Part shown: piece after piece, positions 1-64,000 of the stretch
Position numbering within the stretch: the stretch's first letter is position 1
Layout: every line of letters starts with the position of its first letter
Assembly (NCBI GenBank): GCA_024742275.1
Contig: JANSYS010000017.1
Span: 1-64,000, forward strand
Direction of reading: 5' to 3'
Origin: Alphaproteobacteria bacterium
Lineage (GTDB): Bacteria; Pseudomonadota; Alphaproteobacteria; Thalassobaculales; Thalassobaculaceae
DNA: 64,000 nt
Notes under the pieces: model-generated
Seen by the model: only the letters and a program-made list of their open reading frames with translations
Database searches by the model: none
Told to the model about the DNA's origin: nothing
Position numbers and translations under genes: made by a program

Positions 1-47
1 CCCTTCTTGTCGATCCTGTTCGCGAATGTGGACAGAAAAACCGCCAC
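1..47 (-). CDS. mraZ: MraZ, N-terminal fragment (runs off the left edge)
   Basis: The minus strand from 47 to 1 reads VAVFLSTFANRIDKKG from a GTG codon. This matches the conserved N-terminus of MraZ, which reads close to FLSTYVNKVDKKG in alphaproteobacteria. MraZ is an AbrB-fold regulator and the first gene of the division and cell wall (dcw) cluster. Only 15 to 16 codons are in the window. The gene lies downstream of rnpB on the same strand, and TGGG boxes typical of MraZ operators lie in its leader. The GTG start is the first suitable codon in frame and is preceded by a weak GA-rich stretch. Confidence 0.8.
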   Translation of the reverse strand, partial: MAVFLSTFANRIDKK

Positions 48-197
48 CCGTGCCCTCGCGTGCCGGACGTACCGGCGTTGACCCCGTTCGACCTCTCGGC
101 CTCGACCTCCTTGCACCCGTGTCCGGTTCCGAGCGTGTCCCCCGATACGGATCGGGCCGGTGAACTCGGGCGGGCCTGGAACGCCCACCGTCATTCA

Positions 198-242
198 TGG
201 GATATGATGGGATATCATGGGCTAATATGGGGGTCAATGGGA
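198..242. promoter_or_regulatory. MraZ operator: five TGGG boxes at 10-bp spacing
   Basis: On the plus strand TGGG occurs at 198, 208, 218, 228 and 238, exactly ten bases apart. MraZ is known to bind tandem TGGGN repeats separated by 5 bp, the same 10-bp period, and to repress its own operon. The array lies about 150 bp upstream of mraZ. On the minus strand a TTGACC (237-232) is followed 17 bp later by TATCCC (214-209), a possible promoter that the boxes would cover. The TGGG strand here is opposite to the mraZ sense strand. Five boxes is more than the three or four usually described. Confidence 0.75.
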
Positions 243-437
243 AGTCGCCCGCATTCTTTGGGTGTTACAGGCGTTTTCAGCGACTGGGTGGACGATCTCT
301 CTGTGAAGCGAAGAAAAACCGTTAGGTGAGAAAGCAGAGCCCTTCAGCCCGGCAAGAGGACGCTTTGCGAATATTGTTCATGATATGTTCTATCTGAGGT
401 GTCGGTTGGTCGGATGGACGGACCTGGAATGGCGCCA

Positions 438-465
438 TGGGACTGCATGGGACCCATCGATGGGA
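438..465. promoter_or_regulatory. Second TGGG cluster with a perfect palindrome
   Basis: TGGG occurs at 438, 448 and 461. The first two keep the 10-bp spacing and the third is displaced by 3 bp. The segment 453-464 is the perfect palindrome CCCATCGATGGG. It lies between the 3' end of rnpB and the main MraZ boxes, so it could be an auxiliary MraZ site or a processing or termination signal for rnpB. This assignment is weak. Confidence 0.35.
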
Positions 466-493
466 TGCGTAGGACAGCGCTGGAATGGGAAAG

Positions 494-887
<394 letters not shown>

Positions 888-939
888 GGCGCGAGAGGTA
901 AGCCGCCGCCGCCATCCCGTCAAGCGCGGGCATTGGAAA

Positions 940-972
940 CGAAAACACCCGCCGGGTGGGGCGGGCGTCTCG
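940..972 (-). terminator. Rho-independent terminator after the decarboxylase gene
   Basis: Read on the minus strand just past the stop codon at 1000, a GC hairpin pairs CCCGCC with GGCGGG around a short loop. It is followed by TTTTCGTTT. It would end the decarboxylase transcript before rnpB, giving rnpB its own promoter. Confidence 0.7.
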
Positions 973-999
973 CGACCTGCGAAGCGGACGGGTCCGGGA

Positions 1000-2271
1000 T
1001 CAGACGCAGACGGTCTCCAGCGGCGGGAAGCCGTTGAAACCGACCGAGGAGTAGGTCGAGGTGTAGGCGCCGGTCGCCAGGATCAGCACCTCGTCACCCG
1101 CGCGCAGGGAGACCGGCATCGTATAGCCGGCCTTTTCGTACAGGATGTCCGCGCTGTCGCAGCTCGGGCCGGCGAGAATTACCGGACCGGTGGCGCCGTC
1201 GAGGTCGGCGCCGTCGCGGGTCGCCGTCAGACGGTACTTGATCGCCTCGTCCATGGTCTCGGCCAGGCCGGAGAACTTGCCGATGTCGAGATAGACCCAG
1301 CGCTCGGCCTCGTCCGCGTCCTTCTTCGAGACGAGCACGACCTCGGAGCGGATCACGCCGGCGTCGCCGACCAGACCGCGGCCCGGCTCGGCGATGGTGG
1401 TGATGTCGAGACCGGCGAAGTGCTTTTCGAGGGCCGCCATGATGGCGGCGCCGTAGGCGTCGGTCTCGGCCACGTCGTCGCGGTAGCGCGCCGGAAAGCC
1501 GCCGCCCATGTTGACCAGGTCAAGCTCGATCCCGTCCTCGGCCAGCTCGGCGAACAGCGCCGCCGTCTGCGCCAGGGCGCCGTCCCACTGGGCCAAGTCG
1601 CTCTGCTGCGAGCCCACATGGAAGGACACGCCGCGCGGGGTCAGGCCGAGCTCGGCCGCCCGGCGCAGCAGGGTCGCCGCCATCGCGGGGGTGCAGCCGA
1701 ACTTTCGGGAAAGCGGCCAGTCGGCGCCTTCGCCGGAGGTCAGGATCCGGCAGAACACTTCAGCACCCGGCGCGCTCCGGGACAGCTTCTCGAGCTCTTC
1801 CTCGGCATCGAAAGCGAACAGCGGCACGCCGACCGAATGGGCGAAGGCGATGTCGCGCTCTTTCTTGATGGTATTGCCGAAGGACAGGCGCGCGGCGTCG
1901 ACACCGCGCGACAGGCAGAGTTCGATCTCGCCTCGGCTGGCCACGTCGAATCGGCAGCCGAGGGCGGCAAGGCGGTCGACCACGCCATGCGCCGGGTTGG
2001 CCTTGACTGCGTAGTAGATCGCTGTCTCCGGCAGGGCCCGCGCCAGCGCACGGTAGTTCCACTCGACCACGGAAAGGTCGACGGCGAGAAGCGGATGCTC
2101 GTGGGCGTTGGCCGCGAAATAGTCGCGGATCGCGTCCGTCACCTCTCCGCGCGGCGGGGTTGCCGCCGGAACAAGACTGAGCAGGGGTTTCGACGCCGGA
2201 ATCGGGCGACGGGACGGGGTGTCTGAAGAAGTACGGAGACGGGCGCGTGCGCCCGCTTCGGGTTGCAGCAT
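1000..2271 (-). CDS. Ornithine/lysine/diaminopimelate-type decarboxylase (PLP fold III)
   Basis: The 423-residue product is an alanine-racemase-fold PLP decarboxylase. YYAVKANP carries the PLP lysine. The HVGSQ motif, the GGGFP glycine loop and EPGRGLV bind the cofactor phosphate. GPSCDSAD near the C-terminus holds the cysteine that completes the partner active site in ornithine decarboxylases. The C-terminus suits a eukaryotic-type ornithine or bifunctional ornithine/lysine decarboxylase rather than DapDC, so a role in putrescine or cadaverine synthesis is inferred. The ATG at 2271 is chosen because AAGGGGGA lies 8 to 9 bases upstream. An open frame extends back to a TTG at 2418 but is unlikely to be translated. 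Confidence 0.88.
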   Translation of the reverse strand: MLQPEAGARARLRTSSDTPSRRPIPASKPLLSLVPAATPPRGEVTDAIRDYFAANAHEHPLLAVDLSVVEWNYRALARALPETAIYYAVKANPAHGVVDRLAALGCRFDVASRGEIELCLSRGVDAARLSFGNTIKKERDIAFAHSVGVPLFAFDAEEELEKLSRSAPGAEVFCRILTSGEGADWPLSRKFGCTPAMAATLLRRAAELGLTPRGVSFHVGSQQSDLAQWDGALAQTAALFAELAEDGIELDLVNMGGGFPARYRDDVAETDAYGAAIMAALEKHFAGLDITTIAEPGRGLVGDAGVIRSEVVLVSKKDADEAERWVYLDIGKFSGLAETMDEAIKYRLTATRDGADLDGATGPVILAGPSCDSADILYEKAGYTMPVSLRAGDEVLILATGAYTSTYSSVGFNGFPPLETVCV

Positions 2272-2410
2272 CGTGGGGTTCCCCCTTCGCAACCGCCCAC
2301 CAAAGGGACGGGGTTGTGAAAAGAGACGCCTCTCGTCGTTGCTTAACCGCTGTGGGGCCAGGGGCACGTGCGTTTGCGTCGGTGGCGGGAACGTATGAAC
2401 GGTCGGCGAT

Positions 2411-3133
2411 TTATGCAATCGGTTTTTGAGCCGCCACGCACATTTCCGCGACCTGTTGCAGCATGGCCGCGCCCCGCGGGTCGTAAGGCCGGCCCAAGGA
2501 AAGAGGCTCCCAATGCCGCCGGAACGCGTCCAGGGCCATGCGCGACACCGGATCGGCGAAAGTGTCGGCGCCGGTGCGGTAGCCGATCCGCGCCAGGGCG
2601 GCCACCGCGTCTGCTTCGCACAGTGCCGCTGGGCTCAGGTTTTCCGGAAACAGTCCAATTCCGGCGCGGGCCAGGGTCCGCCAGTCGAACAGATGCCCCG
2701 GATCGATTTTGCGGCCGGGCGCCACATCGCTATGACCGAGAATCCGCTGAGCCGGGATTCTCCGTCGGGCGAGGATATCCCTGCAGAGCGCCATGACGGC
2801 GAGCATCTGGGCCTCCGGGAAGCGGCGGTACCCGTGGCTGTGGCCGGGGTTGGAAATCTCGATTCCTATCGAACGCGAGTTGATGTCGCTTTCCCCGTTC
2901 CACCAGGCGACGCCGGCGTGCCAGGCCCGGCGGCTCTCGTCGACCAGGCGCCAGACCCGTCCGTCCTCGGCGACGACATAGTGGGCGCTGACCCCGGCGT
3001 CGGGGTCGCGGAGCAGCGCGACCGCATCCTCCGCCCGCACCATGTCGGTGTAGTGCAGCAGCAGCATGTCCGGCGGCCCGTCGCGCTCGCCATGGTTCGG
3101 CGACGGCCGCTCGATGCAAGGCAGACCGATCAT
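2411..3133 (-). CDS. N-acetylmuramoyl-L-alanine amidase, AmpD/AmiD family
   Basis: The 240-residue protein has an Amidase_2 fold. LLLHYTD contains the first zinc histidine, AWHAGVAWW and SIGIEISNPG the core strands, and ILGHSDVAPGRKIDPG the second histidine and the catalytic-site segment. The C-terminal 70 residues resemble the peptidoglycan-binding helical extension of AmiD. No clear signal peptide is visible, so it may be cytosolic AmpD-like, cleaving anhydro-muropeptides during wall recycling. The ATG at 3133 overlaps the EamA stop codon (ATGA), which indicates translational coupling. The frame is open for another 145 codons upstream, but only in the shadow of the EamA gene. Confidence 0.88.
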   Translation of the reverse strand: MIGLPCIERPSPNHGERDGPPDMLLLHYTDMVRAEDAVALLRDPDAGVSAHYVVAEDGRVWRLVDESRRAWHAGVAWWNGESDINSRSIGIEISNPGHSHGYRRFPEAQMLAVMALCRDILARRRIPAQRILGHSDVAPGRKIDPGHLFDWRTLARAGIGLFPENLSPAALCEADAVAALARIGYRTGADTFADPVSRMALDAFRRHWEPLSLGRPYDPRGAAMLQQVAEMCVAAQKPIA

Positions 3134-4017
3134 CCCTCCGCCCGGTCCGGCTCGCCGGTCGGTTTCACCTTCTCGGGCGGTGTGAGGATCACGATCGCCA
3201 CGCCGAGCAGGGTCAGGCTGCCGCCGATGAACTTCTCCAACGTGGCCGGCTCGCCGAGGATGAAGATCCCGGCGGCAACGCCGAAGGTCGGTGCGAGAAG
3301 CGAGAGCGGCATCACGGTCGTCACAGGGTAGCGCTGGAGCAGACGATACCACAGGCCGTAGCCGAACACCGTGACCGCCACGGCCATGTAGACCACCGAT
3401 CCCCACCCCAGCCAGCCGGCTTCCGCGACTTCGCCCCATCGGTCGCCTTCCAGCAGGGCGGAGCCGAGCAGCAGCTGGGGGGTCGCCAGCAGCGCGATCC
3501 AGGCGTTCAGCGTCAACGTGTCGATTGCGCCGAGACGTTTGACCTGGATCGCGGAGACCGCCCAGCACAGGGCCGCGAGGATGGTCAAGGAGAGGTAGAA
3601 CGGGTCGGGCGCCTGGTTCGGCGCTCCGGCGATCAGGACGATGCCGCCGATGGCGAGCGCCCCGCCGAGCGCCTTTCGCCAGCCGAGCTTGTCACGGAAG
3701 ATCAGGAAGGCGAGGAGTGCCGAGAACGGTACCTGGATCTGCACGGCGATCGCCGCGATCGAGGCGTCGATCCCGCTAAGGCCCGTGAACATCAGCGCGA
3801 AGTGCAGGAATCCAAGGGTGAAGGAGATCGCCGCGACCTGCCGAAACTGGCCGCGCGGCCATCGGAGCCAGGGTGCAAGGAGGAGCGCTGTGAGCGCATA
3901 CCGCATCGCCACCAGCAGCATTGGCGGCATCTCGCCGAGGCCGAGCTTCGTGATCGCGAAGTTCAGCCCCCAGGCGAGGTTGACGACCACCGCCGCCAGG
4001 ATATCGATCGGCCTCAC
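3130..4017 (-). CDS. EamA-family (DMT) permease
   Basis: The 295-residue protein has about ten hydrophobic segments in two EamA repeats, beginning DILAAVVVNLAWGLNFA and ending in a basic, proline-containing tail. Members of the drug/metabolite transporter superfamily export amino acids, nucleosides or other small metabolites; the substrate cannot be told from sequence. The start is GTG at 4017. The gene is coupled by a 4-base overlap to the amidase. The MVVNLAWG-type opening is typical of the YdcZ/RhaT-like EamA group. Confidence 0.85.
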   Translation of the reverse strand: MRPIDILAAVVVNLAWGLNFAITKLGLGEMPPMLLVAMRYALTALLLAPWLRWPRGQFRQVAAISFTLGFLHFALMFTGLSGIDASIAAIAVQIQVPFSALLAFLIFRDKLGWRKALGGALAIGGIVLIAGAPNQAPDPFYLSLTILAALCWAVSAIQVKRLGAIDTLTLNAWIALLATPQLLLGSALLEGDRWGEVAEAGWLGWGSVVYMAVAVTVFGYGLWYRLLQRYPVTTVMPLSLLAPTFGVAAGIFILGEPATLEKFIGGSLTLLGVAIVILTPPEKVKPTGEPDRAEG

Positions 4018-4150
4018 GGTGTTTGCGCCGCAGCAATGACGAGGAACATGGCCGGTGTGATAGGCCCAAGGCGCTGTGCCGTCCAGCGCCGTTATGGAAA
4101 TCGCGTCCCGAGACCGCGGGACGGCGGGCGCTGGGCTTGGGGCGCCGCGC

Positions 4151-4181
4151 TTGACCTTCCTGTAGCTGGAAGCGCTAGCCT
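4151..4181 (+). promoter_or_regulatory. MerR/CueR-type copper-responsive promoter
   Basis: TTGACC (4151-4156) and TAGCCT (4176-4181) are separated by 19 bp, the over-long spacer diagnostic of MerR-family promoters. The spacer holds the dyad ACCTTCC-N7-GGAAGCG, nearly the CueR/HmrR consensus ACCTTCC-N7-GGAAGGT seen at copA promoters. Transcription would start near 4188, about 25 bp before the cytochrome start codon. No MerR-family gene lies in the window, so the regulator would be encoded elsewhere. Confidence 0.75.
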
Positions 4182-4212
4182 GCGGTGTTGAACGGAATGG
4201 GAGTATCGGTTA

Positions 4213-4713
4213 ATGCGGCAAGGAGTTCCGCGCCGTGCGGTGGTGTTGGCGATCGGGGCGGTGGCGTTGATGGCGGCGGTCGGTGTTTTAATCCTGACCA
4301 GTGGCCGGCCGGAGCAGCCTGACGCAGGGAGCATCAGCCTGGATCCGTCCGACGTCGTGCTGGTTGCCGACGGTCAGCGGATCTATGCCGAGTTCTGTGC
4401 GAGTTGCCACGGCCAGGCATTGGAAGGGCAGCCCGACTGGCAGCGGCGTAGTGCCGATGGCCGTTTGCCGGCGCCTCCGCACGATCCGAGCGGGCACACC
4501 TGGCATCATCCCGACCACGTGCTGTTTCTCCTCACAAAGTACGGCACGGCGGCGATGATGAACGATCCGGACTATCAGTCGGACATGCCCGGTTTCGAGC
4601 AGGTCATCAGCGACCGCGATATCGTCGCCGTCCTCTCCTACATCAAGAGCACATGGCCGGCTGAGATCCGGGCGCGTCACGATGCGATCAACGCTCGCGC
4701 CGCCGGCGGCTGA
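4213..4713 (+). CDS. Membrane-anchored class I cytochrome c
   Basis: The 166-residue protein has an N-terminal hydrophobic helix (about residues 9-29) that anchors it or exports it to the periplasm. A single CxxCH haem site, CASCH, lies at residues 62-66, and a probable methionine ligand sits in SDMPGF at residue 125. The fold length suits a small class I cytochrome. WHHPDH before the distal helix adds extra histidines. The CueR-type promoter immediately upstream suggests induction by copper, so a role in periplasmic copper oxidation or tolerance is inferred. GGGAG lies about 11 bases before the ATG. Confidence 0.85.
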   Translation: MRQGVPRRAVVLAIGAVALMAAVGVLILTSGRPEQPDAGSISLDPSDVVLVADGQRIYAEFCASCHGQALEGQPDWQRRSADGRLPAPPHDPSGHTWHHPDHVLFLLTKYGTAAMMNDPDYQSDMPGFEQVISDRDIVAVLSYIKSTWPAEIRARHDAINARAAGG

Positions 4714-4787
4714 CGGCCGGACCACGCAGCCGAAGATCCTTGGATCCGGGAGACCGGTATCGCCCGCTCGAGGCGGTTCGTAGCGGT

Positions 4788-6638
4788 CTATCCGGCCAAT
4801 TCCTCCCGCAACGCTTCCAACTCCAGCCAACGGTCCTCTGCTGCGGCCAACTCCTGCTGAGCGGCGACCAGCCGGGCGCTCTTGGACTCGAAGGCCTTCG
4901 GTTCGCGGGCGAACAGCCCGGTATCGCTCAAATCCTCCCCGAGCTTCGCGATCTCCGTCTCCAACGTGGCGATGCGGCCGGGTAGCTGCTCGAGTTCGCG
5001 GCCATCCTTGTAGGACATCTTTGCCGTGCGGTTGCGCGGCTTCTCGGGACCGCTTTTCGGTTTGTCCGCCTTCGCCGCCGTCGCCGCGGCCGGCAGCTCG
5101 GTGCGCCGACGCTCCGCCAGGTAGTCCTGATAGCCGCCGACATACTCACGGATGCGGCCGTCGCCCTCGACGGCGATGATCGACGTTACCGTCCGGTCGA
5201 GGAAATCCCGGTCGTGGCTGACCAACAGCACCGTGCCGTCGTAGTCCGACACCTCCTCCTGCAGGAGATCGAGGGTTTCGACGTCCAGGTCGTTGGTCGG
5301 TTCGTCCAGGATCATGAGGTTGTGGGACTGGGCGAACAGCTTGGCGAGGAGCAGCCTGTTGCGCTCGCCGCCGGACAGGGTGGCGACCTTGGCTGTCGCC
5401 TGGCGGTCGGAGAACAGAAAGTCCCGCAGATAGGAGACGACATGCTTCTTCTTTCCGTGGATTTCCACGCTGTCGCCGCCGCCGGGACATAGGGTGGACC
5501 AGAGCGTGTCGATCGGATTCAGTTGTTCCCGCTTCTGATCAAAGTAGATCGCCTCGACGCCGAAGCCTGTCTTTACCCGGCCTGAATCCGGTTCTTCCTG
5601 GCCCAGGAGCATCCGAAGAAGTGTGGTCTTGCCGGCGCCGTTCGGCCCAATGATCCCGATCCGGTCCTTTCGGCGCACGGTGAAGGAGATGTCGTCGGCG
5701 ACCGTCTTCTCGACTCCACGCTCGTCGGTGAAGCGCTTTGAAAGGTTGATCGCTTCCATCACGAGGCTGCCGCTGCGGCTGGCCTCGCCGGCGTCGATCT
5801 TCATGCCTTCCGGCCGCTTTATGCGCTCCGCACGCTCGCGCCGCAGGTCCATAAGGCCTCTGACCCGTCCCATGTTCCGTTTGCGCCGGGCCGTCAATCC
5901 CTCGCGCAGCCAGCGCGTCTCCTCGGCGATCTGCCTGTTCAGCTTATGCGCCTGTGCCTCCTCGTCGGCGATCAGCTTTTCGGCCCAGTCGGGGAAGGCG
6001 TCGATGCCGTCGTTCAGCCGATGCAACCGTCCGCGCTCTAGCCACAGGGTGCGGTTGGCGAGGCGGCGCAGGAAGGCCCGGTCGTGGCTGATGATCAGCA
6101 GGCCGGCATCCAGACCTTCGAGCATGTCCTCCAGCCACTCGATCGTAGGCAGATCGAGATGGTTCGTCGGCTCGTCCAGCAACAGGACGTCCGGTTCGGA
6201 GACCAGGGCGCGGGCAAGGGCCCCGCGCCGCGCTTCCCCGCCGGACAGTCCTCCCATGGTCCGTCCTCCGTCCAGCGACAGGCCGGCGACGGCGGCTTCC
6301 ACCAGATGATCGCGCGGCGCTCCGTCCGTCGCCGGCGGTAATCCCCCGGCGACGTAGTCGAATACGGTCATGTCCTTCGGCGGGCGCGGGTCCTGGGGCA
6401 GATAGACGATGCGCGCCCCCGGTTTGACGAAGCGGTCGCCGGTATCGACGTCGATGTCGGCCGCCAGGGCCTTCATAAGGGTCGACTTGCCGGAGCCGTT
6501 GCGGCCGACGAGACAGATCCGGTCGCCCTTCGCCACCGGCAGGTCGATGCCGGAGAACAGCGGATTGCCGCCGAAGCCAAGGCCGGCGCCCCGCAGAGCA
6601 ACGGCCGGTGGAGCCGCACGGTCAGTTGCAGTTGCCAT
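4788..6638 (-). CDS. uup: ABC-F ATPase, Uup-like
   Basis: The 616-residue protein has two ABC ATPase domains in one chain and no membrane segments. The Walker A motifs are GRNGSGKS and GPNGAGKT, each domain has an LSGGE signature, and LLLDEPTNHLD and LILDEPTNDLD form the Walker B regions. The ABC-F inter-domain linker is Arg/Lys-rich. The last 80 residues form a charged coiled coil, the DNA- or ribosome-binding tail that marks Uup. Family members act on the ribosome or in recombination. The gene lies 33 bp after the TerB-DnaJ gene, probably in one operon. Confidence 0.9.
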   Translation of the reverse strand: MATATDRAAPPAVALRGAGLGFGGNPLFSGIDLPVAKGDRICLVGRNGSGKSTLMKALAADIDVDTGDRFVKPGARIVYLPQDPRPPKDMTVFDYVAGGLPPATDGAPRDHLVEAAVAGLSLDGGRTMGGLSGGEARRGALARALVSEPDVLLLDEPTNHLDLPTIEWLEDMLEGLDAGLLIISHDRAFLRRLANRTLWLERGRLHRLNDGIDAFPDWAEKLIADEEAQAHKLNRQIAEETRWLREGLTARRKRNMGRVRGLMDLRRERAERIKRPEGMKIDAGEASRSGSLVMEAINLSKRFTDERGVEKTVADDISFTVRRKDRIGIIGPNGAGKTTLLRMLLGQEEPDSGRVKTGFGVEAIYFDQKREQLNPIDTLWSTLCPGGGDSVEIHGKKKHVVSYLRDFLFSDRQATAKVATLSGGERNRLLLAKLFAQSHNLMILDEPTNDLDVETLDLLQEEVSDYDGTVLLVSHDRDFLDRTVTSIIAVEGDGRIREYVGGYQDYLAERRRTELPAAATAAKADKPKSGPEKPRNRTAKMSYKDGRELEQLPGRIATLETEIAKLGEDLSDTGLFAREPKAFESKSARLVAAQQELAAAEDRWLELEALREELAG

Positions 6639-6671
6639 GGATCAGGCTTTCATCTCGTCAGGAGCGATCCG

Positions 6672-7403
6672 TCAAGGGATGGCCCGGGCCTTCTTGATTC
6701 GGTCCCAAGCGGCATTGACCGCCGCCATACGCTCCGTCGCGGCCGAGATCAACTCGTCCGGCAGGCCCTGGGCCGTAAGCCGATCCGGATGGTGTTCGCG
6801 GATCAGCCTGAGATAGGCCTTGCGGACCTCTTCGTTCGAGGCGGTGTGATCGACGCCAAGCACCGAATACGGATCGTCTTTCCTGTCGCCGACATAGGTG
6901 GCGCGCAGGCGATCGAACGCAAGGTCGTTGAAACCGAAGATCTCCGCGACGCGGCGCAGATAGGCGAGTTCGTTCTCGTGAACCACGCCGTCCGCCTTCG
7001 CGATATAGAACAGGCTGCCGAGCAACTCCTCCAGCACCGGGGAGCCGGGATTGAACAGCCGGGCGATCTGCTGGGCATAGGCTTCAAAGCCGTCGCTTGT
7101 CTGTCGCGCCATGTCCCAGACCCGACCGACGTTCTTGGTTTCCTCGGGCGGCACCCGGAAAACATCGAGAAAGGCGGCGATCTCGTCACGGGTAACGACG
7201 CCGTCGGCTTTCGCCATCTTCGCGCCGAGCGCGATCACGCCGATGGTGAAGGCGATCTTCTTGGTCGCCGCTTCCTCATCGATGGGTTGCTCGTCGGCAT
7301 AGCGGTCCAGCGCATGGCCACCCACTACGCCAAGCAGAGCGCCGATCGGTCCGCCCAGTGCAAAGCCGGCGGCGCCACCGATAATCTTTCCCCAGATGCT
7401 CAC
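6672..7403 (-). CDS. TerB-DnaJ protein, DjlA-like
   Basis: A glycine-rich hydrophobic N-terminus (GGAAGFALGGPIGALLG) is followed by a TerB-like helical domain with acidic KADG repeats (AKADGVVTRDE and AKADGVVHENE). A C-terminal J domain carries HPD in REHHPD. This is the architecture of DjlA, a membrane-linked co-chaperone of DnaK. The GTG at 7403 begins SIWGKIIGG, the usual DjlA-type start, and has GGGGAC upstream. Another in-frame GTG lies six codons earlier at 7421. About 243 residues. It sits between the PilZ gene and uup. Confidence 0.85.
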   Translation of the reverse strand: MSIWGKIIGGAAGFALGGPIGALLGVVGGHALDRYADEQPIDEEAATKKIAFTIGVIALGAKMAKADGVVTRDEIAAFLDVFRVPPEETKNVGRVWDMARQTSDGFEAYAQQIARLFNPGSPVLEELLGSLFYIAKADGVVHENELAYLRRVAEIFGFNDLAFDRLRATYVGDRKDDPYSVLGVDHTASNEEVRKAYLRLIREHHPDRLTAQGLPDELISAATERMAAVNAAWDRIKKARAIP

Positions 7404-7534
7404 GCCGTCCCCGAGTTCCACTGTCGCATGCGGTCGAGCGGGCGGAGTTTGGCGTCGGTCTCGGCGCCGGTCAATGAGAGTGGTCGTCGTATGAGTAAAT
7501 CTTTGGGGCGACCGCGGCTCGGCCCAGCGCTGTG

Positions 7535-7882
7535 CTACTTTGGCGAACCGGTATTGCGCGCGAAATATTCGAGAATCTGCTGTTTCTTGTGTTTGTCTAT
7601 CCGGTAGAACTGCGCCGCCAGTTTGTTGCCTGCGATCCGCACAACCACGGCTTCCGCCTGGAAGACGATGAGTTTTGCGTCTTCCTGCACCTCGACCGTC
7701 ATTTTGAACTTCTGGCCTTTGATCAGTCGACCGTCATGGCCGGAGATGAGGATGCCGGACGTGCTCCAGTTCTCCAGGGCGAACGTCGAGCTGTCGATCA
7801 CGACCTTTCCCATCGCCTGGACGCGCGGCGCCGCACGGCGATCACCCTGGCCTGAAAACGCTGATTTTATAGCCGACCACAT
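7535..7882 (-). CDS. PilZ-domain protein
   Basis: The 115-residue protein consists of one PilZ domain. RRAAPRV (about residues 15-21) gives the RxxxR half of the cyclic di-GMP site, and ENWSTSGILI gives the (D/N)xSxxG half. It is therefore a probable c-di-GMP receptor, though no partner is evident. It is the first gene of the minus-strand run PilZ, TerB-DnaJ, uup, with 131 bp to the next gene. Confidence 0.82.
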   Translation of the reverse strand: MWSAIKSAFSGQGDRRAAPRVQAMGKVVIDSSTFALENWSTSGILISGHDGRLIKGQKFKMTVEVQEDAKLIVFQAEAVVVRIAGNKLAAQFYRIDKHKKQQILEYFARNTGSPK

Positions 7883-8250
7883 GGTAAATCTTTCCGGTCT
7901 ATGAGAATGTGATGGTACGCAATGATTGTATAGAAATAACCCCTTAATGCTTAAGGCTTAGTTAATCGAGCCGGCGCTGCCCGATCGGTCTGCGGCGCGA
8001 CACGCTCGACGCCGGCCGATCATCATGATCGCGTGCTGTGACGCCAGATTTTTCAGCCACGCCTACGATGACGTTTGACCTGGCTTTCCCGCCGCGTCAC
8101 ATAGAGTTGGCGGACCGTTACCGCTGACCGCGTCTTGTTAGGACGCGTCTCCGGGACTAGCGTCTGCGGCCCGTGCCTATCGTCAGCCGGGGTCATAGCC
8201 GGTCGGGCCCAGTGTACGAGGCGAAGTCCCCCGAGAAGGAGAACAGGACC
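7883..8250. other. Divergent intergenic region, no gene seen
   Basis: This 368-bp gap separates the leftward PilZ gene from the rightward flavoprotein gene and should hold both promoters. The part next to PilZ is AT-rich for this genome and contains the inverted repeat CCTTAA-TGC-TTAAGG at 7942-7956. I see no convincing coding sequence or RNA gene. An alternative upstream start for the flavoprotein at 8173 lies inside it. Confidence 0.5.
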
Positions 8251-9660
8251 ATGCAGGTCGATGTCCAACCGTCCAACGCTACCGTCCGCGAAGCCGCTAT
8301 GGCCGACCTGGTCGCGCACTTCGGCGCCGAGCGGATCTTGACCGGTCGGGATATCCGCAATCGCCACGGCACCGATGAGAGCTACCACCCCACCATCGCT
8401 CCGGACGCAGTGTTCTTCGCCCAGAGCACCGAGGAAGTGTCGCAGGCGGTCTCGATCTGCGCCAAACACAGATGGCCGGTCATCCCCTTCGGTGTCGGTA
8501 CCTCGCTGGAAGGCGGCGTGGCCGCCCTGCGCGGCGGTCTGTCGATCGACGTCTCGGAGATGAACAAGATCCTCGCGGTGAACGCCGAGGATCTGGATGT
8601 CCGGGTTCAGGCCGGCGTGACCCGCAAGCAGCTCAACGAGTATCTGCGCGATACCGGTCTGATGTTCCCGATCGATCCCGGCGCGGATGCTTCGATCGGC
8701 GGCATGTGCGCGACCCGCGCCTCCGGCACCAATGCCGTCCGTTACGGCACCATGCGCGACAACGTGCTCAGCCTGACCGTGGTTATGGCCGACGGTCGGA
8801 TCGTCAACACCGCCCGCCGGGCGAAGAAATCGGCTGCCGGCTACGATCTGACCCGCCTGTTCGTCGGATCCGAGGGAACGCTCGGCGTGATCACCGAAAT
8901 CCAACTACGGGTCTACGGGATCCCGGAGGCTATCTCATCTGCCGTCGTTCAATTTGACGATCTGGACAGTGCGGTGAACACCTGCGTTCTGACGATCCAG
9001 TCCGGCGTGCCGGTCGCCCGCATGGAGTTGCTGGACGACACGCAGATGGGGGCGTGCGTGCAGTATTCGAAGCTCGAAGGATTTGATGCGCGTCCCACTC
9101 TGTTTTTCGAGTTCCACGGCTCCGAGACCGGCGTCGTGGAGCAGGCCGAGACCGTACAGGGCATCGCCGCGGAGTTCGGCGGCGTCGACTTCAAATGGGC
9201 GACCAAGGCCGAGGACCGCACCAAGCTTTGGGAGGCGCGGCACAACGCATTCTACGCCGCCATGGCCCTGCGCCCGGGCGCCAAGGGCTGGCCGACCGAC
9301 GTCTGCGTCCCGATCTCGCGGCTGGTCGAGTGCATCTCCGAGACCAAGAAGGATCTCGCCGAGACCGGCCTCCTGGCGCCGTTGGTCGGCCATGTGGGAG
9401 ATGGCAATTTCCATATCTGCTACATCATCGACCCGGACAGCGAGGACGAAATGCGTCTGGCAAAGGAACATAGCGACCGGATGGTGCTCCGGGCGCTGTC
9501 GATGGACGGCACCTGCACGGGCGAGCACGGTATCGGCTACGGCAAGATGGAATTCCTGGCCGCCGAACTTCCGGAGGCGATTCCCGTGATGCGCGCCGTG
9601 AAACAGGCCCTTGACCCGGACAACATCATGAACCCGGGCAAGCTGTTCCGGATGAACTGA
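8251..9660 (+). CDS. FAD-linked D-lactate dehydrogenase-type oxidoreductase
   Basis: The 469-residue flavoprotein belongs to the FAD-binding type 4 (vanillyl-alcohol oxidase fold) family with Dld/GlcD. The N-terminal FAD domain includes PFGVGTSLEGG and the GGMCATRASGTNAVRYG segment. The C-terminal substrate domain has GHVGDGNFH and GEHGIGYGK, which hold the catalytic histidines. The best match by architecture is cytochrome-linked D-lactate dehydrogenase; glycolate or another 2-hydroxyacid is possible. The ATG at 8251 is chosen for GAAGGAGA about 10 bases upstream. The next gene, GlcG-like, is 10 bp away and fits a hydroxyacid-oxidation operon. Confidence 0.88.
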   Translation: MQVDVQPSNATVREAAMADLVAHFGAERILTGRDIRNRHGTDESYHPTIAPDAVFFAQSTEEVSQAVSICAKHRWPVIPFGVGTSLEGGVAALRGGLSIDVSEMNKILAVNAEDLDVRVQAGVTRKQLNEYLRDTGLMFPIDPGADASIGGMCATRASGTNAVRYGTMRDNVLSLTVVMADGRIVNTARRAKKSAAGYDLTRLFVGSEGTLGVITEIQLRVYGIPEAISSAVVQFDDLDSAVNTCVLTIQSGVPVARMELLDDTQMGACVQYSKLEGFDARPTLFFEFHGSETGVVEQAETVQGIAAEFGGVDFKWATKAEDRTKLWEARHNAFYAAMALRPGAKGWPTDVCVPISRLVECISETKKDLAETGLLAPLVGHVGDGNFHICYIIDPDSEDEMRLAKEHSDRMVLRALSMDGTCTGEHGIGYGKMEFLAAELPEAIPVMRAVKQALDPDNIMNPGKLFRMN

Positions 9661-9670
9661 GGGCACGGCC

Positions 9671-10117
9671 ATGCCCATCCCCACCTCCGAGCTGTCCCTC
9701 GACGAGGCGCGGGCCATTATCGCCGGGGCCTTTGCCGAGGCGGACGGACTGAAGCTCAGCCCCTTGGCGGTTGCCGTGCTCGATGCCGGCGGCCATATCC
9801 GTGCGATAGAACGGCAGGACGGGGCGAGCATGCACCGACCCGAGATCGCCATCGGCAAGGCGTATGGAGCGCTGGCCATGGGGCTTGGAAGCCGTGAGCT
9901 CGCCAACCGGGTGAAGGAGCGTGGTGCTGTGTTTCTCGATGCGGTCAACGCGATGATCGGCGGTCGGCTGATCCCGGCCCCTGGCGGTGTGCTCGTCAAG
10001 GACGGCGCGGGCAATGTGATCGCTGCCGTTGGCGTCTCCGGCGATGCTTCCGATCGGGACGAGGTCTGTGCCGTGGCCGGTATCGAGGCCGCCGGACTGA
10101 CCGCGGTGACCGGATGA
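9671..10117 (+). CDS. GlcG/HbpS-like protein (DUF336)
   Basis: The 148-residue protein has the GlcG/HbpS fold: LAVAVLDAGGHIRAIERQDGAS near the N-terminus and IPAPGGVLVKDGAGNVIAAVG in the core, ending in an EVCAVAGIEA helix. GlcG is linked to glycolate oxidase operons, and HbpS relatives bind haem. Here it follows the D-lactate dehydrogenase-type flavoprotein by 10 bp. The function is not known beyond family and context. Its stop overlaps the next start (ATGA). Confidence 0.82.
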   Translation: MPIPTSELSLDEARAIIAGAFAEADGLKLSPLAVAVLDAGGHIRAIERQDGASMHRPEIAIGKAYGALAMGLGSRELANRVKERGAVFLDAVNAMIGGRLIPAPGGVLVKDGAGNVIAAVGVSGDASDRDEVCAVAGIEAAGLTAVTG

Positions 10118-10896
10118 GCGCCGTCGCGAAGATCGCCCTCGCCCTGGCTGCCGTCGCCATGGTCGGGCCGCTGCTGTTCAAGGGCGTCAGTCATTCCTGG
10201 GCCGGTACGCCCTGGCACCGGACCGATAGAAGCTCGACCGGTCTTGCGCCGGAGCCTCAAGTGACCCGCGAGGCGGTCGTCCAGGTCTATGCGGCGCCGA
10301 CCTACGGATGGCGCGGAATCTTCGCGGTGCATACCTGGATCGCAGTCAAGGATGCGGAAGCCCGACGGTACGACCGTTGGGATGTCATGGGCTGGGGACG
10401 CGGCCGCGTGATCCGCCATAACTACGACGGCGCCGATCATCGCTGGTTCGGCCGCGAGCCTTCCCTCCTGCTGGACGTTCGTGGAGACCGGGCGGCGGAC
10501 TTGATTCCCAAGATCCGCGAGGCGGTTGCGGCCTATCCTTGGCCGGAGACCTACAGAAGCTTTCCAGGCCCGAACAGCAACACCTTCGTCGCTTTCGTCG
10601 CCCGTCAGGTGCCGGAGCTGGGTCTCGATCTACCGCCGACGGCGATCGGTAAGGACTTCCGTCCTCTGGCCGATCCGGTGGGCAGGGCACCGAGCGGCGG
10701 TGGGCTTCAGGTGAATCTGCTCGGGTTGGCGGGTCTGATCGTCGCCCCGGCCGAAGGTGTCGAGCTGAACATCCTCGGCTTGGGACTGGGGGTCGATATC
10801 GCGGATCCGGCGCTGCGCCTTCCGGGCATTGGTCGGGTCGGCGTATCGCAGGGCGTCGCCACCGGCGAAACGGACACCGACCAAAAACACCGATAG
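10114..10896 (+). CDS. DUF3750-family protein, membrane-anchored
   Basis: The 260-residue protein starts with one hydrophobic helix (about residues 5-22) and continues into an extracytoplasmic domain. HTWIAVKD, DHRWFGREP and PGPNSNTFVAF resemble the DUF3750 family, whose function is unknown. The conserved His, Trp and Asn residues suggest a small-molecule or peptidase-like pocket, but this is speculation. The C-terminus is glycine- and leucine-rich. It is translationally coupled to the GlcG-like gene by a 4-base overlap. Two hairpins follow the stop codon. Confidence 0.75.
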   Translation: MSAVAKIALALAAVAMVGPLLFKGVSHSWAGTPWHRTDRSSTGLAPEPQVTREAVVQVYAAPTYGWRGIFAVHTWIAVKDAEARRYDRWDVMGWGRGRVIRHNYDGADHRWFGREPSLLLDVRGDRAADLIPKIREAVAAYPWPETYRSFPGPNSNTFVAFVARQVPELGLDLPPTAIGKDFRPLADPVGRAPSGGGLQVNLLGLAGLIVAPAEGVELNILGLGLGVDIADPALRLPGIGRVGVSQGVATGETDTDQKHR

Positions 10897-10960
10897 CCCT
10901 CGGACAAGGTCGACCGAGGGCGGGGCACGCGGTGTTGACGGGGCGGGCGCACGGCCCGCC
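10897..10960. terminator. Two hairpins between convergent genes
   Basis: The first hairpin begins at the base after the stop codon: CCCTCGG (10897-10903) pairs with CCGAGGG (10914-10920). The second pairs GGCGGGC (10942-10948) with GCCCGCC (10954-10960). Neither has a T-run, so any termination would be weak or need Rho. The location between convergent genes supports a boundary role. Confidence 0.45.
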
Positions 10961-10967
10961 GAACCTA

Positions 10968-11087
10968 TTACGTGATGGCTGAGGCCGACAGGACCATGGT
11001 GCCGACAATGATGCCGTACACGAAAACGAGTGCCGGCCAGGAGGCGGCATTTCGATTGTAAGCCCGGATCATTTCATCCTTCGTCAT
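10968..11087 (-). CDS. Small single-pass membrane protein (39 residues)
   Basis: A 39-codon gene begins MTKDEMIRAYNRNAASWPAL and ends in a hydrophobic helix (about residues 18-37) followed almost at once by the stop. A perfect AGGAGG lies 6 to 7 bases before the ATG at 11087, much stronger than at most genes here, which argues for real translation. The longer frame back to 11180 lacks such a site. I do not recognise a family. It stands alone between convergent DUF3750 and divergent alcohol dehydrogenase genes. Confidence 0.65.
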   Translation of the reverse strand: MTKDEMIRAYNRNAASWPALVFVYGIIVGTMVLSASAIT

Positions 11088-11391
11088 GGTCGCCTCCTCT
11101 GGGGTCGCCGGATCCCCCGATGGGATCCAGACCGGTGAAATCGCAGAGGATGACTTCCTCTGTCCGTCAGGATCCGCCATTTAACGTACGCAATCAGAAC
11201 ATCAAGCAGGATTTAGGGTTAACGGGGGAAATCTTGGCGCAGGGCAGACAAGCGTCTTCCGCATAGCTCGCCGCAGGCGTGCGTACACGACCTCGCCGAG
11301 GGGCCCGCTACCCGCTTGTGGCGACCGCTGACGGACGGTACCGTCCCGGAAATCCGATTGGTTCAAACCAAAGAAGGACGGAGGAGCCAGC
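11088..11391. other. Divergent intergenic region, no gene seen
   Basis: About 304 bp separate the small membrane protein (leftward) from the iron alcohol dehydrogenase (rightward). The segment near 11180-11230 is relatively AT-rich and may hold a promoter. GGAGGA lies about 8 bases before the dehydrogenase ATG. No RNA gene or convincing reading frame is visible. Confidence 0.5.
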
Positions 11392-12561
11392 ATGGCTGAT
11401 TTCCCGAATGGCGTGTGGCGCTATCCGACCGAGATCCGTTTCGGTGTGGGTGAGATCGATAGGCTCGGCGATGCCTGTTCGGATGCCGGAATCCGGCGCC
11501 CGCTGATCGTCACCGACGCCGGACTGGTCAGGAATTCCATGATCACGGGCGCCCGGGACGACCTGCAGGATGCTGGCATGGCGGCGGAAGTTTTTTCCCG
11601 CGTTCGGGGTAATCCCATCGGCGCCAATGTGGCCGAAGGTTGCGAGATGTTCCGTGACGGCGATTTCGACGGCGTCGTGGGCTTCGGCGGGGGCTCGGCC
11701 CTCGACGTCGCCAAGGCCATCGCGATGGCCGCCCATCAGGATCGTCCGCTCTTCGACCTGCACGTGACGGCCGGCGGTCCGGCGGCAATCGATGGCTCGA
11801 AGGTCGCGCCGATCATCGCAGTACCGACCACAGCGGGAACCGGTTCCGAGACTGGGCGCGCGTCGATCATCACCGAGGAGGAACTGCACGAGAAGCGAAT
11901 CTTCCTGCATCCGAAGATGATGCCGACCATCGTGATCGAGGATCCGCAGCTCACGGTCGGGCTCCCGGCCAACCTGACCGCCTGGACCGGCATCGACGCG
12001 CTGGCCCATTGCTTCGAAGGGTTCTGCGCACCCGAACTGCATCCCTTCTCAGACGGGGTGGCCGTCGAGGGCATGCGGCTGATCAAGGAGTTCCTGCCGC
12101 GGGCGGTTGAGGACGGCCGGGATCTGGAGGCGCGCGGCATGATGCTCGCCGCGGCGTCCATGGGTTCTACCGCCTTTCAGAAGGGGCTTGGCGCCATCCA
12201 TTCGCTCAGTCATCCGGTCGGTGCCCGGTTCGATACCCACCACGGTCTGACCAATGGCGTGTTCTTCCCCTACGTGATCGCCCACAATCGCGAGGCCATC
12301 GCCGACAAGTGCGACCGTCTGTCCGCCTATCTCGGATTGAAGACGTCCGGGATCGACGGGGTGATGGAGTGGATTCTGGATCTGCGCCAGGCGTTCGGCA
12401 TCCCTCATACGGCCAAGGAACTGGGCGTCGATCCGGACCGGGTCGATGAAATCGCAGCCGCCGCCGAAAAAGACCCGTCCACGGGCAGCAACCCGAAGCC
12501 GATGACCGCTTCGGATATGGCGGCGGTCCTGCGGAACGCCTTGGAAGGAACACTCGGTTGA
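11392..12561 (+). CDS. Iron-containing alcohol dehydrogenase
   Basis: The 389-residue protein belongs to the group III metal-dependent alcohol dehydrogenases. GFGGGSALDVAKAIA is the nucleotide-binding glycine motif, and PTTAGTGSE the conserved loop. Metal ligands lie in DALAHCFEGF and in GAIHSLSHPVGA followed by THHG. Substrates in this family range from ethanol to 1,3-propanediol, lactaldehyde or 4-hydroxybutyrate; the exact one is not evident. The GxxHSLSHxxGA block is typical of the family. It overlaps or abuts the 2-hydroxyacid dehydrogenase gene, suggesting a shared pathway that oxidises an alcohol and reduces or oxidises a 2-hydroxyacid. Confidence 0.9.
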   Translation: MADFPNGVWRYPTEIRFGVGEIDRLGDACSDAGIRRPLIVTDAGLVRNSMITGARDDLQDAGMAAEVFSRVRGNPIGANVAEGCEMFRDGDFDGVVGFGGGSALDVAKAIAMAAHQDRPLFDLHVTAGGPAAIDGSKVAPIIAVPTTAGTGSETGRASIITEEELHEKRIFLHPKMMPTIVIEDPQLTVGLPANLTAWTGIDALAHCFEGFCAPELHPFSDGVAVEGMRLIKEFLPRAVEDGRDLEARGMMLAAASMGSTAFQKGLGAIHSLSHPVGARFDTHHGLTNGVFFPYVIAHNREAIADKCDRLSAYLGLKTSGIDGVMEWILDLRQAFGIPHTAKELGVDPDRVDEIAAAAEKDPSTGSNPKPMTASDMAAVLRNALEGTLG

Positions 12562-12572
12562 AGGGAGTCTCC

Positions 12573-13589
12573 GTGCGTCACAAGGCCCTACTGATCGACC
12601 CGCTCTATCACCCGGGCGGAGAGGAGCATCTTCGCGCCCATGTCGATGTGGACCTGCTGATCCGCCCCGATCGCGCCGCCGTGCTGGAAGCGGCGAAGGG
12701 CGCCCATGGGATCTGCGGGCGCTACCCGAACAAAGTCGATGCCGGGGTCATCGCGGCGGCGGAGGATCTGCTGGTCGTCTGTTCGTCGGGGCGTGGAACC
12801 GACGCGATCGACATCGATGCGGCGACCGAGGCCGGCGTCATCGTCGTCAACAATCCGGGGTTCGGCAAGATTCCGGTGTCCGAGCATGCACTGTTCATGA
12901 TGATGAGCCTGTCGCGCCATGGCTTCGAGCACGACGCGATGGTTCGCTCCGGCACAGGGTGGTCGGATCGTTTGAGCGACACGAATACGATTAAGGATCT
13001 CGACCAGTCGACGTTGGGCGTCGTCGGCCTTGGCCAGATCGGCACCGAGATGGCGCGCAAGTGCATGGGCGCGTTCGACATGGACGTGATCGCCTACGAC
13101 CCCTATGTCGACCCGGGCGCCGCCAACGACCTCGGCATCGAGATGGTGACGGACCTGACCGACCTGCTGGCGCGCTCGGATTACGTCTCGGTTCATGCCG
13201 AGCTGAACGATGAGACCCATCACATGTTCGACGACGCGGCGTTCGAGGCGATGCAGCCCCATGCCTGCCTGATCAACACCGCGCGCGGCAAGATCGTCAG
13301 CCAGGACGCCCTGCACAAGGCGCTCAGCGCGCGAAAGATCCGGGCGGCGGCGCTGGACGTGTTCGAGGTGGAGCCGGTGGGGGCGGACAACCCGCTGTGC
13401 CAGCTCGACAATATCCTCCTCTCCCCGCATGTGGGCGGCCTGACGCGCGGCTTCATGAAGGAGAGCGCGATGACCGTGGCGCGCACCATGCTGACGGTGT
13501 TCAACGCCGAGCAGCCGGCGAACATCCGCAACCCTGACGCCTGGGAGAGAGCGAAGCAGCGGGCGGCCCGACTGCTGGCCGCCGGATAG
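12573..13589 (+). CDS. D-isomer-specific 2-hydroxyacid dehydrogenase
   Basis: The 338-residue protein has the two-domain fold of phosphoglycerate and hydroxypyruvate dehydrogenases. GVVGLGQIGTEMARKC binds NAD(P). The catalytic triad is visible as Arg in SSGRGTDAID (the arginine more usually sits in INTARG, also present), Glu in DVFEVEPVG and His in LSPHVGGLT. Reduction of a 2-keto acid to a D-2-hydroxyacid, or the reverse, is the family reaction. The GTG at 12573 has AAGGGAG six bases upstream and is preferred over the TTG at 12558 that overlaps the preceding stop codon. Confidence 0.88.
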   Translation: MRHKALLIDPLYHPGGEEHLRAHVDVDLLIRPDRAAVLEAAKGAHGICGRYPNKVDAGVIAAAEDLLVVCSSGRGTDAIDIDAATEAGVIVVNNPGFGKIPVSEHALFMMMSLSRHGFEHDAMVRSGTGWSDRLSDTNTIKDLDQSTLGVVGLGQIGTEMARKCMGAFDMDVIAYDPYVDPGAANDLGIEMVTDLTDLLARSDYVSVHAELNDETHHMFDDAAFEAMQPHACLINTARGKIVSQDALHKALSARKIRAAALDVFEVEPVGADNPLCQLDNILLSPHVGGLTRGFMKESAMTVARTMLTVFNAEQPANIRNPDAWERAKQRAARLLAAG

Positions 13590-13611
13590 GGCGCCGCGTC
13601 AGGCCGCAGCG

Positions 13612-14220
13612 TCAGGACGGCGCGATGCGAACCCCTGCGTCTGCCCCTGCGTCGACCAGCCAGTCCCAGAGATAGGCGGCGAAGGACGGCCGCACGAACA
13701 GGCGGTAGGCGTCCTCGTCGGTCCGTTCGAGGACGATCTGGGCATGGGCCAGCATACCCTGGGAGCAGGCGCCTGTTTTGAATACGGTGGGATGCAGGTC
13801 TTGCGGCCATCCCTTGGCCAGCACCCAGCGCGCCGCGTGCCCCGAGACCTCGATCACCGCGTAGTTGTCCGACAGATCAACCACCGCGTGGTGGACCCGG
13901 GTCATAGCCTCTTCGAGCCGGGCGCAGAGGGCCCCACTGTCGCCGTCCTCGCTGACCGCCAGCCACTCGTCGGGGCCGAGCCAGATCAGCGACACCCCAT
14001 CGCCCTGCGTCGCGGTGTTCGGCTTCGTTGGAAGCGCGGCGCCTAACACGGTCTCGACATGACCGGCGAAGGACTTGCCGGCCTCGCCGCGCAGGTTGAT
14101 CAGGCTGAGGCCCGTCGCCTCGCGGAGGACGAGGCCGGCGTGATGCGGACCGCCGGCCGGGCCGGTATGGCCGGCGAGCGGGCTGCGGGCCTCGGGCAGC
14201 TTGCGGGCGGCGTCAGCCAT
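13612..14220 (-). CDS. soxG: Sarcosine oxidase gamma subunit
   Basis: The 202-residue protein has the SoxG form: RSPLAG near the N-terminus, LWLGPDEWLAV-type core (here LIWLGPDEWLAVSEDG) and a DLSDNYAVIEVSG segment. The gamma subunit supports the alpha-beta interface in heterotetrameric sarcosine oxidase. It is the last gene of soxBDAG and overlaps the soxA stop by 8 bases. It ends 22 bp from the convergent hydroxyacid dehydrogenase gene. Confidence 0.92.
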   Translation of the reverse strand: MADAARKLPEARSPLAGHTGPAGGPHHAGLVLREATGLSLINLRGEAGKSFAGHVETVLGAALPTKPNTATQGDGVSLIWLGPDEWLAVSEDGDSGALCARLEEAMTRVHHAVVDLSDNYAVIEVSGHAARWVLAKGWPQDLHPTVFKTGACSQGMLAHAQIVLERTDEDAYRLFVRPSFAAYLWDWLVDAGADAGVRIAPS

Positions 14221-17200
14221 CGCGGCGGCTCCCTTCCGGATCGAAGAAGATGGGGTCGGTGACGGTCACTCTGACCGTCTTGCCGGCCAGCGGCACCGAC
14301 AGGGTCTCGCCCTTGCGGCCATGTCCGCCCTTGATCAGGGCCATGGCGATCGAACGGCCACAATTGGCGGAGTAGTATGACGACGTGACGTGGCCGAGCA
14401 TGACCATCGGCGGCTGCGGTTTCAGCTGTGCGACGATCTGTGCGCCTTCCGGGAGGACTTCGGTCGGATCTTCCGTGAGCAGGCCGACGAGCTGCTTGCG
14501 GTCGGACAGCATCAGGTCGGGCCGGGACAGACCCCGCTTGCCGATGAAGTCCGTCTTGGTCTTGGAAACGATCCAGTCCATGCCGAGATCGGTCGGCGTG
14601 ACAGATCCGTCGGTCTCCTGACCGACGATGACGAAGCCCCGTTCCGCGCGAAGGACGTGCATCGACTCGGTACCGTAGGGCGTTATCCCGTGTTTCTCGC
14701 CGGCCGCCATCAACGCGTTCCAGAGCGCCGAGCCATAGCGGCGCGGCACGTTGATCTCGAAGGACAGTTCGCCGGTGAACGAGATTCGGAACACCCGGGC
14801 AGGAATGCCGGCGACAGTTCCCTCCTTCATGCTCATGAATGGAAAGGCCTCGTTCGCGAGATCTATGTCGTCGCAGAGTTCCGCCAGCAGGTCGCGGCAC
14901 TTGGGGCCGCAGATCGACGCTACGGCCCACTGCTCCGTCACCGAGGTCAGGTAGACCTCCAGATCGGGCCATTCCGTCTGCAGATGCTCTTCCAGATGAC
15001 CGAGCACGGCGGCGGCCCCGCCGGTGGTGGTCGTCATGTGGAAGTGATCCTCGGCGAGGCGCGTCGTCACGCCGTCGTCCATGACGAAACCGCTGTCCTT
15101 CAGCATCAGGCCATAGCGGCATTTGCCGATACCCAACTTCAGCCAGGCATTGGTATAGGCCCTGTTCAGGAACTCGGCCGCATCCTTGCCGCGGACGTCG
15201 ATCTTGCCCAGCGTCGAGGCGTCGAGAATGCCGACAGCGTTTCGGGCCGCCAGGCATTCCCGGTCGACCGCCTGGCGCATGGTCTCGCCCGCCTTCGGGT
15301 AGTACCAAGGCCGCATCCACTGGCCGACATGCTCGAACTTCGCCCCGTTGGCCCGGTGCCAGGCATCCATAGCCGTCGTGCGGACCGGATCGAACAGCTT
15401 GCCGATGTTGCGGCCGCCATAGACGCCGATGGTGGTGGGTGTGTAGGGCGGACGGAAGGTCGTTGTACCGACCGACGGTATGTCGGTTCCGAGGGTCGCG
15501 GCGACGATGCCGAGGGCGTTGATGTTGGACGTTTTGCCCTGGTCCGTTCCCATGCCGGTCGTGGTGTAACGTTTCACGTGCTCGATCGACCGGTAGCCCT
15601 CGCGCGCCGCCAGGCCGAGATCGGCGGCTGTGACGTCGTTCTGGAAGTCGACGAAGTGCTTGCCCTGGTGTCCGACCGGCTTCTCCGAAGGTAGTACCCA
15701 AAGCGTTCGGTGTTCGCCGCTGCCCGGTTCCTCGACTTTCGGCGCCGCCGGCTGGCGGGCGGTGCTGCCGGTCGCGCGGGCGGCTTCTAGACCGGCCTTG
15801 ATGCCGTCCTTCACCGCCGCGGTGATCGTCTGGGTTCCGGCGGCTCCGCCGACCGACGCCTGGGGCGCGCCGACCGGGTCGTGGATCCTGTCGGGCACGA
15901 ACGCGTCCAGGCCGTCGTCCCAACGGAGCTTGCCGCGGCTTTGGCTGAACAGGTGGACGGTCGGGTTGAAGCCGCCGCACATGGCGACGAGGTCGCAGCC
16001 GATCCGCCGCGTGGCCCTCGCGAGTCCGCTTCCGTCGGGCGTCATCACGGCGACGTCCACCCCCTCGACCCGGTGCCCGCCGAAGGCTCCGGTCGCCGAG
16101 TACCCGGCCAGGATATCGATTCCCTTCTGGCGGACGGCCTCCACCAGGGGACCTTTCGGTTCCGGCCGGAGATCGACGACGGCGACCACCTGAGCGCCCC
16201 GCGCGGCATAGGCCAGCGCCGTGCGATAGCCGTCGTCGTGTCCGGTGACGATCAGCGGCTTGCGGCCGGCGGCCACCCCGTAGCGGACCGCATATCCGCG
16301 CGCGGCCGTGGACAGCATGATACCCGGCCGGTCGTTGTCGCGGAACACCAGCGGACGCTCCAGCATGCCGGTGGCCAGCACCACCTGCCTGGCGCGGATC
16401 TTCCAGAGGCGCTGGCGCGGCGTGTTCGGCACCACGGCGCCGATATGATCTGTCACCCGTTCGGCGGCCAGCAGATAGTTGTGGTCGTAGTACCCATGCA
16501 CGCAGGTCCGCGGCAGCAGGGTTACCTCCGGCATGGAGGCGAGTTCGGCCACCACCGCCGCCACCCAGTCGGCGGCCGGCTTTCCGTCGATGGCGATATC
16601 GTCTTCGCACAGCAGCGACCCGCCGAATTCCGCCTGCTCGTCGGCCAGAACGACCCGCGCCCCGGTGCGTCCGGCCGCCAGTGCGGCGGCAAGCCCGGCC
16701 GGTCCGGCACCGACGATCAGCACGTCCGGGTGCGCATGCATGTGCTCGTAGCGGTCCGGATCCGGACCTTCCGGTGCCTTGCCGAGACCGGCGGCGTTGC
16801 GGATCACTTCCTCGTAGGTCATCCACATGGAGGCCGGCCACATGAACGTTTTGTAATAGAAACCGGCGGGAAACAGCCGATGCAGTGCGGAATTCACGGC
16901 CCCGACATCGTATTTCAGCGACGGCCATCGGTTCTGGCTGGCGGCGTCGAGCCCGTCGAACAGCTCGATCTGGGTGGCGCGCAGATTGGGCTCGCTCCGA
17001 TTGCCGCGGGCGAGTTGGATCAACGCGTTCGGCTCCTCCGCACCCAGGCCGAGAATCCCGCGCGGCCTGTGGTACTTGAAACTCCGGCCGACCAGGTGGA
17101 CGTCGTTGGCCAGCAGGGCGGAAGCGAGCGTATCGCCGGCGTATCCGGAATAGCGCTGGCCGTCGAAGCTGAAGCCGATCGGGCTGCTCCGGTCGATGCG

Positions 17201-17251
17201 GCCGCCGCCGAGGGTCGGGTGGGGCGCGAAGCGGTTTGTCTGGCGGTTCAC
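14213..17251 (-). CDS. soxA: Sarcosine oxidase alpha subunit
   Basis: The 1012-residue subunit has the expected order. The N-terminal 2Fe-2S-ferredoxin-like region includes FSFDGQRYSGYAGDTLASALLAN, which lacks the cysteines of true ferredoxins. An NAD-binding FAD-oxidoreductase domain follows (VGAGPAGLAAALAAGRTGA), then a C-terminal aminomethyltransferase (GcvT-like) domain that passes the methyl-derived carbon to tetrahydrofolate (MHVLRAERGFVIVGQETDGSVTPTDLGMDW region). The complex oxidises sarcosine to glycine and forms 5,10-methylene-THF or formaldehyde plus H2O2. A long antisense frame (14100-16928) is a codon-bias shadow. SoxD ends one base before its start. Confidence 0.95.
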   Translation of the reverse strand: MNRQTNRFAPHPTLGGGRIDRSSPIGFSFDGQRYSGYAGDTLASALLANDVHLVGRSFKYHRPRGILGLGAEEPNALIQLARGNRSEPNLRATQIELFDGLDAASQNRWPSLKYDVGAVNSALHRLFPAGFYYKTFMWPASMWMTYEEVIRNAAGLGKAPEGPDPDRYEHMHAHPDVLIVGAGPAGLAAALAAGRTGARVVLADEQAEFGGSLLCEDDIAIDGKPAADWVAAVVAELASMPEVTLLPRTCVHGYYDHNYLLAAERVTDHIGAVVPNTPRQRLWKIRARQVVLATGMLERPLVFRDNDRPGIMLSTAARGYAVRYGVAAGRKPLIVTGHDDGYRTALAYAARGAQVVAVVDLRPEPKGPLVEAVRQKGIDILAGYSATGAFGGHRVEGVDVAVMTPDGSGLARATRRIGCDLVAMCGGFNPTVHLFSQSRGKLRWDDGLDAFVPDRIHDPVGAPQASVGGAAGTQTITAAVKDGIKAGLEAARATGSTARQPAAPKVEEPGSGEHRTLWVLPSEKPVGHQGKHFVDFQNDVTAADLGLAAREGYRSIEHVKRYTTTGMGTDQGKTSNINALGIVAATLGTDIPSVGTTTFRPPYTPTTIGVYGGRNIGKLFDPVRTTAMDAWHRANGAKFEHVGQWMRPWYYPKAGETMRQAVDRECLAARNAVGILDASTLGKIDVRGKDAAEFLNRAYTNAWLKLGIGKCRYGLMLKDSGFVMDDGVTTRLAEDHFHMTTTTGGAAAVLGHLEEHLQTEWPDLEVYLTSVTEQWAVASICGPKCRDLLAELCDDIDLANEAFPFMSMKEGTVAGIPARVFRISFTGELSFEINVPRRYGSALWNALMAAGEKHGITPYGTESMHVLRAERGFVIVGQETDGSVTPTDLGMDWIVSKTKTDFIGKRGLSRPDLMLSDRKQLVGLLTEDPTEVLPEGAQIVAQLKPQPPMVMLGHVTSSYYSANCGRSIAMALIKGGHGRKGETLSVPLAGKTVRVTVTDPIFFDPEGSRRDG

Positions 17252-17252
17252 G

Positions 17253-17558
17253 TCAGGCGTCCTTCTGCGCGCGGTCGGTCTCGCCGATATCCGGCTTCGC
17301 TTCGCCAGGCTTGTAGCTGGCGAGAACCTCGTGGGTGTAGGTGTCTCGGATCACGTTGAACCAGCGCCGACATCCGTGCGCATGATTCCAGCGCTCGGCG
17401 AACGGACCCTTGGTGTTGCGGCGCAGATAGAGATACGCCTCCCATTCGGCATCGCTGCAATCCGCGGGCACGGACGGCCGGGCGACATGGGCCTCGGCGC
17501 CGTAGTGGAACTCGGCATCGTCGCGCGGGCCGCACCAGGGGCAGGGGACAAGCTGCAT
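17253..17558 (-). CDS. soxD: Sarcosine oxidase delta subunit
   Basis: The 101-residue protein begins MQLVPCPWCGPRDDAEFHYG. The two cysteines of CPWC, with the following histidines and the cysteine of HAHGCRRWF, match the zinc site of SoxD. The subunit contributes to the heterotetramer interface. GGAGG lies upstream of the ATG at 17558, so the longer frame to 17612 is not used. The gene is 16 bp from soxB and 1 bp from soxA. Confidence 0.93.
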   Translation of the reverse strand: MQLVPCPWCGPRDDAEFHYGAEAHVARPSVPADCSDAEWEAYLYLRRNTKGPFAERWNHAHGCRRWFNVIRDTYTHEVLASYKPGEAKPDIGETDRAQKDA

Positions 17559-17574
17559 CTTCGTGTCCTCCCGC

Positions 17575-18864
17575 TCAGTGGGCCACGCCGGCGGCGCCAT
17601 GCTCGTCGACAAGGTAACCCGTACGGAACCTGTCGAGAGAAAACGGTGCGGCGAGCGCGTTCGGGCGGTCGTGGGCGATCAGATCGGCGAAGACATGGCC
17701 GGAACCGGGCGTCGCCTTGAACCCGCCCGTGCCCCAACCGCAATTGAAGTAGAGGCCGGGGATCGGCGTCTTGGAGATGATCGGCGAGGCGTCCGGGCAG
17801 GTGTCAACGATCCCACCCCACTGCCGCAACATCCGCAGCCGTGAGGTGATCGGATAGAGCTCGACCGTTGCGGCCATAAGATGTTCGGGGTGGTTCGGCG
17901 ACCCGCGCTGGGCATAGGAGTTGTAGGAATCCGTCCCGGCGCCCAACACCAACTCGCCCTTGTCCGACTGGCTGATATACATGTGGACGGCGTTCGACAT
18001 TACGACCTTGTCGATACACGGCTTGATCGGTTCCGATACCAGCGCCTGGAGCGGCCGCGCCTGGATTGGCAGCATGAAACCCGCCATCTCTGCCAGCACG
18101 CCGGAATGGCCGGCGGGGACGCAGCCGACCTTGTTCGCGGCGATGAAGCCGCGGGTGGTCTGGACCCCGACGATGTGGCCGGCCGGCGCGCGCTCGAACC
18201 CGGTGACCTCGCAATTCTGGATGATGTCGACGCCGAGTTCGTCGGCAGCGCGGGCGTAGCCCCAGGCGACCGCGTCGTGGCGCGCGGTGCCGCCGCGCTT
18301 CTGCAGGATTCCGCCCTTCACCGGATAGCGGATGTTGGGGTCGATGTTGATGATCGGAACCAGCCGCTTGATCTCGTCCGGCAGCACCAGTTCGATATCG
18401 ACGCCGTTCAGCCGGATCGCCTCGTATCGCCGGCGCATCTCGCGCCATTCGTGCTCGCTGTGGGCGAGGTTGATCACGCCGCGTTGGCTGAACATGACGT
18501 TGAAGTTGATTTCCTGGCTCATGCCCTCCCAGAGTTTGAGCGCATGCTCGTAGAGCTTGATCGACTCGTCCCAGAGATAGCCCGAGCGGATGATGGTGGT
18601 GTTGCGTCCGGTATTGCCGCCGCCGATCCAGCCCTTCTCCAGGACCGCGATGTTGCGCACGCCATGCAGCTTCGCGAGGTAGTAGGCGGTGGTCAGGCCG
18701 TGCCCGCCGCCGCCGACGATCACCACATCATAGGCCTTCTTCGGCTCCGGCGACCGCCAGGCTTGCTGCCAGCCCTCGTGGTAGCCGAGCGCGTTCCGCG
18801 CCAGCGCGAAGATGGAATAGCGTTGCTTGGTGGTCGGCCCCAGCCGACCGGCGCTCGCGGCCAT
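17575..18864 (-). CDS. soxB: Sarcosine oxidase beta subunit
   Basis: The 429-residue flavoprotein has a DAO-type FAD domain with [19 protein letters not shown] and [24 protein letters not shown]. It matches the heterotetrameric SoxB, which carries noncovalent FAD and covalent FMN and oxidises sarcosine. [19 protein letters not shown] and [15 protein letters not shown] are typical C-terminal blocks. It leads the operon soxBDAG. GGGAGA lies upstream of the ATG at 18864. Confidence 0.95.
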
Positions 18865-19051
18865 GCGTCATCTCCCGGACGAAAAAGCAATCATGCACGC
18901 GGTTCGATCCAGCGTCAGCGGGCACATTATCGCTGCCCGACGCCGAGGTTTTTCCCGGTGCGACGGCGTACGTCGGTTTCGGGTGGATGCGTCGGGATCA
19001 AGACCCCATGGACGTCGTGTCGCACCCGCCCTCTGGACCGGCGCGACGCCA

Positions 19052-19978
19052 TCAGAAGTTCGCCCAATCCGGCTTGTGCGGAATCACCGTGGCCTCCGCC
19101 GCGGTCAGCGGGTCACCGGAGCGCAAAGCCTCGTCCAGGCGGTTCAGGCGGATCATGGCTAGGCCCATGCCACCGCCCTCGCTCCCGCCGCCGTTGTTGG
19201 CGACGACGCTGCGCACCTCGCCGGCCTCGCGGCCGTCCAGGGTAATCTCGGTGCCGGGGGCGGGCAGGGGGCCGTTGATGATGACCGGCATGAGCCGGCG
19301 CTTGACCAGACCGCGATACTTCGTCCGGGCCGTCAGCTCTTGGCCCATGTAGCAACCCTTGTCGAAATCCACACCGCCGAGCTCCTCGAAACCGGCCTCG
19401 AGGAGCACGGTCTTCTCCACCGCCATGTCGCGCGATCCGTCCGGCAGTCCCAAGGACACACGCCGCCGGTCATAGGCGTCGCGGTCTGTGGCGCCCAGTC
19501 CGGCCGCTTCGAGAGCGGCGGTTCCGGCGACGCGAGGCAGGAGAACCCGGACGCCGGCATCCCCATGGCGCGGGTCGACGAAGGCGATCCCCTCGGCGAA
19601 GGCGCCGGCCGCTCCGCGGTCGGCCGGCAGCGTGAACGTATCGAGCGCGCCCGCCCCGAAGACGGCGGCTACCATCCAACTGTCGGAGTCGAAGGAAAGC
19701 TCGATCTTAGAGCGCAGTTTGTACAGACGCAGCTTGCGGAAGAACTCATCCAGTCGGTCGGCGGCCGTCTCGATCAGCAAGGCGTCGCCGGTCTCGATCA
19801 GGAAGAAATCGTAAAGGAACTTGCCCTGCGGCGTCAGGAAGGCGCCGTAGCCCGCCCTGTCCGGCGTCACCTTGAGCACATCGTTGGACACCAGTCCCTG
19901 AAGGAAACTCGCCCTGTCCTCGCCGCTGACGCGGATGACGCCGCGATCGTCGAACACATGGAAATACGCGTTGGCCAT
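19052..19978 (-). CDS. ygfZ: YgfZ-type folate-binding protein
   Basis: The 308-residue protein has the GcvT-like fold of YgfZ. The signature KGCYMGQE (K-G-C-Y-x-G-Q-E) is present and includes the functional cysteine. YgfZ binds folate and assists repair or assembly of Fe-S enzymes such as MiaB. GGAGG lies seven bases before the ATG. It is 187 bp upstream of soxB on the same strand, so it could be cotranscribed, and the folate link to sarcosine oxidase may not be chance. Confidence 0.92.
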   Translation of the reverse strand: MANAYFHVFDDRGVIRVSGEDRASFLQGLVSNDVLKVTPDRAGYGAFLTPQGKFLYDFFLIETGDALLIETAADRLDEFFRKLRLYKLRSKIELSFDSDSWMVAAVFGAGALDTFTLPADRGAAGAFAEGIAFVDPRHGDAGVRVLLPRVAGTAALEAAGLGATDRDAYDRRRVSLGLPDGSRDMAVEKTVLLEAGFEELGGVDFDKGCYMGQELTARTKYRGLVKRRLMPVIINGPLPAPGTEITLDGREAGEVRSVVANNGGGSEGGGMGLAMIRLNRLDEALRSGDPLTAAEATVIPHKPDWANF

Positions 19979-20123
19979 TCAATCCTCCAGTCGGCCTCTA
20001 GAGGTAGGCCGGGCCGCCGTCCCCCGCAAGAGCCGGGCCCGACCCGTCGGCAAGACGACGGTGTTCCGTTGCCACGGCGCGGGAGCGTGGTCACACTCTT
20101 CGCCGACTCACCAGGAGACAACC

Positions 20124-21074
20124 ATGACAGAGACGACCGATCCGATGGTACGCCCCCGCTACACGGGCATTCCGACCTTCATGCGGGCGCCGTTCTCGGA
20201 AGACTGGGACGGTCTCGACATAGCCATGATCGGCGTCCCCTATGACGGCGGCGTGACCAACCGTCCGGGATCGCGTCACGGACCGCGGGAGGTTCGAAAC
20301 GCCTCCACCATGATGCGACGGATCAATCAGGCGACAGGCGTCTGCCCCTACGATCTGGCGCGGATCGCGGATATCGGCGACTGCATCGTGGAACGGCCGT
20401 TCCAACTCGAAGGAGCCCACGAAGAAATCGACGGCTTCTACCGAAGGGTGGTCGAAGCCGGGCTGATTCCGCTATCGGTCGGCGGCGACCACTCGATATC
20501 GCTCCCGATCCTGCGCCAGATCGGCCGCGACAGGCCCGTCGGCATGATCCACATCGATGCTCATGCGGATACCGGCGACGACTACCTTGGCTCGCGCTTT
20601 CACCACGGCGCCCCGTTCCGCCGGGCAGCTGAGCAGGGCGTGCTCGACCCGAAACGGACCATCCAGATCGGTATCCGTGGCGGCATCAATGACCGGGCGC
20701 AGTGGTCCTTCAGCCACGAGAGCGGCATGCGGGTCATCTACATGCATGAGATTCCCGCAATGGGACTGGACACGGTGATCGCCGAAGCTCTCCGGGTGGC
20801 GGGCGACGGGCCGACCTATCTCAGCTTCGACATCGATGCCTGCGACCCGGCCTATGCGCCCGGAACCGGCACACCGGAATTTGGCGGCTTCACCGCGGCG
20901 GAATCGCTGCAGCTTCTGCGCGGTTTGTCCGGCGTGAACTTCGTCGGCGCCGACATGGTCGAAGTGGCGCCGCCGTTCGATCCGAGCGGCAATACCGCCC
21001 TGCTGGGCGCGACCATCCTGTTCGAGGAGCTTTGCCTGCTGGCCGAGACCGTGTCCCGCCGATCCGAGCGGTGA
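20124..21074 (+). CDS. Ureohydrolase (agmatinase or guanidino-acid hydrolase)
   Basis: The 316-residue protein is a binuclear-manganese ureohydrolase. Metal ligands are in GGDHSIS, HIDAHADTGDD and SFDIDACDPAYAPGTG. The loop FHHGAPFRRA and the N-terminal IPTFMRAPF resemble guanidinobutyrase/guanidinopropionase (GbuA/GpuA) of Pseudomonas at least as much as agmatinase SpeB, so the substrate is uncertain. The product would be urea and an amine or amino acid. The ATG at 20124 has AGGAGA seven bases upstream. It is monocistronic and convergent with a lipoprotein gene. Confidence 0.88.
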   Translation: MTETTDPMVRPRYTGIPTFMRAPFSEDWDGLDIAMIGVPYDGGVTNRPGSRHGPREVRNASTMMRRINQATGVCPYDLARIADIGDCIVERPFQLEGAHEEIDGFYRRVVEAGLIPLSVGGDHSISLPILRQIGRDRPVGMIHIDAHADTGDDYLGSRFHHGAPFRRAAEQGVLDPKRTIQIGIRGGINDRAQWSFSHESGMRVIYMHEIPAMGLDTVIAEALRVAGDGPTYLSFDIDACDPAYAPGTGTPEFGGFTAAESLQLLRGLSGVNFVGADMVEVAPPFDPSGNTALLGATILFEELCLLAETVSRRSER

Positions 21075-21095
21075 TCGGCCCCGCTCGCGATGCGG

Positions 21096-21698
21096 TTAGT
21101 TCGACGCGATCTGCATGCGCGCTTTCTCGTACTCCTCGCGGCTGATCTCGCCGCGCAGGAACTGAGCCATGAGGTTCTGGAGGTCGCCTTCAGGCGCCGC
21201 CGGCGTGGCCGATCTTGAAGCGGTGGACCGTTGGGGCGGTGCGGCGGCGTTCGATGTCTGCGACGCCGACGCGGTCTCGGTGCTCGCCGTATCTTCCGGC
21301 GACCGTTCGCGGCCTATCTCCTCCTCGGCCATCGCCACCGTGTAGGGAACGGGGGGTTCGCGTCCGGTCTGCCGCGCCAGGTCGGCCAAGTGTTTGTTGC
21401 GTGCCTCGAAGGCCCGGTTCTCCGTCGCCGCCGCGTCCTTCGCATCGATCGCCAAGAGAATGGGCGCGAACAGCAGCACACCGGCTGCGCCCATCATGAC
21501 GTTGCGATCGCTGGTGGTGGCGGATTCCCGGGCCAACGACACCATCGTTCGGTTTATTCCCCGGACCTCGGCGGCGATGTCGGCGCAGCTTAATTTGGCG
21601 TCGGTCGGTTTATAGGCCGAGACCGGTACCGGATCCCGCCCCGCGCAGGCGCCCAGGACCGTTGCCGCAGCCAACGCGGCCATCGCCCTTCGTCTCAT
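21096..21698 (-). CDS. Putative lipoprotein with SHOCT-like C-terminus
   Basis: The 200-residue protein has a lipobox LGAC at residues 15-18 after an Arg-rich, alanine-rich signal. A hydrophobic stretch at about 70-84 (GAAGVLLFAPILLAID) is followed by a charged helix and a Ser/Thr/Ala-rich linker (about 133-170). The C-terminus LMAQFLRGEISREEYEKARMQIA resembles SHOCT oligomerisation motifs. No function is known. It lies divergently 160 to 180 bp from the caspase-like gene that opens the unusual plus-strand cluster, so shared regulation is possible. Confidence 0.7.
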   Translation of the reverse strand: MRRRAMAALAAATVLGACAGRDPVPVSAYKPTDAKLSCADIAAEVRGINRTMVSLARESATTSDRNVMMGAAGVLLFAPILLAIDAKDAAATENRAFEARNKHLADLARQTGREPPVPYTVAMAEEEIGRERSPEDTASTETASASQTSNAAAPPQRSTASRSATPAAPEGDLQNLMAQFLRGEISREEYEKARMQIASN

Positions 21699-21881
21699 TC
21701 TCAGCCCCTTCTCGAGACAACGGTGACACGGAGTCTGGCCAAGCCCTCAAGGCGGTTCAAGGTTCAAAATTCCTTTATGGTTGAGGATCTGTGAAAAAAA
21801 GCTCTCTGTGCGTGCCATGAGCCGCTCGGTTCGCTAGAGTTCACGGTACCCTGATGATTGTCGATGACGAGGCGGTCTCGA

Positions 21882-23201
21882 ATGTTGCGCTCCGCCAATC
21901 TCGCCGCCGCCATTCTTGTCGCCGCCATGCTGGCGGGCGTGCTGTCTGTCGTGCCGGCAATGGCGTTGGACGCGGACAAGGTCGGTCTGTCCTCCGGGGC
22001 TCTCTCCTCCGGGGCTCTGTCCACCGGGGCTCCGCCTGCCGGGGGCTCGGCGGCGCCGGTGACGAGCCCGGCCGAACCGTCGCCGCAGAGGTACGGCGCG
22101 CGGGAGAACCACGACGCGATCGCCGTCGTTATCGGCAACCGCGCCTACGGGCATGGTCTGCCGGAGGTTCGCTATGCCGAAAACGATGCGGAGGCGGTCC
22201 GGCGGTTCCTCGTAGACCGGCTTGGCTACCGGCCTGGCAACGTCATCGATCTGCGCAATGCCTCGCAGGCGGAGATGTTGTCTGTCTTCGGCAGTGACGC
22301 GGATCATCGTGGCAAGCTCTGGGCATGGATACGGCCCGGGCTGTCCGATCTGTTCGTGTATTACTCCGGTCACGGCGTGCCGGGATTGAGGGATCGGCGC
22401 GGCTACCTGCTACCGGTCGATGCCGATCCGGCGACACCGGAGATCAATGGCTATTCCCTCGATCTGATGCTGTCCAATCTGGCCAAACTGAATGCCCGGT
22501 CGACGATCGTGATGATCGACGCCTGCTTCTCCGGAAGTTCCGCCGCCGGATGGCTGATTCGGTCGGCCTCGCCCGTCTACGTGCGGGCCGCCGCTCCGCC
22601 GGATCCTGGCGGCATGACCATCGTGACGGCCGCCAGGGGTGATCAGGTGGCGAGTTGGGACGATGCCGCGCGGCTCGGCCTGTTCACCCGCCACATGCTG
22701 GACGCGCTGGCCGGCGGTGCCGCCGATCGCGGCCGCGGCGGAAACGGCGACGGCGCCGTCTCCCTGTCGGAGTTGGAGGCCTATTTGGACGACGAGATGA
22801 CCTATGCCGCCCGGCGTCTGTTCCGCCGGGTTCAGCAGGCCAGCATCCTCGGTGATCCGGCGTCGGTTCTCGTTGAGCGGCTGCCAGCCGATACCGCTTC
22901 TCCGGCATGGCGGGAGCCGGCGGCGCCGGTTCCCGTGCCGCTTCGAGGTGGAGTCGCGACCCCGGCGATCGCGGTATCCGGAATCCGGAGACCCATGACC
23001 GTCGACGAGGCCGAGGCCTTTCTGGCGGCGAACTGGGAAGAAGTGCGGACCGTCATCTTCTCGTTCTACGCGCGGGAAGGATCGGTGTGGGATCTCCGCG
23101 GCAATCCTCCCATCGTCGAGTTCGCGGAGCGCATGCGATCCATCGACCGGCACGAGGTCGTGCAGGTCGCCGAAAATCGCGTCGACCTGGCGATCTCTTA
23201 A
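21882..23201 (+). CDS. Exported caspase-like (peptidase C14) protein
   Basis: The 439-residue protein begins with a signal peptide (residues 1 to about 29, AMALD cleavage region). A linker with repeated LSSGA/LSTGA units precedes a caspase-fold domain (about 75-270). The catalytic His lies in YYSGHG (His164) and the Cys in DACFSG (Cys215). NGDGAVSLSELEAYL (about 287-302) has the spacing of an EF-hand-like calcium loop, which is common in bacterial C14 proteins. A 60-residue C-terminal domain follows. The protein is thus probably periplasmic and possibly calcium-dependent. The ATG at 21882 is chosen for GAGGCGG upstream; ATG 21864 and TTG 21858 are alternatives. Confidence 0.85.
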   Translation: MLRSANLAAAILVAAMLAGVLSVVPAMALDADKVGLSSGALSSGALSTGAPPAGGSAAPVTSPAEPSPQRYGARENHDAIAVVIGNRAYGHGLPEVRYAENDAEAVRRFLVDRLGYRPGNVIDLRNASQAEMLSVFGSDADHRGKLWAWIRPGLSDLFVYYSGHGVPGLRDRRGYLLPVDADPATPEINGYSLDLMLSNLAKLNARSTIVMIDACFSGSSAAGWLIRSASPVYVRAAAPPDPGGMTIVTAARGDQVASWDDAARLGLFTRHMLDALAGGAADRGRGGNGDGAVSLSELEAYLDDEMTYAARRLFRRVQQASILGDPASVLVERLPADTASPAWREPAAPVPVPLRGGVATPAIAVSGIRRPMTVDEAEAFLAANWEEVRTVIFSFYAREGSVWDLRGNPPIVEFAERMRSIDRHEVVQVAENRVDLAIS

Positions 23202-23293
23202 CGTTGGTCAGGCGGCAGCATCGAGGCCACCGCGGCAGCGACGGTCCGGCTGAGGCTAGACGGCAATGGTGTGGCGGTGGAGAGGATGTAGCG

Positions 23294-24931
23294 ATGAGCG
23301 GTCGGTCGGCTCCCCTGCGCCGCTTGGCGCTGCTGACGGTTGTTCTCCTTTGGGCTTCAGCGCAGTCCGCGCGGGCGTCGGATGGCGTCACTCGGGCGCT
23401 GATTGAACCGGCGGCCCGCATCTGGGCTTCCATGCCAAGCGGAAGCCGGATTGCCGTCGCGCCGATAGACCCGGATACGAGCGGCTTGCCGGACGCGTTA
23501 CTGATCGAGGTGGAACGGTCCTTCGCCGCCGCCCTGCTCGCCACCGCGCCAACCGGAAGCGCGGTGTCCAGCCGTCGCGATCTCCCGATGGCTTGGGAGG
23601 AAGCGGAGAGTTTTACGCAGGGCGCCGCCGCCGGATTGCTCGCCCAGGCGGCGGTCGACGCCGTGGCCGTGGCGTCGGTTGCCGAGCAGGCGGACGGTGT
23701 GACGCTCTCAGCCGTTCTGTTGGCCGTGCGTGGAGAGGCCGTCGGCGATGTCCTCGCGACGATGGCGCCAACCGCCCTGGCGCTGGAGATGGGGGCGCTG
23801 GGTCTGGCGGGTGCCGAGGCCGGCGCCCGGCGATTGGGCGTGGCGTTGGCTGAAGGATTGCGCGCCTCCGTCGACCCGAGCGCGGCTTTCACGGTGCGCG
23901 TGCATACGGCCGGTGATCGCGGCGCTGCCGGGCAATGGTTCGCCGCTCTCGTCGCCGAGCATATCTCCCGACGACTTGCGCAGGCGCCGCCCTATATGCC
24001 GCATCCGTTGCGAAGCCTGGGAAGCGTGCCTGCCCCGCGGACGGTCGTGCTCGAGCTCGCGCTGTGGGATCACGGAGATCGGTTGGACATCCACGGAAGG
24101 GCGTCCATGGGCGAGGTGGCGGCCCGGTCGTCGGTCCGTATCGCGGTCCGGTCGATACCGCGCAGTTTCCTGCCGTTGACGCGCTACGGTGGGCGGGTGG
24201 GCCTTGGACTGCAGCAGGCGGTCGGGTCCTTCGAGCCGCAGGCGCCGACGGATCGGCGGGAGGTTCTGTTCGCCGCGCGTGTCCTCGCTCGCGCGGCCCT
24301 GATCGACCGGACGCTCGGGTCCGGTGGAGGCGACCGGAGGGGCCGGGGCCACGCCGATCTGACGGCGGCGATGGGGCGTCTCGCCAAGGGTATCCCGCAT
24401 GAGGAGGTTTGGCACGACGAGTGGGCGTCCGCGCCTGCTGCAGCCCAGACTCTTCGTGCGCGGATGTCGCCGATCGGCGGCGGTGAGGCGCCGATACTGG
24501 AGGCGTCGATCGAGCGTGCGGTCTACCGAGCCGGTGAGAGAATGGGCGTGCGGGTTCTGGTGCGGGGGGGCCGGGCTCATGTAGCCGTCTTCGTCTGGCA
24601 GGCGGACGATACGGTGGTCCGTATTGCGCCCTGGCAGGAGGCCGCCCTCAGGGTCGAAGCGGCGCAGCGCACCGATCTTTCCGGACCTGGAGATCCGGAG
24701 ATTGCGCCCGCTCCCTTGCCCGGGTCGCAGGAAACCGTCGAGGCTGTCATCGTGGTCGCAAGCGCGCTGCCGTTCTCCGCCGATGCGCTGGCGCCGCTCG
24801 CTGGTGAGACCGCGTCGGACAGCCTTGCCGGAGCAGTCGAGATGAGCGCGTTCTTGGACATGCTTGCCGGGTTGGATCTGACGCGCACCAGCCTTGCCGT
24901 CCTGCCCTACCGGGTTCGTGCCACGGACTAG
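23294..24931 (+). CDS. Exported protein with CsgG/FlgO-like region and DUF4384-like end
   Basis: The 545-residue protein has a signal peptide (about 1-29, ending SARAS). The first part, with SRIAVAPIDPDTSGLPDALLIEVERSF, resembles the GxxIAVxPF and helix pattern of CsgG/FlgO-type proteins. The C-terminal part, with ERAVYRAGERMGVRVLVRGG and AVFVWQADDTVVRIAP, resembles DUF4384, a domain often found with caspase-like or CHAT proteins. It follows the caspase-like gene by 92 bp. An overlapping longer frame from 22907 is only a shadow of the caspase gene. No catalytic motif is visible. Role unknown; periplasmic or outer-membrane partner of the neighbouring proteins is inferred. Confidence 0.7.
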   Translation: MSGRSAPLRRLALLTVVLLWASAQSARASDGVTRALIEPAARIWASMPSGSRIAVAPIDPDTSGLPDALLIEVERSFAAALLATAPTGSAVSSRRDLPMAWEEAESFTQGAAAGLLAQAAVDAVAVASVAEQADGVTLSAVLLAVRGEAVGDVLATMAPTALALEMGALGLAGAEAGARRLGVALAEGLRASVDPSAAFTVRVHTAGDRGAAGQWFAALVAEHISRRLAQAPPYMPHPLRSLGSVPAPRTVVLELALWDHGDRLDIHGRASMGEVAARSSVRIAVRSIPRSFLPLTRYGGRVGLGLQQAVGSFEPQAPTDRREVLFAARVLARAALIDRTLGSGGGDRRGRGHADLTAAMGRLAKGIPHEEVWHDEWASAPAAAQTLRARMSPIGGGEAPILEASIERAVYRAGERMGVRVLVRGGRAHVAVFVWQADDTVVRIAPWQEAALRVEAAQRTDLSGPGDPEIAPAPLPGSQETVEAVIVVASALPFSADALAPLAGETASDSLAGAVEMSAFLDMLAGLDLTRTSLAVLPYRVRATD

Positions 24932-24954
24932 AGATGCCGAAAATACGATCATTG

Positions 24955-24987
24955 AGTGTGCAATCCTGAGTCGGCACACTTTGGTTT
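24955..24987 (+). terminator. Possible weak terminator inside the cluster
   Basis: AGTGTGC (24955-24961) can pair with GCACACT (24974-24980) around a 12-base loop, followed by TTGGTTT. It lies just after the DUF4384-like gene. The long loop and broken T-run make it a weak candidate, more likely an attenuating element than a full stop. Confidence 0.3.
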
Positions 24988-25056
24988 CGGGATGGTGTGC
25001 CAGAAACTCCATCTGCATCTGCCATGACCGGGGCGACAGCGGACGGGAGGATGGCA

Positions 25057-26043
25057 ATGGCGACGATGGGGACGACGATGGCCGCTCGGACCGCGCTGCT
25101 GCTGATCGCGGGCGTCATGCTGCTCTCCTGCGCCTCGGCGCCGACTCAATCGCGGGCTCAGGAAACGGGCGCGCCCGCCTCCGGTCTGGGGTTCGAGACG
25201 GGACCCTTGAGCGTCATGGTGCTGGGAGAGGACGCGCATCCGAGCCTTCTGCCACGCGACGATCCAGCCTTCCGACGGGTCGTCTCGGAACTCCAGGCCG
25301 CGATGGATCGTCGGGGTTTTCGGGTTGTGGACGCGGCCGCGGTCGCCGCCGAGCTCGGTTGGAAATCCGGCGGAACCGGCGACAGGGTGGATGCGCTGGA
25401 GGCGGCCAGGCTGGCCAATGCCAGCGGTAGCGCGGCGACGCGCGTCCAGGCCGTCGTTCTCTTCCGGATTGAGAGCATCTATCGCGACCTGCGCTACACC
25501 ACCAGGATCGACCTGACCCTTTCGGGCGAGATTTATGACGTCCGCAGCAATCGTTTCCTGGGTGCGTTCGACCTGCCAACCGAGACCGTCAGCACGGCCG
25601 GGAGCTGCGTGACGTCGACCTGCGCGTCGAATGCGGTGGGCGGCCGGGCCCGCGATCTTGCTGTCGATCTTGGGGCGGTTCTGGCTCGCCGACTCGCCTA
25701 CCTTGCGCCGCCTGCCGGCACCGTCACCGGCGGCAAGCGGCTTCACGAGTCGGTCTATACGGTAACGTTCCGCCAGCTCTCCACCGAGGACGCCCTGTCG
25801 ATCATCGGAGTCATGACCGACGGCTTTCCGGGTTATCGCAGCCATGACCTGATGCGCGGCGGCGTGGCGCTGCGTCGGTACCAGTACGTAAGCACGGCGA
25901 GCGTGGCCGAGATCGAGCGCTGGCTCACACTCCTGCTGGTGGATATGGATCTCGATCCACAGCGCCAAGTCTTTCTCGGTGTTCGCGGCTCGGACATTTG
26001 GATCGAACGGTTGACCCCGGGTGGAGCGCGTAGCGTGGATTGA
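25057..26043 (+). CDS. Lipoprotein with CsgG/FlgO-like fold
   Basis: About 328 residues. A lipobox LLSCAS follows a hydrophobic signal. The mature part starts LSVMVLGEDAHPSLLPRDD and continues with an alternating strand-helix pattern (ELQAAMDRRGFRVVDAAAVAAELG, then TRIDLTLSGEIYDVRSNRFLG), as seen in LPP20/FlgO/CsgG-type lipoproteins. A cysteine pair, SCVTSTC, may form a disulphide. The C-terminal 80 residues are a separate small domain (VTFRQLSTEDALSIIGVM). GGGAGG lies six bases before the ATG at 25057; ATG 25051 and 25024 are alternatives. Probably an outer-membrane-anchored component. Confidence 0.65.
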   Translation: MATMGTTMAARTALLLIAGVMLLSCASAPTQSRAQETGAPASGLGFETGPLSVMVLGEDAHPSLLPRDDPAFRRVVSELQAAMDRRGFRVVDAAAVAAELGWKSGGTGDRVDALEAARLANASGSAATRVQAVVLFRIESIYRDLRYTTRIDLTLSGEIYDVRSNRFLGAFDLPTETVSTAGSCVTSTCASNAVGGRARDLAVDLGAVLARRLAYLAPPAGTVTGGKRLHESVYTVTFRQLSTEDALSIIGVMTDGFPGYRSHDLMRGGVALRRYQYVSTASVAEIERWLTLLLVDMDLDPQRQVFLGVRGSDIWIERLTPGGARSVD

Positions 26044-26234
26044 TCCTGTCCGGGCCATCTTTGGACGTTTTCTCGCCATCATTTTCCGACTGAGTCGCCG
26101 CGGATTGTTGCGGCACCGTCGGTCTCGCCCCTGCCGTCGGAGCGCCGGCGGACGGATACGGCGTCCCAAGCGTTGCAGGGAAAACCGGCCCGGCCCTTCC
26201 ATAAGCGATCTGAGACCGGCCGAAGGAGGTTCCC

Positions 26235-26657
26235 ATGGACGACACCGCCGCCAGTGGCGCCTTGAGCGAGATCGCGCTCGCCTTGGCGATGGCGTTTTTC
26301 TGCCTCCTGGTCTTGACCCTTGTCTCCGTCGGCGATCCGGCCGGAGGAGGAGCCCTGTCGGCGGCGCCCCGCATCGACACTGCGGAACGGGGCGGGACGG
26401 ACCGCCCGGTCGCCGACAACGAGACCCTGATCATCTTCCACAACGGCCGCTTCCTAGACCACGACGCGGTCGCGCTGGATCCGGCGACGCTGCCTGACGG
26501 CCCGCTCGTGCTCGCGGTAGACCCCGCTCTGTCGGTTGACGCGGTTCTCGCGGCGCGGGCCGTGACGAATGAGGCGTCCGTCACCGTCACGACCCTGGAT
26601 TCGGCCTGGGTCCGCCGGCTAGCCGGTGGGAGCTCTGGCGCCGGAGAGGCACGATGA
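26235..26657 (+). CDS. Single-pass membrane protein, possibly ExbD-like
   Basis: The 140-residue protein has one transmembrane helix at about residues 13-31 after a short N-terminus and then a small domain (about 60-130). The topology and size recall ExbD/TolR, and VLAVDPALSVDAVLAARAV resembles the periplasmic ExbD segment, but the conserved membrane aspartate of ExbD is absent. AAGGAGG precedes the ATG at ideal distance. The stop overlaps the lytic transglycosylase start (ATGA), so the two are coupled. ExbD similarity is only an impression. Confidence 0.6.
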   Translation: MDDTAASGALSEIALALAMAFFCLLVLTLVSVGDPAGGGALSAAPRIDTAERGGTDRPVADNETLIIFHNGRFLDHDAVALDPATLPDGPLVLAVDPALSVDAVLAARAVTNEASVTVTTLDSAWVRRLAGGSSGAGEAR

Positions 26658-27418
26658 CGCGCTTGTTCCTTGCCATAGCCGCCGCCGTTCTGGCGTTCGC
26701 CGACATTCCGGCGGCCGGGGCTCGACCGTCACCCGCCGACCTGCCCACCCGCGAGGAGGTTCGGCGTATGGTGGTCCAGGAAGCGATGCGCAGCGAACGT
26801 GTGCCGCCGTCGTTGGCCCTGGCCGTCGCCGAGGCGGAGTCCGACTTCGTCGCCGACGCGCTGAGTCCGGTCGGCGCCCGTGGGGTGATGCAGATCATGC
26901 CGGCCACCGCCCGGGGTGAGTTCGGCGTCGATGCCGATGAACTCTGGAATCCCCGCCTCAACATTCAGTTGGGAGTCGCCTTCCTCGATCAACTCATCGA
27001 GCGCTACGACGGACGCTGGGATCTCGCCCTGTCCCACTACAATGGCGGTTCGCGGGTCGGCCGCGGGAAGGACGCTCGGGTGATTCCCGCGACCCGCTCG
27101 TACGTGGACAAGGTTCTGTCGGCAGAGCGGCGCTACGCACGCGACGAGACGGCGCGGCAGCTGGCCGAAGCGGTCGATACGGCACGGGCCCGACCCACGG
27201 GGCGTCTTGCGATGCCGGACCGGGACGCGCGCCATGCCGCCGAGCGGACGGATCGTGGCGACCGTTACCTTGCTCTCGCGGGCACGGCTCTCGACATCGC
27301 CCAGGACCGCTATCGAGCGAGGCTTGCCGGCCCGGAGCGACGGGTGGGCTCACCCCGTCTTCTTGAGCGGATTGCCGAGCGCAAGGCACGGTTCCGCAAG
27401 CTCCTGGCCGGCGGGTGA
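26654..27418 (+). CDS. Lytic transglycosylase (SLT family)
   Basis: The 254-residue protein has a signal peptide (about 1-23, PAAGARP) and a GH23 SLT domain. AVAEAESDFVADALSPVG carries the catalytic Glu in the ES motif, GVMQIMPATA and LNIQLGVAFLDQLIERYDG are standard blocks, and YNGG completes the site. It would cleave peptidoglycan strands and so open the wall for an envelope complex. The Arg-rich C-terminal region (about 155-254) is unusual for the family and may bind a partner. It is coupled by a 4-base overlap to the preceding single-pass protein. Confidence 0.9.
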   Translation: MTRLFLAIAAAVLAFADIPAAGARPSPADLPTREEVRRMVVQEAMRSERVPPSLALAVAEAESDFVADALSPVGARGVMQIMPATARGEFGVDADELWNPRLNIQLGVAFLDQLIERYDGRWDLALSHYNGGSRVGRGKDARVIPATRSYVDKVLSAERRYARDETARQLAEAVDTARARPTGRLAMPDRDARHAAERTDRGDRYLALAGTALDIAQDRYRARLAGPERRVGSPRLLERIAERKARFRKLLAGG

Positions 27419-27490
27419 CACCTAGGCGTAAAATCAACCTATAACATATAATATACTATATTAAAATCTAGCAATAAGGGTAAACTTGGG
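27419..27490 (+). promoter_or_regulatory. AT-rich promoter island
   Basis: A run of about 60 bases (27427-27486) is made largely of A and T, in strong contrast with the GC-rich surroundings. TATAAT occurs at 27447-27452, but no good -35 element lies 16 to 18 bp upstream. It separates the first half of the cluster from the second and most likely starts a new transcript for the genes from 27512 onward. Confidence 0.5.
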
Positions 27491-27511
27491 GGACGGGAGC
27501 GGAGACCTGCC

Positions 27512-29152
27512 ATGGACGGCATCTCGACGGAACGCGCGCTGCTCGCCGGTGCGATCAGTCCGGAGCTGCAAGCGGCATTCAGGACAGTCGCTGAGGCCGA
27601 TCTAGGGGGCGGTCCGAAATACGCCGCGTCCGTCATGCGCGCGCTTTCCAGAACGGTTGCCGCCCGCGCCTATGGTAAGCCGATGCTGGAGCTTTGCCAT
27701 CTGTTGCGGATCGCCGATGCGGTGGGAGGGCGGCATGGATGGCCGGCGCTCGTGTTCGGCGTGCAGGTGGCGCGCGCGGCCGCTTTCCGAGCGCAGGTGC
27801 AGGATGGCGCCCGCCGTCGTCCCGCCTTCGCCGGCGACTTTCGCCTCGAAGCCCACGGCGTGACCGTGGTCTATCCCGACGGCGCGTTCACCGTGAACTA
27901 CGGCCGCATGGGTTTTCTGGCGGCGCTTCTCGAGCTGATGGTGACGGCCGTCGGCTACCGTGCCGTCGATGGGGAGATCCGTGCCTGGCTCGAGGCACCG
28001 TTCCAGTCGGCGCGCGCGGCCTCCCATGCGAACGCCTTGTCGCGGTTGTTTTACGATCATTTGAAGGACCACCTCTCCACCGCGCAGAGTCTTCGGGTCT
28101 TCGCCCGCATGATCGCGTTCCTGGAGCAGGACCGCGGCCGGGGGTTCACCGTCGACGATTTCGACGACCGGGCGGTTCTCGACTACTGGCATCGGTCCGT
28201 GACGGCAGGGGATGAGGAGTCTCTGGAACTCAGGGGCTTCCGGGTGGTCACCGAGCGGGTCGGGCAGCTGCGCACGGCGCTTCAGGCGGCGTTCGAACGA
28301 CATGCCGTCGACACGGCTTTGCCGGTCGGTCCGGACCGGGCGGCAGGCGAGATTGATCCCGGTGCGTTGCTCTCGATCCTGGAGGTGCAGGACGGCGAAG
28401 CCGACGAACTCCGGTCGCTCGAAGTGCCACCGACTGCCAGTGTGAAATTCCTGACCGGCCGTGAGGTTGCGGAACTCGAGCTAATCGCGCGGCTGGGCTC
28501 CCATGCCGGTGCGCTGGCGCTCTCGGTTCTGCGCTCCGCGACCTTCGGCGCGCTTCAGGGGCGTTTGAGCCAGGCCCTGCGCCGTCGTGCTTCCGCCGGG
28601 GAGTTTGCCGCCCTGGTCGATCTCGTCGGTTGTGAGACCTACGGACAACGGCTTGCTCACTGGCGGGCCCTGGAAGAGCGGTTGGAACGTATGGCGCTGG
28701 CGGCATTGGCCGTGCTGGTCGAGGCCGACCGGGCCGAGGCGGCGATGGAGGTGCTCGCCAGGCTGCCGACCGCGGATCTCAGCGGCCTGCGTGCGCGGCT
28801 CCCGAGCGACGCGGAGGGCGGCAATGTGGTTGCCCTTCGGCCGGGTGGAACCGCCGGCATGGTGGCGGCGCTGGCCGAGGCCAAGGTGGTTGGCCCGGAA
28901 GTGTCGACCTTGATCTTGGAGGCACGGCGGGCGCTGAGGGGACTCGCTCGGTCGGGATTCGCTCCGGAAGACAGGCGCCGGGCCGGCGTCGTCGATGGAA
29001 TGGCGGTCGGCGCTCCTCTTGTCCGACGACTGCTGGTGCGGTTGGACAACGTGCGCATCATGGCCGAATCCAGACTCGACCCTGACAGTTTCGAGCGCGA
29101 TGCAGTGAGGTTCCGCGAAGGGTTCCGCGCGTTGTACGGAGAGCTCGCATGA
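27512..29152 (+). CDS. Large cytoplasmic protein of unknown function
   Basis: The 546-residue protein has no signal peptide or membrane segment and is rich in Ala, Arg, Leu and Glu, suggesting a mainly helical fold. I recognise no catalytic motif. Visible landmarks are VVYPDGAFTVNYGRMGFLAALLELM (about 129-153), KFLTGREVAELELIARLG (about 310-328) and a C-terminal LDNVRIMAESRLDPDSF. It opens the second half of the cluster after the AT-rich region and is coupled (ATGA) to the next gene. It may be a cytoplasmic scaffold or regulator. Confidence 0.7.
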   Translation: MDGISTERALLAGAISPELQAAFRTVAEADLGGGPKYAASVMRALSRTVAARAYGKPMLELCHLLRIADAVGGRHGWPALVFGVQVARAAAFRAQVQDGARRRPAFAGDFRLEAHGVTVVYPDGAFTVNYGRMGFLAALLELMVTAVGYRAVDGEIRAWLEAPFQSARAASHANALSRLFYDHLKDHLSTAQSLRVFARMIAFLEQDRGRGFTVDDFDDRAVLDYWHRSVTAGDEESLELRGFRVVTERVGQLRTALQAAFERHAVDTALPVGPDRAAGEIDPGALLSILEVQDGEADELRSLEVPPTASVKFLTGREVAELELIARLGSHAGALALSVLRSATFGALQGRLSQALRRRASAGEFAALVDLVGCETYGQRLAHWRALEERLERMALAALAVLVEADRAEAAMEVLARLPTADLSGLRARLPSDAEGGNVVALRPGGTAGMVAALAEAKVVGPEVSTLILEARRALRGLARSGFAPEDRRRAGVVDGMAVGAPLVRRLLVRLDNVRIMAESRLDPDSFERDAVRFREGFRALYGELA

Positions 29153-29712
29153 CCGGCCGTTGGCAGGATCTCGACATGGCGGGCCGACGCACGGCCGGTA
29201 CGGTCTTCGCCGCTCTCGACGTCGCGCGGGAGTTGGCGGACGCGGGTGGCGCCGTGTCCGACGATGCGGTCGCCGGCGCCCGAGAATGGGGCCGTCCCTC
29301 CATATCGGCGGTATGGGCGGCTTTGGTCGGCGGACAAAGCCTGCCGTCCGATGTCGTTGCGACAGCCGATATCGAGGCGCTTCTGGCGACGGCGGCGTTG
29401 GCCGTGATCCCGCGTTCGGCGGCGGCCGCCTCCCCGGACGATGGGTCAGCTCGGGAGATCGAGCGGCGGGTCGACGGCGTGCGTGTCCGGATCGTGCCGT
29501 CTCGCGCCGGACCGGAACACAGGTTTCTGACGGTTACCTTCCAGGGTCCTGGCTCGACCGCGACTCGTTTGTACGCGGTGGTCGATGGACGGACACCGGT
29601 CGACGTGGCCCTACCGCCGCCGGTGTCCGGATCGGTGCAGTTGCTTGTCGACACCACGGATCCGATTCTCGCGGCCTTGACGGATCCGGACTCCCGCCTG
29701 TACCTCGTGTGA
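29149..29712 (+). CDS. Hypothetical cytoplasmic protein
   Basis: The 187-residue protein begins MTGRWQDLDMAGRRTAGTVF and has no signal or membrane helix. The second half (about 100-187) is beta-rich: RVDGVRVRIVPSRAGPEHRFLTVTF and DVALPPPVSGSVQLLVDTTD. I do not recognise the family. Its start overlaps the stop of the 546-residue gene by 4 bases, so the two products are probably made together and may interact. Confidence 0.6.
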   Translation: MTGRWQDLDMAGRRTAGTVFAALDVARELADAGGAVSDDAVAGAREWGRPSISAVWAALVGGQSLPSDVVATADIEALLATAALAVIPRSAAAASPDDGSAREIERRVDGVRVRIVPSRAGPEHRFLTVTFQGPGSTATRLYAVVDGRTPVDVALPPPVSGSVQLLVDTTDPILAALTDPDSRLYLV

Positions 29713-29750
29713 GGGTTGTGCAGATCGGGTTGGTCTATGGGTAAGGTTGC

Positions 29751-30986
29751 ATGAATGGACGCCTGCGCGTGGTCGTCGCGACCACCGACGGCCCTAGCAC
29801 CGTCCGCCGGATCACGGCGGAGGATCCCGGTCTGCGGTCGGTGATCTGCCTCGCCGGCACGTCGACCGCTCTTCCGATCTCCAACGCCTACGACGCCTTC
29901 GTGCGTCGACCGACCGGCGTGATCGAGCGCGATGTCGGGCACCCTGTCTTCCGGCTTGATCTCGACCAACCGATCGATGCCGGGGCGAGCTGGCAACTCG
30001 GGGTTTACTTGGCCCATCGGCTGAAGGCGGCCGATCGACTGGCGGAGGATGCCGAGGCTGCCGACGGCGTCCTTTGGGCGACCGGCACGGTGGATGCCGA
30101 TCTCAATGTCGGGCCGGTCGACCGGGTCGCCGAGAAAGCGCGGCGCTGTCGCGACGTCTTCGTGTCCGACGTCCCGGTCCTGGCGGTTTGCGCCCGCGAG
30201 AACGCGACGGAGATGCCTGACGATGGCAAGTGCCTGGCGATCGAGCGGGTCGGGGAGGCGCTGGACATTCTGGGCCTCGCCGGTCCACCGGCCCCGGTGC
30301 GCGGCGGGTGGCGGAGGCCGAAGGCGTGGGGCACCCTCGTCATGCTGCTGATTGCGGTGCTCGGGTTCGGCGTCTGGAACTTCTGGAATCAACCGTCCGA
30401 CCCCGGCGCGATGCGGGCCGCTGGCGCTTTGGAGGCTGGTCGGTCCACGCATGCGCCCGCTTCCGAAGTGGGAGCGCCGTTCGATCCTGGCTCGGTGATT
30501 TTGGACGTATTGGATGCGCGGGCCCGCAGCGGTTCCTGCGGCGCAGCAACCCTCTCCGCGCCGCGCTCCAGCCCGGCCGGTGCCGAGGGCGCCGATCTCC
30601 CCGCTGCTGACGCGACGGGCGTCTGCGCCGTGGTTTTTCGGGTGACGAATACGGGGGACCGGTCTGCCTATATGTGGCTATACGGCGCGGTCCAGGGCGC
30701 TGTTCGCGAGTACGCGTCGCGACGCCGCCACGTCGAGGTTGCCACCGGCACCTTGGTGCCGGGCGAGCAGGGGGCCGTCCGGGTCCAGCCACCCGATTGG
30801 GTTCGGCGCGAGGTGGTGGTGCGGGGGCTTCTCGTGCTGACCGGCGAGCCCGACCCGCAAGTGACGCGGGCGCTGTCGGGACTCGATCTCATGTCGGTCA
30901 GCGATTTGGAAAAGACGGTGGCCGGGTTGCGGGCCAACCGAATCCATGTCCGTGAGATCGTCCACCGGGTCGCGCCGGCCCGCTGA
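29751..30986 (+). CDS. Membrane-anchored protein with Lon-protease-like domain
   Basis: The 411-residue protein has three parts. Residues 1 to about 165 align by eye with the Lon (S16) proteolytic domain: QPIDAGASWQLGVYLAHRL stands where Lon has TPKDGPSAGIAMCTAL, and ATGTVDADLNVGPVDRVAEK where Lon has MTGEITLRGQVLPIGGLKEK. This places Ser80 and Lys129 at the positions of the Ser-Lys dyad, 49 residues apart (43 in E. coli Lon). A single membrane helix follows (about 192-211), then an extracytoplasmic domain (about 230-411). There is no AAA+ domain. It is either a membrane-tethered protease or a binding domain derived from one. Confidence 0.7.
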   Translation: MNGRLRVVVATTDGPSTVRRITAEDPGLRSVICLAGTSTALPISNAYDAFVRRPTGVIERDVGHPVFRLDLDQPIDAGASWQLGVYLAHRLKAADRLAEDAEAADGVLWATGTVDADLNVGPVDRVAEKARRCRDVFVSDVPVLAVCARENATEMPDDGKCLAIERVGEALDILGLAGPPAPVRGGWRRPKAWGTLVMLLIAVLGFGVWNFWNQPSDPGAMRAAGALEAGRSTHAPASEVGAPFDPGSVILDVLDARARSGSCGAATLSAPRSSPAGAEGADLPAADATGVCAVVFRVTNTGDRSAYMWLYGAVQGAVREYASRRRHVEVATGTLVPGEQGAVRVQPPDWVRREVVVRGLLVLTGEPDPQVTRALSGLDLMSVSDLEKTVAGLRANRIHVREIVHRVAPAR

Positions 30987-31046
30987 AAAACGTCCCTGTG
31001 GATTCCATGGCTCCGGCAAGGATCAATTCCGCCGGAGGATCACGCC

Positions 31047-31601
31047 ATGCATCGACCGCCCCCCCGCCCTGGCCCTGCATCGCGCCTGTCCGTCCTGACG
31101 CTGACCCTGACCGTATCTCTATCAGCCTGCCTGACGTCGCCGCCGCCGCCACCTGCCGAGGGCATCGGCTATCGGGCGGCACGGTTCGCCGAAATCGAGG
31201 CCATGCGCGCCTATCGTGCTTGTCGCGACGAAGGGCTGTCCCTCGACCGCCAGGCCCGGGCGGGCGGCGATGCAGGACGGTATCTTGCGGTTGCCCGGAT
31301 TCTCGAGGGCTGCGAGGCCGATCTCGGCACGGCCGCCGCTTCCCTCAACGTCGAAGAGCGCATGCGCGCGTATGGCGTTTCCGTTCTGGCCCGGTTGAAG
31401 GGCGGCGACGTGGCGGGCGCGCGGAACGCGCTCGACCGGTTCGGCGCGGCGTTCGACGGCAGGGACCTGTTCTTCGACGACGGAGCCTCGTTCATCGATA
31501 GCGTTGCCGCCGTGCTGGACGGCGGGCCGGTACAGCCAGGGGCTAGCGTGCCGCGGCCGTTGGCCGAAGAACTGGCCCGGATCGGGCGATGGGCGCGGTG
31601 A
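31047..31601 (+). CDS. Putative lipoprotein
   Basis: The 184-residue protein has an N-terminal signal with lipobox LSAC at about residues 25-28, followed by a Pro-rich stretch. The mature domain is helical and contains paired cysteines in AYRACRDEG and ILEGCEAD, which may form a disulphide. RxLDRFGAAFDGRDLF-type sequence suggests TPR- or Sel1-like helical hairpins but no repeat is clear. GGAGG precedes the ATG. Its stop overlaps the next gene (TGATG). Confidence 0.65.
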   Translation: MHRPPPRPGPASRLSVLTLTLTVSLSACLTSPPPPPAEGIGYRAARFAEIEAMRAYRACRDEGLSLDRQARAGGDAGRYLAVARILEGCEADLGTAAASLNVEERMRAYGVSVLARLKGGDVAGARNALDRFGAAFDGRDLFFDDGASFIDSVAAVLDGGPVQPGASVPRPLAEELARIGRWAR

Positions 31602-32497
31602 TGGCGGCGCGGCTGATCGCGGCGGCCGCCGGTCTGGCAGCCGGGCTCGTCCTGCCGGCGGCGGCAGACGCATGGGCTCAAGACATTTCGAACTGGGGCG
31701 GGGGCGCAGCGGAGTGGGCGCCGGTCGCGAGCGAGCATCTCGTCCGGTTGCCTGCCGGGTACATCGAGAAGGCGATCGAACGGGATTTCCAGGACTCCGC
31801 CCTGGCCGACGCGCTGCGGAGTAAGGCCGAGGCGATCGAGGGAACCGCAGCGTCGCTTGCCGAGCTTCAGGAGGCCGCGGACAGCGCGGGGGAATCGGAC
31901 GGCGGCGAAGCCCGCCACCGGTTCCTTGTTGCCAAGCAGGAATATGTGGCTCTCATGGGCGCTCGCCAGGATTTAGAGCGTCGGCGGGTGGAGACGCGGA
32001 TCGGTCTCTTCCGTCGCTTGCTTGACCGGATCGACCGCTCCGCCGATCCCGGTGACGATCCGGCACGCGCCGAACTGGAGGAGAACCGGAAGACGGCGAT
32101 GCAGCGTTTCGCCGGGAGCGCGGACGCGGTCGACATGAAACTTTTTGCCTCGGCCACAGCCGATGACAGCCGGTATGCCCGTGAGTACCGCAGGCGCGCC
32201 GCCGCGATCGCAGACTTGGTCCGGGCGATAGACACTCACCCGATGAACGCCGCCCCGGAGCTCGATGGCCGCGCCATGGGCAAGGCCGAGTATCTCAACC
32301 ACCTCCTGGCAGCCGCCGAGACGGAGATCGCGTTGCTCGACCAGAAGGACCTGGTGCTCGCCTACATGGCGAAGCTGGTTGCGCTGGACGCCATGGCCCT
32401 CGCCGACGAGATCGATCAGCGCCACGGCTCCGGCCCGGTTGCGGCCGGGATGCGTGATGTGACCGCCGCCGTCGATTTCTTCACCGCGCCCGACTGA
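31601..32497 (+). CDS. Exported helical protein of unknown function
   Basis: About 298 residues, with a signal peptide (roughly 1-26, ADAWAQD cleavage region). The rest is strongly helical and charged, with coiled-coil-like stretches (RSKAEAIEGTAASLAELQEAAD; RQDLERRRVETRIGLFRRLLDRID). It probably lies in the periplasm and could be a rod or spacer element. The ATG at 31601 is chosen because it overlaps the preceding TGA, although an ATG at 31589 is also in frame. No family recognised. Confidence 0.65.
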   Translation: MAARLIAAAAGLAAGLVLPAAADAWAQDISNWGGGAAEWAPVASEHLVRLPAGYIEKAIERDFQDSALADALRSKAEAIEGTAASLAELQEAADSAGESDGGEARHRFLVAKQEYVALMGARQDLERRRVETRIGLFRRLLDRIDRSADPGDDPARAELEENRKTAMQRFAGSADAVDMKLFASATADDSRYAREYRRRAAAIADLVRAIDTHPMNAAPELDGRAMGKAEYLNHLLAAAETEIALLDQKDLVLAYMAKLVALDAMALADEIDQRHGSGPVAAGMRDVTAAVDFFTAPD

Positions 32498-32513
32498 ACC
32501 ATAGGAGGATGCC

Positions 32514-32945
32514 ATGCCGCGTGCCCGTCGCTCAAACACGATGACGCCGGTTCGGGGCGGTTGCGCCGCGACAGCCCTCGCCGTCGGGTTGCTCGCCGCA
32601 ACGGTTTCGGTTGCGCCGGCGGCCGCCGGCGCGCTTGAGACTTTGGAGCGCGAGCGCGCCCGTCTGATCGAGATGCTGCTGGATGCCGATCGGGCGGCGC
32701 CCGGACGGCTGGCGGAGGCGGAATCGGTCCGGCGGCGGCTCATCGACCTGGAGAGGATCGCTTTGCGCGATCCGAAGACCGCGACCGACACCAGGCCGAT
32801 CGCCCGTCGCGCCTTCGCGGACTACGATCTCACGTTTGTCGCCCATGCCTCTATCGAGCGGGACATGACGGTGCTCGACCTCTGGCTCGATCGCATCGGC
32901 GTGTCGACGGCCCGGGTCATGGCGGCGCGCGTGGGGCGCCGCTGA
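32514..32945 (+). CDS. Small exported helical protein
   Basis: The 143-residue protein has a signal peptide (about 1-38, APAAAGA) and a short mature helical part beginning LETLERERARLIEMLLDADRA. Two conserved-looking features are RRAFADYDLTFVAHA and the C-terminal LDLWLDRIGVS. AGGAGG stands at good distance before the ATG. The stop codon overlaps the start of the channel-like gene. Function unknown; periplasmic accessory of the adjacent channel-like protein is inferred. Confidence 0.65.
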   Translation: MPRARRSNTMTPVRGGCAATALAVGLLAATVSVAPAAAGALETLERERARLIEMLLDADRAAPGRLAEAESVRRRLIDLERIALRDPKTATDTRPIARRAFADYDLTFVAHASIERDMTVLDLWLDRIGVSTARVMAARVGRR

Positions 32946-33484
32946 TGCGCCGGCCATCGCTTGCCCGATGGGCGCTCCGGTCGTTCGACGGTCGACTGCT
33001 GGACGACGTGGCTCGGGCTCTCGCCGGGCTCCTCGCCCTGGCCAGCCTCGGCCTGGCGACCGGGGTCTGGCTGACCGGCGAAACCGTCGCCGATCTGGTG
33101 GCCCGCGGCGAACGGGTGTTGGGCTCGGCGTTCCTTGTCGGGCTCTCGCTCTTGCTGCTGCTGGCGCTGCTCGCGGCGGTGCGTCTTTGGCGCGATCCGG
33201 AGGACCGTCCCTGGAGAGCCACCGGTCTACAGGCCGCGTCCGGCATCGCCACCCTGGCGTTGACCTTCACCCTGCTCGGAATTGGACTCGGCATTGCCAG
33301 CCTGTCCGACTCGCGCATCGCGCCCGAAACCGTGAACGCGATCATCGCCGCCTTGACGGAGCGTTTCGCGCTTGCCTTCAGCACGACCGTGGTCGGGCTT
33401 CCTCTCGCGGCTTTGATGCGGGCGGTACTGATTGTCCTGGCGGAGCGGAAACGCCCGGCCGGTGCACCGGGAGTTGAGGGATGA
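32945..33484 (+). CDS. MotA/TolQ/ExbB-like membrane protein
   Basis: The 179-residue protein has four membrane helices (about 20-43, 58-81, 97-120, 140-166). The third, TLALTFTLLGIGLGI, and the fourth, FALAFSTTVVGLPLAALMRA, resemble the two conserved helices of the MotA/TolQ/ExbB proton-channel family (GLLGTVLGL and TTxxGLxxAI patterns). The helices are separated by ETVNAIIAALTER, close to the family's short periplasmic loop with a helix before the last segment. It lacks the large cytoplasmic loop of TolQ/ExbB, so it is a minimal version. It is coupled by overlap to the next gene. Confidence 0.7.
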   Translation: MRRPSLARWALRSFDGRLLDDVARALAGLLALASLGLATGVWLTGETVADLVARGERVLGSAFLVGLSLLLLLALLAAVRLWRDPEDRPWRATGLQAASGIATLALTFTLLGIGLGIASLSDSRIAPETVNAIIAALTERFALAFSTTVVGLPLAALMRAVLIVLAERKRPAGAPGVEG

Positions 33485-33939
33485 AGTTCCTGGTCTTCAA
33501 TCTCGTGGTCGGCGCGGCACTGGCCTACTTGATCGTTGCGGACGGCCGTCGGTCGAGCCGGGATACGGAGAGCGACGGGATTCGCGCGGCTCGAACGATG
33601 GCGGGTCCGTCCGCTTCCGTCGGCCTCCCGTCTGCGCCGCATGACGGGGCTCGTCTGGTGGCGACGCCCGGCCCGTCCGCTCAGGTTCCGCCGATACCGT
33701 CGGTGGGTGGCGGCCTTGGCGGATCGCATGCAACGTCGGTGACCGACTTGGACGCGCCTGTGGTCAATCGGCCGCTCTCCACGCCTGCCGCCCTTGTGGA
33801 CCGGCGGACGGGCTCGGTTGGCGTCGACGGGGAGATGACGACGCGGGGGCTCTCGACGCTCTCCGCCGCCGAACGAGGACGTCAGCTGCACGACATTGCA
33901 CGCGAGATGGAGGACCGATTCCTGAGCGGGGTCCGATGA
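33481..33939 (+). CDS. Single-pass membrane protein with disordered tail
   Basis: The 152-residue protein starts MKFLVFNLVVGAALAYLIVADGRR, one membrane helix with a short N-terminal end. A low-complexity Ser/Pro/Gly-rich region follows (about 35-115) and a short C-terminal helix (SAAERGRQLHDIAREMEDRFL). Its place right after a MotA/ExbB-like gene is where ExbD, TolR or MotB usually sits, but it lacks their conserved Asp and any OmpA-like domain. Start and stop are coupled with both neighbours. Confidence 0.6.
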   Translation: MKFLVFNLVVGAALAYLIVADGRRSSRDTESDGIRAARTMAGPSASVGLPSAPHDGARLVATPGPSAQVPPIPSVGGGLGGSHATSVTDLDAPVVNRPLSTPAALVDRRTGSVGVDGEMTTRGLSTLSAAERGRQLHDIAREMEDRFLSGVR

Positions 33940-34794
33940 ATGGAGCATAGAGGACCGAAACGTCGGATCGCGCAGGGCCGTTTGGCGACCGCCATCCCAT
34001 CGGGTCTGGGGTTAGGTCTCCTCGCTCTGGCCGCGGTCCCGTCGTTGGATGGCGACCTTCCATCGGGCCTGGCTCTCGAACCGCTGCCGCGTCGTGCGCC
34101 ACCGCTCGCCCCAACATTCACCCCACCCCCCGATCTATCGACCGCGCCAAGCCTAGCTCTGGCCCGGATCCGATTGCCGCCTCCCCCATCGCCGGGTGGC
34201 GACCGACCACTGCTTCCCGACAGGTTCGCCGAGCCCTTGGCCGCGGCCACCGCGCCCGAGGCGTCATCGATTTCCGATGCCTCCCAGAGCGTCGACCGGC
34301 TGACGGGGGCCGTGATGCTCGCGCGGATCGAGGCTGGGACCGGCCCGGCTTTGGAACTCCATTGGCCTCGGGGCAGCATTGAGCGCCAGCGGATCGCTGG
34401 CCATCTCACCCGCTGCGCCGGTCTTGCCGTCGCCGTCATGGCCCGAGGTCGTCTTTGGCGACTTGAGGATCCGTCGGGGCGCGCCTGGATGCCGGATCCG
34501 GCACGCCTTTCGACCCTTGCCCGCAGAGCCGAGGGGGTAGCGCCTTCCAGCGTCGATCGTATCCGTCGGCATCACGGAGTGGCGAAGGGCGTACCGATCG
34601 CGTTTGTGGCCCGCGGTTTCGACATCCGGTTGTTGGACGGTCTCGCCCGCCTCATGCCGAGCGGGGAGCGGATCGGGCGCGTGGAAGCCGGCTACGGCGT
34701 TCGGGACGGCTGGCTGGTTCTCTCGGCTATCGCGGTCGACGGCAGGCCCATCGCCGGTGAGGTACGGTTGGCGAGGATCGGCAGGTGCGGCTGA
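33940..34794 (+). CDS. Proline-rich single-pass membrane protein
   Basis: The 284-residue protein has an N-terminal membrane helix (about 18-36) after a basic stretch, then a long proline-rich segment (about 45-100, with repeated PPP) and a globular C-terminal part (about 110-284). This layout recalls TonB or TolA, in which an inner-membrane anchor and Pro-rich linker reach across the periplasm, but the C-terminal domain is not a recognisable TonB domain. The start codon follows directly on the preceding TGA, and the stop overlaps the next gene by 10 bases. Confidence 0.6.
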   Translation: MEHRGPKRRIAQGRLATAIPSGLGLGLLALAAVPSLDGDLPSGLALEPLPRRAPPLAPTFTPPPDLSTAPSLALARIRLPPPPSPGGDRPLLPDRFAEPLAAATAPEASSISDASQSVDRLTGAVMLARIEAGTGPALELHWPRGSIERQRIAGHLTRCAGLAVAVMARGRLWRLEDPSGRAWMPDPARLSTLARRAEGVAPSSVDRIRRHHGVAKGVPIAFVARGFDIRLLDGLARLMPSGERIGRVEAGYGVRDGWLVLSAIAVDGRPIAGEVRLARIGRCG

Positions 34795-35435
34795 TCCTCG
34801 TCGGGCCCTTCGTCTGCCTTCTGGGCGCCTGCATGGCGGCGACGGGCGGGACGCCGCCCGAGCATCGGGTCGAGGCGGCATTCTGGACGGCGCCGCCGGA
34901 GTGCGTGGTGGTCCTCCCGGCGATGGTCAGTGGTCCGCTGGATGTCCGGGCGGCCGAACGAGCCTTTTTCCGCCATCTGGTCGGACGCATCGCGGTCGTG
35001 GTCGGCCCAGATCGGCGGGACGCCGAAACCCGCGCGCTTGCGCTCGATCTTCGCCATCCGGGCGACCGTAGGCGGTACGCAGATCTGACGGGGTGCCGGC
35101 ACGGCGTGGATCTCACCGTTTCGGGTGATCGTGCCTACGCGGTGATCTGGACGGAGGGGTCGATTGCGCTCGATGCCGCGCTGATCGATCTTGCGACCGG
35201 GTCGACATTGTGGCGGTCTCGCCACCGAGCGACCCGTGGCGATGGCGGATTGCCGACGTCGCCGGTGGGCCTCGCCATGGCACTGGGACGTGCCGGGCGT
35301 CTTGCATCCGACGGGGAGTTGATGCCGTCGGTGCTTGATGACGCGCTGAGAAGGCTGGTGGCAACGCTTCCCGACACCAGGGTTCATGCCGTCTCCAGGA
35401 ATTCCAATGTCAGGCCGTTGTCATCCCGGAAGTAG
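34785..35435 (+). CDS. Putative lipoprotein, DUF799-like
   Basis: The 216-residue protein has a signal ending in lipobox LLGAC (about residues 12-16). The mature part contains CVVVLPAMVSG, ERAFFRHLVGRI and DAALIDLATGSTLWRSRHRA, which resemble the GNA1162/DUF799-type lipoproteins of the CsgG-like fold; this is a family impression, not proof. It is the last gene of the plus-strand cluster. Its 3' end overlaps the convergent VOC gene by 52 bases. Confidence 0.65.
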   Translation: MRLILVGPFVCLLGACMAATGGTPPEHRVEAAFWTAPPECVVVLPAMVSGPLDVRAAERAFFRHLVGRIAVVVGPDRRDAETRALALDLRHPGDRRRYADLTGCRHGVDLTVSGDRAYAVIWTEGSIALDAALIDLATGSTLWRSRHRATRGDGGLPTSPVGLAMALGRAGRLASDGELMPSVLDDALRRLVATLPDTRVHAVSRNSNVRPLSSRK

Positions 35436-35833
35436 GCGACCCTGCGCCCGGCATTGGGTCCCTGGTCGATCGCATATACCTCTCCCAGAAGCGATAGGCC
35501 GTGAGCTTCCGCCAGGACGAGAAGCGCGTCCATATCGTCCACATCCAGGGCGAGGTGGCTGAAGCCTGCATCGCAGGGACGCGGGGCGGCGTGGCCGCGG
35601 TTGTCCGGTGCGTGATACTCGATCAGCTCCACCCGGTGCGACGGTCCCTGGACGAAGGCGATGGTGACGTCGCCGCCGGCGACTCCGGTGATCCGCTCGA
35701 TCGCGGTCCGGTCGCGCGGCGCGCGGGACAGAAGTTCGAACCCCAGTCCGTCGACGAAGAGAGCAAGCGCCCGGTCGAGGCTCTTCACCGTAAAACTGGT
35801 GTGGTTGGTACCCGTCACCCGGACCGTTTTCAT
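35384..35833 (-). CDS. VOC-superfamily (glyoxalase-like) protein
   Basis: The 149-residue protein has two beta-alpha-beta-beta-beta modules of the vicinal-oxygen-chelate fold. NHTSFTVKSLDRALALFVDGLGFE carries the first metal His, VELIEYHAPDNRG and FSHLALDVDDMDALL the next ligands, and GLTLEFLE the last Glu. Substrate unknown: glyoxalase I, dioxygenase or methylmalonyl-CoA epimerase-like activity are all possible. It is divergent from a LysR gene 103 bp away, a typical regulator-target pair. Confidence 0.85.
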   Translation of the reverse strand: MKTVRVTGTNHTSFTVKSLDRALALFVDGLGFELLSRAPRDRTAIERITGVAGGDVTIAFVQGPSHRVELIEYHAPDNRGHAAPRPCDAGFSHLALDVDDMDALLVLAEAHGLSLLGEVYAIDQGPNAGRRVAYFRDDNGLTLEFLETA

Positions 35834-35936
35834 CTTTGCCTCCCATACCCTTGATTCTGCAAAGCCGGAGGCGGATCATAAAGTTCAGCTTTGCGAATAT
35901 CGAGTGAGAGACATGGCCGGCGGGTCCTCGGGAAAC

Positions 35937-36833
35937 ATGAACTGGGATGACCTGCGGTACTTCCTGGCCGTTGCGGCGGAGGGCAGTCTTTCGGCGGCCG
36001 CGCGGATCCTGCGGGTGAATCCGGCCACCGTGAGCCGCCATGTGGACGCTCTTGAGGCCAGGTTCGAGGTGCGTCTGTTCGACCGCCGGCAGGACGGCTA
36101 CGGGCTGACGGAGGCTGGCGAGAAACTCGCCGCGCGGGCGCGCGGAATAGAAGCCGAGATGTTTGGCCTCGCCCGCGCCTTCGATGCCGAGGACAGGGGG
36201 CTCGCCGGGACGGTCGCGGTGACGTCTACGGAGTCCTTGATCTCGCCGTTCCTGATCCGAAATCTCCCGCTGCTCCAGGAACGCCATCCCGGTATCCGGC
36301 TGCAAGTGGTGAACGAGTACCGGTTCCTGAATCTGTCGCGGCGGGAGGCGGATGTGGCGATCCGCTTGGCGCGGCCGGAGCAGGGGGACCTCGTCATCCG
36401 TCGGATCGGCACGCTCGGCTTCGGTCTCTACGCCGCGCCGGACTACCTCGAGACCCGTGGTGAGCCGGAGTCGCCGGCCGATCTCGCGGACCATTCCGTT
36501 ATCGACTGGCTCGACGGCTTTCCGGAGAACGCGCCGGTAAGCTGGTTGCGTCAGCATCTTGGGGGGCGGCCTGCCGCCTTCGCCACCAATCCCGCCAGCG
36601 CCCGACTCGCTGCCGCCCGCGCCGGAATCGGCATCGCTCTCGTCCCGTGTATGGTTGCGGAGGAAGTCGGCGGCGTCCGTCGGGTTCTGCCGGGCGCCGA
36701 AATCCCCGGCGTTGATCTCTGGCTGCTGGTGCATCGCGACTTGTCCAGGCTTGCCCGCATTCGGGCGGTGCTCGATTTCCTCCATGAGCGGGCGCAGGCG
36801 GACGCCGATCGGATTGCCGGGCGTTTGTCCTGA
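35937..36833 (+). CDS. LysR-family transcriptional regulator
   Basis: The 298-residue protein starts MNWDDLRYFLAVAAEG and has the N-terminal winged helix-turn-helix (LSAAARILRVNPATVSRHVDALE) and a C-terminal type 2 periplasmic-binding-like effector domain. The ATG at 35937 gives the usual LysR start; an in-frame ATG at 35913 would add eight residues. The much longer frame back to 35661 overlaps the VOC gene and is not used. It probably regulates the divergent VOC gene. Confidence 0.9.
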   Translation: MNWDDLRYFLAVAAEGSLSAAARILRVNPATVSRHVDALEARFEVRLFDRRQDGYGLTEAGEKLAARARGIEAEMFGLARAFDAEDRGLAGTVAVTSTESLISPFLIRNLPLLQERHPGIRLQVVNEYRFLNLSRREADVAIRLARPEQGDLVIRRIGTLGFGLYAAPDYLETRGEPESPADLADHSVIDWLDGFPENAPVSWLRQHLGGRPAAFATNPASARLAAARAGIGIALVPCMVAEEVGGVRRVLPGAEIPGVDLWLLVHRDLSRLARIRAVLDFLHERAQADADRIAGRLS

Positions 36834-36937
36834 AAGTCTTTCGGCGAAAGGCTTGGTACCATTAAGAGTTGATCGCTTCCGCATCGGCCGGTTCAATTGC
36901 CGTCTTGCCTAGCCGATCCAAGCCGACAGGAGGACCT

Positions 36938-37834
36938 GTGGACAGGATGTGGATAAATTCTTGGTTTTCGAATGCGAAGTCGATCGAGGAAATGGCCGTC
37001 ATTTTCAAGGTTGTTGGTCATGTCTCTCATCGGTTGAGCCATTTGCGGCGGTTTTCGCTTCGGTATCCTTTTGGTCGAGTTTCGGTAGTATCCACAGCAA
37101 CTTGCGGGGTTTTCCTGCTTCTCGCAGCGGCGTTTTCGGTCCCAGCGGTGGCCCGGACGGACGTGGATCTGGAACTGGTCTTCGCGTCGGACGGGTCCGG
37201 ATCGATCGACGATGAGGAACTGCGCTTCCAGCGTCAGGGGTATGCCGCGGCGATGCTCGATCCGCGGGTGCAGGACGCTATTGCTGCCGGGCCGCTCGGT
37301 CGCATCGCCGTCGCCTTCGTCGAATGGGGCGCGCCCAGTAGCCAGCATACGATCGTCGACTGGACTGTCATCGCCGGACCGGAAGATGCGGCGGCATGGG
37401 GCGAACGGCTGGTCGACGCGCCGCGCGCGGCCTATGGCTACAATTCGATCAGCGAGGCCATTGCCTATTCGGCGGACATGATCCGCACCAACGACTACGA
37501 GGGCGCGCGCAAGGTCATCGACGTGTCCGGCGACGGCCCGCAGATCGGCGGTCGCTCCCTCGACCTGATCCGGTCCATGACGGTCGCGGACGGGATCACG
37601 ATCAATGCGCTTGTGGTCGCCAACCGCAATGTTCGGACCGGTCCGAGCGGCGAACCGCTCGACGAACACTATCGGATGGATGTGATCGGCGGGTTCGGCG
37701 CCTTCGTCGTGGTGGCCACGGAAGAGAGGGGCTTTACGCAGACGATCCTGGCGAAGATGGTGCGCGAGATTGCCGACAGCCGGCCGACCGGCACGCCTAC
37801 TACCCTGGCCGAGGAAGCCTCCGATGACCGCTGA
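36938..37834 (+). CDS. DUF1194 protein, vWA-like, exported
   Basis: About 298 residues. After a basic, partly hydrophobic N-terminus a signal segment (GVFLLLAAAFSVPAVARTD) leads into a von Willebrand A-like domain. LVFASDGSGSIDDEELRFQRQG holds the MIDAS pattern DGSGS, and VIDVSGDGPQ a second loop. DUF1194 proteins are secreted, of unknown role. The GTG at 36938 is chosen for AGGAGG just upstream, although the first residues make an unusually long signal region; internal starts near 36947 or 36992 are possible. It overlaps the TusA-like gene by 11 bases. Confidence 0.8.
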   Translation: MDRMWINSWFSNAKSIEEMAVIFKVVGHVSHRLSHLRRFSLRYPFGRVSVVSTATCGVFLLLAAAFSVPAVARTDVDLELVFASDGSGSIDDEELRFQRQGYAAAMLDPRVQDAIAAGPLGRIAVAFVEWGAPSSQHTIVDWTVIAGPEDAAAWGERLVDAPRAAYGYNSISEAIAYSADMIRTNDYEGARKVIDVSGDGPQIGGRSLDLIRSMTVADGITINALVVANRNVRTGPSGEPLDEHYRMDVIGGFGAFVVVATEERGFTQTILAKMVREIADSRPTGTPTTLAEEASDDR

Positions 37835-38084
37835 CAGCGCCGCCGACAGCCGGGGCGAACCGATCGCCCGGTCGCTCGACGTGCGTGGCCTGAAATGCCC
37901 GCTGCCCGTCCTGAAGGCCCGGAAGGCGATCGGCGATATCGAGATCGGCGCTTTGCTTGAGGTGCTTGTTACCGATCCGGCGGCGACGCTGGATTTCCGC
38001 CACTACGCCCGCCAGTCCGGTCACGAACTAGTAGCGGCGGAAGAGGGTGACGTTCTGCGCTTCATTCTGCGGCGAACCATCTGA
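37824..38084 (+). CDS. TusA/SirA-like sulfur-carrier protein
   Basis: The 86-residue protein has the TusA signature LDVRGLKCPLPVLKARKAI, with the CP cysteine that accepts persulfide sulfur, followed by GALLEVLVTDPAATLDFRHYARQSGHEL. TusA-fold proteins deliver sulfur for tRNA thiolation or other uses. Translation is coupled: the start lies inside the last codons of the DUF1194 gene. No other sulfur-relay gene is nearby. Confidence 0.88.
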   Translation: MTADSAADSRGEPIARSLDVRGLKCPLPVLKARKAIGDIEIGALLEVLVTDPAATLDFRHYARQSGHELVAAEEGDVLRFILRRTI

Positions 38085-38174
38085 TCGCAAAGGTCCGCCG
38101 GGCCTCTAGGCCAGCGTTTCGGCGCCTTCCCAAGGACCCGGACCGCGACTAAGGTTGCCGCGGGAGGACCGCTC

Positions 38175-39899
38175 ATGACCAAAAATGAAACGCCGAAGGG
38201 CCTCGGTCGGGGCCTGACGAACTACGGCGACAACGAGTTCAGCCTGTACCTGCGCCGGTCCATGGCATCGTCCATGGGATACAGCCGCGAGATGTTGCAG
38301 AAGCCGGTGGTCGGCATCTGCTCCTCCGGTAGCGGCTACAACAATTGTCACCGGATGATGCCGGAACTGGTCGAGGCGACCAAGCGTGGGGTCCTTGCGG
38401 CGGGCGGTCTGCCGATCGAGTTTCCGACGATCTCGCTGGGCGAGACCTTCCTGAATCCGACCTCCCTGATGTACCGCAATCTGATGAGCATGGACGTGGA
38501 AGAGATGATCCGTGCTCAGCCGATGGACGCGGTCGTGGTGATCGGCGGCTGCGACAAGACCCTGCCGGCGCAGCTCATGGGCGCCGCCAACGCCGAGGTG
38601 CCGGTTGTCTACTGCGCCGTCGGCCCGATGTTGACCTCGCCCTATGACGGCGAACGGCTTGGCGCCTGCACGGATTGCCGTCGGTTCTGGGGCAAGTACA
38701 GGGCCGGCGAGGTGTCCGACGAGGGTATTCGGCGGATCGAGGGCAGCCTGGCCACCACCGCGGGGACCTGCGCTGTGATGGGAACGGCGAGCACCATGGC
38801 CTGCATTGCCGAAGCGCTGGGCATGACCTTGCCTGGTACCGCGTCGATCCCGGCTGTCCATGCCGACCGGCTGCGGGCTGCCGAGGCCTCAGGGGCTCGC
38901 GCCATGGAACTCGCGCTGGCGACGGATGAGGCTAGGTTGCTGCCGCGAGACGTCATCACGCCGAAATCGGTCGAGAACGCCCTGCGGGTTCTCTTGGCGA
39001 TCGGCGGATCGACCAATGCCATCATCCATCTGACCGCGATCGCCGGACGGCTCGGGATTCCGGTGCCGCTGGACCGCCTGAACGAGATGTCGGACGAGAC
39101 GCCGGTGCTGGTCGACCTGAAACCGACCGGCGCGCACTACATGGAGGACATGTTCGCCGCCGGCGGGCTTGTGGGTGTCCTCCATGCGTTGCGTCCGCTG
39201 CTGCATCTCGACACGGTAAGCGTTACCGGAGAGACGCTCGAGGAGCGGCTGGACCGCGACAAGACCTGGATCAACAACGACATCGTGCGGCCTTTCGACC
39301 GACCGTTCCAGGACAAGGGCGGACTCGTCGCCCTGTTCGGCTCGCTCGCCCCGCGCGGCGCGATCCTGAAGCGCTCCGCCGCCGATCCGACCCTGTTCGA
39401 GACGGAGGGCCGGGCGGTGGTGTTCTCCGATCTGGCCGATCTGGCGGCGCGGATCGACGATCCCGACCTGGACGTCGCCGCCGACGACTTCCTCGTGCTC
39501 CAGAACGCCGGCCCGAAGAGCCCGGCGGCGATGCCGGAGGCGGGCTACCTGCCGATCCCGAAGAAGCTGGCGCGGGCCGGAGTGAAGGACATGGTCCGCA
39601 TTTCCGACGCGCGGATGAGCGGAACCGCCTTCGGCACCATCGTCCTGCACGTCACCCCCGAGGCGGCGGAAAGCGGCCCGCTCGGCGTGGTGCGCACCGG
39701 CGACCGCATCCGGATCTCGGTGGAGAACCGCTCGATCGACCTACTGGTGGACGACGCGGAGATCGCCCGGCGCCTGGAGGAGATCAAACCGACCGAGGTT
39801 CAGCCGACCCACAAACGGGGCTATAGGAACCTCTACATGAATACGGTCACCCAGGCCGACCAGGGTGTCGATTTCGACTTTCTGCAGTGGAAAGACTGA
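38175..39899 (+). CDS. IlvD/Edd-family dehydratase (sugar-acid type)
   Basis: The 574-residue protein belongs to the Fe-S dehydratases that include dihydroxyacid dehydratase IlvD, 6-phosphogluconate dehydratase Edd and L-arabonate dehydratase. Cluster cysteines are in IGGCDKTLP, GACTDCRRFWGKYRAG and TTAGTCAVMGTASTMACIAEALG. GGSTNAIIHL and DARMSGTAFGTIVLHV are conserved substrate blocks. The C-terminal HKRGYRNLYMNTVTQAD is typical of aldonic-acid dehydratases (AraC/XylD group) rather than IlvD. GGGAGGA precedes the ATG. The next gene, DUF3237, is 30 bp away. Confidence 0.88.
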   Translation: MTKNETPKGLGRGLTNYGDNEFSLYLRRSMASSMGYSREMLQKPVVGICSSGSGYNNCHRMMPELVEATKRGVLAAGGLPIEFPTISLGETFLNPTSLMYRNLMSMDVEEMIRAQPMDAVVVIGGCDKTLPAQLMGAANAEVPVVYCAVGPMLTSPYDGERLGACTDCRRFWGKYRAGEVSDEGIRRIEGSLATTAGTCAVMGTASTMACIAEALGMTLPGTASIPAVHADRLRAAEASGARAMELALATDEARLLPRDVITPKSVENALRVLLAIGGSTNAIIHLTAIAGRLGIPVPLDRLNEMSDETPVLVDLKPTGAHYMEDMFAAGGLVGVLHALRPLLHLDTVSVTGETLEERLDRDKTWINNDIVRPFDRPFQDKGGLVALFGSLAPRGAILKRSAADPTLFETEGRAVVFSDLADLAARIDDPDLDVAADDFLVLQNAGPKSPAAMPEAGYLPIPKKLARAGVKDMVRISDARMSGTAFGTIVLHVTPEAAESGPLGVVRTGDRIRISVENRSIDLLVDDAEIARRLEEIKPTEVQPTHKRGYRNLYMNTVTQADQGVDFDFLQWKD

Positions 39900-39929
39900 C
39901 GAGCAAGTACCTCGAGGGAGACACGCCGC

Positions 39930-40394
39930 ATGTCCGAGATCCAGACCGAATTCGTCATGGAGCTGAAACTCTCTGTCGCCCAGCCGCTGGCGGCGGTGGG
40001 CAACACCCAGTACGGCGACCGCCGCATCGCAAGGGTGACCGGCGGGACTTTCGAGGGGCCGAATCTCAAGGGCACGGTGCATGACGGCGGTGGCGATTGG
40101 ATTCTCAACCGTCTCGACGGCGTCACCCAGCTCGACGTGCGCCTGACCATGGAAACTGACGACGGGCATCTGATCTACATGACCTACAAGGGTCTGCGTC
40201 ACGGGCCGAAAGAGGTCATGGAGCGCCTTGCCGCCGGCCAACCGGTCGACCCGTCGGAACTCTACTTCCGCACCGCACCGCTGTTCGAGACCGCCGCAGA
40301 CGGGCCCTATGCGTGGATGAACAAGTCGATCTTCGTCTCCACCGGCGACCGCAAGCCTGAAGGGCCGATCTACCGGGTGTTCCGGGTTCTCTAG
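39930..40394 (+). CDS. DUF3237-family protein
   Basis: The 154-residue protein matches DUF3237, with MELKLSVAQP, GGTFEGPNLKGTVHDGGGDWIL and the C-terminal YAWMNKSIFVSTG as landmarks. The fold is a small beta barrel of unknown function, often found near aromatic- or sugar-acid-catabolism genes. Here it lies between an IlvD/Edd dehydratase and an amidase, suggesting a catabolic operon. Confidence 0.82.
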   Translation: MSEIQTEFVMELKLSVAQPLAAVGNTQYGDRRIARVTGGTFEGPNLKGTVHDGGGDWILNRLDGVTQLDVRLTMETDDGHLIYMTYKGLRHGPKEVMERLAAGQPVDPSELYFRTAPLFETAADGPYAWMNKSIFVSTGDRKPEGPIYRVFRVL

Positions 40395-40509
40395 GACGAA
40401 GCCGGATCCGGCGCGCTCCGGGAACGGGGCGGATTGATCTTCTCCGGACCGGACGCCAAGCTGACGCGGCTGCACCCTTCATTGTTTTCCCGCCGGACCG
40501 GAGACCGCC

Positions 40510-41913
40510 ATGACACGCGCGACGAGATACGATCCGAAGCGTTTCAGGGCCCTGACCTGGTTCGACGCGACCGCCGCCTTCGCCGATGGCAGTGACAGCC
40601 CCCGCAACTATCTCGAGCGCTGTCTGGAGGCGGTCGACGCCTTAGAACCGGTTGTTCAGGCTTTCGCCGCGTTGAACCGGGAGACTGCCCGCGCCGCCGC
40701 CGATGCGAGCACGACGCGTTGGAAAGACGGCAAGCCGCTGTCTCCGATCGACGGCATGCCGGTCGGAATCAAGGACCTGCTGGAAACCAAGGACATGCCC
40801 ACGCAGCTCGGCTGCGCGGCGATGACGGGGAACTTCCCGAAGAACGACAATGCGGCGGTCTGGGCGCTGCGCCAGGCGGGCGCCGTGATTTTCGGCAAGA
40901 CGGTCACGGCGGAACTCGGCGGCAATCATCCGGGACCGACCACCAACCCGTTCGATCCCTCACGCACTCCAGGCGGCTCGTCTTCGGGATCGGCGGCGGC
41001 CGTCGCGGCCGGATTCATGCCCGCGGCGATCGGCTCCCAGGTCGGCGGGTCGATCATCCGTCCGGCTGCCTATTGCGGGAACTTCGCGCTGAAACCGAGC
41101 CAGGGCGGCATCCATCGCGGCGAACGGCAGGCGACGTCGATGAGCACCCACGGCCCGCATGCCGGCTCGATCGAGGATATGTGGCAGGTCGCCATCGAAG
41201 TCGCGAGCCGATGCGGCGGCGATCCCGGCCGGGCCGGTATTCAGGGCCCGATGACCACGCCGACCGCGGCGAAACCGGATCGACTGATCCTTCTGGAAAC
41301 CGACGGCTGGGCGCGCACGGATGCGGATAGCCATGCTGCGATGGACGAGCTGCTGGAGAGCCTGCGATCCAGGGGCGTGCAGATCCTGCGGCGCGGCGAT
41401 CACCCGCTGATCGAGAGCCTGGAACAGGCATTGGTGGGCGCCGGCGATCTGGCCAACACGATCACCGCCTGGGAGAACCGCTGGACCCTGCGAAACCTGA
41501 TCGACAACCGGGGCGACGGGGTCAGTGAACGGATAAAGGCCCGCGTCGGGGTCGTGGAAGCGCTGAGCCCGGACGACTACCGACAGCTTCTGTGGCGGCG
41601 GGAGAACCTGCGCGCCGCCTGGCGGATGCTGGCGCCACTGGCCGATGCCTTTTTCACCTTCTCCTGCCCGGGACCGGCGCCGCTTTGGCCGGGGGACGTG
41701 CCGGGTCAGCCGCTCGCCCCGCGTCCGACCGGCGACGCTGTGTTCAACACCCCGAGTTCCCTTGCCGGAGCGCCGGCGGTGACAATCCCGATGCTGGCGG
41801 TGAACGGCCTGCCGGTGGGCGTGCAGGTCATGGGTCAGGAAGGCGACGATGCCCGCATGACGGCGTTCGCCCGCTGGATCCATCTGAACATAGACCCGGT
41901 CGCCGTCGGCTAG
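40510..41913 (+). CDS. Amidase-signature hydrolase
   Basis: The 467-residue protein has the complete amidase-signature triad: Lys88 in GIKDLL, cis-Ser157 in GGSSSGS and the nucleophile Ser181 in GGSIIRPAAYCG. The 24-residue spacing of the serines matches the family. Substrates range from small amides to GatA-type glutaminyl-tRNA; the absence of GatB/C nearby and the IlvD context favour a catabolic amide or allophanate-like substrate. Its last bases overlap the stop codon of the convergent SDR gene, both stops sharing CTAG. Confidence 0.9.
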   Translation: MTRATRYDPKRFRALTWFDATAAFADGSDSPRNYLERCLEAVDALEPVVQAFAALNRETARAAADASTTRWKDGKPLSPIDGMPVGIKDLLETKDMPTQLGCAAMTGNFPKNDNAAVWALRQAGAVIFGKTVTAELGGNHPGPTTNPFDPSRTPGGSSSGSAAAVAAGFMPAAIGSQVGGSIIRPAAYCGNFALKPSQGGIHRGERQATSMSTHGPHAGSIEDMWQVAIEVASRCGGDPGRAGIQGPMTTPTAAKPDRLILLETDGWARTDADSHAAMDELLESLRSRGVQILRRGDHPLIESLEQALVGAGDLANTITAWENRWTLRNLIDNRGDGVSERIKARVGVVEALSPDDYRQLLWRRENLRAAWRMLAPLADAFFTFSCPGPAPLWPGDVPGQPLAPRPTGDAVFNTPSSLAGAPAVTIPMLAVNGLPVGVQVMGQEGDDARMTAFARWIHLNIDPVAVG

Positions 41914-42623
41914 AAGGGAACCGTCTCGCCGTTCTGATCGATCAGAGTTCCGGTGCGCTCCGCCGTGAGGCCGTCGATCACTGTCAGCAGATCTCCGGCG
42001 GCGATCTCGGGCGGCCGGACGTTCAGGCCGGCCTTGGAGAAGGGCGCGGACAGATCGGTGTGGACCGTGCCGGGGTGCAGAGCGACGCAGACCGCTTCCC
42101 TGCGGGTGCGTGCCAGCTCAATGGCGGCGCAGCGGACGAGCTGGTTCTGCGCCGCCTTGGAGGCCCTATAAGCGTACCATCCGCCGATCCGATTGTCCGA
42201 GATCGAGCCGACGCGGGCGGAAAGGGTGGCGAAAACGGATTTCCCCTGGCGCGGCAGCAGCGGCAGCAGGTGCTTCATCAGAAGGGCGGGGCCGGTGGCG
42301 TTGACGGCGAAGGCGTGAGCCAGATGTGCGGGATCGAGTTGCCGCCAGGACTTTTCAGGCTGGAAACGCTCGTCGTGCAGGAACCCACTTGCGTCGATCA
42401 CGAGACGCAGCGGGGCGTCCAACGCGCTCAGCCGGACCGCTGCGGCGGCGATCGAGGACTCGTCGAGCAGGTCGAGCGCCTCGACCCCCGTCCGCGACAG
42501 GGCGAACACGGTATCGAAGCGGCCGCTGCTTTCCAGCGACGCCACCAGGGCCGCGCCGATACCGCCGGTGCCGGCGACCACCACTGCGGAGGCCGGTGTC
42601 GGAAACGAGATGAGGTCTGTCAT
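41910..42623 (-). CDS. Short-chain dehydrogenase/reductase
   Basis: The 237-residue protein has an SDR Rossmann fold. AVVVAGTGGIGAALVASLESSG is a modified TGxxxGIG cofactor motif, and WYAYRASKAAQNQL the YxxxK active site (Tyr-Ala-Tyr-Arg-Ala-Ser-Lys, YRASK). The overall form resembles the CsgA/C-factor group. ATG 42623 has AAAGGG upstream. The longer frame to 42797 is spurious. Confidence 0.85.
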   Translation of the reverse strand: MTDLISFPTPASAVVVAGTGGIGAALVASLESSGRFDTVFALSRTGVEALDLLDESSIAAAAVRLSALDAPLRLVIDASGFLHDERFQPEKSWRQLDPAHLAHAFAVNATGPALLMKHLLPLLPRQGKSVFATLSARVGSISDNRIGGWYAYRASKAAQNQLVRCAAIELARTRREAVCVALHPGTVHTDLSAPFSKAGLNVRPPEIAAGDLLTVIDGLTAERTGTLIDQNGETVPF

Positions 42624-42899
42624 ACCCTTTGAGATCGTCGGCGGCCGGCTCAGGTCAAGCGACCCGCGACCGTTTCCTCGCTCCGCCATCCGCCATTCAC
42701 CGGCGGATCCGGCTTTTGGCGCCCCCTGGCTGCCGTCATGCCGCCGTGTCGCCACCCGGGCCAACAACCCAAGTCTAGGAGATCCGGCACCCTTCAATTA
42801 TGAAAGGACGGCGTCCGCGAAGGCGGGCGTCCGATACCCGGCCCGCTCCAGCCGCTGCGGGGACCTCCAGAACCGACACCACCATTAGGGACCGTGACT

Positions 42900-43865
42900 A
42901 TGCTCGACCTGGCACTAGCGAACCTGCTGTCGCCGATAGTGCTGTCATTCGTTCTCGGCGTGGCAGCCGCGCTCGCGCGGTCGGATCTTTCGGTGCCCGA
43001 AGCGGTGGCCAAGGGGATATCCATCTATCTGCTGTTCGCGATCGGGTTCAAAGGCGGCGCGAGTTTGGCCGAGCACGGCATCGATCTCACGCTGGGCTTG
43101 AGCCTGTTGGCCGGTGTCATTCTCTCGTTCGCGCTGCCTCTTGCGGGGTTCGGTCTGCTGCGGATGCTGTCGGGCATGTCGCGGACCGACGCGGCGGCTG
43201 TGGCCGGCCACTACGGCTCGATCTCGATCGTGACCTTCGTCGCCGGCACGTCGGTCCTGGCCGACGCGGGGATTGCCTCCGAAGGGTACATGGTCGCCGT
43301 CGCCGCTGCGATGGAAGCCCCGGCGATCCTATCCGCGCTTTGGCTTATCTCGCGCGGATCGGACGATGCGGAGCTGAGTTCGGATCTTTGGCGGGAGATC
43401 CTGCTCAACGGCTCGATCGTGCTGCTGCTCGGCTCTTTCGTGATTGGGATGGCGACCGGTTCCGACGGGTTGAACCGGATCGCGCCCTTCATCGTCTCTC
43501 CTTTCCAGGGTGTCCTCTGTCTGTTCCTGCTCGATATGGGCATAATCGCCGGACGCGGCCTCCGGCAGGCTGGGGTGCTCGATCGCGGCGCGATCGGCTT
43601 CGGGCTCCTGATGCCGCTGGTGGGGGCCAGCGCGGGGCTGGTGGCCGCTCTAATCATCGGACTCTCCGCCGGGGGCACGATGCTGCTGATGACACTGTCG
43701 GCGTCGGCATCCTACATTGCTGTGCCTGCGGCAATGCGCGTGGCGGTTCCGCAAGCGAACCCGTCGATCTACCTGACGCTATCGCTGGCGGTGACGTTTC
43801 CGTTCAATCTGGTGCTCGGGCTGCCGATCTATCTGACGGTCGCCCAAAGCCTGGCAGGATCCTGA
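42900..43865 (+). CDS. sbtA: SbtA-family sodium-dependent bicarbonate transporter
   Basis: The 321-residue protein is very hydrophobic, with about ten membrane helices in two inverted halves, and GFKGGASLAEHG and GHYGSISIVTFVAGTSVL match the SbtA (DUF897) signature. SbtA in cyanobacteria imports bicarbonate with sodium under low CO2. AGGGA lies eight bases before the ATG at 42900; a GTG at 42894 is two codons earlier. The SbtB-like gene follows by one base, which strongly supports the assignment. The 276-bp gap upstream is probably the promoter region. Confidence 0.85.
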   Translation: MLDLALANLLSPIVLSFVLGVAAALARSDLSVPEAVAKGISIYLLFAIGFKGGASLAEHGIDLTLGLSLLAGVILSFALPLAGFGLLRMLSGMSRTDAAAVAGHYGSISIVTFVAGTSVLADAGIASEGYMVAVAAAMEAPAILSALWLISRGSDDAELSSDLWREILLNGSIVLLLGSFVIGMATGSDGLNRIAPFIVSPFQGVLCLFLLDMGIIAGRGLRQAGVLDRGAIGFGLLMPLVGASAGLVAALIIGLSAGGTMLLMTLSASASYIAVPAAMRVAVPQANPSIYLTLSLAVTFPFNLVLGLPIYLTVAQSLAGS

Positions 43866-43866
43866 C

Positions 43867-44178
43867 ATGCAGACTCATGATGCCAAACGGGTTGAGATCA
43901 CGATCGAGCAGGTCATGCTTCGGCGGCTGACCGACGCCCTGGAGGGGGCGGACGTGACCGGCTGGTCGGTGTTGCCGGTGCTTGGCGGATCCGGTCGGTC
44001 CGGCGTATGGAACCGCGAAGGACAGATCAGCCGCGGCACCGGGATGGTGCAGGTGGTCTGCCTGATCCACCCCAACAAGCTAGACTCGTTGCTGGATGCC
44101 GTATTTGCCGTCGTTGAGCGGCATATCGGTGTGGTCAACGTGACCGACGCACAAGTTCTCCGCGCCCACCGGTTCTGA
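43867..44178 (+). CDS. sbtB: SbtB-like PII-family protein
   Basis: The 103-residue protein has the PII ferredoxin-like fold: ITIEQVMLRRLTDALEGADVTGWSVLPV, a T-loop region GGSGRSGVWNREG and a C-terminal VGVVNVTDAQVLRAHRF-like strand. Cyanobacterial SbtB binds cAMP and adenine nucleotides and controls SbtA. The C-terminal CGPEGC redox tail of some cyanobacterial SbtB proteins is absent, so redox control is unlikely here. The start lies one base after the sbtA stop, so the two are cotranscribed. Confidence 0.82.
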   Translation: MQTHDAKRVEITIEQVMLRRLTDALEGADVTGWSVLPVLGGSGRSGVWNREGQISRGTGMVQVVCLIHPNKLDSLLDAVFAVVERHIGVVNVTDAQVLRAHRF

Positions 44179-44220
44179 ATCAGCCCTGAAGCGGTTCAAG
44201 ATGGTCGGCGTTGACTCAAG

Positions 44221-44305
44221 TGGTGGCCCCGGAGGGACTCGAACCCTCACGCCCTGAGGCTCGCGATTTTAAGTCGCGTGCGTCTACCGGTTCCGCCACG
44301 GGGCC
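44221..44305 (-). tRNA. tRNA-Leu(UAA)
   Basis: The 85-nt minus-strand gene has a seven-base acceptor stem (GGCCCCG with CGGGGCC), the anticodon loop CTTAAAA giving anticodon UAA, a long variable arm of class II tRNAs, TTCGAGTCC in the T loop and an encoded CCA end at 44221. UAA reads leucine UUA. Class II arm and anticodon agree on leucine. Confidence 0.95.
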
Positions 44306-44338
44306 TTGAACTGCGCGTTCCTATTTAGCCGGACCTCT

Positions 44339-45139
44339 CTACAGCATTTCGTCGAATGCGCGCCATATGGTGTCGTACCACCGTCGCCAGCCGGGGCCGA
44401 GCATCAGGTTGTGGGGCGCGTCGTCGAGGCGCAAGTGTCGGCCGCCGAGAAATTCGGCGATGGCGGCATCCTGGCCGGGCGGGTGGCGGGCCGGGTCGTC
44501 GCGGCCCCCCTCGACGACCAGGATCGGCAGGTCGCTGTCCAGAGCGGACCGGTCCACCGGGATGCGGAGATCGTAGCGCTCGTTCAGCAAGCGCGGGCTC
44601 TCGGCGCAGAGCCGGGCTGCCATTGTCGCGAGTTCCGCCTCATCCAGGTGCGGCGCATACCGCTCTGCGGCCTGTGCCGCCGTCAGCGCAGGGCATAGAG
44701 CGTCCTCTGAGACCAACGGCACCTTCGCCGCGCCCGGCAGGTTGCCGGGCGGCGACGGGCAGACCAGCAGCAGGCCGGCGATGTCGCGCTGCAGGGCGGC
44801 AAGCGTCACGATCAGTCCTCCGAGGGAATGACCGACCAGGACCGGACGACCTTCGATCGCATCGATCGCCAGGACGACATCCTGCACCATATCCGCGACG
44901 CCCGCCGTGACGAACGCCGCATCCGGTTCCAGTCCCCCGTGGCCGCGTAGATCCAGCGCGTGGACCCGGCGTCCGCCTTCGGCGTGGCGCTGAAGCCACC
45001 TGTCCCAGCACCAGGCGCCATGATAGGCGCCATGGACGAGAAGAACCGGCCGACGTCGGTCTATCGCCGCCGCCGCACCAACGGTCGAATGAAGCCGCGC
45101 CTGCCCGAGCGACGCTACCGACGTCCCGACCGTTGCCAT
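44339..45139 (-). CDS. Alpha/beta hydrolase
   Basis: The 266-residue protein has the alpha/beta-hydrolase fold: VLLVHGAYHGAWCWD oxyanion segment, VLVGHSLGG nucleophile elbow (Ser in GHSLGG), and LDDAPHNLMLGPGW holding the catalytic His. The HGAYHGAWCW motif resembles plant esterase/hydroxynitrile-lyase-like members; substrate unknown. The ATG at 45139 is used; the frame open to 45271 runs into ilvE's promoter side only by chance. Confidence 0.82.
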   Translation of the reverse strand: MATVGTSVASLGQARLHSTVGAAAAIDRRRPVLLVHGAYHGAWCWDRWLQRHAEGGRRVHALDLRGHGGLEPDAAFVTAGVADMVQDVVLAIDAIEGRPVLVGHSLGGLIVTLAALQRDIAGLLLVCPSPPGNLPGAAKVPLVSEDALCPALTAAQAAERYAPHLDEAELATMAARLCAESPRLLNERYDLRIPVDRSALDSDLPILVVEGGRDDPARHPPGQDAAIAEFLGGRHLRLDDAPHNLMLGPGWRRWYDTIWRAFDEML

Positions 45140-45222
45140 TCGCACCGTCTCCGGGCTCCTGCTGTTGCGACTCCCACCGCCTCTGAAACGCCGAGGCGCT
45201 CTGTAGCAGGTGATCCGCGCCG

Positions 45223-46164
45223 CTACTCGGCCGCGTTCGCCTTTGCGGCGCCGTAGATCGGCAGGCGCCATTCCCCATGGGCTCCGGTCGTCCCGTGGCA
45301 GACGTCGAAGTACCGCTCCTGCAACCGCTTGGTGATCGGCCCGACGGCACCGTTGCCGACAGGAAGCTTGTCGATGGAGGTGATCGGCGTGACTTCCCAG
45401 GCGGTGCCGCAGAAGAACGCCTCGTCGGCGGCGACCAGTTCGGAGCGGTCGACATCCCGCTCCACCGCCGGAATACCCATCTCGTCAAGAAGCTGCAGAA
45501 CGGTCGCTCGGGTGATGCTTTCCAGTATATCGCTTGAGGTGTGCGGCGTGATCGGCACCCCGTCGCGTACCATGAAAAAGCACATGCCCGGTCCTTCGGC
45601 GACCTTGCCCCGGCTGTTCAGCATGATCGCCGTGTCATAGCCATCCGCGTTGGACTGCAGCGTGGCGAGGCGGCCGTTCTGGTAGTTGGCGTTTACCTTG
45701 GCGCGCATTGGCATCGCGTTGTCCGGAACCCGCATCCAGGAACTGACCTGGGCCGAAATTCCGTCGGTGATCTTGGCGGAGCGGGGGCGCTCCTGTGCGG
45801 TGATTGCCAGTTTAATCGGGCCGGTGACGTTCTGACCGCCATGGCCGGCGATGTAGGTCGTCGTCATAATATGGACGTTCTCGCCACGGAAACTGTTGGC
45901 CCGTATCAGCTCGATGGTCTTCTCCGTCACGTAGGCCGGCGTGATGATCTCGTCGTAGCGCATGAAGCGTTGGGAGAAAACGAGCCGAGCCATGTGCTCT
46001 TCCATGCGGAACAGGTACATCTCCTCCTGGTCCGGATTCCAGTAGCCGCGCACCCCCTCGAACACGGCCGATCCGAACTTGAAGGCCGCGGTATCCACAT
46101 GAACCTTGCCCTGATTCCAGGGAACGATCTGGTCGTCCAAGAAAACGTAGTCGGGGGTCGCCAT
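45223..46164 (-). CDS. ilvE: Branched-chain amino acid aminotransferase
   Basis: The 313-residue protein is a fold-type IV PLP aminotransferase. FKFGSAVFEGVRGYW is the IlvE signature, Lys156 in KVNANYQNG binds PLP, and AEGPGMCFF and ITRATVLQLL are standard blocks. It converts branched 2-keto acids to valine, leucine and isoleucine. It is a single gene here. Confidence 0.92.
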   Translation of the reverse strand: MATPDYVFLDDQIVPWNQGKVHVDTAAFKFGSAVFEGVRGYWNPDQEEMYLFRMEEHMARLVFSQRFMRYDEIITPAYVTEKTIELIRANSFRGENVHIMTTTYIAGHGGQNVTGPIKLAITAQERPRSAKITDGISAQVSSWMRVPDNAMPMRAKVNANYQNGRLATLQSNADGYDTAIMLNSRGKVAEGPGMCFFMVRDGVPITPHTSSDILESITRATVLQLLDEMGIPAVERDVDRSELVAADEAFFCGTAWEVTPITSIDKLPVGNGAVGPITKRLQERYFDVCHGTTGAHGEWRLPIYGAAKANAAE

Positions 46165-46323
46165 GGTCTCTGATCCTTCGTTTTTCGGGCCGGTATCCGG
46201 AAGAGGGGTCGACCGTGTCCGGACACCGGGCGGGGCCGGGCAGTCGGGATCGGCAATTTAGGGCTCGCGGCTTTCCCCGGCAAGACGGCCGGTCCTGCCC
46301 ATGGCAGGCGGCCGCGCTTCCGC

Positions 46324-47691
46324 TTAGTCGCCGCGGAGCGCCGCCATGCCCTTTTCCCGGAGCTTGTCGGCCTTCTCCGAGCCCTCGACCAGTTCGACCA
46401 GCCGGACGGTGCAGAACAGATCGACAGAGGAAACGGAGACGTCGTTGGCCTGGAGGCGTTGCAACAGGTCCGTCGACCGCTCGCTCAGCTTGGTGCCGAT
46501 CGACTTCATCGCCATCTCGATCTCTCCTTCCAACCCGATATCGCCGGCGTATTGCTTGCAGAGGCGCAGGGAGACGATCTGATTCTCCACGGCACGGAAC
46601 CGGTCATTCATGCTGCCCGCCGTACCTGGTGGGGCGTCGAGGGCGTCGATGGCTGCGGCCGTATGCGGAGCGGCACCCGCGACCACCGTTTCGCGGGCCA
46701 GCCGGGCGAACTCCGCCTTCACCCGCTCGATCTGACGGGCGACGCCGCGGCCACCCCCGCCCGCGGCTTTCGCTTCGCGCTGCAAGGTTTTCAACTCTGA
46801 GCCAAGGGCCCGGGCGACGGCGACCGGGTCGTCCTGCTGCGCTTCGGTTTCGGCCCGGACGTCGATCACCCGATCTTCCTGCTGGCTCGCTACGGCCTCA
46901 CCGACCTGGCCGCCCATGGCCTTGATAAGATCTCCGGCACCTTCGTCGATCAGGCGTTCGATGAGCCCTGGCAGCATTGCCGGGGAGGCGAGACGGGCCA
47001 TCAGCGAGAACACCAGGATCGGAAGACCGTCGCGGTCGATCACCGCCGTTTTGGTCAGCGCGTCGACGACGTGCCTCAGGCCTGCATTGTTGATGTCGGA
47101 TATCGGTGGAGGCGGCAGATGCCGACGCATCGTCGCGATCGGTCCGGCGATGGACAGCGCGATCACGATGTCGTCGAGGGATGCCAGGACTTCCGGGCCG
47201 CCGAGGCGTTCCTGCAGCCGGGCCCGCTCTTTCCTATCCTTGGCACCAGCGCTGCGCAGTCCGCTGAGGACCCCGTAGGCGGCCTGCCAGAACGGGCGTC
47301 CTAGGTCCTGGACTGCTTCTGCGTCGGCGGCATCGACGGTTTTGATCGCCTCCCGGACGGGCGCGAGACCGGACTCGCCGAGAAGCGCTTCGGTCTCCGC
47401 CCAGATCGGCTTGAGGGCGCTGCGTGGGATCCGCCCCAGAGCCTTTCGCGGCGTGTTGGGGTTGTACAAAAGGTCTTCGAACGGGATGCAGAAGAGCCGC
47501 ATCGGCGTCAGCCGACGGGGCGGGCGGATCAGGCGCAGTCGCGGCCGGATCTGGGACAGCATGGCGACGGCGGCCGACTGTTGGGACGGTCTGAGCCGGC
47601 GCAGATCCAGGGCGGTGGCCAGTTTCTCGAACTCGGCCTCGGGAATCTCGAAGACCTTGCCCGCCATGTTGTCGAGGGAGTTGTCGCTCAT
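46324..47691 (-). CDS. Conserved-looking cytoplasmic protein of unknown function
   Basis: The 455-residue protein begins MSDNSLDNMAGKVFEIPEAE and has no membrane segment. Charged helical regions alternate with Pro-rich patches (LRLIRPPRRLTPMRLFCIPFEDLLYNP, about 53-79). The C-terminal half has heptad-like helices (ARALGSELKTLQREAKAAGGGG). I recognise no family. It follows the 387-residue gene by 26 bp on the same strand, with GGGAGAGG before the ATG at 47691, so the two form an operon. The frame open to 47964 overlaps the upstream gene and is not used. Confidence 0.7.
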   Translation of the reverse strand: MSDNSLDNMAGKVFEIPEAEFEKLATALDLRRLRPSQQSAAVAMLSQIRPRLRLIRPPRRLTPMRLFCIPFEDLLYNPNTPRKALGRIPRSALKPIWAETEALLGESGLAPVREAIKTVDAADAEAVQDLGRPFWQAAYGVLSGLRSAGAKDRKERARLQERLGGPEVLASLDDIVIALSIAGPIATMRRHLPPPPISDINNAGLRHVVDALTKTAVIDRDGLPILVFSLMARLASPAMLPGLIERLIDEGAGDLIKAMGGQVGEAVASQQEDRVIDVRAETEAQQDDPVAVARALGSELKTLQREAKAAGGGGRGVARQIERVKAEFARLARETVVAGAAPHTAAAIDALDAPPGTAGSMNDRFRAVENQIVSLRLCKQYAGDIGLEGEIEMAMKSIGTKLSERSTDLLQRLQANDVSVSSVDLFCTVRLVELVEGSEKADKLREKGMAALRGD

Positions 47692-47717
47692 TCGCCTCTC
47701 CCGGCTCTCGGGCTCCG

Positions 47718-48881
47718 TCAGCCCTGTTCGCGCATCGCGTCCGTCCTGCGGCGTTCGATGCGGAGCTGCAGTTCGATGTCCGTGTCTCCCGACTGCCAGT
47801 TTTGCAGCGGCTTCACGAACTTGCGCATGGCGTTCTCGAGTTCGCCCCAGGCCTTGCCCTTCTGGCCCTCCAGTTCCTTGGTTGGCACCAGAGGGAGCAT
47901 GCGGACGATCTCTTCGAGTGCGTCGACCTGCTCGTAGATCGCCGCCTCGATAACCGAATCCCATATTCCGAGCACGTGTTCCCAGCCGTCCAGCAGCCAG
48001 GACAGGCGATTCATGCGGTCTTCAATCTCCGGGCCGACCGTACCCCAGTTCGCCAGCGCGTGCTGGAGATCATTCGCATGGTCGTCGACCTCGCCCATCA
48101 GGGTCTGGCCGATATCGAGGGTCAGCAGCGCTACATCAGCGGTGAGGAACGCAAGCCCATCCGAATCCGCATGCGAGTTCCGACCCCAGGCGGTGACGTT
48201 CATTCGAAAGGCTTTGAGCCGGCTCAGGAGGCGGCGAAGACGGCACTCGTGCGGCATGGAGGCGATGCCGATGGGCGCGATCATCTCGGACCAGGTCTCG
48301 ATGTCGGCGTAGAGCCGTTCAGAAGAGACGTTCAGGTTCTTGGCGATGTCGGCCATCATGCCGCGCACCTTCTTCTGCCCGGCCGGAGATGTTAGCTCGG
48401 ACACGGACAGCTTCACGTCCGTCGCAGCGAGATTCTTCACCACCGAGTTGACCAGGTAGTAGTTGGTCAGCAGGCGCTCGTTGTCTTCCTGCTCTATGGC
48501 TTTCTCGGCGGCCTCGATACCGTCCGGGCCGGACAAGCCGGTAAGCGCGATCTCGTGCGCGCAGCGCCGCATCGCCAGCGGGGTGGCGGCCTTCCTGTTT
48601 TCGATCATGTCGTGGAACGCGCGATCGTGGACGGTCATGCGGAACACGTCCGTCACGCCGGACCAGCCGATGATGTAGACGCCGCTACCGCCGGAAAGGC
48701 CCGGAACGATCACTTCCAACCCTCCGTTGCCGTCGGCCCGGGCCCGGGCGAAGGAGAGCATCGGCGTCGTGAAGGGCACCACGACACCGCGTTCCTCGAA
48801 TGTCGCCGGCCAGTACCTGGTATTGAGGTGCCCGCCCGACTCATCGTCGCCGCTCGCGGGTGTGCTCTGCGGTTGCGTCAT
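47718..48881 (-). CDS. Cytoplasmic protein of unknown function
   Basis: The 387-residue protein begins MTQPQSTPASGDDESGGHLN. A strand-rich N-terminal part (LEVIVPGLSGGSGVYIIGWSG, about 54-74) precedes a long helical body with repeated acidic-hydrophobic pattern. No membrane helix, no signal and no catalytic motif. It is the first gene of a two-gene operon with the 455-residue protein. I can offer no function. Confidence 0.7.
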   Translation of the reverse strand: MTQPQSTPASGDDESGGHLNTRYWPATFEERGVVVPFTTPMLSFARARADGNGGLEVIVPGLSGGSGVYIIGWSGVTDVFRMTVHDRAFHDMIENRKAATPLAMRRCAHEIALTGLSGPDGIEAAEKAIEQEDNERLLTNYYLVNSVVKNLAATDVKLSVSELTSPAGQKKVRGMMADIAKNLNVSSERLYADIETWSEMIAPIGIASMPHECRLRRLLSRLKAFRMNVTAWGRNSHADSDGLAFLTADVALLTLDIGQTLMGEVDDHANDLQHALANWGTVGPEIEDRMNRLSWLLDGWEHVLGIWDSVIEAAIYEQVDALEEIVRMLPLVPTKELEGQKGKAWGELENAMRKFVKPLQNWQSGDTDIELQLRIERRRTDAMREQG

Positions 48882-48951
48882 CGTGTCGTGGATCCTGATC
48901 TAGGATCGGGTGTGTACAGTCCGACCTTGGCGGAAAACCGTTTTCGTTGCA

Positions 48952-49584
48952 TCAACTATCATGCGTAGCAGCATTTCGCGGCGCGGGAACGCCCGCCAGC
49001 ATGCGGAACCGCTGCAGGTACAGCGCTTTCGCGTCGTCGGGAGCCACCGGATCGATGGCGATTGGCTGTTTGACCCGTGGCGGGCCGAAGATTTTTCGCG
49101 CCTCCGCGGTATCGAAGCCGGCGATCTGGGTCGCTTCGAAATAGGCGGCGATCCGATCGGCCCGTTTGATCAGCTTCGTCACCGTCGCCGGCAACTCGGG
49201 CGGCAGGCCGAAGCGGATGTGGATAGCCGACTCCAGTCGCTTGTCGACGGTTTTGTAGTCGGGGCCGATGATCGCCTTGAACGGGGTGATCATGTCGCCG
49301 ATTACGTATTCCGGGCCGTCATGCAACAGGGCGGCGAGCCGCCATTTGCGCGCGAGGGTCCCGTCGATGCCGGTGGCGATCCTCTCGACCAGGACGGAGT
49401 GCTGCGCGACCGAGTAGGCCCAGGCTCCCGACGTCTGGCCGTTCCAGCGTGCGACCCTGGACAGGCCGTGGGCGATATCCTCGATCTCGACGTCGAATGG
49501 CGAGGGGTCGAGCAGGTCGAGACGCCGGCCGCTCAGCATGCGTTGCCAGGCCCGGGGCGGCTCGTCGGAACGGGTTCGGCTCAT
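48952..49584 (-). CDS. HD-domain phosphohydrolase, YfbR-like
   Basis: The 210-residue protein has the HD superfamily metal site: YSVAQHSVLV with His62, ALLHDGPEYVIGD with His88-Asp89, and KRADRIAAYFEA with a further Asp. The arrangement fits YfbR-type 5'-deoxynucleotidases, which dephosphorylate dNMPs. It is followed 38 bp upstream by a small membrane-protein gene on the same strand. Substrate inferred by family. Confidence 0.85.
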   Translation of the reverse strand: MSRTRSDEPPRAWQRMLSGRRLDLLDPSPFDVEIEDIAHGLSRVARWNGQTSGAWAYSVAQHSVLVERIATGIDGTLARKWRLAALLHDGPEYVIGDMITPFKAIIGPDYKTVDKRLESAIHIRFGLPPELPATVTKLIKRADRIAAYFEATQIAGFDTAEARKIFGPPRVKQPIAIDPVAPDDAKALYLQRFRMLAGVPAPRNAATHDS

Positions 49585-49621
49585 GACGTGTCGGAACTCC
49601 GAGAGACAGGTGGGGTAGGGG

Positions 49622-49942
49622 TCAGCGCCGGGCCGACCGCCTGCCGATCATCGCAACAGCGCATAGCATCAAAAGCGGTCCGACGGCGATCAGCGCGCGT
49701 GTTGCAAGGGCGATGTTGAACTCGGTCACATACTGGACCTCGAACAGGTCCTCGCAGCGCTCCCGTGCGTCCCGCTCCGAGTAGCGCCCGGCACATCCGC
49801 GCCGGCCGGTGTCGCGTTTGTGCTCGATTTCGGCGCGTGTGGCGTCCCAGGCCCGATAGGAGACGAGCGTGACCCCTCCGGCCCACAGGACGGAGAGCGA
49901 CAACAGCACGGAGAAACCAACGACGACGAGGGGCCGGTTCAT
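49622..49942 (-). CDS. Small two-helix membrane protein
   Basis: The 106-residue protein has membrane helices at about 5-27 and 80-98, with a charged middle region that includes cysteines (GRRGCAGRYSERDARERCEDL). The two cysteines lie outside one helix and may pair if periplasmic. I recognise no family. It lies just upstream of the HD-domain gene on the same strand. Confidence 0.6.
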   Translation of the reverse strand: MNRPLVVVGFSVLLSLSVLWAGGVTLVSYRAWDATRAEIEHKRDTGRRGCAGRYSERDARERCEDLFEVQYVTEFNIALATRALIAVGPLLMLCAVAMIGRRSARR

Positions 49943-50059
49943 CGCTTTCCCCTAGCCATTGTGGAGGCGTCCGGCAAGGGGACGGAAAGGGGCGCCTCTT
50001 GACCGTGGTCGAGGGTGCGCGCACTTTCGTCGTCCAGCCAACTGTCTGTCGACACCTCA

Positions 50060-51307
50060 ATGACCGCCGCTACGCAGACCGTCGAGGATCCCGCCGGATC
50101 GTTCCGCGATGACATCAAGGTCATCTCGCTGATCGGCACCGCCCATTTCTTCAGCCATTTCTACATTCTGCTGCTTGCGCCGCTGTTTCCGATCCTCAAG
50201 GACGCGTTCGGGGTCAGTTACGTGCAACTCGGGCTGATTCTGACGGTTGCCAACGCCGCGACCGGCATCAGTCAGATACCGTTCGGTTACCTGGTCGACA
50301 AAGTCGGCGCGAAATGGATCCTGATCGGCGGGCTGGCGGCCCACGGGCTCGCATTCGTGTTGATCGGCGTCACCGGATCGTACTGGGCGATGCTGGCCTG
50401 CATGGTATTGGCTGGCGCGGCGAACGGCGTCTACCACCCGGCGGACTACGCTATCCTGTCGGCGTCCGTGTCGGAGAAGCGGATGGGACGCGGGTTTTCG
50501 CTCCACACCTTCACTGGCTTCGCCGGTTTCGCCGCAGTTCCGATGACAATTGTCTGGCTCGCCCAGGAGTTCGGCTGGCAGACCGGCGTCACGATCTGCG
50601 GCGCGGCGGGCATGATCGCCGCCCTAGCCCTGGTAGTCTTCGGGCGGTCGCTGAAACACAAGCCTGGCTCCGACAAGCGGGCGAAGAAGGATGCCGGCGC
50701 CGCCGACCAGCCGGCGGCCGCGGGCGCCGGCTCGATCATGCTGAACCCGGCGATCCTGATGTGCCTGCTTTTTTTCCTGTTGCTGGCGCTCAGCTCAGGC
50801 GGAATCAACAACTTCCTGGTCTCCGCCCTCAACCGGGTTCACGGAACGCCGATCGATTCGGCGAACCTAGGGCTGACGTTCTATCTCGTCGGCTCGTCGC
50901 TCGGGATCCTGCTCGGCGGGGTGATCGCCGACCGGACGACGAACCACAATCGGGTCGCGGCTTGCTGCTTCCTGGCGACGGCTGTCGCGATCATGATTGT
51001 CGGAGTGGTGGCGTTGCCGGTGTGGGCGCTCGTCGCGCTGATGGCGCTGCAGGGGCTGACGCACGGAATCATCATGCCGAGCCGCGACATGATCGTGCGG
51101 TCGGTGACGCCGACCGGATCCATGGGCAAGGTGTTCGGGTTCGTCTCCACCGGGTTCAGCCTGGGCGGCATCGTGGCCCCGCTGATGTTCGGTTTTCTGC
51201 TCGACCGGGGCGAGCCCGCCCTCGTGTTTTACGTGATCGCAGGCTTCATGATCGTGTCGCTCCTCACCGTCTTCTCCGTCGGCGGCAAAAAGACCGCGCA
51301 GGCATAG
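50060..51307 (+). CDS. MFS transporter, fosmidomycin-resistance-like
   Basis: The 415-residue protein has twelve predicted helices of the major facilitator fold: HFFSHFYILLLAPLFPILKD, GYLVDKVGAKWILIGG and VYHPADYAILSASVSEKRMG (MFS motif A-like). The opening GTAHFFSHFYILLLAPLFP resembles the Fsr (fosmidomycin resistance) group. A charged, disordered insert KHKPGSDKRAKKDAGAA sits in the central cytoplasmic loop. ATG 50060 is used, with a GTG at 50015 also in frame. Confidence 0.85.
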   Translation: MTAATQTVEDPAGSFRDDIKVISLIGTAHFFSHFYILLLAPLFPILKDAFGVSYVQLGLILTVANAATGISQIPFGYLVDKVGAKWILIGGLAAHGLAFVLIGVTGSYWAMLACMVLAGAANGVYHPADYAILSASVSEKRMGRGFSLHTFTGFAGFAAVPMTIVWLAQEFGWQTGVTICGAAGMIAALALVVFGRSLKHKPGSDKRAKKDAGAADQPAAAGAGSIMLNPAILMCLLFFLLLALSSGGINNFLVSALNRVHGTPIDSANLGLTFYLVGSSLGILLGGVIADRTTNHNRVAACCFLATAVAIMIVGVVALPVWALVALMALQGLTHGIIMPSRDMIVRSVTPTGSMGKVFGFVSTGFSLGGIVAPLMFGFLLDRGEPALVFYVIAGFMIVSLLTVFSVGGKKTAQA

Positions 51308-51321
51308 GGCCCCCGACCGGC

Positions 51322-52260
51322 CTATCCCTGCTTGGCGAGCGTCGCCTCGCGGTGGATGACGTAGAGACCGCTCACGATCACGATGCTACCGCCGGCGATG
51401 ACCCAATAGTCCGGGAAGTCGCCAAAGATCACGTAGCCCCAGAACGCCGCGAAGATGATCTGAATGTACTGGAACGGCGCGAGGGTCGATGCCGTGGCGA
51501 CCTTGTAGGCATTGATCATCAGCAGCTGGGAGACCCCGCCGATCGCACCCATGGCCGCCATCCAGCCGACTTGCACGAGGGTCGGGGTCTGCCAGAAGAA
51601 CGGCAGCAGCACGGAGGTGCCGATCGTTCCCATTAGAGCAGCGTAGAACAGAATGGATAGGGTTTCCTCGGTGCGGGTCAGCATCCGCGTCACGATGACG
51701 AAAACGGCGAAGATCAACGCCATGAACAGCATGAGCCCGTAGGCCCAGTGAACGTCACCGAAGCCGGGGCGCACGATGACCAGAACGCCCGCCAGACCGA
51801 TCATCACCGCCGCCCAGCGCCTCGCTCCGACGCGCTCGCCGAGCAGCGGGATCGACAGCGCGACGACGAACAGGGGCGCCACGAAGCTGATCGCCACGGC
51901 GTCAGCCAGAGGAATATGGCGGATGGCGGTGAAGAAACTCATGGTGGCGAGCAACAGCAGCACACCGCGCACCAATGTGAGCTTGACGTTGCGGACCCGC
52001 AGCAAGGGGACGATCCGCCGGCCGGGGAACAGCATCAGCATGAAGCCGAGATGGAAGGCATACCGTCCCCAGGCGACCATCGCGACCGGCAGTTCCTGGC
52101 CCAGATGCTTGGCGATGGTGTCCATCGAGGCGAACAGCATCTCGGCGAGGAGCAGCAGGGTGATGCCCCGCACGGCGTTCTCGGACACGTCCGGCGGGCG
52201 CGTCCTGCTGGCGGGGGCGCGATCGGGAGCGGATACGGGTGGTTGAGGGGCGGTCGACAT
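51322..52260 (-). CDS. EamA-family (DMT) permease
   Basis: The 312-residue protein has ten membrane segments in two EamA repeats (LLLLAEMLFASMDTIAKHLGQ; ISFVAPLFVVALSIPLLGERV; FQYIQIIFAAFWGYVIFGDFPD). A Pro-rich cytoplasmic N-terminus precedes the first helix. The family exports small metabolites. It is convergent with the MFS gene, 14 bp away. Confidence 0.86.
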   Translation of the reverse strand: MSTAPQPPVSAPDRAPASRTRPPDVSENAVRGITLLLLAEMLFASMDTIAKHLGQELPVAMVAWGRYAFHLGFMLMLFPGRRIVPLLRVRNVKLTLVRGVLLLLATMSFFTAIRHIPLADAVAISFVAPLFVVALSIPLLGERVGARRWAAVMIGLAGVLVIVRPGFGDVHWAYGLMLFMALIFAVFVIVTRMLTRTEETLSILFYAALMGTIGTSVLLPFFWQTPTLVQVGWMAAMGAIGGVSQLLMINAYKVATASTLAPFQYIQIIFAAFWGYVIFGDFPDYWVIAGGSIVIVSGLYVIHREATLAKQG

Positions 52261-52399
52261 GGGGCGGAAAGTGACATACGCCTGCCCAATTGGGAAAGCA
52301 GGATCGCCTCCTCTTCACCCCGAGGACCCGACCGGCTAGAAACGTCGGCTCGGGAATGGGTGCGCGACCACCGGTTTCCCTGGGCAAGGAAAACGACAG

Positions 52400-53119
52400 A
52401 TGAGCCTTTACGACAGCGAGCGGCGCTACCGGCGTCGGGTGTGGGGCGGTGTGATCCGCTTCGTCATCTTTGTCGGAGTCGTTGTTGCGGCCGCGATGAC
52501 TGCCTACGAGTTCGGGGCCGAGGACATCCAAGGCGAGCGCCGTCTGTACCAGGCACAGCTCGCGGAGTTCGAGCGGGCGCGGGGCGCCGCCGAACAGGAG
52601 GCGGCGGACCTGCGCGTCGAGGTCGAGAAGGCGCGACTGGCAGTGCGGGAATGGGAGCGTCGCTATGAAACCGACGTGCCGACCGGGACCCGGCTGGAAC
52701 TGCTCGACCTGGTGACCGAACGTCTGGCGGCCGGTGTAGACCCGGAGCGTCTCGCCTTCCTGATCAAGGCGGCCGAGGACAAGCGCGAGTGCGAGGAGAT
52801 CGAGACGAAACGGTTCCTCGTTCGAACACCACTCTATGACGGGGCCAATACCGCCGTGACGTTCGCCAACGATGCCGTCGCGGTAACCGGAAGCGGCGAA
52901 TCCGAAACCACAGACGCCGGCCTGCCACAGGCTTGGTACGATCCGCAAAAGCCTGTACGCCTCGTCTTTACCCGTATCGATGGACAGCAGACGCTGATTT
53001 CCGGGATCCTGCCGCTGCAGCAGTCCGTCGTCCACGACGGGGTCGAGCATCATTTCATGGTCAAACCTGGCGCCCGTGGCTTCGCACAGGTAGCGGCCGA
53101 ACGCTGCGCCTACCCGTGA
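52400..53119 (+). CDS. Membrane-anchored coiled-coil protein
   Basis: The 239-residue protein has one membrane helix (about 17-36, VIRFVIFVGVVVAAAMTAYEF), then a coiled coil (about 45-95, rich in Glu and Ala) and a C-terminal beta-rich domain with two conserved-looking cysteines (KRECEEIET and ERCAYP). The topology suggests a cytoplasmic N-terminus and periplasmic remainder. Family not recognised. It precedes an MFS gene by 24 bp. Confidence 0.65.
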   Translation: MSLYDSERRYRRRVWGGVIRFVIFVGVVVAAAMTAYEFGAEDIQGERRLYQAQLAEFERARGAAEQEAADLRVEVEKARLAVREWERRYETDVPTGTRLELLDLVTERLAAGVDPERLAFLIKAAEDKRECEEIETKRFLVRTPLYDGANTAVTFANDAVAVTGSGESETTDAGLPQAWYDPQKPVRLVFTRIDGQQTLISGILPLQQSVVHDGVEHHFMVKPGARGFAQVAAERCAYP

Positions 53120-53143
53120 GCGCGCCATGCGTCTGAGGCTCCG

Positions 53144-54340
53144 ATGACCGGGGCGCCGTCCCTTAAGGACGGCATCTTGTCGCCGGGCCAGGTGCGATGG
53201 AGCCTTCTGGCGCACTATGCCTCGTCGATGTCGATCGGTTTGGCTGTCGGCGGTTTCGTTCCTCTCATCGCGGTGACGCTCGAGGCCCGCCAGGTCGATA
53301 CGGTCCTCATCGGTATCAATTCCGCCATGACGTCTCTCGGCGTGCTGGTCGTCGCGCCGTTCGCCACGGCGATTGTGCGCCGCCTCGGGGCCAGTCCGGC
53401 GATGGTAGCCGGTCTCCTCGTGACGGCGGCCTCGGCGCTGGCCATGGCCTTCCTGGACAGTCTCTGGATCTGGATGGTGCTGCGCTTCCTGATCGGCGCC
53501 GGCGTGGCGATCCATTGGGTCGTCAGCGAGACCTGGATGAACGCAATCGTCAGTGAGCGGCGGCGCGGGCTTGTGATGTCGATATACATCACCTCGATCG
53601 CGTCCGGGTTCGCGCTCGGACCGATCATCCTGACGCTGGTGGGAACCGACGGGGCGCTGCCCTTCCTGGTAATCGCCGGGGTGACGGCCCTGACAGCTCT
53701 GCCGATGGCCCTGATCCGCAAACTGGCGCCGTCTCTGGCGTTGGAAACCAGGGGAAGCGTCGTTCGTCTGGCCCGCGAGGCACCGACGATCTTCGCGGCG
53801 GTGCTTACCGTCGGCCTTGTGGATGCGGCATTCTTCACCTTTCTGCCGATCTACGGCTTGCGGGTCGGTATGCCCTCCGAAACCGCGATCACCCTTTTGA
53901 CGGCGGTGTTCGCCGGCAATGTTGCCCTGCAGATCCCCATCGGCTGGATCGCCGACCGGGTAAACCGACGGACCATGCTTCTGGTTCTCGGTACGATCTG
54001 CATCATCTGTCCCGGTCTGGCGGCGGCACTCCTGAGCGCCGATCCTCTTGCGGCCTATCCGGTTCTGTTCGTGTGGGGCGGCTGCAGTTTCGGTCTCTAC
54101 ACGGTAGGGGTAACCATGCTCGGAGAGCGCTACCGCGGCGGTGAACTGGTGGCTGCCAACGCTGCCTTCGTCATGACCTTCGAACTCGCGAACCTGGTCG
54201 GCCCGCCGATGTCCGGATGGGCGATCGAGGCGTGGGTGCCCATGGGCCTCATGGTCTACATGGCGATGATCGCGGTTGTCTTCGTCGGCGTCTCCCTGAT
54301 CCGAGGCTGGATGCGGGCACGGGACCCGGCGCCGTCATAG
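53144..54340 (+). CDS. MFS transporter
   Basis: The 398-residue protein has twelve membrane helices. Visible motifs include GVLVVAPFATAIVRRLGASP, WVVSETWMNAIVSERRRG and IGWIADRVNRRTMLLVLG, which match the sugar/drug MFS exporter group related to YfcJ. Substrate unknown. It is probably cotranscribed with the preceding coiled-coil gene. Confidence 0.86.
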   Translation: MTGAPSLKDGILSPGQVRWSLLAHYASSMSIGLAVGGFVPLIAVTLEARQVDTVLIGINSAMTSLGVLVVAPFATAIVRRLGASPAMVAGLLVTAASALAMAFLDSLWIWMVLRFLIGAGVAIHWVVSETWMNAIVSERRRGLVMSIYITSIASGFALGPIILTLVGTDGALPFLVIAGVTALTALPMALIRKLAPSLALETRGSVVRLAREAPTIFAAVLTVGLVDAAFFTFLPIYGLRVGMPSETAITLLTAVFAGNVALQIPIGWIADRVNRRTMLLVLGTICIICPGLAAALLSADPLAAYPVLFVWGGCSFGLYTVGVTMLGERYRGGELVAANAAFVMTFELANLVGPPMSGWAIEAWVPMGLMVYMAMIAVVFVGVSLIRGWMRARDPAPS

Positions 54341-54393
54341 CAGAGGAGAGACGGGAGCGCGTTCGGCTTCGGTATGCTGACGAGTGGCGAGGG

Positions 54394-55590
54394 TCAGGGA
54401 AGCGGGCCCCGAGCGTCGCAGAACTGGCCGTTGGCCTTGATCGGCGCGCAGAACTGCCGTGCCGCGTCCCGGCTCGGGAAGCCAGCCGCCATCAGTCGGA
54501 CAAAGGTCCCGCGTCCGTTGCCCGGATCGAACTCGCTGGTAACCATTCGCTTGTCTCTAAGCGCCGGGAACCGCCCCTGCAGCACCTTCCAGCCGTTCTG
54601 AGCGCCGCGCTGGGAACGATAGGAGGCCAGATGGACCGCCCAGGGACCACCGCCGCCGCTCGCCGCGGTCGGCGCCGGCTGTGCGGTGCTGGCAGCCGTC
54701 GCCTGGCCGGGTTCCATGCCTGCGACCTTTTCCAGCCGCGACACCACGTCTTCCAGCCGGGTGATCAGCGTATCCGTCCGCTGTTCGTCGTCGCCCATCA
54801 TCATTCCGGGCTTTTCTTCCGCTTCCATAATCGGCTTGGCTTCGTCGCCCATGACAGCGACCGGCGGAACCATCGGGCCCTGCGTGGTGGGGCCATCGAT
54901 CGGGTTTGGAACGGCAGCCACCGTGGCGGGCAGATCGCGGGTACGATCATTGGCCAGGGTCACCGACAGCAACTCTTTGCGGGACGTGCCGGTGCCGAAG
55001 TCTCGAACCCTGAGCACATAGTTCTGCACGACCGGCGAATAAAAATAGGTGTCGAGAAAGTCCTTGCGCTGGCAGTCGATCCGGAAGGTCGTGTACGTGC
55101 CGGCCGGGACCTCGACCTCCTCCTGGTTCGATACGACGCAGCGGTGTTCCTCCTGCCAGCCGGCCGGCGCGTTCTCGGCTGAGCCGCGCACGGAGTAGGC
55201 GATCACGTTTCCTTCCTGGAGGGGGAAGAGCTGTTCGGGCGAGCCTATGATGGTTTGCTGACCGCGACCGAGTTCTGGGTGCGAGGACCACCGGAGCTGT
55301 GGCGTCACAACGGCTGTGTCCTTCGTCCAGATCAGGCCGCTATCGTTCGTCCATACCACCCTGTCGGGCGCCACGGAGACCACCTGCTCGCGGGTCGGCT
55401 GACCATTTTCCGAATAGACGAACGTATCGCCGGCAGCATAGATCGGTGCGGGCGCGGGCGGCAGCCGATCTTCCGGAGCGGACCCTGCGGGCCCGAATCC
55501 AACCATGTCGCCGATGCTGCCAATCGAGGAGCAGCCGGTCAGCAGGACTGTCGCGAAGGCCATGTAGAGAAGCGGTTGGCGCTGCGCCAT
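54394..55590 (-). CDS. SPOR-domain lipoprotein
   Basis: About 398 residues. A signal peptide ends in lipobox LLTGC (about residues 18-22 from the ATG at 55590). The central part is beta-rich (VTPQLRWSSHPELG; CVVSNQEEVEVPAGTYTTFRIDCQRKDF with two cysteines) and is followed by a Met- and Glu-rich linker. The C-terminus (about 330-398), WAVHLASYRSQRGAQNGWKVLQGRFP, is a SPOR domain that binds denuded glycan, usually at division septa. It is therefore a candidate outer-membrane, septum-targeted protein. The frame to 55629 adds 13 residues but breaks the signal. Confidence 0.8.
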   Translation of the reverse strand: MAQRQPLLYMAFATVLLTGCSSIGSIGDMVGFGPAGSAPEDRLPPAPAPIYAAGDTFVYSENGQPTREQVVSVAPDRVVWTNDSGLIWTKDTAVVTPQLRWSSHPELGRGQQTIIGSPEQLFPLQEGNVIAYSVRGSAENAPAGWQEEHRCVVSNQEEVEVPAGTYTTFRIDCQRKDFLDTYFYSPVVQNYVLRVRDFGTGTSRKELLSVTLANDRTRDLPATVAAVPNPIDGPTTQGPMVPPVAVMGDEAKPIMEAEEKPGMMMGDDEQRTDTLITRLEDVVSRLEKVAGMEPGQATAASTAQPAPTAASGGGGPWAVHLASYRSQRGAQNGWKVLQGRFPALRDKRMVTSEFDPGNGRGTFVRLMAAGFPSRDAARQFCAPIKANGQFCDARGPLP

Positions 55591-55804
55591 GCGGATCGGC
55601 CTCTCGCCACGAGGGGAATGGAGAATCACCCAGAATCATCAATATTTTGCGGTTGGTGTCAAGAAAACCGCAAGACTCGCCTTTCGCGACTTGAGCCCGT
55701 GTCGCCCGCGCGATTGCGGGAACTTGGTGGATTGACCGAGTCGCCGACGCCCGCCAAGCTTCCGGGCACTCTCAATCCCCGTTCCCTCAGCGAAGGAGGC
55801 CCCG

Positions 55805-56581
55805 ATGGCCCTTGCTTACGAGGCAGAAGTTCCGTCCGTGCGCGATCAGGTCAGCGAGGAAGAGTGGCGGATCCGGGTCGATCTGGCCTGCCTGTACCGT
55901 CTCGTCGCGCACTACCGCTGGACCGACTCGATCTACACGCACCTCTCGGCCCGCATACCCGGGCCGGACCATCACTTCCTACTGAATCCGTACGGCCTCA
56001 TGTTCGAGGAGGTGACGGCGTCGTCGCTGGTGAAGATCGATACCGAAGGCAAGGTGGTGATGGACTCGCCCTTCGAGGTGAACGAGGCCGGCTTTACCAT
56101 CCATTCGGCCGTTCATATGGCGCGCCCGGAGGTGATGTGCGTGGCCCATACCCACACCCGGGCCGGCATGGCGGTCTCGGCGCAGAAGGAGGGACTGCTG
56201 CCGCTTACCCAGAACGCGCTGATGTTCTACGGCGACCACCTCGCCTATCACGAATACGAGGGGATCGCCTTCGACCTGGACGAACGCGAGCGGCTTCAGG
56301 CCGATCTTGGCGACCGATACGCGATGATCCTGCGCAACCACGGTCTCCTGGCCTGTGGGCGCACGATCGGCGAGGCGTTCGAGATCCTGCAGAATCTCGA
56401 ACACGCCTGCGTCGCCCAGCTCGCCGCCCAGACCGGCAAGGATCTGATCCTGCCATCCGAGGAGGTCTGCCAGCATACCGCCGACCAGTTCTGGGGTGAC
56501 GGGTCGAAGCCCTTCGGCGAGCGCGCCTGGCCGGCGATGCGGCGCATGATGGATCGCTACAGCCCAGGATACGATGCTTGA
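55805..56581 (+). CDS. Class II aldolase/adducin-family protein
   Basis: The 258-residue protein has the class II aldolase zinc site: HLSARIPG, VAHTHTRAG with His-x-His, and MILRNHGLLACG with the third His. Relatives are L-fuculose-phosphate aldolases and uncharacterised isomerase-like adducins. Substrate unknown. AAGGAGG precedes the ATG. A YtcJ-type amidohydrolase follows at 151 bp. Confidence 0.87.
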   Translation: MALAYEAEVPSVRDQVSEEEWRIRVDLACLYRLVAHYRWTDSIYTHLSARIPGPDHHFLLNPYGLMFEEVTASSLVKIDTEGKVVMDSPFEVNEAGFTIHSAVHMARPEVMCVAHTHTRAGMAVSAQKEGLLPLTQNALMFYGDHLAYHEYEGIAFDLDERERLQADLGDRYAMILRNHGLLACGRTIGEAFEILQNLEHACVAQLAAQTGKDLILPSEEVCQHTADQFWGDGSKPFGERAWPAMRRMMDRYSPGYDA

Positions 56582-56731
56582 CCAAGGGCGCCTGACCGGG
56601 GCGCCTTGATCCAAGTGGCTCGACCCGGGGCGACCGACCCTGGGTGCGAGCCGCGAGAGACCGATATCGGCCCTGTCTGCCCGACAGGGCCGATCCATGA
56701 GACGAGAGACCCTATCCACGGAGATACGAAC

Positions 56732-58360
56732 ATGGCGCGGGTGGCCGCTGATACCGTCCTGACGGGCGGGAAGGTCTTTCTCGGTCCAGGACTCGGGTTC
56801 GCCGAGGCGGTGGCGATCTGGCAAGGGCGTGTCCTCGCGACCGGTAAAGCCTCCGAGATCGCTGAGCTGACGGGCCCGGATACGCGGAAGATTGATCTTG
56901 CCGGACGACTTGCCGTCCCGGGGCTGAACGACGCGCACCAGCACATGATGGCCGTCGGTCTGGGCACTCTGGAAGTGAATCTCAAGGGCGAGGACATCAC
57001 CTCGATCGCTGACATCCTGGCGGCGATCAAGGCGCGGGCCGACACGGTGGCACCGGGCGACTGGATCATGGGACGCGGCTACGACCACTTCAATCTGGCC
57101 GAGAAGCGCCATCCGCTCCGCGAAGAGTTGGATTTGGTGGCGCCGGACAATCCCGTCTACATCAAGCGCACTTGCGGCCATATGGGCGTGGCGAATTCCA
57201 AGGCGATGGAGATGGCGGAGATCCGGGAGGGTATCGCCAATCCCGCGGGCGGCAACGTCGAGGCGCAGAACGGCAAACTGACGGGTCTGCTGCAGGAGAC
57301 CGCCCAGCAGCTTGTCTACCGCGCGTTCCCGAAAGCCGGCATGGAGGATTTCGTCAACGGCATCGAGGCCGGTGCGAAGCTCAACCTGTCCTATGGTTTC
57401 ACGTCCTGCACCGATCCGGGGGTCGGCCTGCGCGAAGGGTATCGGGACTGGCAGGCCTACCTGTTCGCGCGTCGCCAAGGCCGTCTGCCCCAGCGCATGT
57501 ATCTGATGCCGCTCGCGGGAACGACCGGTTGGCCGGACCGCGTCCTCGACATGGATTTCATGACCGGAGACGGCGACGAGTGGATGCGCACCGGTCCGAT
57601 GAAGCTGTTCGCCGACGGATCGGCCGGCGGCAAGACGGCGGCAATGTCATCGCCCTACGCCGACGATTCCGAGAATTTCGGGATCTTCATTTACGGCGAC
57701 GAAGAGATCCACGGCTATATCGCCGACTATCACGCCCGAGGCTTCCAGATCGCCACCCACGCGATCGGCGACGCGGCGATCGAGCAGGTGCTTACCGGCT
57801 ACGAGAAAGCGATCGGCAATCAGATCCGCTCCGACCGGCGCCATCGGATCGAGCATTGCGGCTTCCTGACGAAGGACCAGATCGCCCGCATGGCCAGGGC
57901 CGGCGTGCTGCCGGCGCCCCAGTCGATCTTTCTTTACGAGTTCGGCGATCTTTACATCGACGCCCTCGGTTCCGAGCGCCCGGCGGCGAGCTATCCGATG
58001 CGGAGCTGGATCGACGCCGGGCTGCATCCCTCGGCCAGTTCCGACGGCCCGGTCTCGCAGACCAACCCGTTCCGCAACATCTACAACATGGTCACCCGCA
58101 AGACCTCGCGGGGCACGCTGATCGGACCGCAAGAGGCGATCACGCTGGAGGAGGCGATCGGTGCCTACACGGTGAACAGCGCCTACGGTTCCTTCGAGGA
58201 GAACATCAAAGGCACGCTGGAAGTCGGCAAGCTCGGTGACGTCGCGGTCTTCGATACCGACCTCTTCGCGACGGAGCCCGACGCCTGGATCGATGCGCAG
58301 TGCGATCTGACGGTGCTCGGCGGGGAGATCGCGTACGACCGGCAGTCCGAGGCGGCCTAG
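56732..58360 (+). CDS. YtcJ-like metal-dependent amidohydrolase
   Basis: The 542-residue protein is an amidohydrolase with the YtcJ fold. NDAHQHMM carries the first metal histidines (69 and 71), YIKRTCGHMGVANSKAM is the family-specific block, THAIGDAAIEQ and RIEHCGF give further ligands, and SSDGPVSQTNPF the final Asp. YtcJ enzymes hydrolyse C-N bonds; the substrate is not known. ATG 56732 has GGAGA upstream. The reading frame to 56606 crosses an intergenic gap and is not used. Confidence 0.9.
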   Translation: MARVAADTVLTGGKVFLGPGLGFAEAVAIWQGRVLATGKASEIAELTGPDTRKIDLAGRLAVPGLNDAHQHMMAVGLGTLEVNLKGEDITSIADILAAIKARADTVAPGDWIMGRGYDHFNLAEKRHPLREELDLVAPDNPVYIKRTCGHMGVANSKAMEMAEIREGIANPAGGNVEAQNGKLTGLLQETAQQLVYRAFPKAGMEDFVNGIEAGAKLNLSYGFTSCTDPGVGLREGYRDWQAYLFARRQGRLPQRMYLMPLAGTTGWPDRVLDMDFMTGDGDEWMRTGPMKLFADGSAGGKTAAMSSPYADDSENFGIFIYGDEEIHGYIADYHARGFQIATHAIGDAAIEQVLTGYEKAIGNQIRSDRRHRIEHCGFLTKDQIARMARAGVLPAPQSIFLYEFGDLYIDALGSERPAASYPMRSWIDAGLHPSASSDGPVSQTNPFRNIYNMVTRKTSRGTLIGPQEAITLEEAIGAYTVNSAYGSFEENIKGTLEVGKLGDVAVFDTDLFATEPDAWIDAQCDLTVLGGEIAYDRQSEAA

Positions 58361-58403
58361 GCCAAGCCGGCGCGCCCTCTTGCGACGACGTCGCCCGGAC
58401 ACC

Positions 58404-58431
58404 CGTCACCCCGGCGCAAGCCGGGATGACG
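58404..58431. repeat. REP-like palindrome
   Basis: CGTCACCCCGGC (58404-58415) and GCCGGGATGACG (58420-58431) form an imperfect 12-bp inverted repeat with a GCAA loop; the single mismatch becomes a G-T pair. Closely similar CGTCATCCCGGC palindromes recur in many proteobacterial genomes as intergenic repeats. It lies between a gene stop and the stop of the bioY pseudogene and may help end both transcripts. Confidence 0.6.
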
Positions 58432-58450
58432 GTACGGTAAATTGTGCCCG

Positions 58451-59041
58451 CTATGCCCGCAAACGACGCACCACCGCCCAGGCTGGGGGCATCACGGCGA
58501 CGGCGAGGGCGGTCTTCAGCAGCGTAGCGGCCCAGAACGGAGCGACGCCGAACGCGAACGCCTTCTCGGCGCCGATCAGGATCGCCAGCCAGATGAATCC
58601 GAATCCGAACACCGCCGCGTGACCGAGACCGGCGGCGACGATCGTCTTGAGCCAGGATCGGTCCCAACCCCGCTCGGCCAGCGCGCCGCAGAGCCAGGCG
58701 CCGGCAACGAAGCCCGCGAGATATCCGCCGGTCGGTCCGGCCATGTAGGCGAGGCCGAGGCCCTTTTCCGGCTAGCCCGCGAAGACCGGCAACCCGAGCG
58801 CGCCCTGGCCCAGGTAGAGCATCACGGTGGCGGCGCCAAGCCGGGGACCGAGCGCCATGCCCAGAACCATGATGACGAGTGTCTGCATGGTCATCGGCAC
58901 GGGATAGAACGCGATTTGCGTCTTGGCCGAGACGGTCAGGAGCAGCGAGCCGGCGATTGCGATACCGGCATTCCGCAGCATCCGGCGCGTGCGGTCGTCC
59001 GTTGGCAGGGTCGTGTCGAGGAGAGTCGGGTAGGCTGTCAT
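58451..59041 (-). pseudogene. bioY: BioY biotin transporter, interrupted by one in-frame amber codon
   Basis: Read from 59041, the first 89 codons give the BioY N-terminal half (QIAFYPVPMTMQTLVIMVLG; QGALGLPVFAG). The codon at 58774-58772 is TAG. The same frame continues PEKGLGLAYMAGPTGGYLAGF to the normal end at 58451, giving 195 residues apart from the stop, the normal BioY length. Most BioY proteins have Thr or Ser at that site, so one base change (TCG to TAG) would suffice. BioY is the S component of an ECF biotin transporter. Recent pseudogene, sequencing error or suppressed codon are the alternatives. Confidence 0.85.
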
Positions 59042-59118
59042 GCCAGGAGTCCGTTGGCAGGTTAATAGGGCCGCGGACCCTGTTTGACGCAGCCGCGGCT
59101 GTCAACGGCGACGCGATG

Positions 59119-59817
59119 TCATCGCCTGGCCGGATACATCATGGGAGCGGTCGGTCGGTTCGCGAGCAGCAGCTCGTGAACCTCGTGCAGGGTCCGGGCG
59201 ACATGAATGCATTTGTCGTGCATCTCCTCGGTCGGATCCAGCAGGTCCGGCACCATGATCGTCATCATCCCGGCGGCGTGGGCCGACCGGACGCCGTTGT
59301 GGGAATCCTCGAGTGCCAGGCAATCGGCCGGGTCCAGTCCCAGTCTGTTCGCGGCGACAAGGTAAGGGTCCGGCGCCGGCTTCGAGCGGGGATAGTCGCC
59401 CTTCGCGACAATGGTGTCGAAGCGGTCGACAAGTCCGCTCGGGCCGAGGTGGTGGTCGACGGCCTGGCGGGGGGAAGACGTCGCGATGGCCCGCGGCACG
59501 CCGAGCCCGTCCAGGTGGTCAAGCAGTTCGACCACGCCCGCCTTGAGCAGAGTCTCCAGATCGACGGTCTCGTGGAAGCGTTCCCAACAGGCGGCGTAGA
59601 GACCCTTCGCGTCGAAATCCGGGCCGAAATGATCGAGCAGCGTCGCGACACTCTCGTCGTTTGGAACGCCGATGATCCGCTGGAAGAGGGAAAGCGGCAG
59701 GTCATGGCCCCACGCGGCGGCGGTGGCGATGAGCGAATCGCGGAAGTATGTCTCCGTGTCGACCAAAAGGCCGTCCATGTCGAACACGACGCCGCAGATT
59801 GAGCGATGAAAAACCAT
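59119..59817 (-). CDS. HAD-superfamily phosphatase
   Basis: The 232-residue protein has the HAD motifs: VVFDMDGLLVDTE (motif I, both Asp), IATSSPR (motif II), KGDYPRSKPAPDPY (motif III Lys) and CLALEDSHNG (motif IV). The cap domain is of the small helical type of beta-phosphoglucomutase and GPH-type phosphatases. Substrate unknown. The ATG at 59817 begins the conserved FDMDG region; the longer frame to 59925 is not supported. Divergent from the next amidohydrolase. Confidence 0.88.
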   Translation of the reverse strand: MVFHRSICGVVFDMDGLLVDTETYFRDSLIATAAAWGHDLPLSLFQRIIGVPNDESVATLLDHFGPDFDAKGLYAACWERFHETVDLETLLKAGVVELLDHLDGLGVPRAIATSSPRQAVDHHLGPSGLVDRFDTIVAKGDYPRSKPAPDPYLVAANRLGLDPADCLALEDSHNGVRSAHAAGMMTIMVPDLLDPTEEMHDKCIHVARTLHEVHELLLANRPTAPMMYPARR

Positions 59818-59979
59818 CGCCCCCAGTACCTGAAAACGGGGTATCGGAGAAGCGCTCCATATCCGTCCGGCGCCCACCGTCGACCGCTGCTCCCGGTTTG
59901 ACGCGGCCGATGCGGGCGACCACACTCCGGAGGTGCCGCGACATCACGTCGGCATCCGCAATCAACACTGGGGACGAAG

Positions 59980-61434
59980 ATGAGCCGCACGACGGTGATC
60001 AAGAATGCTGACTGGGTAATCGGCTGGGATCCGGAAGGCGGTTCTGAGGGGACCGGCGGGCACGTCTATCTTAGGAACGCCGATGTCGCCTTTCGCGACC
60101 ACGAACTGATCCATGTCGGCAAGAGCTTCGCCGGAGAGGCGGACGTGACCCTGGATGGATCGGGCAGGATGATCGTTCCCGGTTTCATCAACGTCCACAG
60201 CCACCCGGCCTCCGAGCCCGGGAACAAAGGCCTGAACGAGGAACTGGGCTCCCCCAAACTCGGCCAGTCCTCGCTCTATGAATACATGCCGGTGTTCCGC
60301 ATGCTGCCCGAAGGCGCCAGCCCGGCCATGCGTTTCGCCATCCACGAGATGCTGAAGAGCGGCGTCACCACCTATTGCGACCTCTCCATGGCCCGCGACG
60401 GCTGGGTCGAGGACGTGGCGTCGACCGGCATCCGCGGCGTGCTCTGCCCGATGTACCGCTCCGCCGCCTGGACCACCAAGGACGGCCATTCCGTCGTGTA
60501 CGACTGGGACGAGGCGGCCGGCGAGCGGGCGATGGAGCGGGCCATCGCCACCATCGACGAGGCCGACTCGCACCCGTCGGGCCGCATGTCCGGCATGATG
60601 GGGCCGTCCCAGATCGACACCTGCACCGCCGAGCTGATCCAGGCCTCCCACAAGGAGGCGATGGATCGCGGCATCGCCATGCACATCCACGCGGCCCAGA
60701 GCGTGGTCGAGTTCAACGAGATGACCCGGCGCCACGGCATGACGCCGATCGAGTGGCTGGATGATCTCGGCGTGCTCACCGACGGAACGATCGTCGCGCA
60801 CGGCATCTTCCTGAACGACCATCCCTGGCTGCATTGGCCCCAGGCGAACGATTTCGGCCGGCTGGTCGCGTCCGGCGCCGGCGTCGCCCACTGTCCGAAC
60901 GTGTTCTGGCGGCGGGGCATCGCGCTCAACCATGTCGGCCGCTACATGGACGCCGGCATCCCGCTCGGCCTCGGCACGGACACTTTCCCCCACAACTTCA
61001 TCCACGAGATGGAGGTGGCGATGATCGCCGGGCGCCTGATGGCGGGAGACTTCAAAAATGCCACGACCGAGCAGATCTTCCATGCCGCCACCGCCGGAGC
61101 GGCGGCGCTGATCGGCCGCGACGACATCGGCCGCCTGGAGCCCGGCTGCAAGGCCGACTTCACGGTGGTCGATTGCGGCCATCCCTACATGCAGCCGCTG
61201 CGCGACCCGATCCGCAGCCTGATCTATTCCGCCGGCGACCGCGCGGTGGAGGACGTTTGGGTGCATGGGGAAAAGGTGGTCTCGAAGGGCGAGGTCGCGC
61301 GGATCGACGTCGTCGACGCCGCGGCCAAGCTGAACGAGTTCCAGGAGATCACCATCTCCGGCGTGCGTCAGCGCGACTGGGCCGGGCGGGATATCGACAC
61401 CATGACCCCGAGGGTCTTCGAAACGCGGGAGTAG
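59980..61434 (+). CDS. Amidohydrolase, AtzA/TrzN-like cytosine-deaminase group
   Basis: The 484-residue protein is an amidohydrolase of the guanine-deaminase/chlorohydrolase group. Metal ligands are His73 and His75 in NVHSHPA, His in IHAAQS, His in VAHGIF and Asp in LGTDTFP. The large family acts on purines, hydantoin-like rings and triazines. Substrate unknown. It is divergent from the HAD gene and 158 bp upstream of a membrane-protein gene. Confidence 0.9.
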   Translation: MSRTTVIKNADWVIGWDPEGGSEGTGGHVYLRNADVAFRDHELIHVGKSFAGEADVTLDGSGRMIVPGFINVHSHPASEPGNKGLNEELGSPKLGQSSLYEYMPVFRMLPEGASPAMRFAIHEMLKSGVTTYCDLSMARDGWVEDVASTGIRGVLCPMYRSAAWTTKDGHSVVYDWDEAAGERAMERAIATIDEADSHPSGRMSGMMGPSQIDTCTAELIQASHKEAMDRGIAMHIHAAQSVVEFNEMTRRHGMTPIEWLDDLGVLTDGTIVAHGIFLNDHPWLHWPQANDFGRLVASGAGVAHCPNVFWRRGIALNHVGRYMDAGIPLGLGTDTFPHNFIHEMEVAMIAGRLMAGDFKNATTEQIFHAATAGAAALIGRDDIGRLEPGCKADFTVVDCGHPYMQPLRDPIRSLIYSAGDRAVEDVWVHGEKVVSKGEVARIDVVDAAAKLNEFQEITISGVRQRDWAGRDIDTMTPRVFETRE

Positions 61435-61591
61435 CATCGGCATGGGATCAACACCGAGCCGTTTGGGCGTCTCACCCGCTGTCAAACCTGGGTGAGAGCG
61501 GCGCGAGGCGGTTGTAACCGGATGTCCGCGGGGCTCATTTCTTCAGGACGTCGACCCGATCGACGGACGCAATGAGGGATCAGATCGAGCC

Positions 61592-62092
61592 ATGGCCGAC
61601 ACCGACACGCTTCGCAGCCCGACCGTTCCGCCGCTGAACGCCGCCACTCTGGGGGTCATGTTCGTCGCCGGCGCGGCGGCCACTGTCGCCTTCGACTTCT
61701 GGGGGCAGATCGTCAGTCCCGGCATCGGCTGGGCGAACCTGTCGCCCCATGGACTGGCGAAGAGCCTCCTGGGGACCTTCGGGCTGCCGAACAACGACTT
61801 CGCTGGTTACTTCGTGCATTTCTACCTGGTCGGCCTGTTCGGCTATCCGATCGGATGGCTGTTCATCTTCAAACCCATCTGGGAGAGAATCTTCGGCGGA
61901 CTTGGCGGATGGTTCGTCCCGGCTGCGGTTTATGGTTTCGGACTCTGGATCTTCGCGATCGGGGGAATCACCGCAATCGCGGGGCTGCCGTTCTTCCTGA
62001 ACTTCACCGGCATCACCTGGGTGGCGCTGGTCGGACACGTTCTCTACGGCATCGTCCTCGTCCTCGCGCTCCGGATGGTGTCCCGGGGCTGA
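61592..62092 (+). CDS. Four-helix membrane protein
   Basis: The 166-residue protein has about four membrane helices (about 18-35, 76-93, 105-125, 135-160) rich in Gly and Phe. GIGWANLSPHGLAKSLLG and NFTGITWVALVGHVLYG lie between them. I recognise no family. It is a single gene between an amidohydrolase and folD. Confidence 0.65.
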   Translation: MADTDTLRSPTVPPLNAATLGVMFVAGAAATVAFDFWGQIVSPGIGWANLSPHGLAKSLLGTFGLPNNDFAGYFVHFYLVGLFGYPIGWLFIFKPIWERIFGGLGGWFVPAAVYGFGLWIFAIGGITAIAGLPFFLNFTGITWVALVGHVLYGIVLVLALRMVSRG

Positions 62093-62216
62093 GACCCGGT
62101 TCGCTAGCGCGCCGGCTTCACCCCATTCCGACACCGGGGGTCGCGCTCGCACCATGCCGACGTTAAAAGGCGCGCTATGCGGTCGGAAGGATCGCGGAGC
62201 AGGCATGGGGTGAGCG

Positions 62217-63062
62217 ATGAAGATCGAAGCGAAGGACATCGTCGACGGGATCAAGGCGGAGGTCTCGGCCGCCGTCGAAGCGTACAAGGCCGGCGATGTC
62301 GAACCGAAGATCAGAGTCATCGTTGCCACCGATGACGCGGCCGTTTTGTCCTACGTCCGCTCGAAAGTGAAGCAGGCCGGGACTCTCGGCATCGCCATGG
62401 AGGTGGTGGAGTTCGGCCCTGAGCGCGATCAGGCGGCGTTCGAGGATCTGATCCGCCAATCGAACGCGGATTCCGCTATTCATGGCGTCATGATCGAATT
62501 GCCCGTGCGCGACGGCTTGGACCACGACCGGGTGCTGTCGATCTTGGATCCCAAGAAGGATGTCGACGGGCTGACCACCCTTAACCAGGGCTTGATCCAG
62601 CAGGGCCGCGAAGAAGAGGCGATCTGCCCGGCGACGCCGCAGGCGTGCATCCGTCTGGCCGAGACCGTCGGTGCGCTGGTCGGCGAGCGGGTCGCGGTGG
62701 TCGGACGCGGTCCGACCGTGGGTAGGCCGCTGGCGGCGATGCTGATCAATCGCAGCGCCACCGTCACGGTCGCCCACAGCCGAACGAAGGATCTTGCGGC
62801 GACGATCGCGCCTTGCCGTTTCGTTTTCGCCGCGACCGGCCGGCCGGGATTGTTGAATGCGGAGAATGTTTCTGCCGGACACGTGATCCTGGACGCCGGG
62901 ATCGCCTATGAGGACGACAAGTTGGTCGGCGACTTCGACGCCGAAGCAGCCGATGCGGTCGCCGCGTACACCCCCGTACCGGGTGGCGTTGGCCGGGTGA
63001 CCTCCGCACTCATTTTTGCCAACCTTTTGAAATGCATGACGCTGCAGGGACATACCCGATGA
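62217..63062 (+). CDS. folD: FolD-like methylene-THF dehydrogenase, divergent active site
   Basis: The 281-residue protein has the FolD fold: SYVRSKVKQAGTLGI with the catalytic Lys50, a Rossmann motif VVGRGPTVGRPLA and PGGVGRVTSALIFANLL. DPKKDVDGL carries the conserved Asp. At the position of Gln98 of E. coli FolD (LPLP loop) there is Glu94 in IELPVRDG, and PGGVGPMT is replaced by PGGVGRVT. The cyclohydrolase may be weak or lost. The FchA-like gene that follows with a 4-base overlap could supply it. Confidence 0.8.
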   Translation: MKIEAKDIVDGIKAEVSAAVEAYKAGDVEPKIRVIVATDDAAVLSYVRSKVKQAGTLGIAMEVVEFGPERDQAAFEDLIRQSNADSAIHGVMIELPVRDGLDHDRVLSILDPKKDVDGLTTLNQGLIQQGREEEAICPATPQACIRLAETVGALVGERVAVVGRGPTVGRPLAAMLINRSATVTVAHSRTKDLAATIAPCRFVFAATGRPGLLNAENVSAGHVILDAGIAYEDDKLVGDFDAEAADAVAAYTPVPGGVGRVTSALIFANLLKCMTLQGHTR

Positions 63063-63664
63063 GCGACGCGACCTTCGAGCAGTCCATCGGCGATTTTCTC
63101 GACGCCATCGCCAGTGACGCGCCCGTGCCGGGGGGCGGATCGGTCAGCGCCTATACCGCCGCTGCCGGCATGGGCCTGGTGGTCATGGCCCTTGAAGTTT
63201 CGGTCAAGAAGGCCGACGACGCTGCGCCCTTTGCCGATTTCATCGCCCGGGGCCGCACGGTGATCGCCGAGTTGAAGACCGGCCTGGTGGCGGATATCGA
63301 GTGCTTCTCGACGTACATGGCGACGTTGAAGCTGCCCAAGGGCACAGACGAGGAGGTCGCCAAGCGCAAGGCGGCGATGGGCGCGGCGGCGTTGACCTCG
63401 ACCGCCGTGCCGGTGGCTGCGGCGGCCCATTGCGTTGAAGGGCTGCGGATTGCGGTTGCGGCCCGGGCGATCTGCCGGCCGACGATCATGAGCGATGTCT
63501 ATGCCGGCGCGAACCTGCTTGAAGCGTCCTGTCGGTCGATTCTACTGAACGTCGACGCGAATCTCGGGTCGATCCCATCGCAGGCCGATCGAGACCGCTA
63601 CGCCGAGGCGAAGGCGGAACTGCTGCGGGAGGCTGAAATCCTTCTGGTCCAGGCGACAGATTGA
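63059..63664 (+). CDS. Methenyl-THF cyclohydrolase / formimino-THF cyclodeaminase family (FchA-like)
   Basis: The 201-residue protein is a mostly helical FTCD-type protein with VPGGGSVSAYTAAAGMGLVVMAL, typical of FchA and the cyclodeaminase domain of FTCD. FchA converts 5,10-methenyl-THF to 10-formyl-THF. The start overlaps the folD-like stop (ATGA). Together with the altered FolD active site this suggests the cyclohydrolase step has been separated from the dehydrogenase, as known for methylotrophs. Confidence 0.82.
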   Translation: MSDATFEQSIGDFLDAIASDAPVPGGGSVSAYTAAAGMGLVVMALEVSVKKADDAAPFADFIARGRTVIAELKTGLVADIECFSTYMATLKLPKGTDEEVAKRKAAMGAAALTSTAVPVAAAAHCVEGLRIAVAARAICRPTIMSDVYAGANLLEASCRSILLNVDANLGSIPSQADRDRYAEAKAELLREAEILLVQATD

Positions 63665-63767
63665 CCCTTCAACGGTCTTGTCGTGCCGCGACCCGGCCCC
63701 TGTGCGGACGGAGAGTCCCGTGCTTAACTTCCGTCAATGATCCACTGACACATTCGGGAGCACACAG

Positions 63768-64000
63768 GTGAGCGAGTACGACGTCATCATCAAAGGCGGC
63801 ACGGTGGTCAACGCGGGCGACACGCAGAAGGCCGATGTGGGGGTGAAGGACGGCCGTATCGTCGCCCTTGCCGAGAATCTGACGGGATCCGCCGCCCGTA
63901 CCATCGATGCCGGCGGTCGCTATGTTATGCCCGGTGGTGTCGACAGCCATTGCCACATTCAGCAACCTTCCTCGGGCGGCGGCCAGAACGCCGAGACTTG
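63768..64000 (+). CDS. Dihydropyrimidinase/hydantoinase-type amidohydrolase, N-terminal fragment
   Basis: A GTG at 63768, with GGGAG about 9 bases upstream, starts MSEYDVIIKGGTVVNAGDT and continues to GGVDSHCHI, which holds the first metal histidines of the dihydropyrimidinase/hydantoinase group. The frame stays open to the window edge (about 77 codons). It is the third plus-strand gene after folD and fchA. Confidence 0.8.
   Translation, partial: MSEYDVIIKGGTVVNAGDTQKADVGVKDGRIVALAENLTGSAARTIDAGGRYVMPGGVDSHCHIQQPSSGGGQNAET

What the first reader, a model, noticed from the sequence alone, without database searches (positions are those of the whole stretch)
32945..34794. Minimal MotA/ExbB-like channel protein followed by two single-pass proteins, one with a TonB-like proline linker
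The 179-residue protein keeps the two conserved helices of the MotA/TolQ/ExbB family but lacks the large cytoplasmic loop. The next two genes encode single-pass proteins in the slots normally filled by ExbD/TolR and TonB/TolA, yet lack their conserved Asp and C-terminal domains. This suggests a divergent motor of the ExbBD/TolQR type.
Basis: partly seen in the sequence, partly recalled or inferred. Interest (0 to 1): 0.65.

Follow-up and report, generated by a model that had tools for sequence, protein, structure and literature searches.

The report
Divergent Tol-like envelope motor genes
A bacterium carries a conserved set of genes that looks like a stripped-down relative of the tiny ion-powered motors bacteria use to pull on their outer membrane, and the motor's probable partner subunit, missed at first sight, sits a few genes upstream.

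Summary
The three genes are real. L (32945-33484) is a membrane protein with four long helices. Its AlphaFold2 model (no templates, pLDDT 90) has TolQ, ExbB or ZorA as its ten best structural alignments (Z 11.5-10.0; next, an unrelated bundle, 9.4). A ZorA profile matches 20 of 29 homologues at E up to 1 (best 1.6e-5). Pfam MotA_ExbB and profile-profile tests were not significant.

M and N are single-pass proteins. The likely ExbD/TolR-type subunit is D (26235-26657), 6.3 kb upstream in the same array: its model's Foldseek ranks 1-6 are all ExbD/TolR. A glutamate at its helix start is kept in 61 of 61 distinct homologues that span it; MotB, ExbD, TolR and ZorB have aspartate there.

Of 385 genomes, 20 have L, 19 have D, 17 both; in one the two lie 294 kb apart. 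Genes I, J, K, N, usually with D, a lytic transglycosylase (E) and F-G-H, recur with L in Alpha- and Gammaproteobacteria.

Best reading: a divergent TolQR/ExbBD-type motor in a trans-envelope system I found undescribed. Ion flow, stoichiometry and purpose are inferred.

The parts
32945..33484 (+). L: 179-aa membrane protein with four long helices, MotA/TolQ/ExbB-type ring subunit with minimal cytoplasmic part
   Evidence: overlaps the K stop by 1 base and the M start by 4
26235..26657 (+). D: 140-aa single-pass protein, ExbD/TolR-like periplasmic domain, invariant Glu12 at the start of the helix (proposed ion-binding axle subunit)
33481..33939 (+). M: 152-aa single-pass protein, conserved N-terminal helix and C-terminal segment, variable middle
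33940..34794 (+). N: 284-aa single-pass protein, proline-rich linker and conserved C-terminal domain of unknown family (candidate TonB/TolA-like transducer)
34785..35435 (+). O: 216-aa lipoprotein by its N-terminus, weakly GNA1162-like (outer-membrane candidate)
   Evidence: E 1.7e-4, below the Pfam cut-off; E 0.14
32514..32945 (+). K: 143-aa protein with N-terminal hydrophobic segment (secreted?), core gene
31589..32497 (+). J: 302-aa protein with N-terminal hydrophobic segment (secreted?), core gene
31047..31601 (+). I: 184-aa lipoprotein candidate with invariant Cys28, core gene
26654..27418 (+). E: 254-aa SLT-family lytic transglycosylase
   Evidence: PF01464 E 2.2e-23; synteny
27512..29152 (+). 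F: 546-aa protein without hydrophobic segment (cytoplasmic?), family unknown
29149..29712 (+). G: 187-aa protein, family unknown
29751..30986 (+). H: 411-aa protein, Lon-protease-like part then one hydrophobic segment
   Evidence: (21 of 21 PDB matches at E up to 5 are Lon-type, best E 6.3e-4)
21864..23201 (+). A: caspase-like (C14) protein, accessory, in a minority of loci
   Evidence: PF00656 E 7.5e-16
23294..24931 (+). B: accessory protein, DUF4384-like by its relative in L025
   Evidence: window protein E 0.068 (not significant), L025 homologue E 7e-12
25024..26043 (+). C: protein with N-terminal hydrophobic segment, start uncertain; CsgG-like by my reading only (no Pfam match to CsgG)

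Best explanation
L and D are the two halves of an ion-driven inner-membrane motor related to TolQR, ExbBD and ZorAB. Several L subunits (five, by analogy) would ring two D helices. Glu12 of D would take up and release a proton against a ring of conserved threonines in L (Thr107, Thr109, Thr147), moving D relative to L. N, and perhaps M, would sit at the edge of the ring as TonB/TolA does and carry force through a proline-rich tether to the outer-membrane side, where lipoprotein candidates I and O and the probably secreted J and K would form the periplasmic and outer-membrane part. E would open the cell wall for the assembly. F, G and H would be a cytoplasmic or inner-membrane control module. 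Shown here: gene conservation, synteny, co-occurrence of L and D, invariant residues, predicted folds of L and D. Inferred: complex formation, stoichiometry, ion flow, force, and an envelope-maintenance or surface-remodelling role.
For: L model pLDDT 90.3, helices 17-44, 48-59, 61-83, 88-121, 130-167. VIA-align 2 ranks 1-10 all TolQ/ExbB/ZorA, Z 11.5-10.0; first unrelated row, a designed helical bundle, Z 9.4. Foldseek ranks 1-12 all TolQ, though E 0.18-0.53. ZorA models are the five commonest PADLOC families of L, in 20, 14, 12, 9 and 7 of 29 members at E up to 1, best 1.6e-5. D model pLDDT 80.9, one helix 3-31 and a periplasmic alpha-beta domain; Foldseek ranks 1-6 all ExbD/TolR (E 0.033-0.15, prob 0.82-0.98), next row unrelated at prob 0.08; VIA Z 6.3-5.1 against 4.1 for the next unrelated row. 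Glu in 61 of 61 distinct D proteins that span the helix start (60 by pattern; L171, the same contig as L020, read by eye; the other 2 of 63 do not span it). Thr107 in 102, Thr109 in 103, Thr147 in 100 of 103 L sequences. The axle Asp packs against a Ser/Thr ring in ZorAB and MotAB (PMC11890865, passages). L in 20, D in 19, both in 17 of 385 genomes, hypergeometric p 1e-24; in G411 the two genes lie about 294 kb apart on one contig. In L025 D lies between M and N, in L162 right after N, in L064 next to L. J, K and N are on L's strand in the same fetched locus in 81 of 81 distinct loci with at least 2.2 kb on both sides, I in 80.
Against: No significant Pfam match of L to MotA_ExbB or of any of 22 D members to ExbD. 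hhalign: L against 30 canonical relatives E 0.17 (reversed controls 0.37 and 0.60), and over the first two helices rather than the conserved pair; D against 29 ExbD E 0.035 (reversed 0.040 and 0.044); D against 18 MotB E 0.012 (reversed 0.0089 and 0.013): none significant. No PDB sequence matches the L profile at E 1; D's best PDB sequence match is quinolinate synthase, E 0.01. Z values for helical bundles below about 13 can be chance (note). TolQ's Thr in its LGT motif (recalled) appears to be Ile113 in L (by eye). D is absent from the fetched region in 16 of 66 distinct loci with ample flanks; only for some of these was the rest of the genome searched. The p value ignores shared ancestry. 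No complex was modelled. N has no match to TonB/TolA domains.
Confidence: 0.76

Rival explanations
1. A Zorya-like anti-phage system: L is the ZorA-like sensor motor, and F-G-H or the caspase A are the effector.
For: ZorA is the closest profile family of L; ZorA entries are in the structural list; a caspase-like protein is in the window's array.
Against: No ZorB, ZorC, ZorD or ZorE match among the 10 of 15 window proteins scanned against PADLOC (E, I, K, M, O not scanned); D has an ExbD/TolR-like domain rather than ZorB's OmpA-like one (recalled); most core products (I, J, K, O, E, N) look secreted or periplasmic; the caspase profile matches in 12 of 66 distinct loci only; in the window's family the locus sits between the same housekeeping neighbours in three genera, unlike a mobile island, though one other family member (L023) has it elsewhere. 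Flanks of other lineages were not scanned for defence genes.
Confidence: 0.1
2. L and D descend from motor subunits but no longer conduct ions; they are a passive inner-membrane scaffold for a trans-envelope complex.
For: L has hardly any cytoplasmic part; the usual Asp is replaced by Glu in every D that spans the site.
Against: The acid and the polar threonines are among the most conserved positions, which a scaffold would not need; Glu serves as the essential acid in GldL (PMC8986121, passages).
Confidence: 0.1
3. L is an unrelated four-helix membrane protein and D an unrelated small alpha-beta protein; the structural matches are chance.
For: Weak sequence statistics, poor Foldseek E-values for L and the known looseness of helical-bundle matches (note).
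Against: Two proteins of one array pick out the two partner families of the same kind of motor as top hits in a library of 350,542 chains; ZorA profiles agree for L; presence of L and D goes together.
Confidence: 0.05

Closest known systems
TolQ-TolR-TolA (Tol-Pal system)
   Same: Fold of L (best structural matches) and of D's periplasmic domain; neighbouring lipoprotein and secreted-protein candidates; a single-pass transducer candidate (N).
   Different: L has an extra N-terminal helix and no sizeable cytoplasmic domain; D has Glu in place of Asp; no TolB, Pal or TolA family matched any of the 15 window proteins; a lytic transglycosylase and F-G-H are added. The genome has 5 other genes matching MotA_ExbB and 3 matching ExbD elsewhere.
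ExbB-ExbD-TonB
   Same: Fold of L and D; TonB-like layout of N (helix, proline-rich linker, C-terminal domain).
   Different: N's C-terminal domain has no Pfam TonB match and the hydrophobic segment of the window's N has no His (TonB's motor-binding His: PMC12204202, passage); Glu instead of Asp in D; larger gene set.
ZorA-ZorB (Zorya defence)
   Same: Best profile matches of L are ZorA models.
   Different: No ZorA tail (L is 149-196 aa), no ZorB, ZorC, ZorD or ZorE match among 10 window proteins.
AglRQS-Glt gliding machinery with AgmT
   Same: A proton-driven envelope machine that a lytic transglycosylase connects to the cell wall (PMC11444678, start of abstract).
   Different: No Agl or Glt protein was searched for; kinship of the other parts untested.
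GldL-GldM (type IX secretion motor)
   Same: A conserved glutamate in a membrane helix is the essential acid (PMC8986121, passages).
   Different: There the Glu is on the ring subunit; here on the proposed axle subunit.
Motor-linked vWA transducers of Williams-Jones et al. 2025
   Same: Also newly proposed TolQ-like motor gene sets (PMC12204202, passages).
   Different: Those use vWA proteins and keep the Asp in the axle helix; no vWA domain was found by Pfam in the 15 window proteins of this array.

Membership tests
MotA/TolQ/ExbB superfamily (L) | Match to the Pfam family MotA_ExbB over its cut-off | tested here: not met
   none for the window protein, 2 of 29 members, best E 0.1; PF01618 search of the own genome found 5 other genes, not L
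MotA/TolQ/ExbB superfamily (L) | Fold of the ring subunit's helices | tested here: met
   structural ranks 1-10 all TolQ/ExbB/ZorA, Z 11.5-10.0; margin over the first unrelated bundle only 0.6 to 2.1
MotA/TolQ/ExbB superfamily (L) | Cytoplasmic domain of two or more helices (as in the classes of PMC12505986, passages) | tested here: not met
   residue 80-90 segment is 10-21 residues in 103 sequences; helices 61-83 and 88-121 joined by four residues
MotA/TolQ/ExbB superfamily (L) | Ser/Thr ring facing the axle acid | tested here: inconclusive
   Thr107, Thr109, Thr147 nearly invariant, but no complex was modelled
ExbD/TolR family (D) | One N-terminal helix plus ExbD/TolR periplasmic fold | tested here: met
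   (Z only 6.3-5.1, 58-82 residues aligned)
ExbD/TolR family (D) | Aspartate in the helix | tested here: not met
   Glu in 61 of 61 distinct sequences spanning the site
ExbD/TolR family (D) | Pfam ExbD match | tested here: not met
   0 of 22 members
TonB/TolA transducer (N) | N-terminal helix, proline-rich or extended linker, C-terminal domain | tested here: met
TonB/TolA transducer (N) | TonB/TolA C-terminal domain | tested here: inconclusive
   no Pfam match in 27 members, TonB only at E 2 and over the helix and linker; fold not predicted
Zorya defence system | ZorA tail, ZorB, and ZorC/D or ZorE present | tested here: not met
   L is 149-196 aa without a tail; no such match among 10 of 15 window proteins
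5:2 rotary motors | Five ring subunits around two axle helices, ion-driven | not testable with these tools
   only single chains could be predicted

The most novel reading that the evidence does not exclude
A previously unrecognised family of ion-driven envelope motors: a ring subunit reduced to little more than its membrane helices, an axle that uses glutamate where MotB, ExbD, TolR and ZorB use aspartate, and a dedicated set of about ten conserved partners (transglycosylase, lipoproteins, secreted proteins, a Lon-like inner-membrane protein) that form a trans-envelope machine in Alpha- and Gammaproteobacteria.
Probability: 0.6. Interest if true: 0.75.

Novelty: new variant of a known kind. 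Interest (0 to 1): 0.62.

Why it matters
Only a handful of systems (flagellar stators, Tol, Ton, gliding, type IX secretion, Zorya; PMC9389320 and PMC11890865 in passages, else recalled) are known to turn an ion gradient into motion through such ring-and-axle complexes. A further family, with a conserved Glu in place of the Asp of MotB, ExbD/TolR and ZorB and with hardly any cytoplasmic part, would test what the minimal motor is and give a new envelope machine to study in cultured bacteria. It also shows a family that surveys based on the Pfam models MotA_ExbB and ExbD would miss.

Tried and rejected
Profile-profile comparison (hhalign) of L with 30 canonical MotA/TolQ/ExbB sequences gave E 0.17 (reversed controls 0.37 and 0.60); of D with 29 ExbD E 0.035 (reversed 0.040 and 0.044) and with 18 MotB E 0.012 (reversed 0.0089 and 0.013). 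None is significant. The first run used wrongly oriented reading frames and is void. The same method barely linked ExbD with MotB (prob 19.5), so it was too insensitive to decide.

Single-sequence scan of genome contigs with L found nothing; the alignment-based scan found 137 relatives, of which 80 were kept. J has no match in 72,556 plasmid records, so a plasmid home is not supported.

M as the ExbD/TolR slot: rejected, because D has the fold and the acid. N as a proven TonB: not accepted, no domain match. Zorya membership: rejected for lack of the other Zorya parts; ZorA-like similarity kept as kinship.

Rows dropped or left out: of the members found, L062 (frame broken) was left out of A3; L022 (frame broken) out of A4; L022 and L062 out of A5. 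The alignments of F, G, H (11 rows each), I, J, K (18 each) and O (15) used only part of the members found (18, 17, 19, 26, 27, 28 and 26 hits, some of them fragments). G042 (E 4e-4) has no other operon gene in its 16 kb contig and was dropped as a likely false match. Three marginal matches (G555, G711, G738) were not examined. I took the 385 genomes to be the same draw (same size, same listed handles).

Papers: judged by the listed titles and abstract starts, searches showed no description of this cluster (61 listed 20 of 46 papers, 88 8 of 17, 96 6 of 12; one found none). PMC12505986, PMC12204202, PMC9389320, PMC8986121 and PMC11890865 were seen only as passages, PMC11444678 only as an abstract start in a listing. 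The library lacks most subscription journals and has no bioRxiv collection, so absence there is weak.
Full report
What is there. The window has about 63-70% G+C. One genome of the same genus (G002) has a contig of the same length as a Thalassobaculum litoreum contig in the named collection, with L at the same place (309,114 bases), so the window probably comes from a Thalassobaculum relative (inference). The finding's three genes are part of a same-strand array of about 15 genes from 21864 to 35435, here lettered A to O. K/L, L/M, N/O, D/E and F/G overlap and M/N touch, which suggests coupled translation.

Conservation. Matches to L were found in 14 of 98 close genomes, 20 of 385 genomes of the class and 10 of 398 genomes of the phylum (the own genome, 6 strong matches outside the class, 3 marginal ones). 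A pattern scan of one genome per species found 137 encoding contigs, the best 80 of which were kept. Their titles name Alphaproteobacteria (for example Thalassobaculum, Terasakiella, Sneathiella, SAR116) and Gammaproteobacteria (Glaciecola, Paraglaciecola, Colwellia, Pseudoalteromonas, Ningiella, Hahellaceae), many of them marine genera. I scanned 115 loci holding 102 distinct L genes. Of these, 81 had at least 2.2 kb on both sides: J, K and N were on L's strand in the fetched locus in 81 of 81, I in 80. The M profile was found in 62 of the 81, but a loose search for a short single-pass frame right after L found a candidate for 113 of 115 L genes (100 distinct). Among 66 distinct loci with at least 7 kb upstream and 4 kb downstream, D was found in 50, E in 49, F in 51, G in 50, H in 50, C in 37, O in 36, B in 22 and A in 12, on either strand. 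In several loci, among them SAR116 ones, the order is I-J-K-L-M-N followed by H-G-F-E-D-C on the other strand. So the system seems to consist of two blocks, (C-)D-E-F-G-H and I-J-K-L-M-N(-O), with A and B as extras. In the window's family the flanking housekeeping genes are shared in three genera (LysR, vWA and TusA neighbours in L015-L020 and L022; agmatinase in four of these), so the cluster is probably vertically inherited there; one further family member (L023) shows none of these flanks.

L. The alignments of 29 members and 103 sequences show the strongest conservation in two helices (residues 88-121 and 130-167). The model (pLDDT 90.3, no templates) has four long helices, a short one and almost no cytoplasmic part. 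Foldseek's top 12 PDB hits are all TolQ, with poor E-values (0.18-0.53). VIA-align 2 puts TolQ, ExbB and ZorA at ranks 1-10 (Z 11.5-10.0), with a designed helical bundle at 9.4 next. By sequence, ZorA models are the five commonest PADLOC matches (20 of 29 members for the first at E up to 1, best 1.6e-5), while Pfam's MotA_ExbB is not significant and hhalign did not decide. I conclude kinship to the superfamily by fold, beyond the reach of the Pfam model. The charge distribution (window L: Lys/Arg against Asp/Glu 6:3 at the N-terminus, 2:3, 3:3 and 1:2 in the loops, 3:2 at the C-terminus) agrees with both ends inside, as in MotA (recalled), but the signal is modest. No acid is invariant in L's helices; position 92, at the start of the third helix, is Glu in 72 of 103 sequences but Ala in the window.

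D, at 26235-26657, has one helix (3-31) and a periplasmic domain. Its six best PDB matches are all ExbD or TolR periplasmic domains, and VIA-align 2 agrees (Z 6.3, 6.0, 5.3, 5.3, 5.1 against 4.1 for the next unrelated row). Identity is 3-14%, and sequence searches of Pfam and the PDB do not find the relation. Glu12 is at the start of the hydrophobic part and is Glu in all 61 distinct D proteins that span it; the other 2 of 63 are truncated or frameshifted. MotB (PMC9389320, passages), ZorB (PMC11890865, passages) and ExbD/TolR (PMC12204202, passage) carry Asp there. GldM of type IX secretion is an exception; its ring partner GldL carries the essential Glu (PMC8986121, passages).

Link between L and D. 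D was searched in the class draw of 385 genomes: 19 have it, 20 have L, 17 have both. The five exceptions are draft assemblies of 230 to 440 contigs (G158, G221 with D only; G230, G339, G383 with L only). In G411, listed as one contig, L and D lie about 294 kb apart and are both kept. In L025, L064 and L162 D is found between M and N, next to L, or next to N. The hypergeometric p of 1e-24 ignores shared ancestry and is only a guide.

M and N. M keeps an N-terminal helix and a C-terminal segment around a variable middle. N has a helix, a proline-rich linker and a conserved domain that matches no TonB/TolA family in Pfam and nothing convincing by sequence in the PDB. A TonB/TolA-like role is by layout only.

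Other parts. E is a clear SLT transglycosylase. H matches only Lon-type proteases among 21 PDB sequences. I and O look like lipoproteins by their N-termini; O is weakly GNA1162-like. F and G are of unknown family.

Mechanism. The anatomy fits an ion-driven motor that pulls on or moves an outer-membrane-side assembly, with a cell-wall-cutting enzyme to let it through; Myxococcus offers a precedent for a proton-driven machine joined to the wall by a transglycosylase (PMC11444678, abstract start). Shown: conservation, co-occurrence, folds by prediction, invariant acid and threonines. Inferred: assembly, ions, force, purpose.

Verdict. Not ordinary, not an artefact. I class it as a new variant of a known kind: a divergent TolQR/ExbBD/ZorAB-type motor within a conserved gene cluster for which my literature searches (judged by listings and passages) showed no description.

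Noticed in passing
window 29751-30986 (H): Part of H resembles the proteolytic domain of Lon (21 of 21 PDB sequence matches, best E 6.3e-4) and is followed by one hydrophobic segment; by eye and recall the catalytic Ser may be kept and the Lys lost.
   Followed up: partly
window 26235-26657 (D), helix residues 8-28: The D profile weakly matches the helix at residues 48-68 of mitochondrial ATP synthase subunit c (E 3.9-4.6), which by recall carries the proton-binding Glu of the rotor ring; not significant, perhaps convergence.
   Followed up: no
G000 contig C34:132796-133571: A tandem pair of ExbD-family genes in the same genome; in several such loci, L124 of this contig among them, one copy reads PLINVV, with Asn where the axle Asp is expected.
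   Followed up: no
window 27430-27490: A strikingly AT-rich stretch just upstream of F; possibly a promoter of an F-G-H unit.
   Followed up: no
window 19935-21074 and 35384-39899: Neighbours (agmatinase-like, glyoxalase-like, LysR, vWA, TusA, IlvD; names by eye) are shared at this locus in relatives of three genera.
   Followed up: partly
L023 8122-10187 and L026 5493-7807: In two relatives a response regulator and histidine kinase pair (by eye) lies near the D end of the cluster.
   Followed up: no
L025 3872-4633: An OmpA-like protein (by eye) is encoded inside the rearranged cluster of this relative, next to the H homologue.
   Followed up: no
L016 14286-14774 (M): The variable middle of M holds a tandem GEPLR repeat in one relative, suggesting that linker length can change freely.
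   Followed up: no
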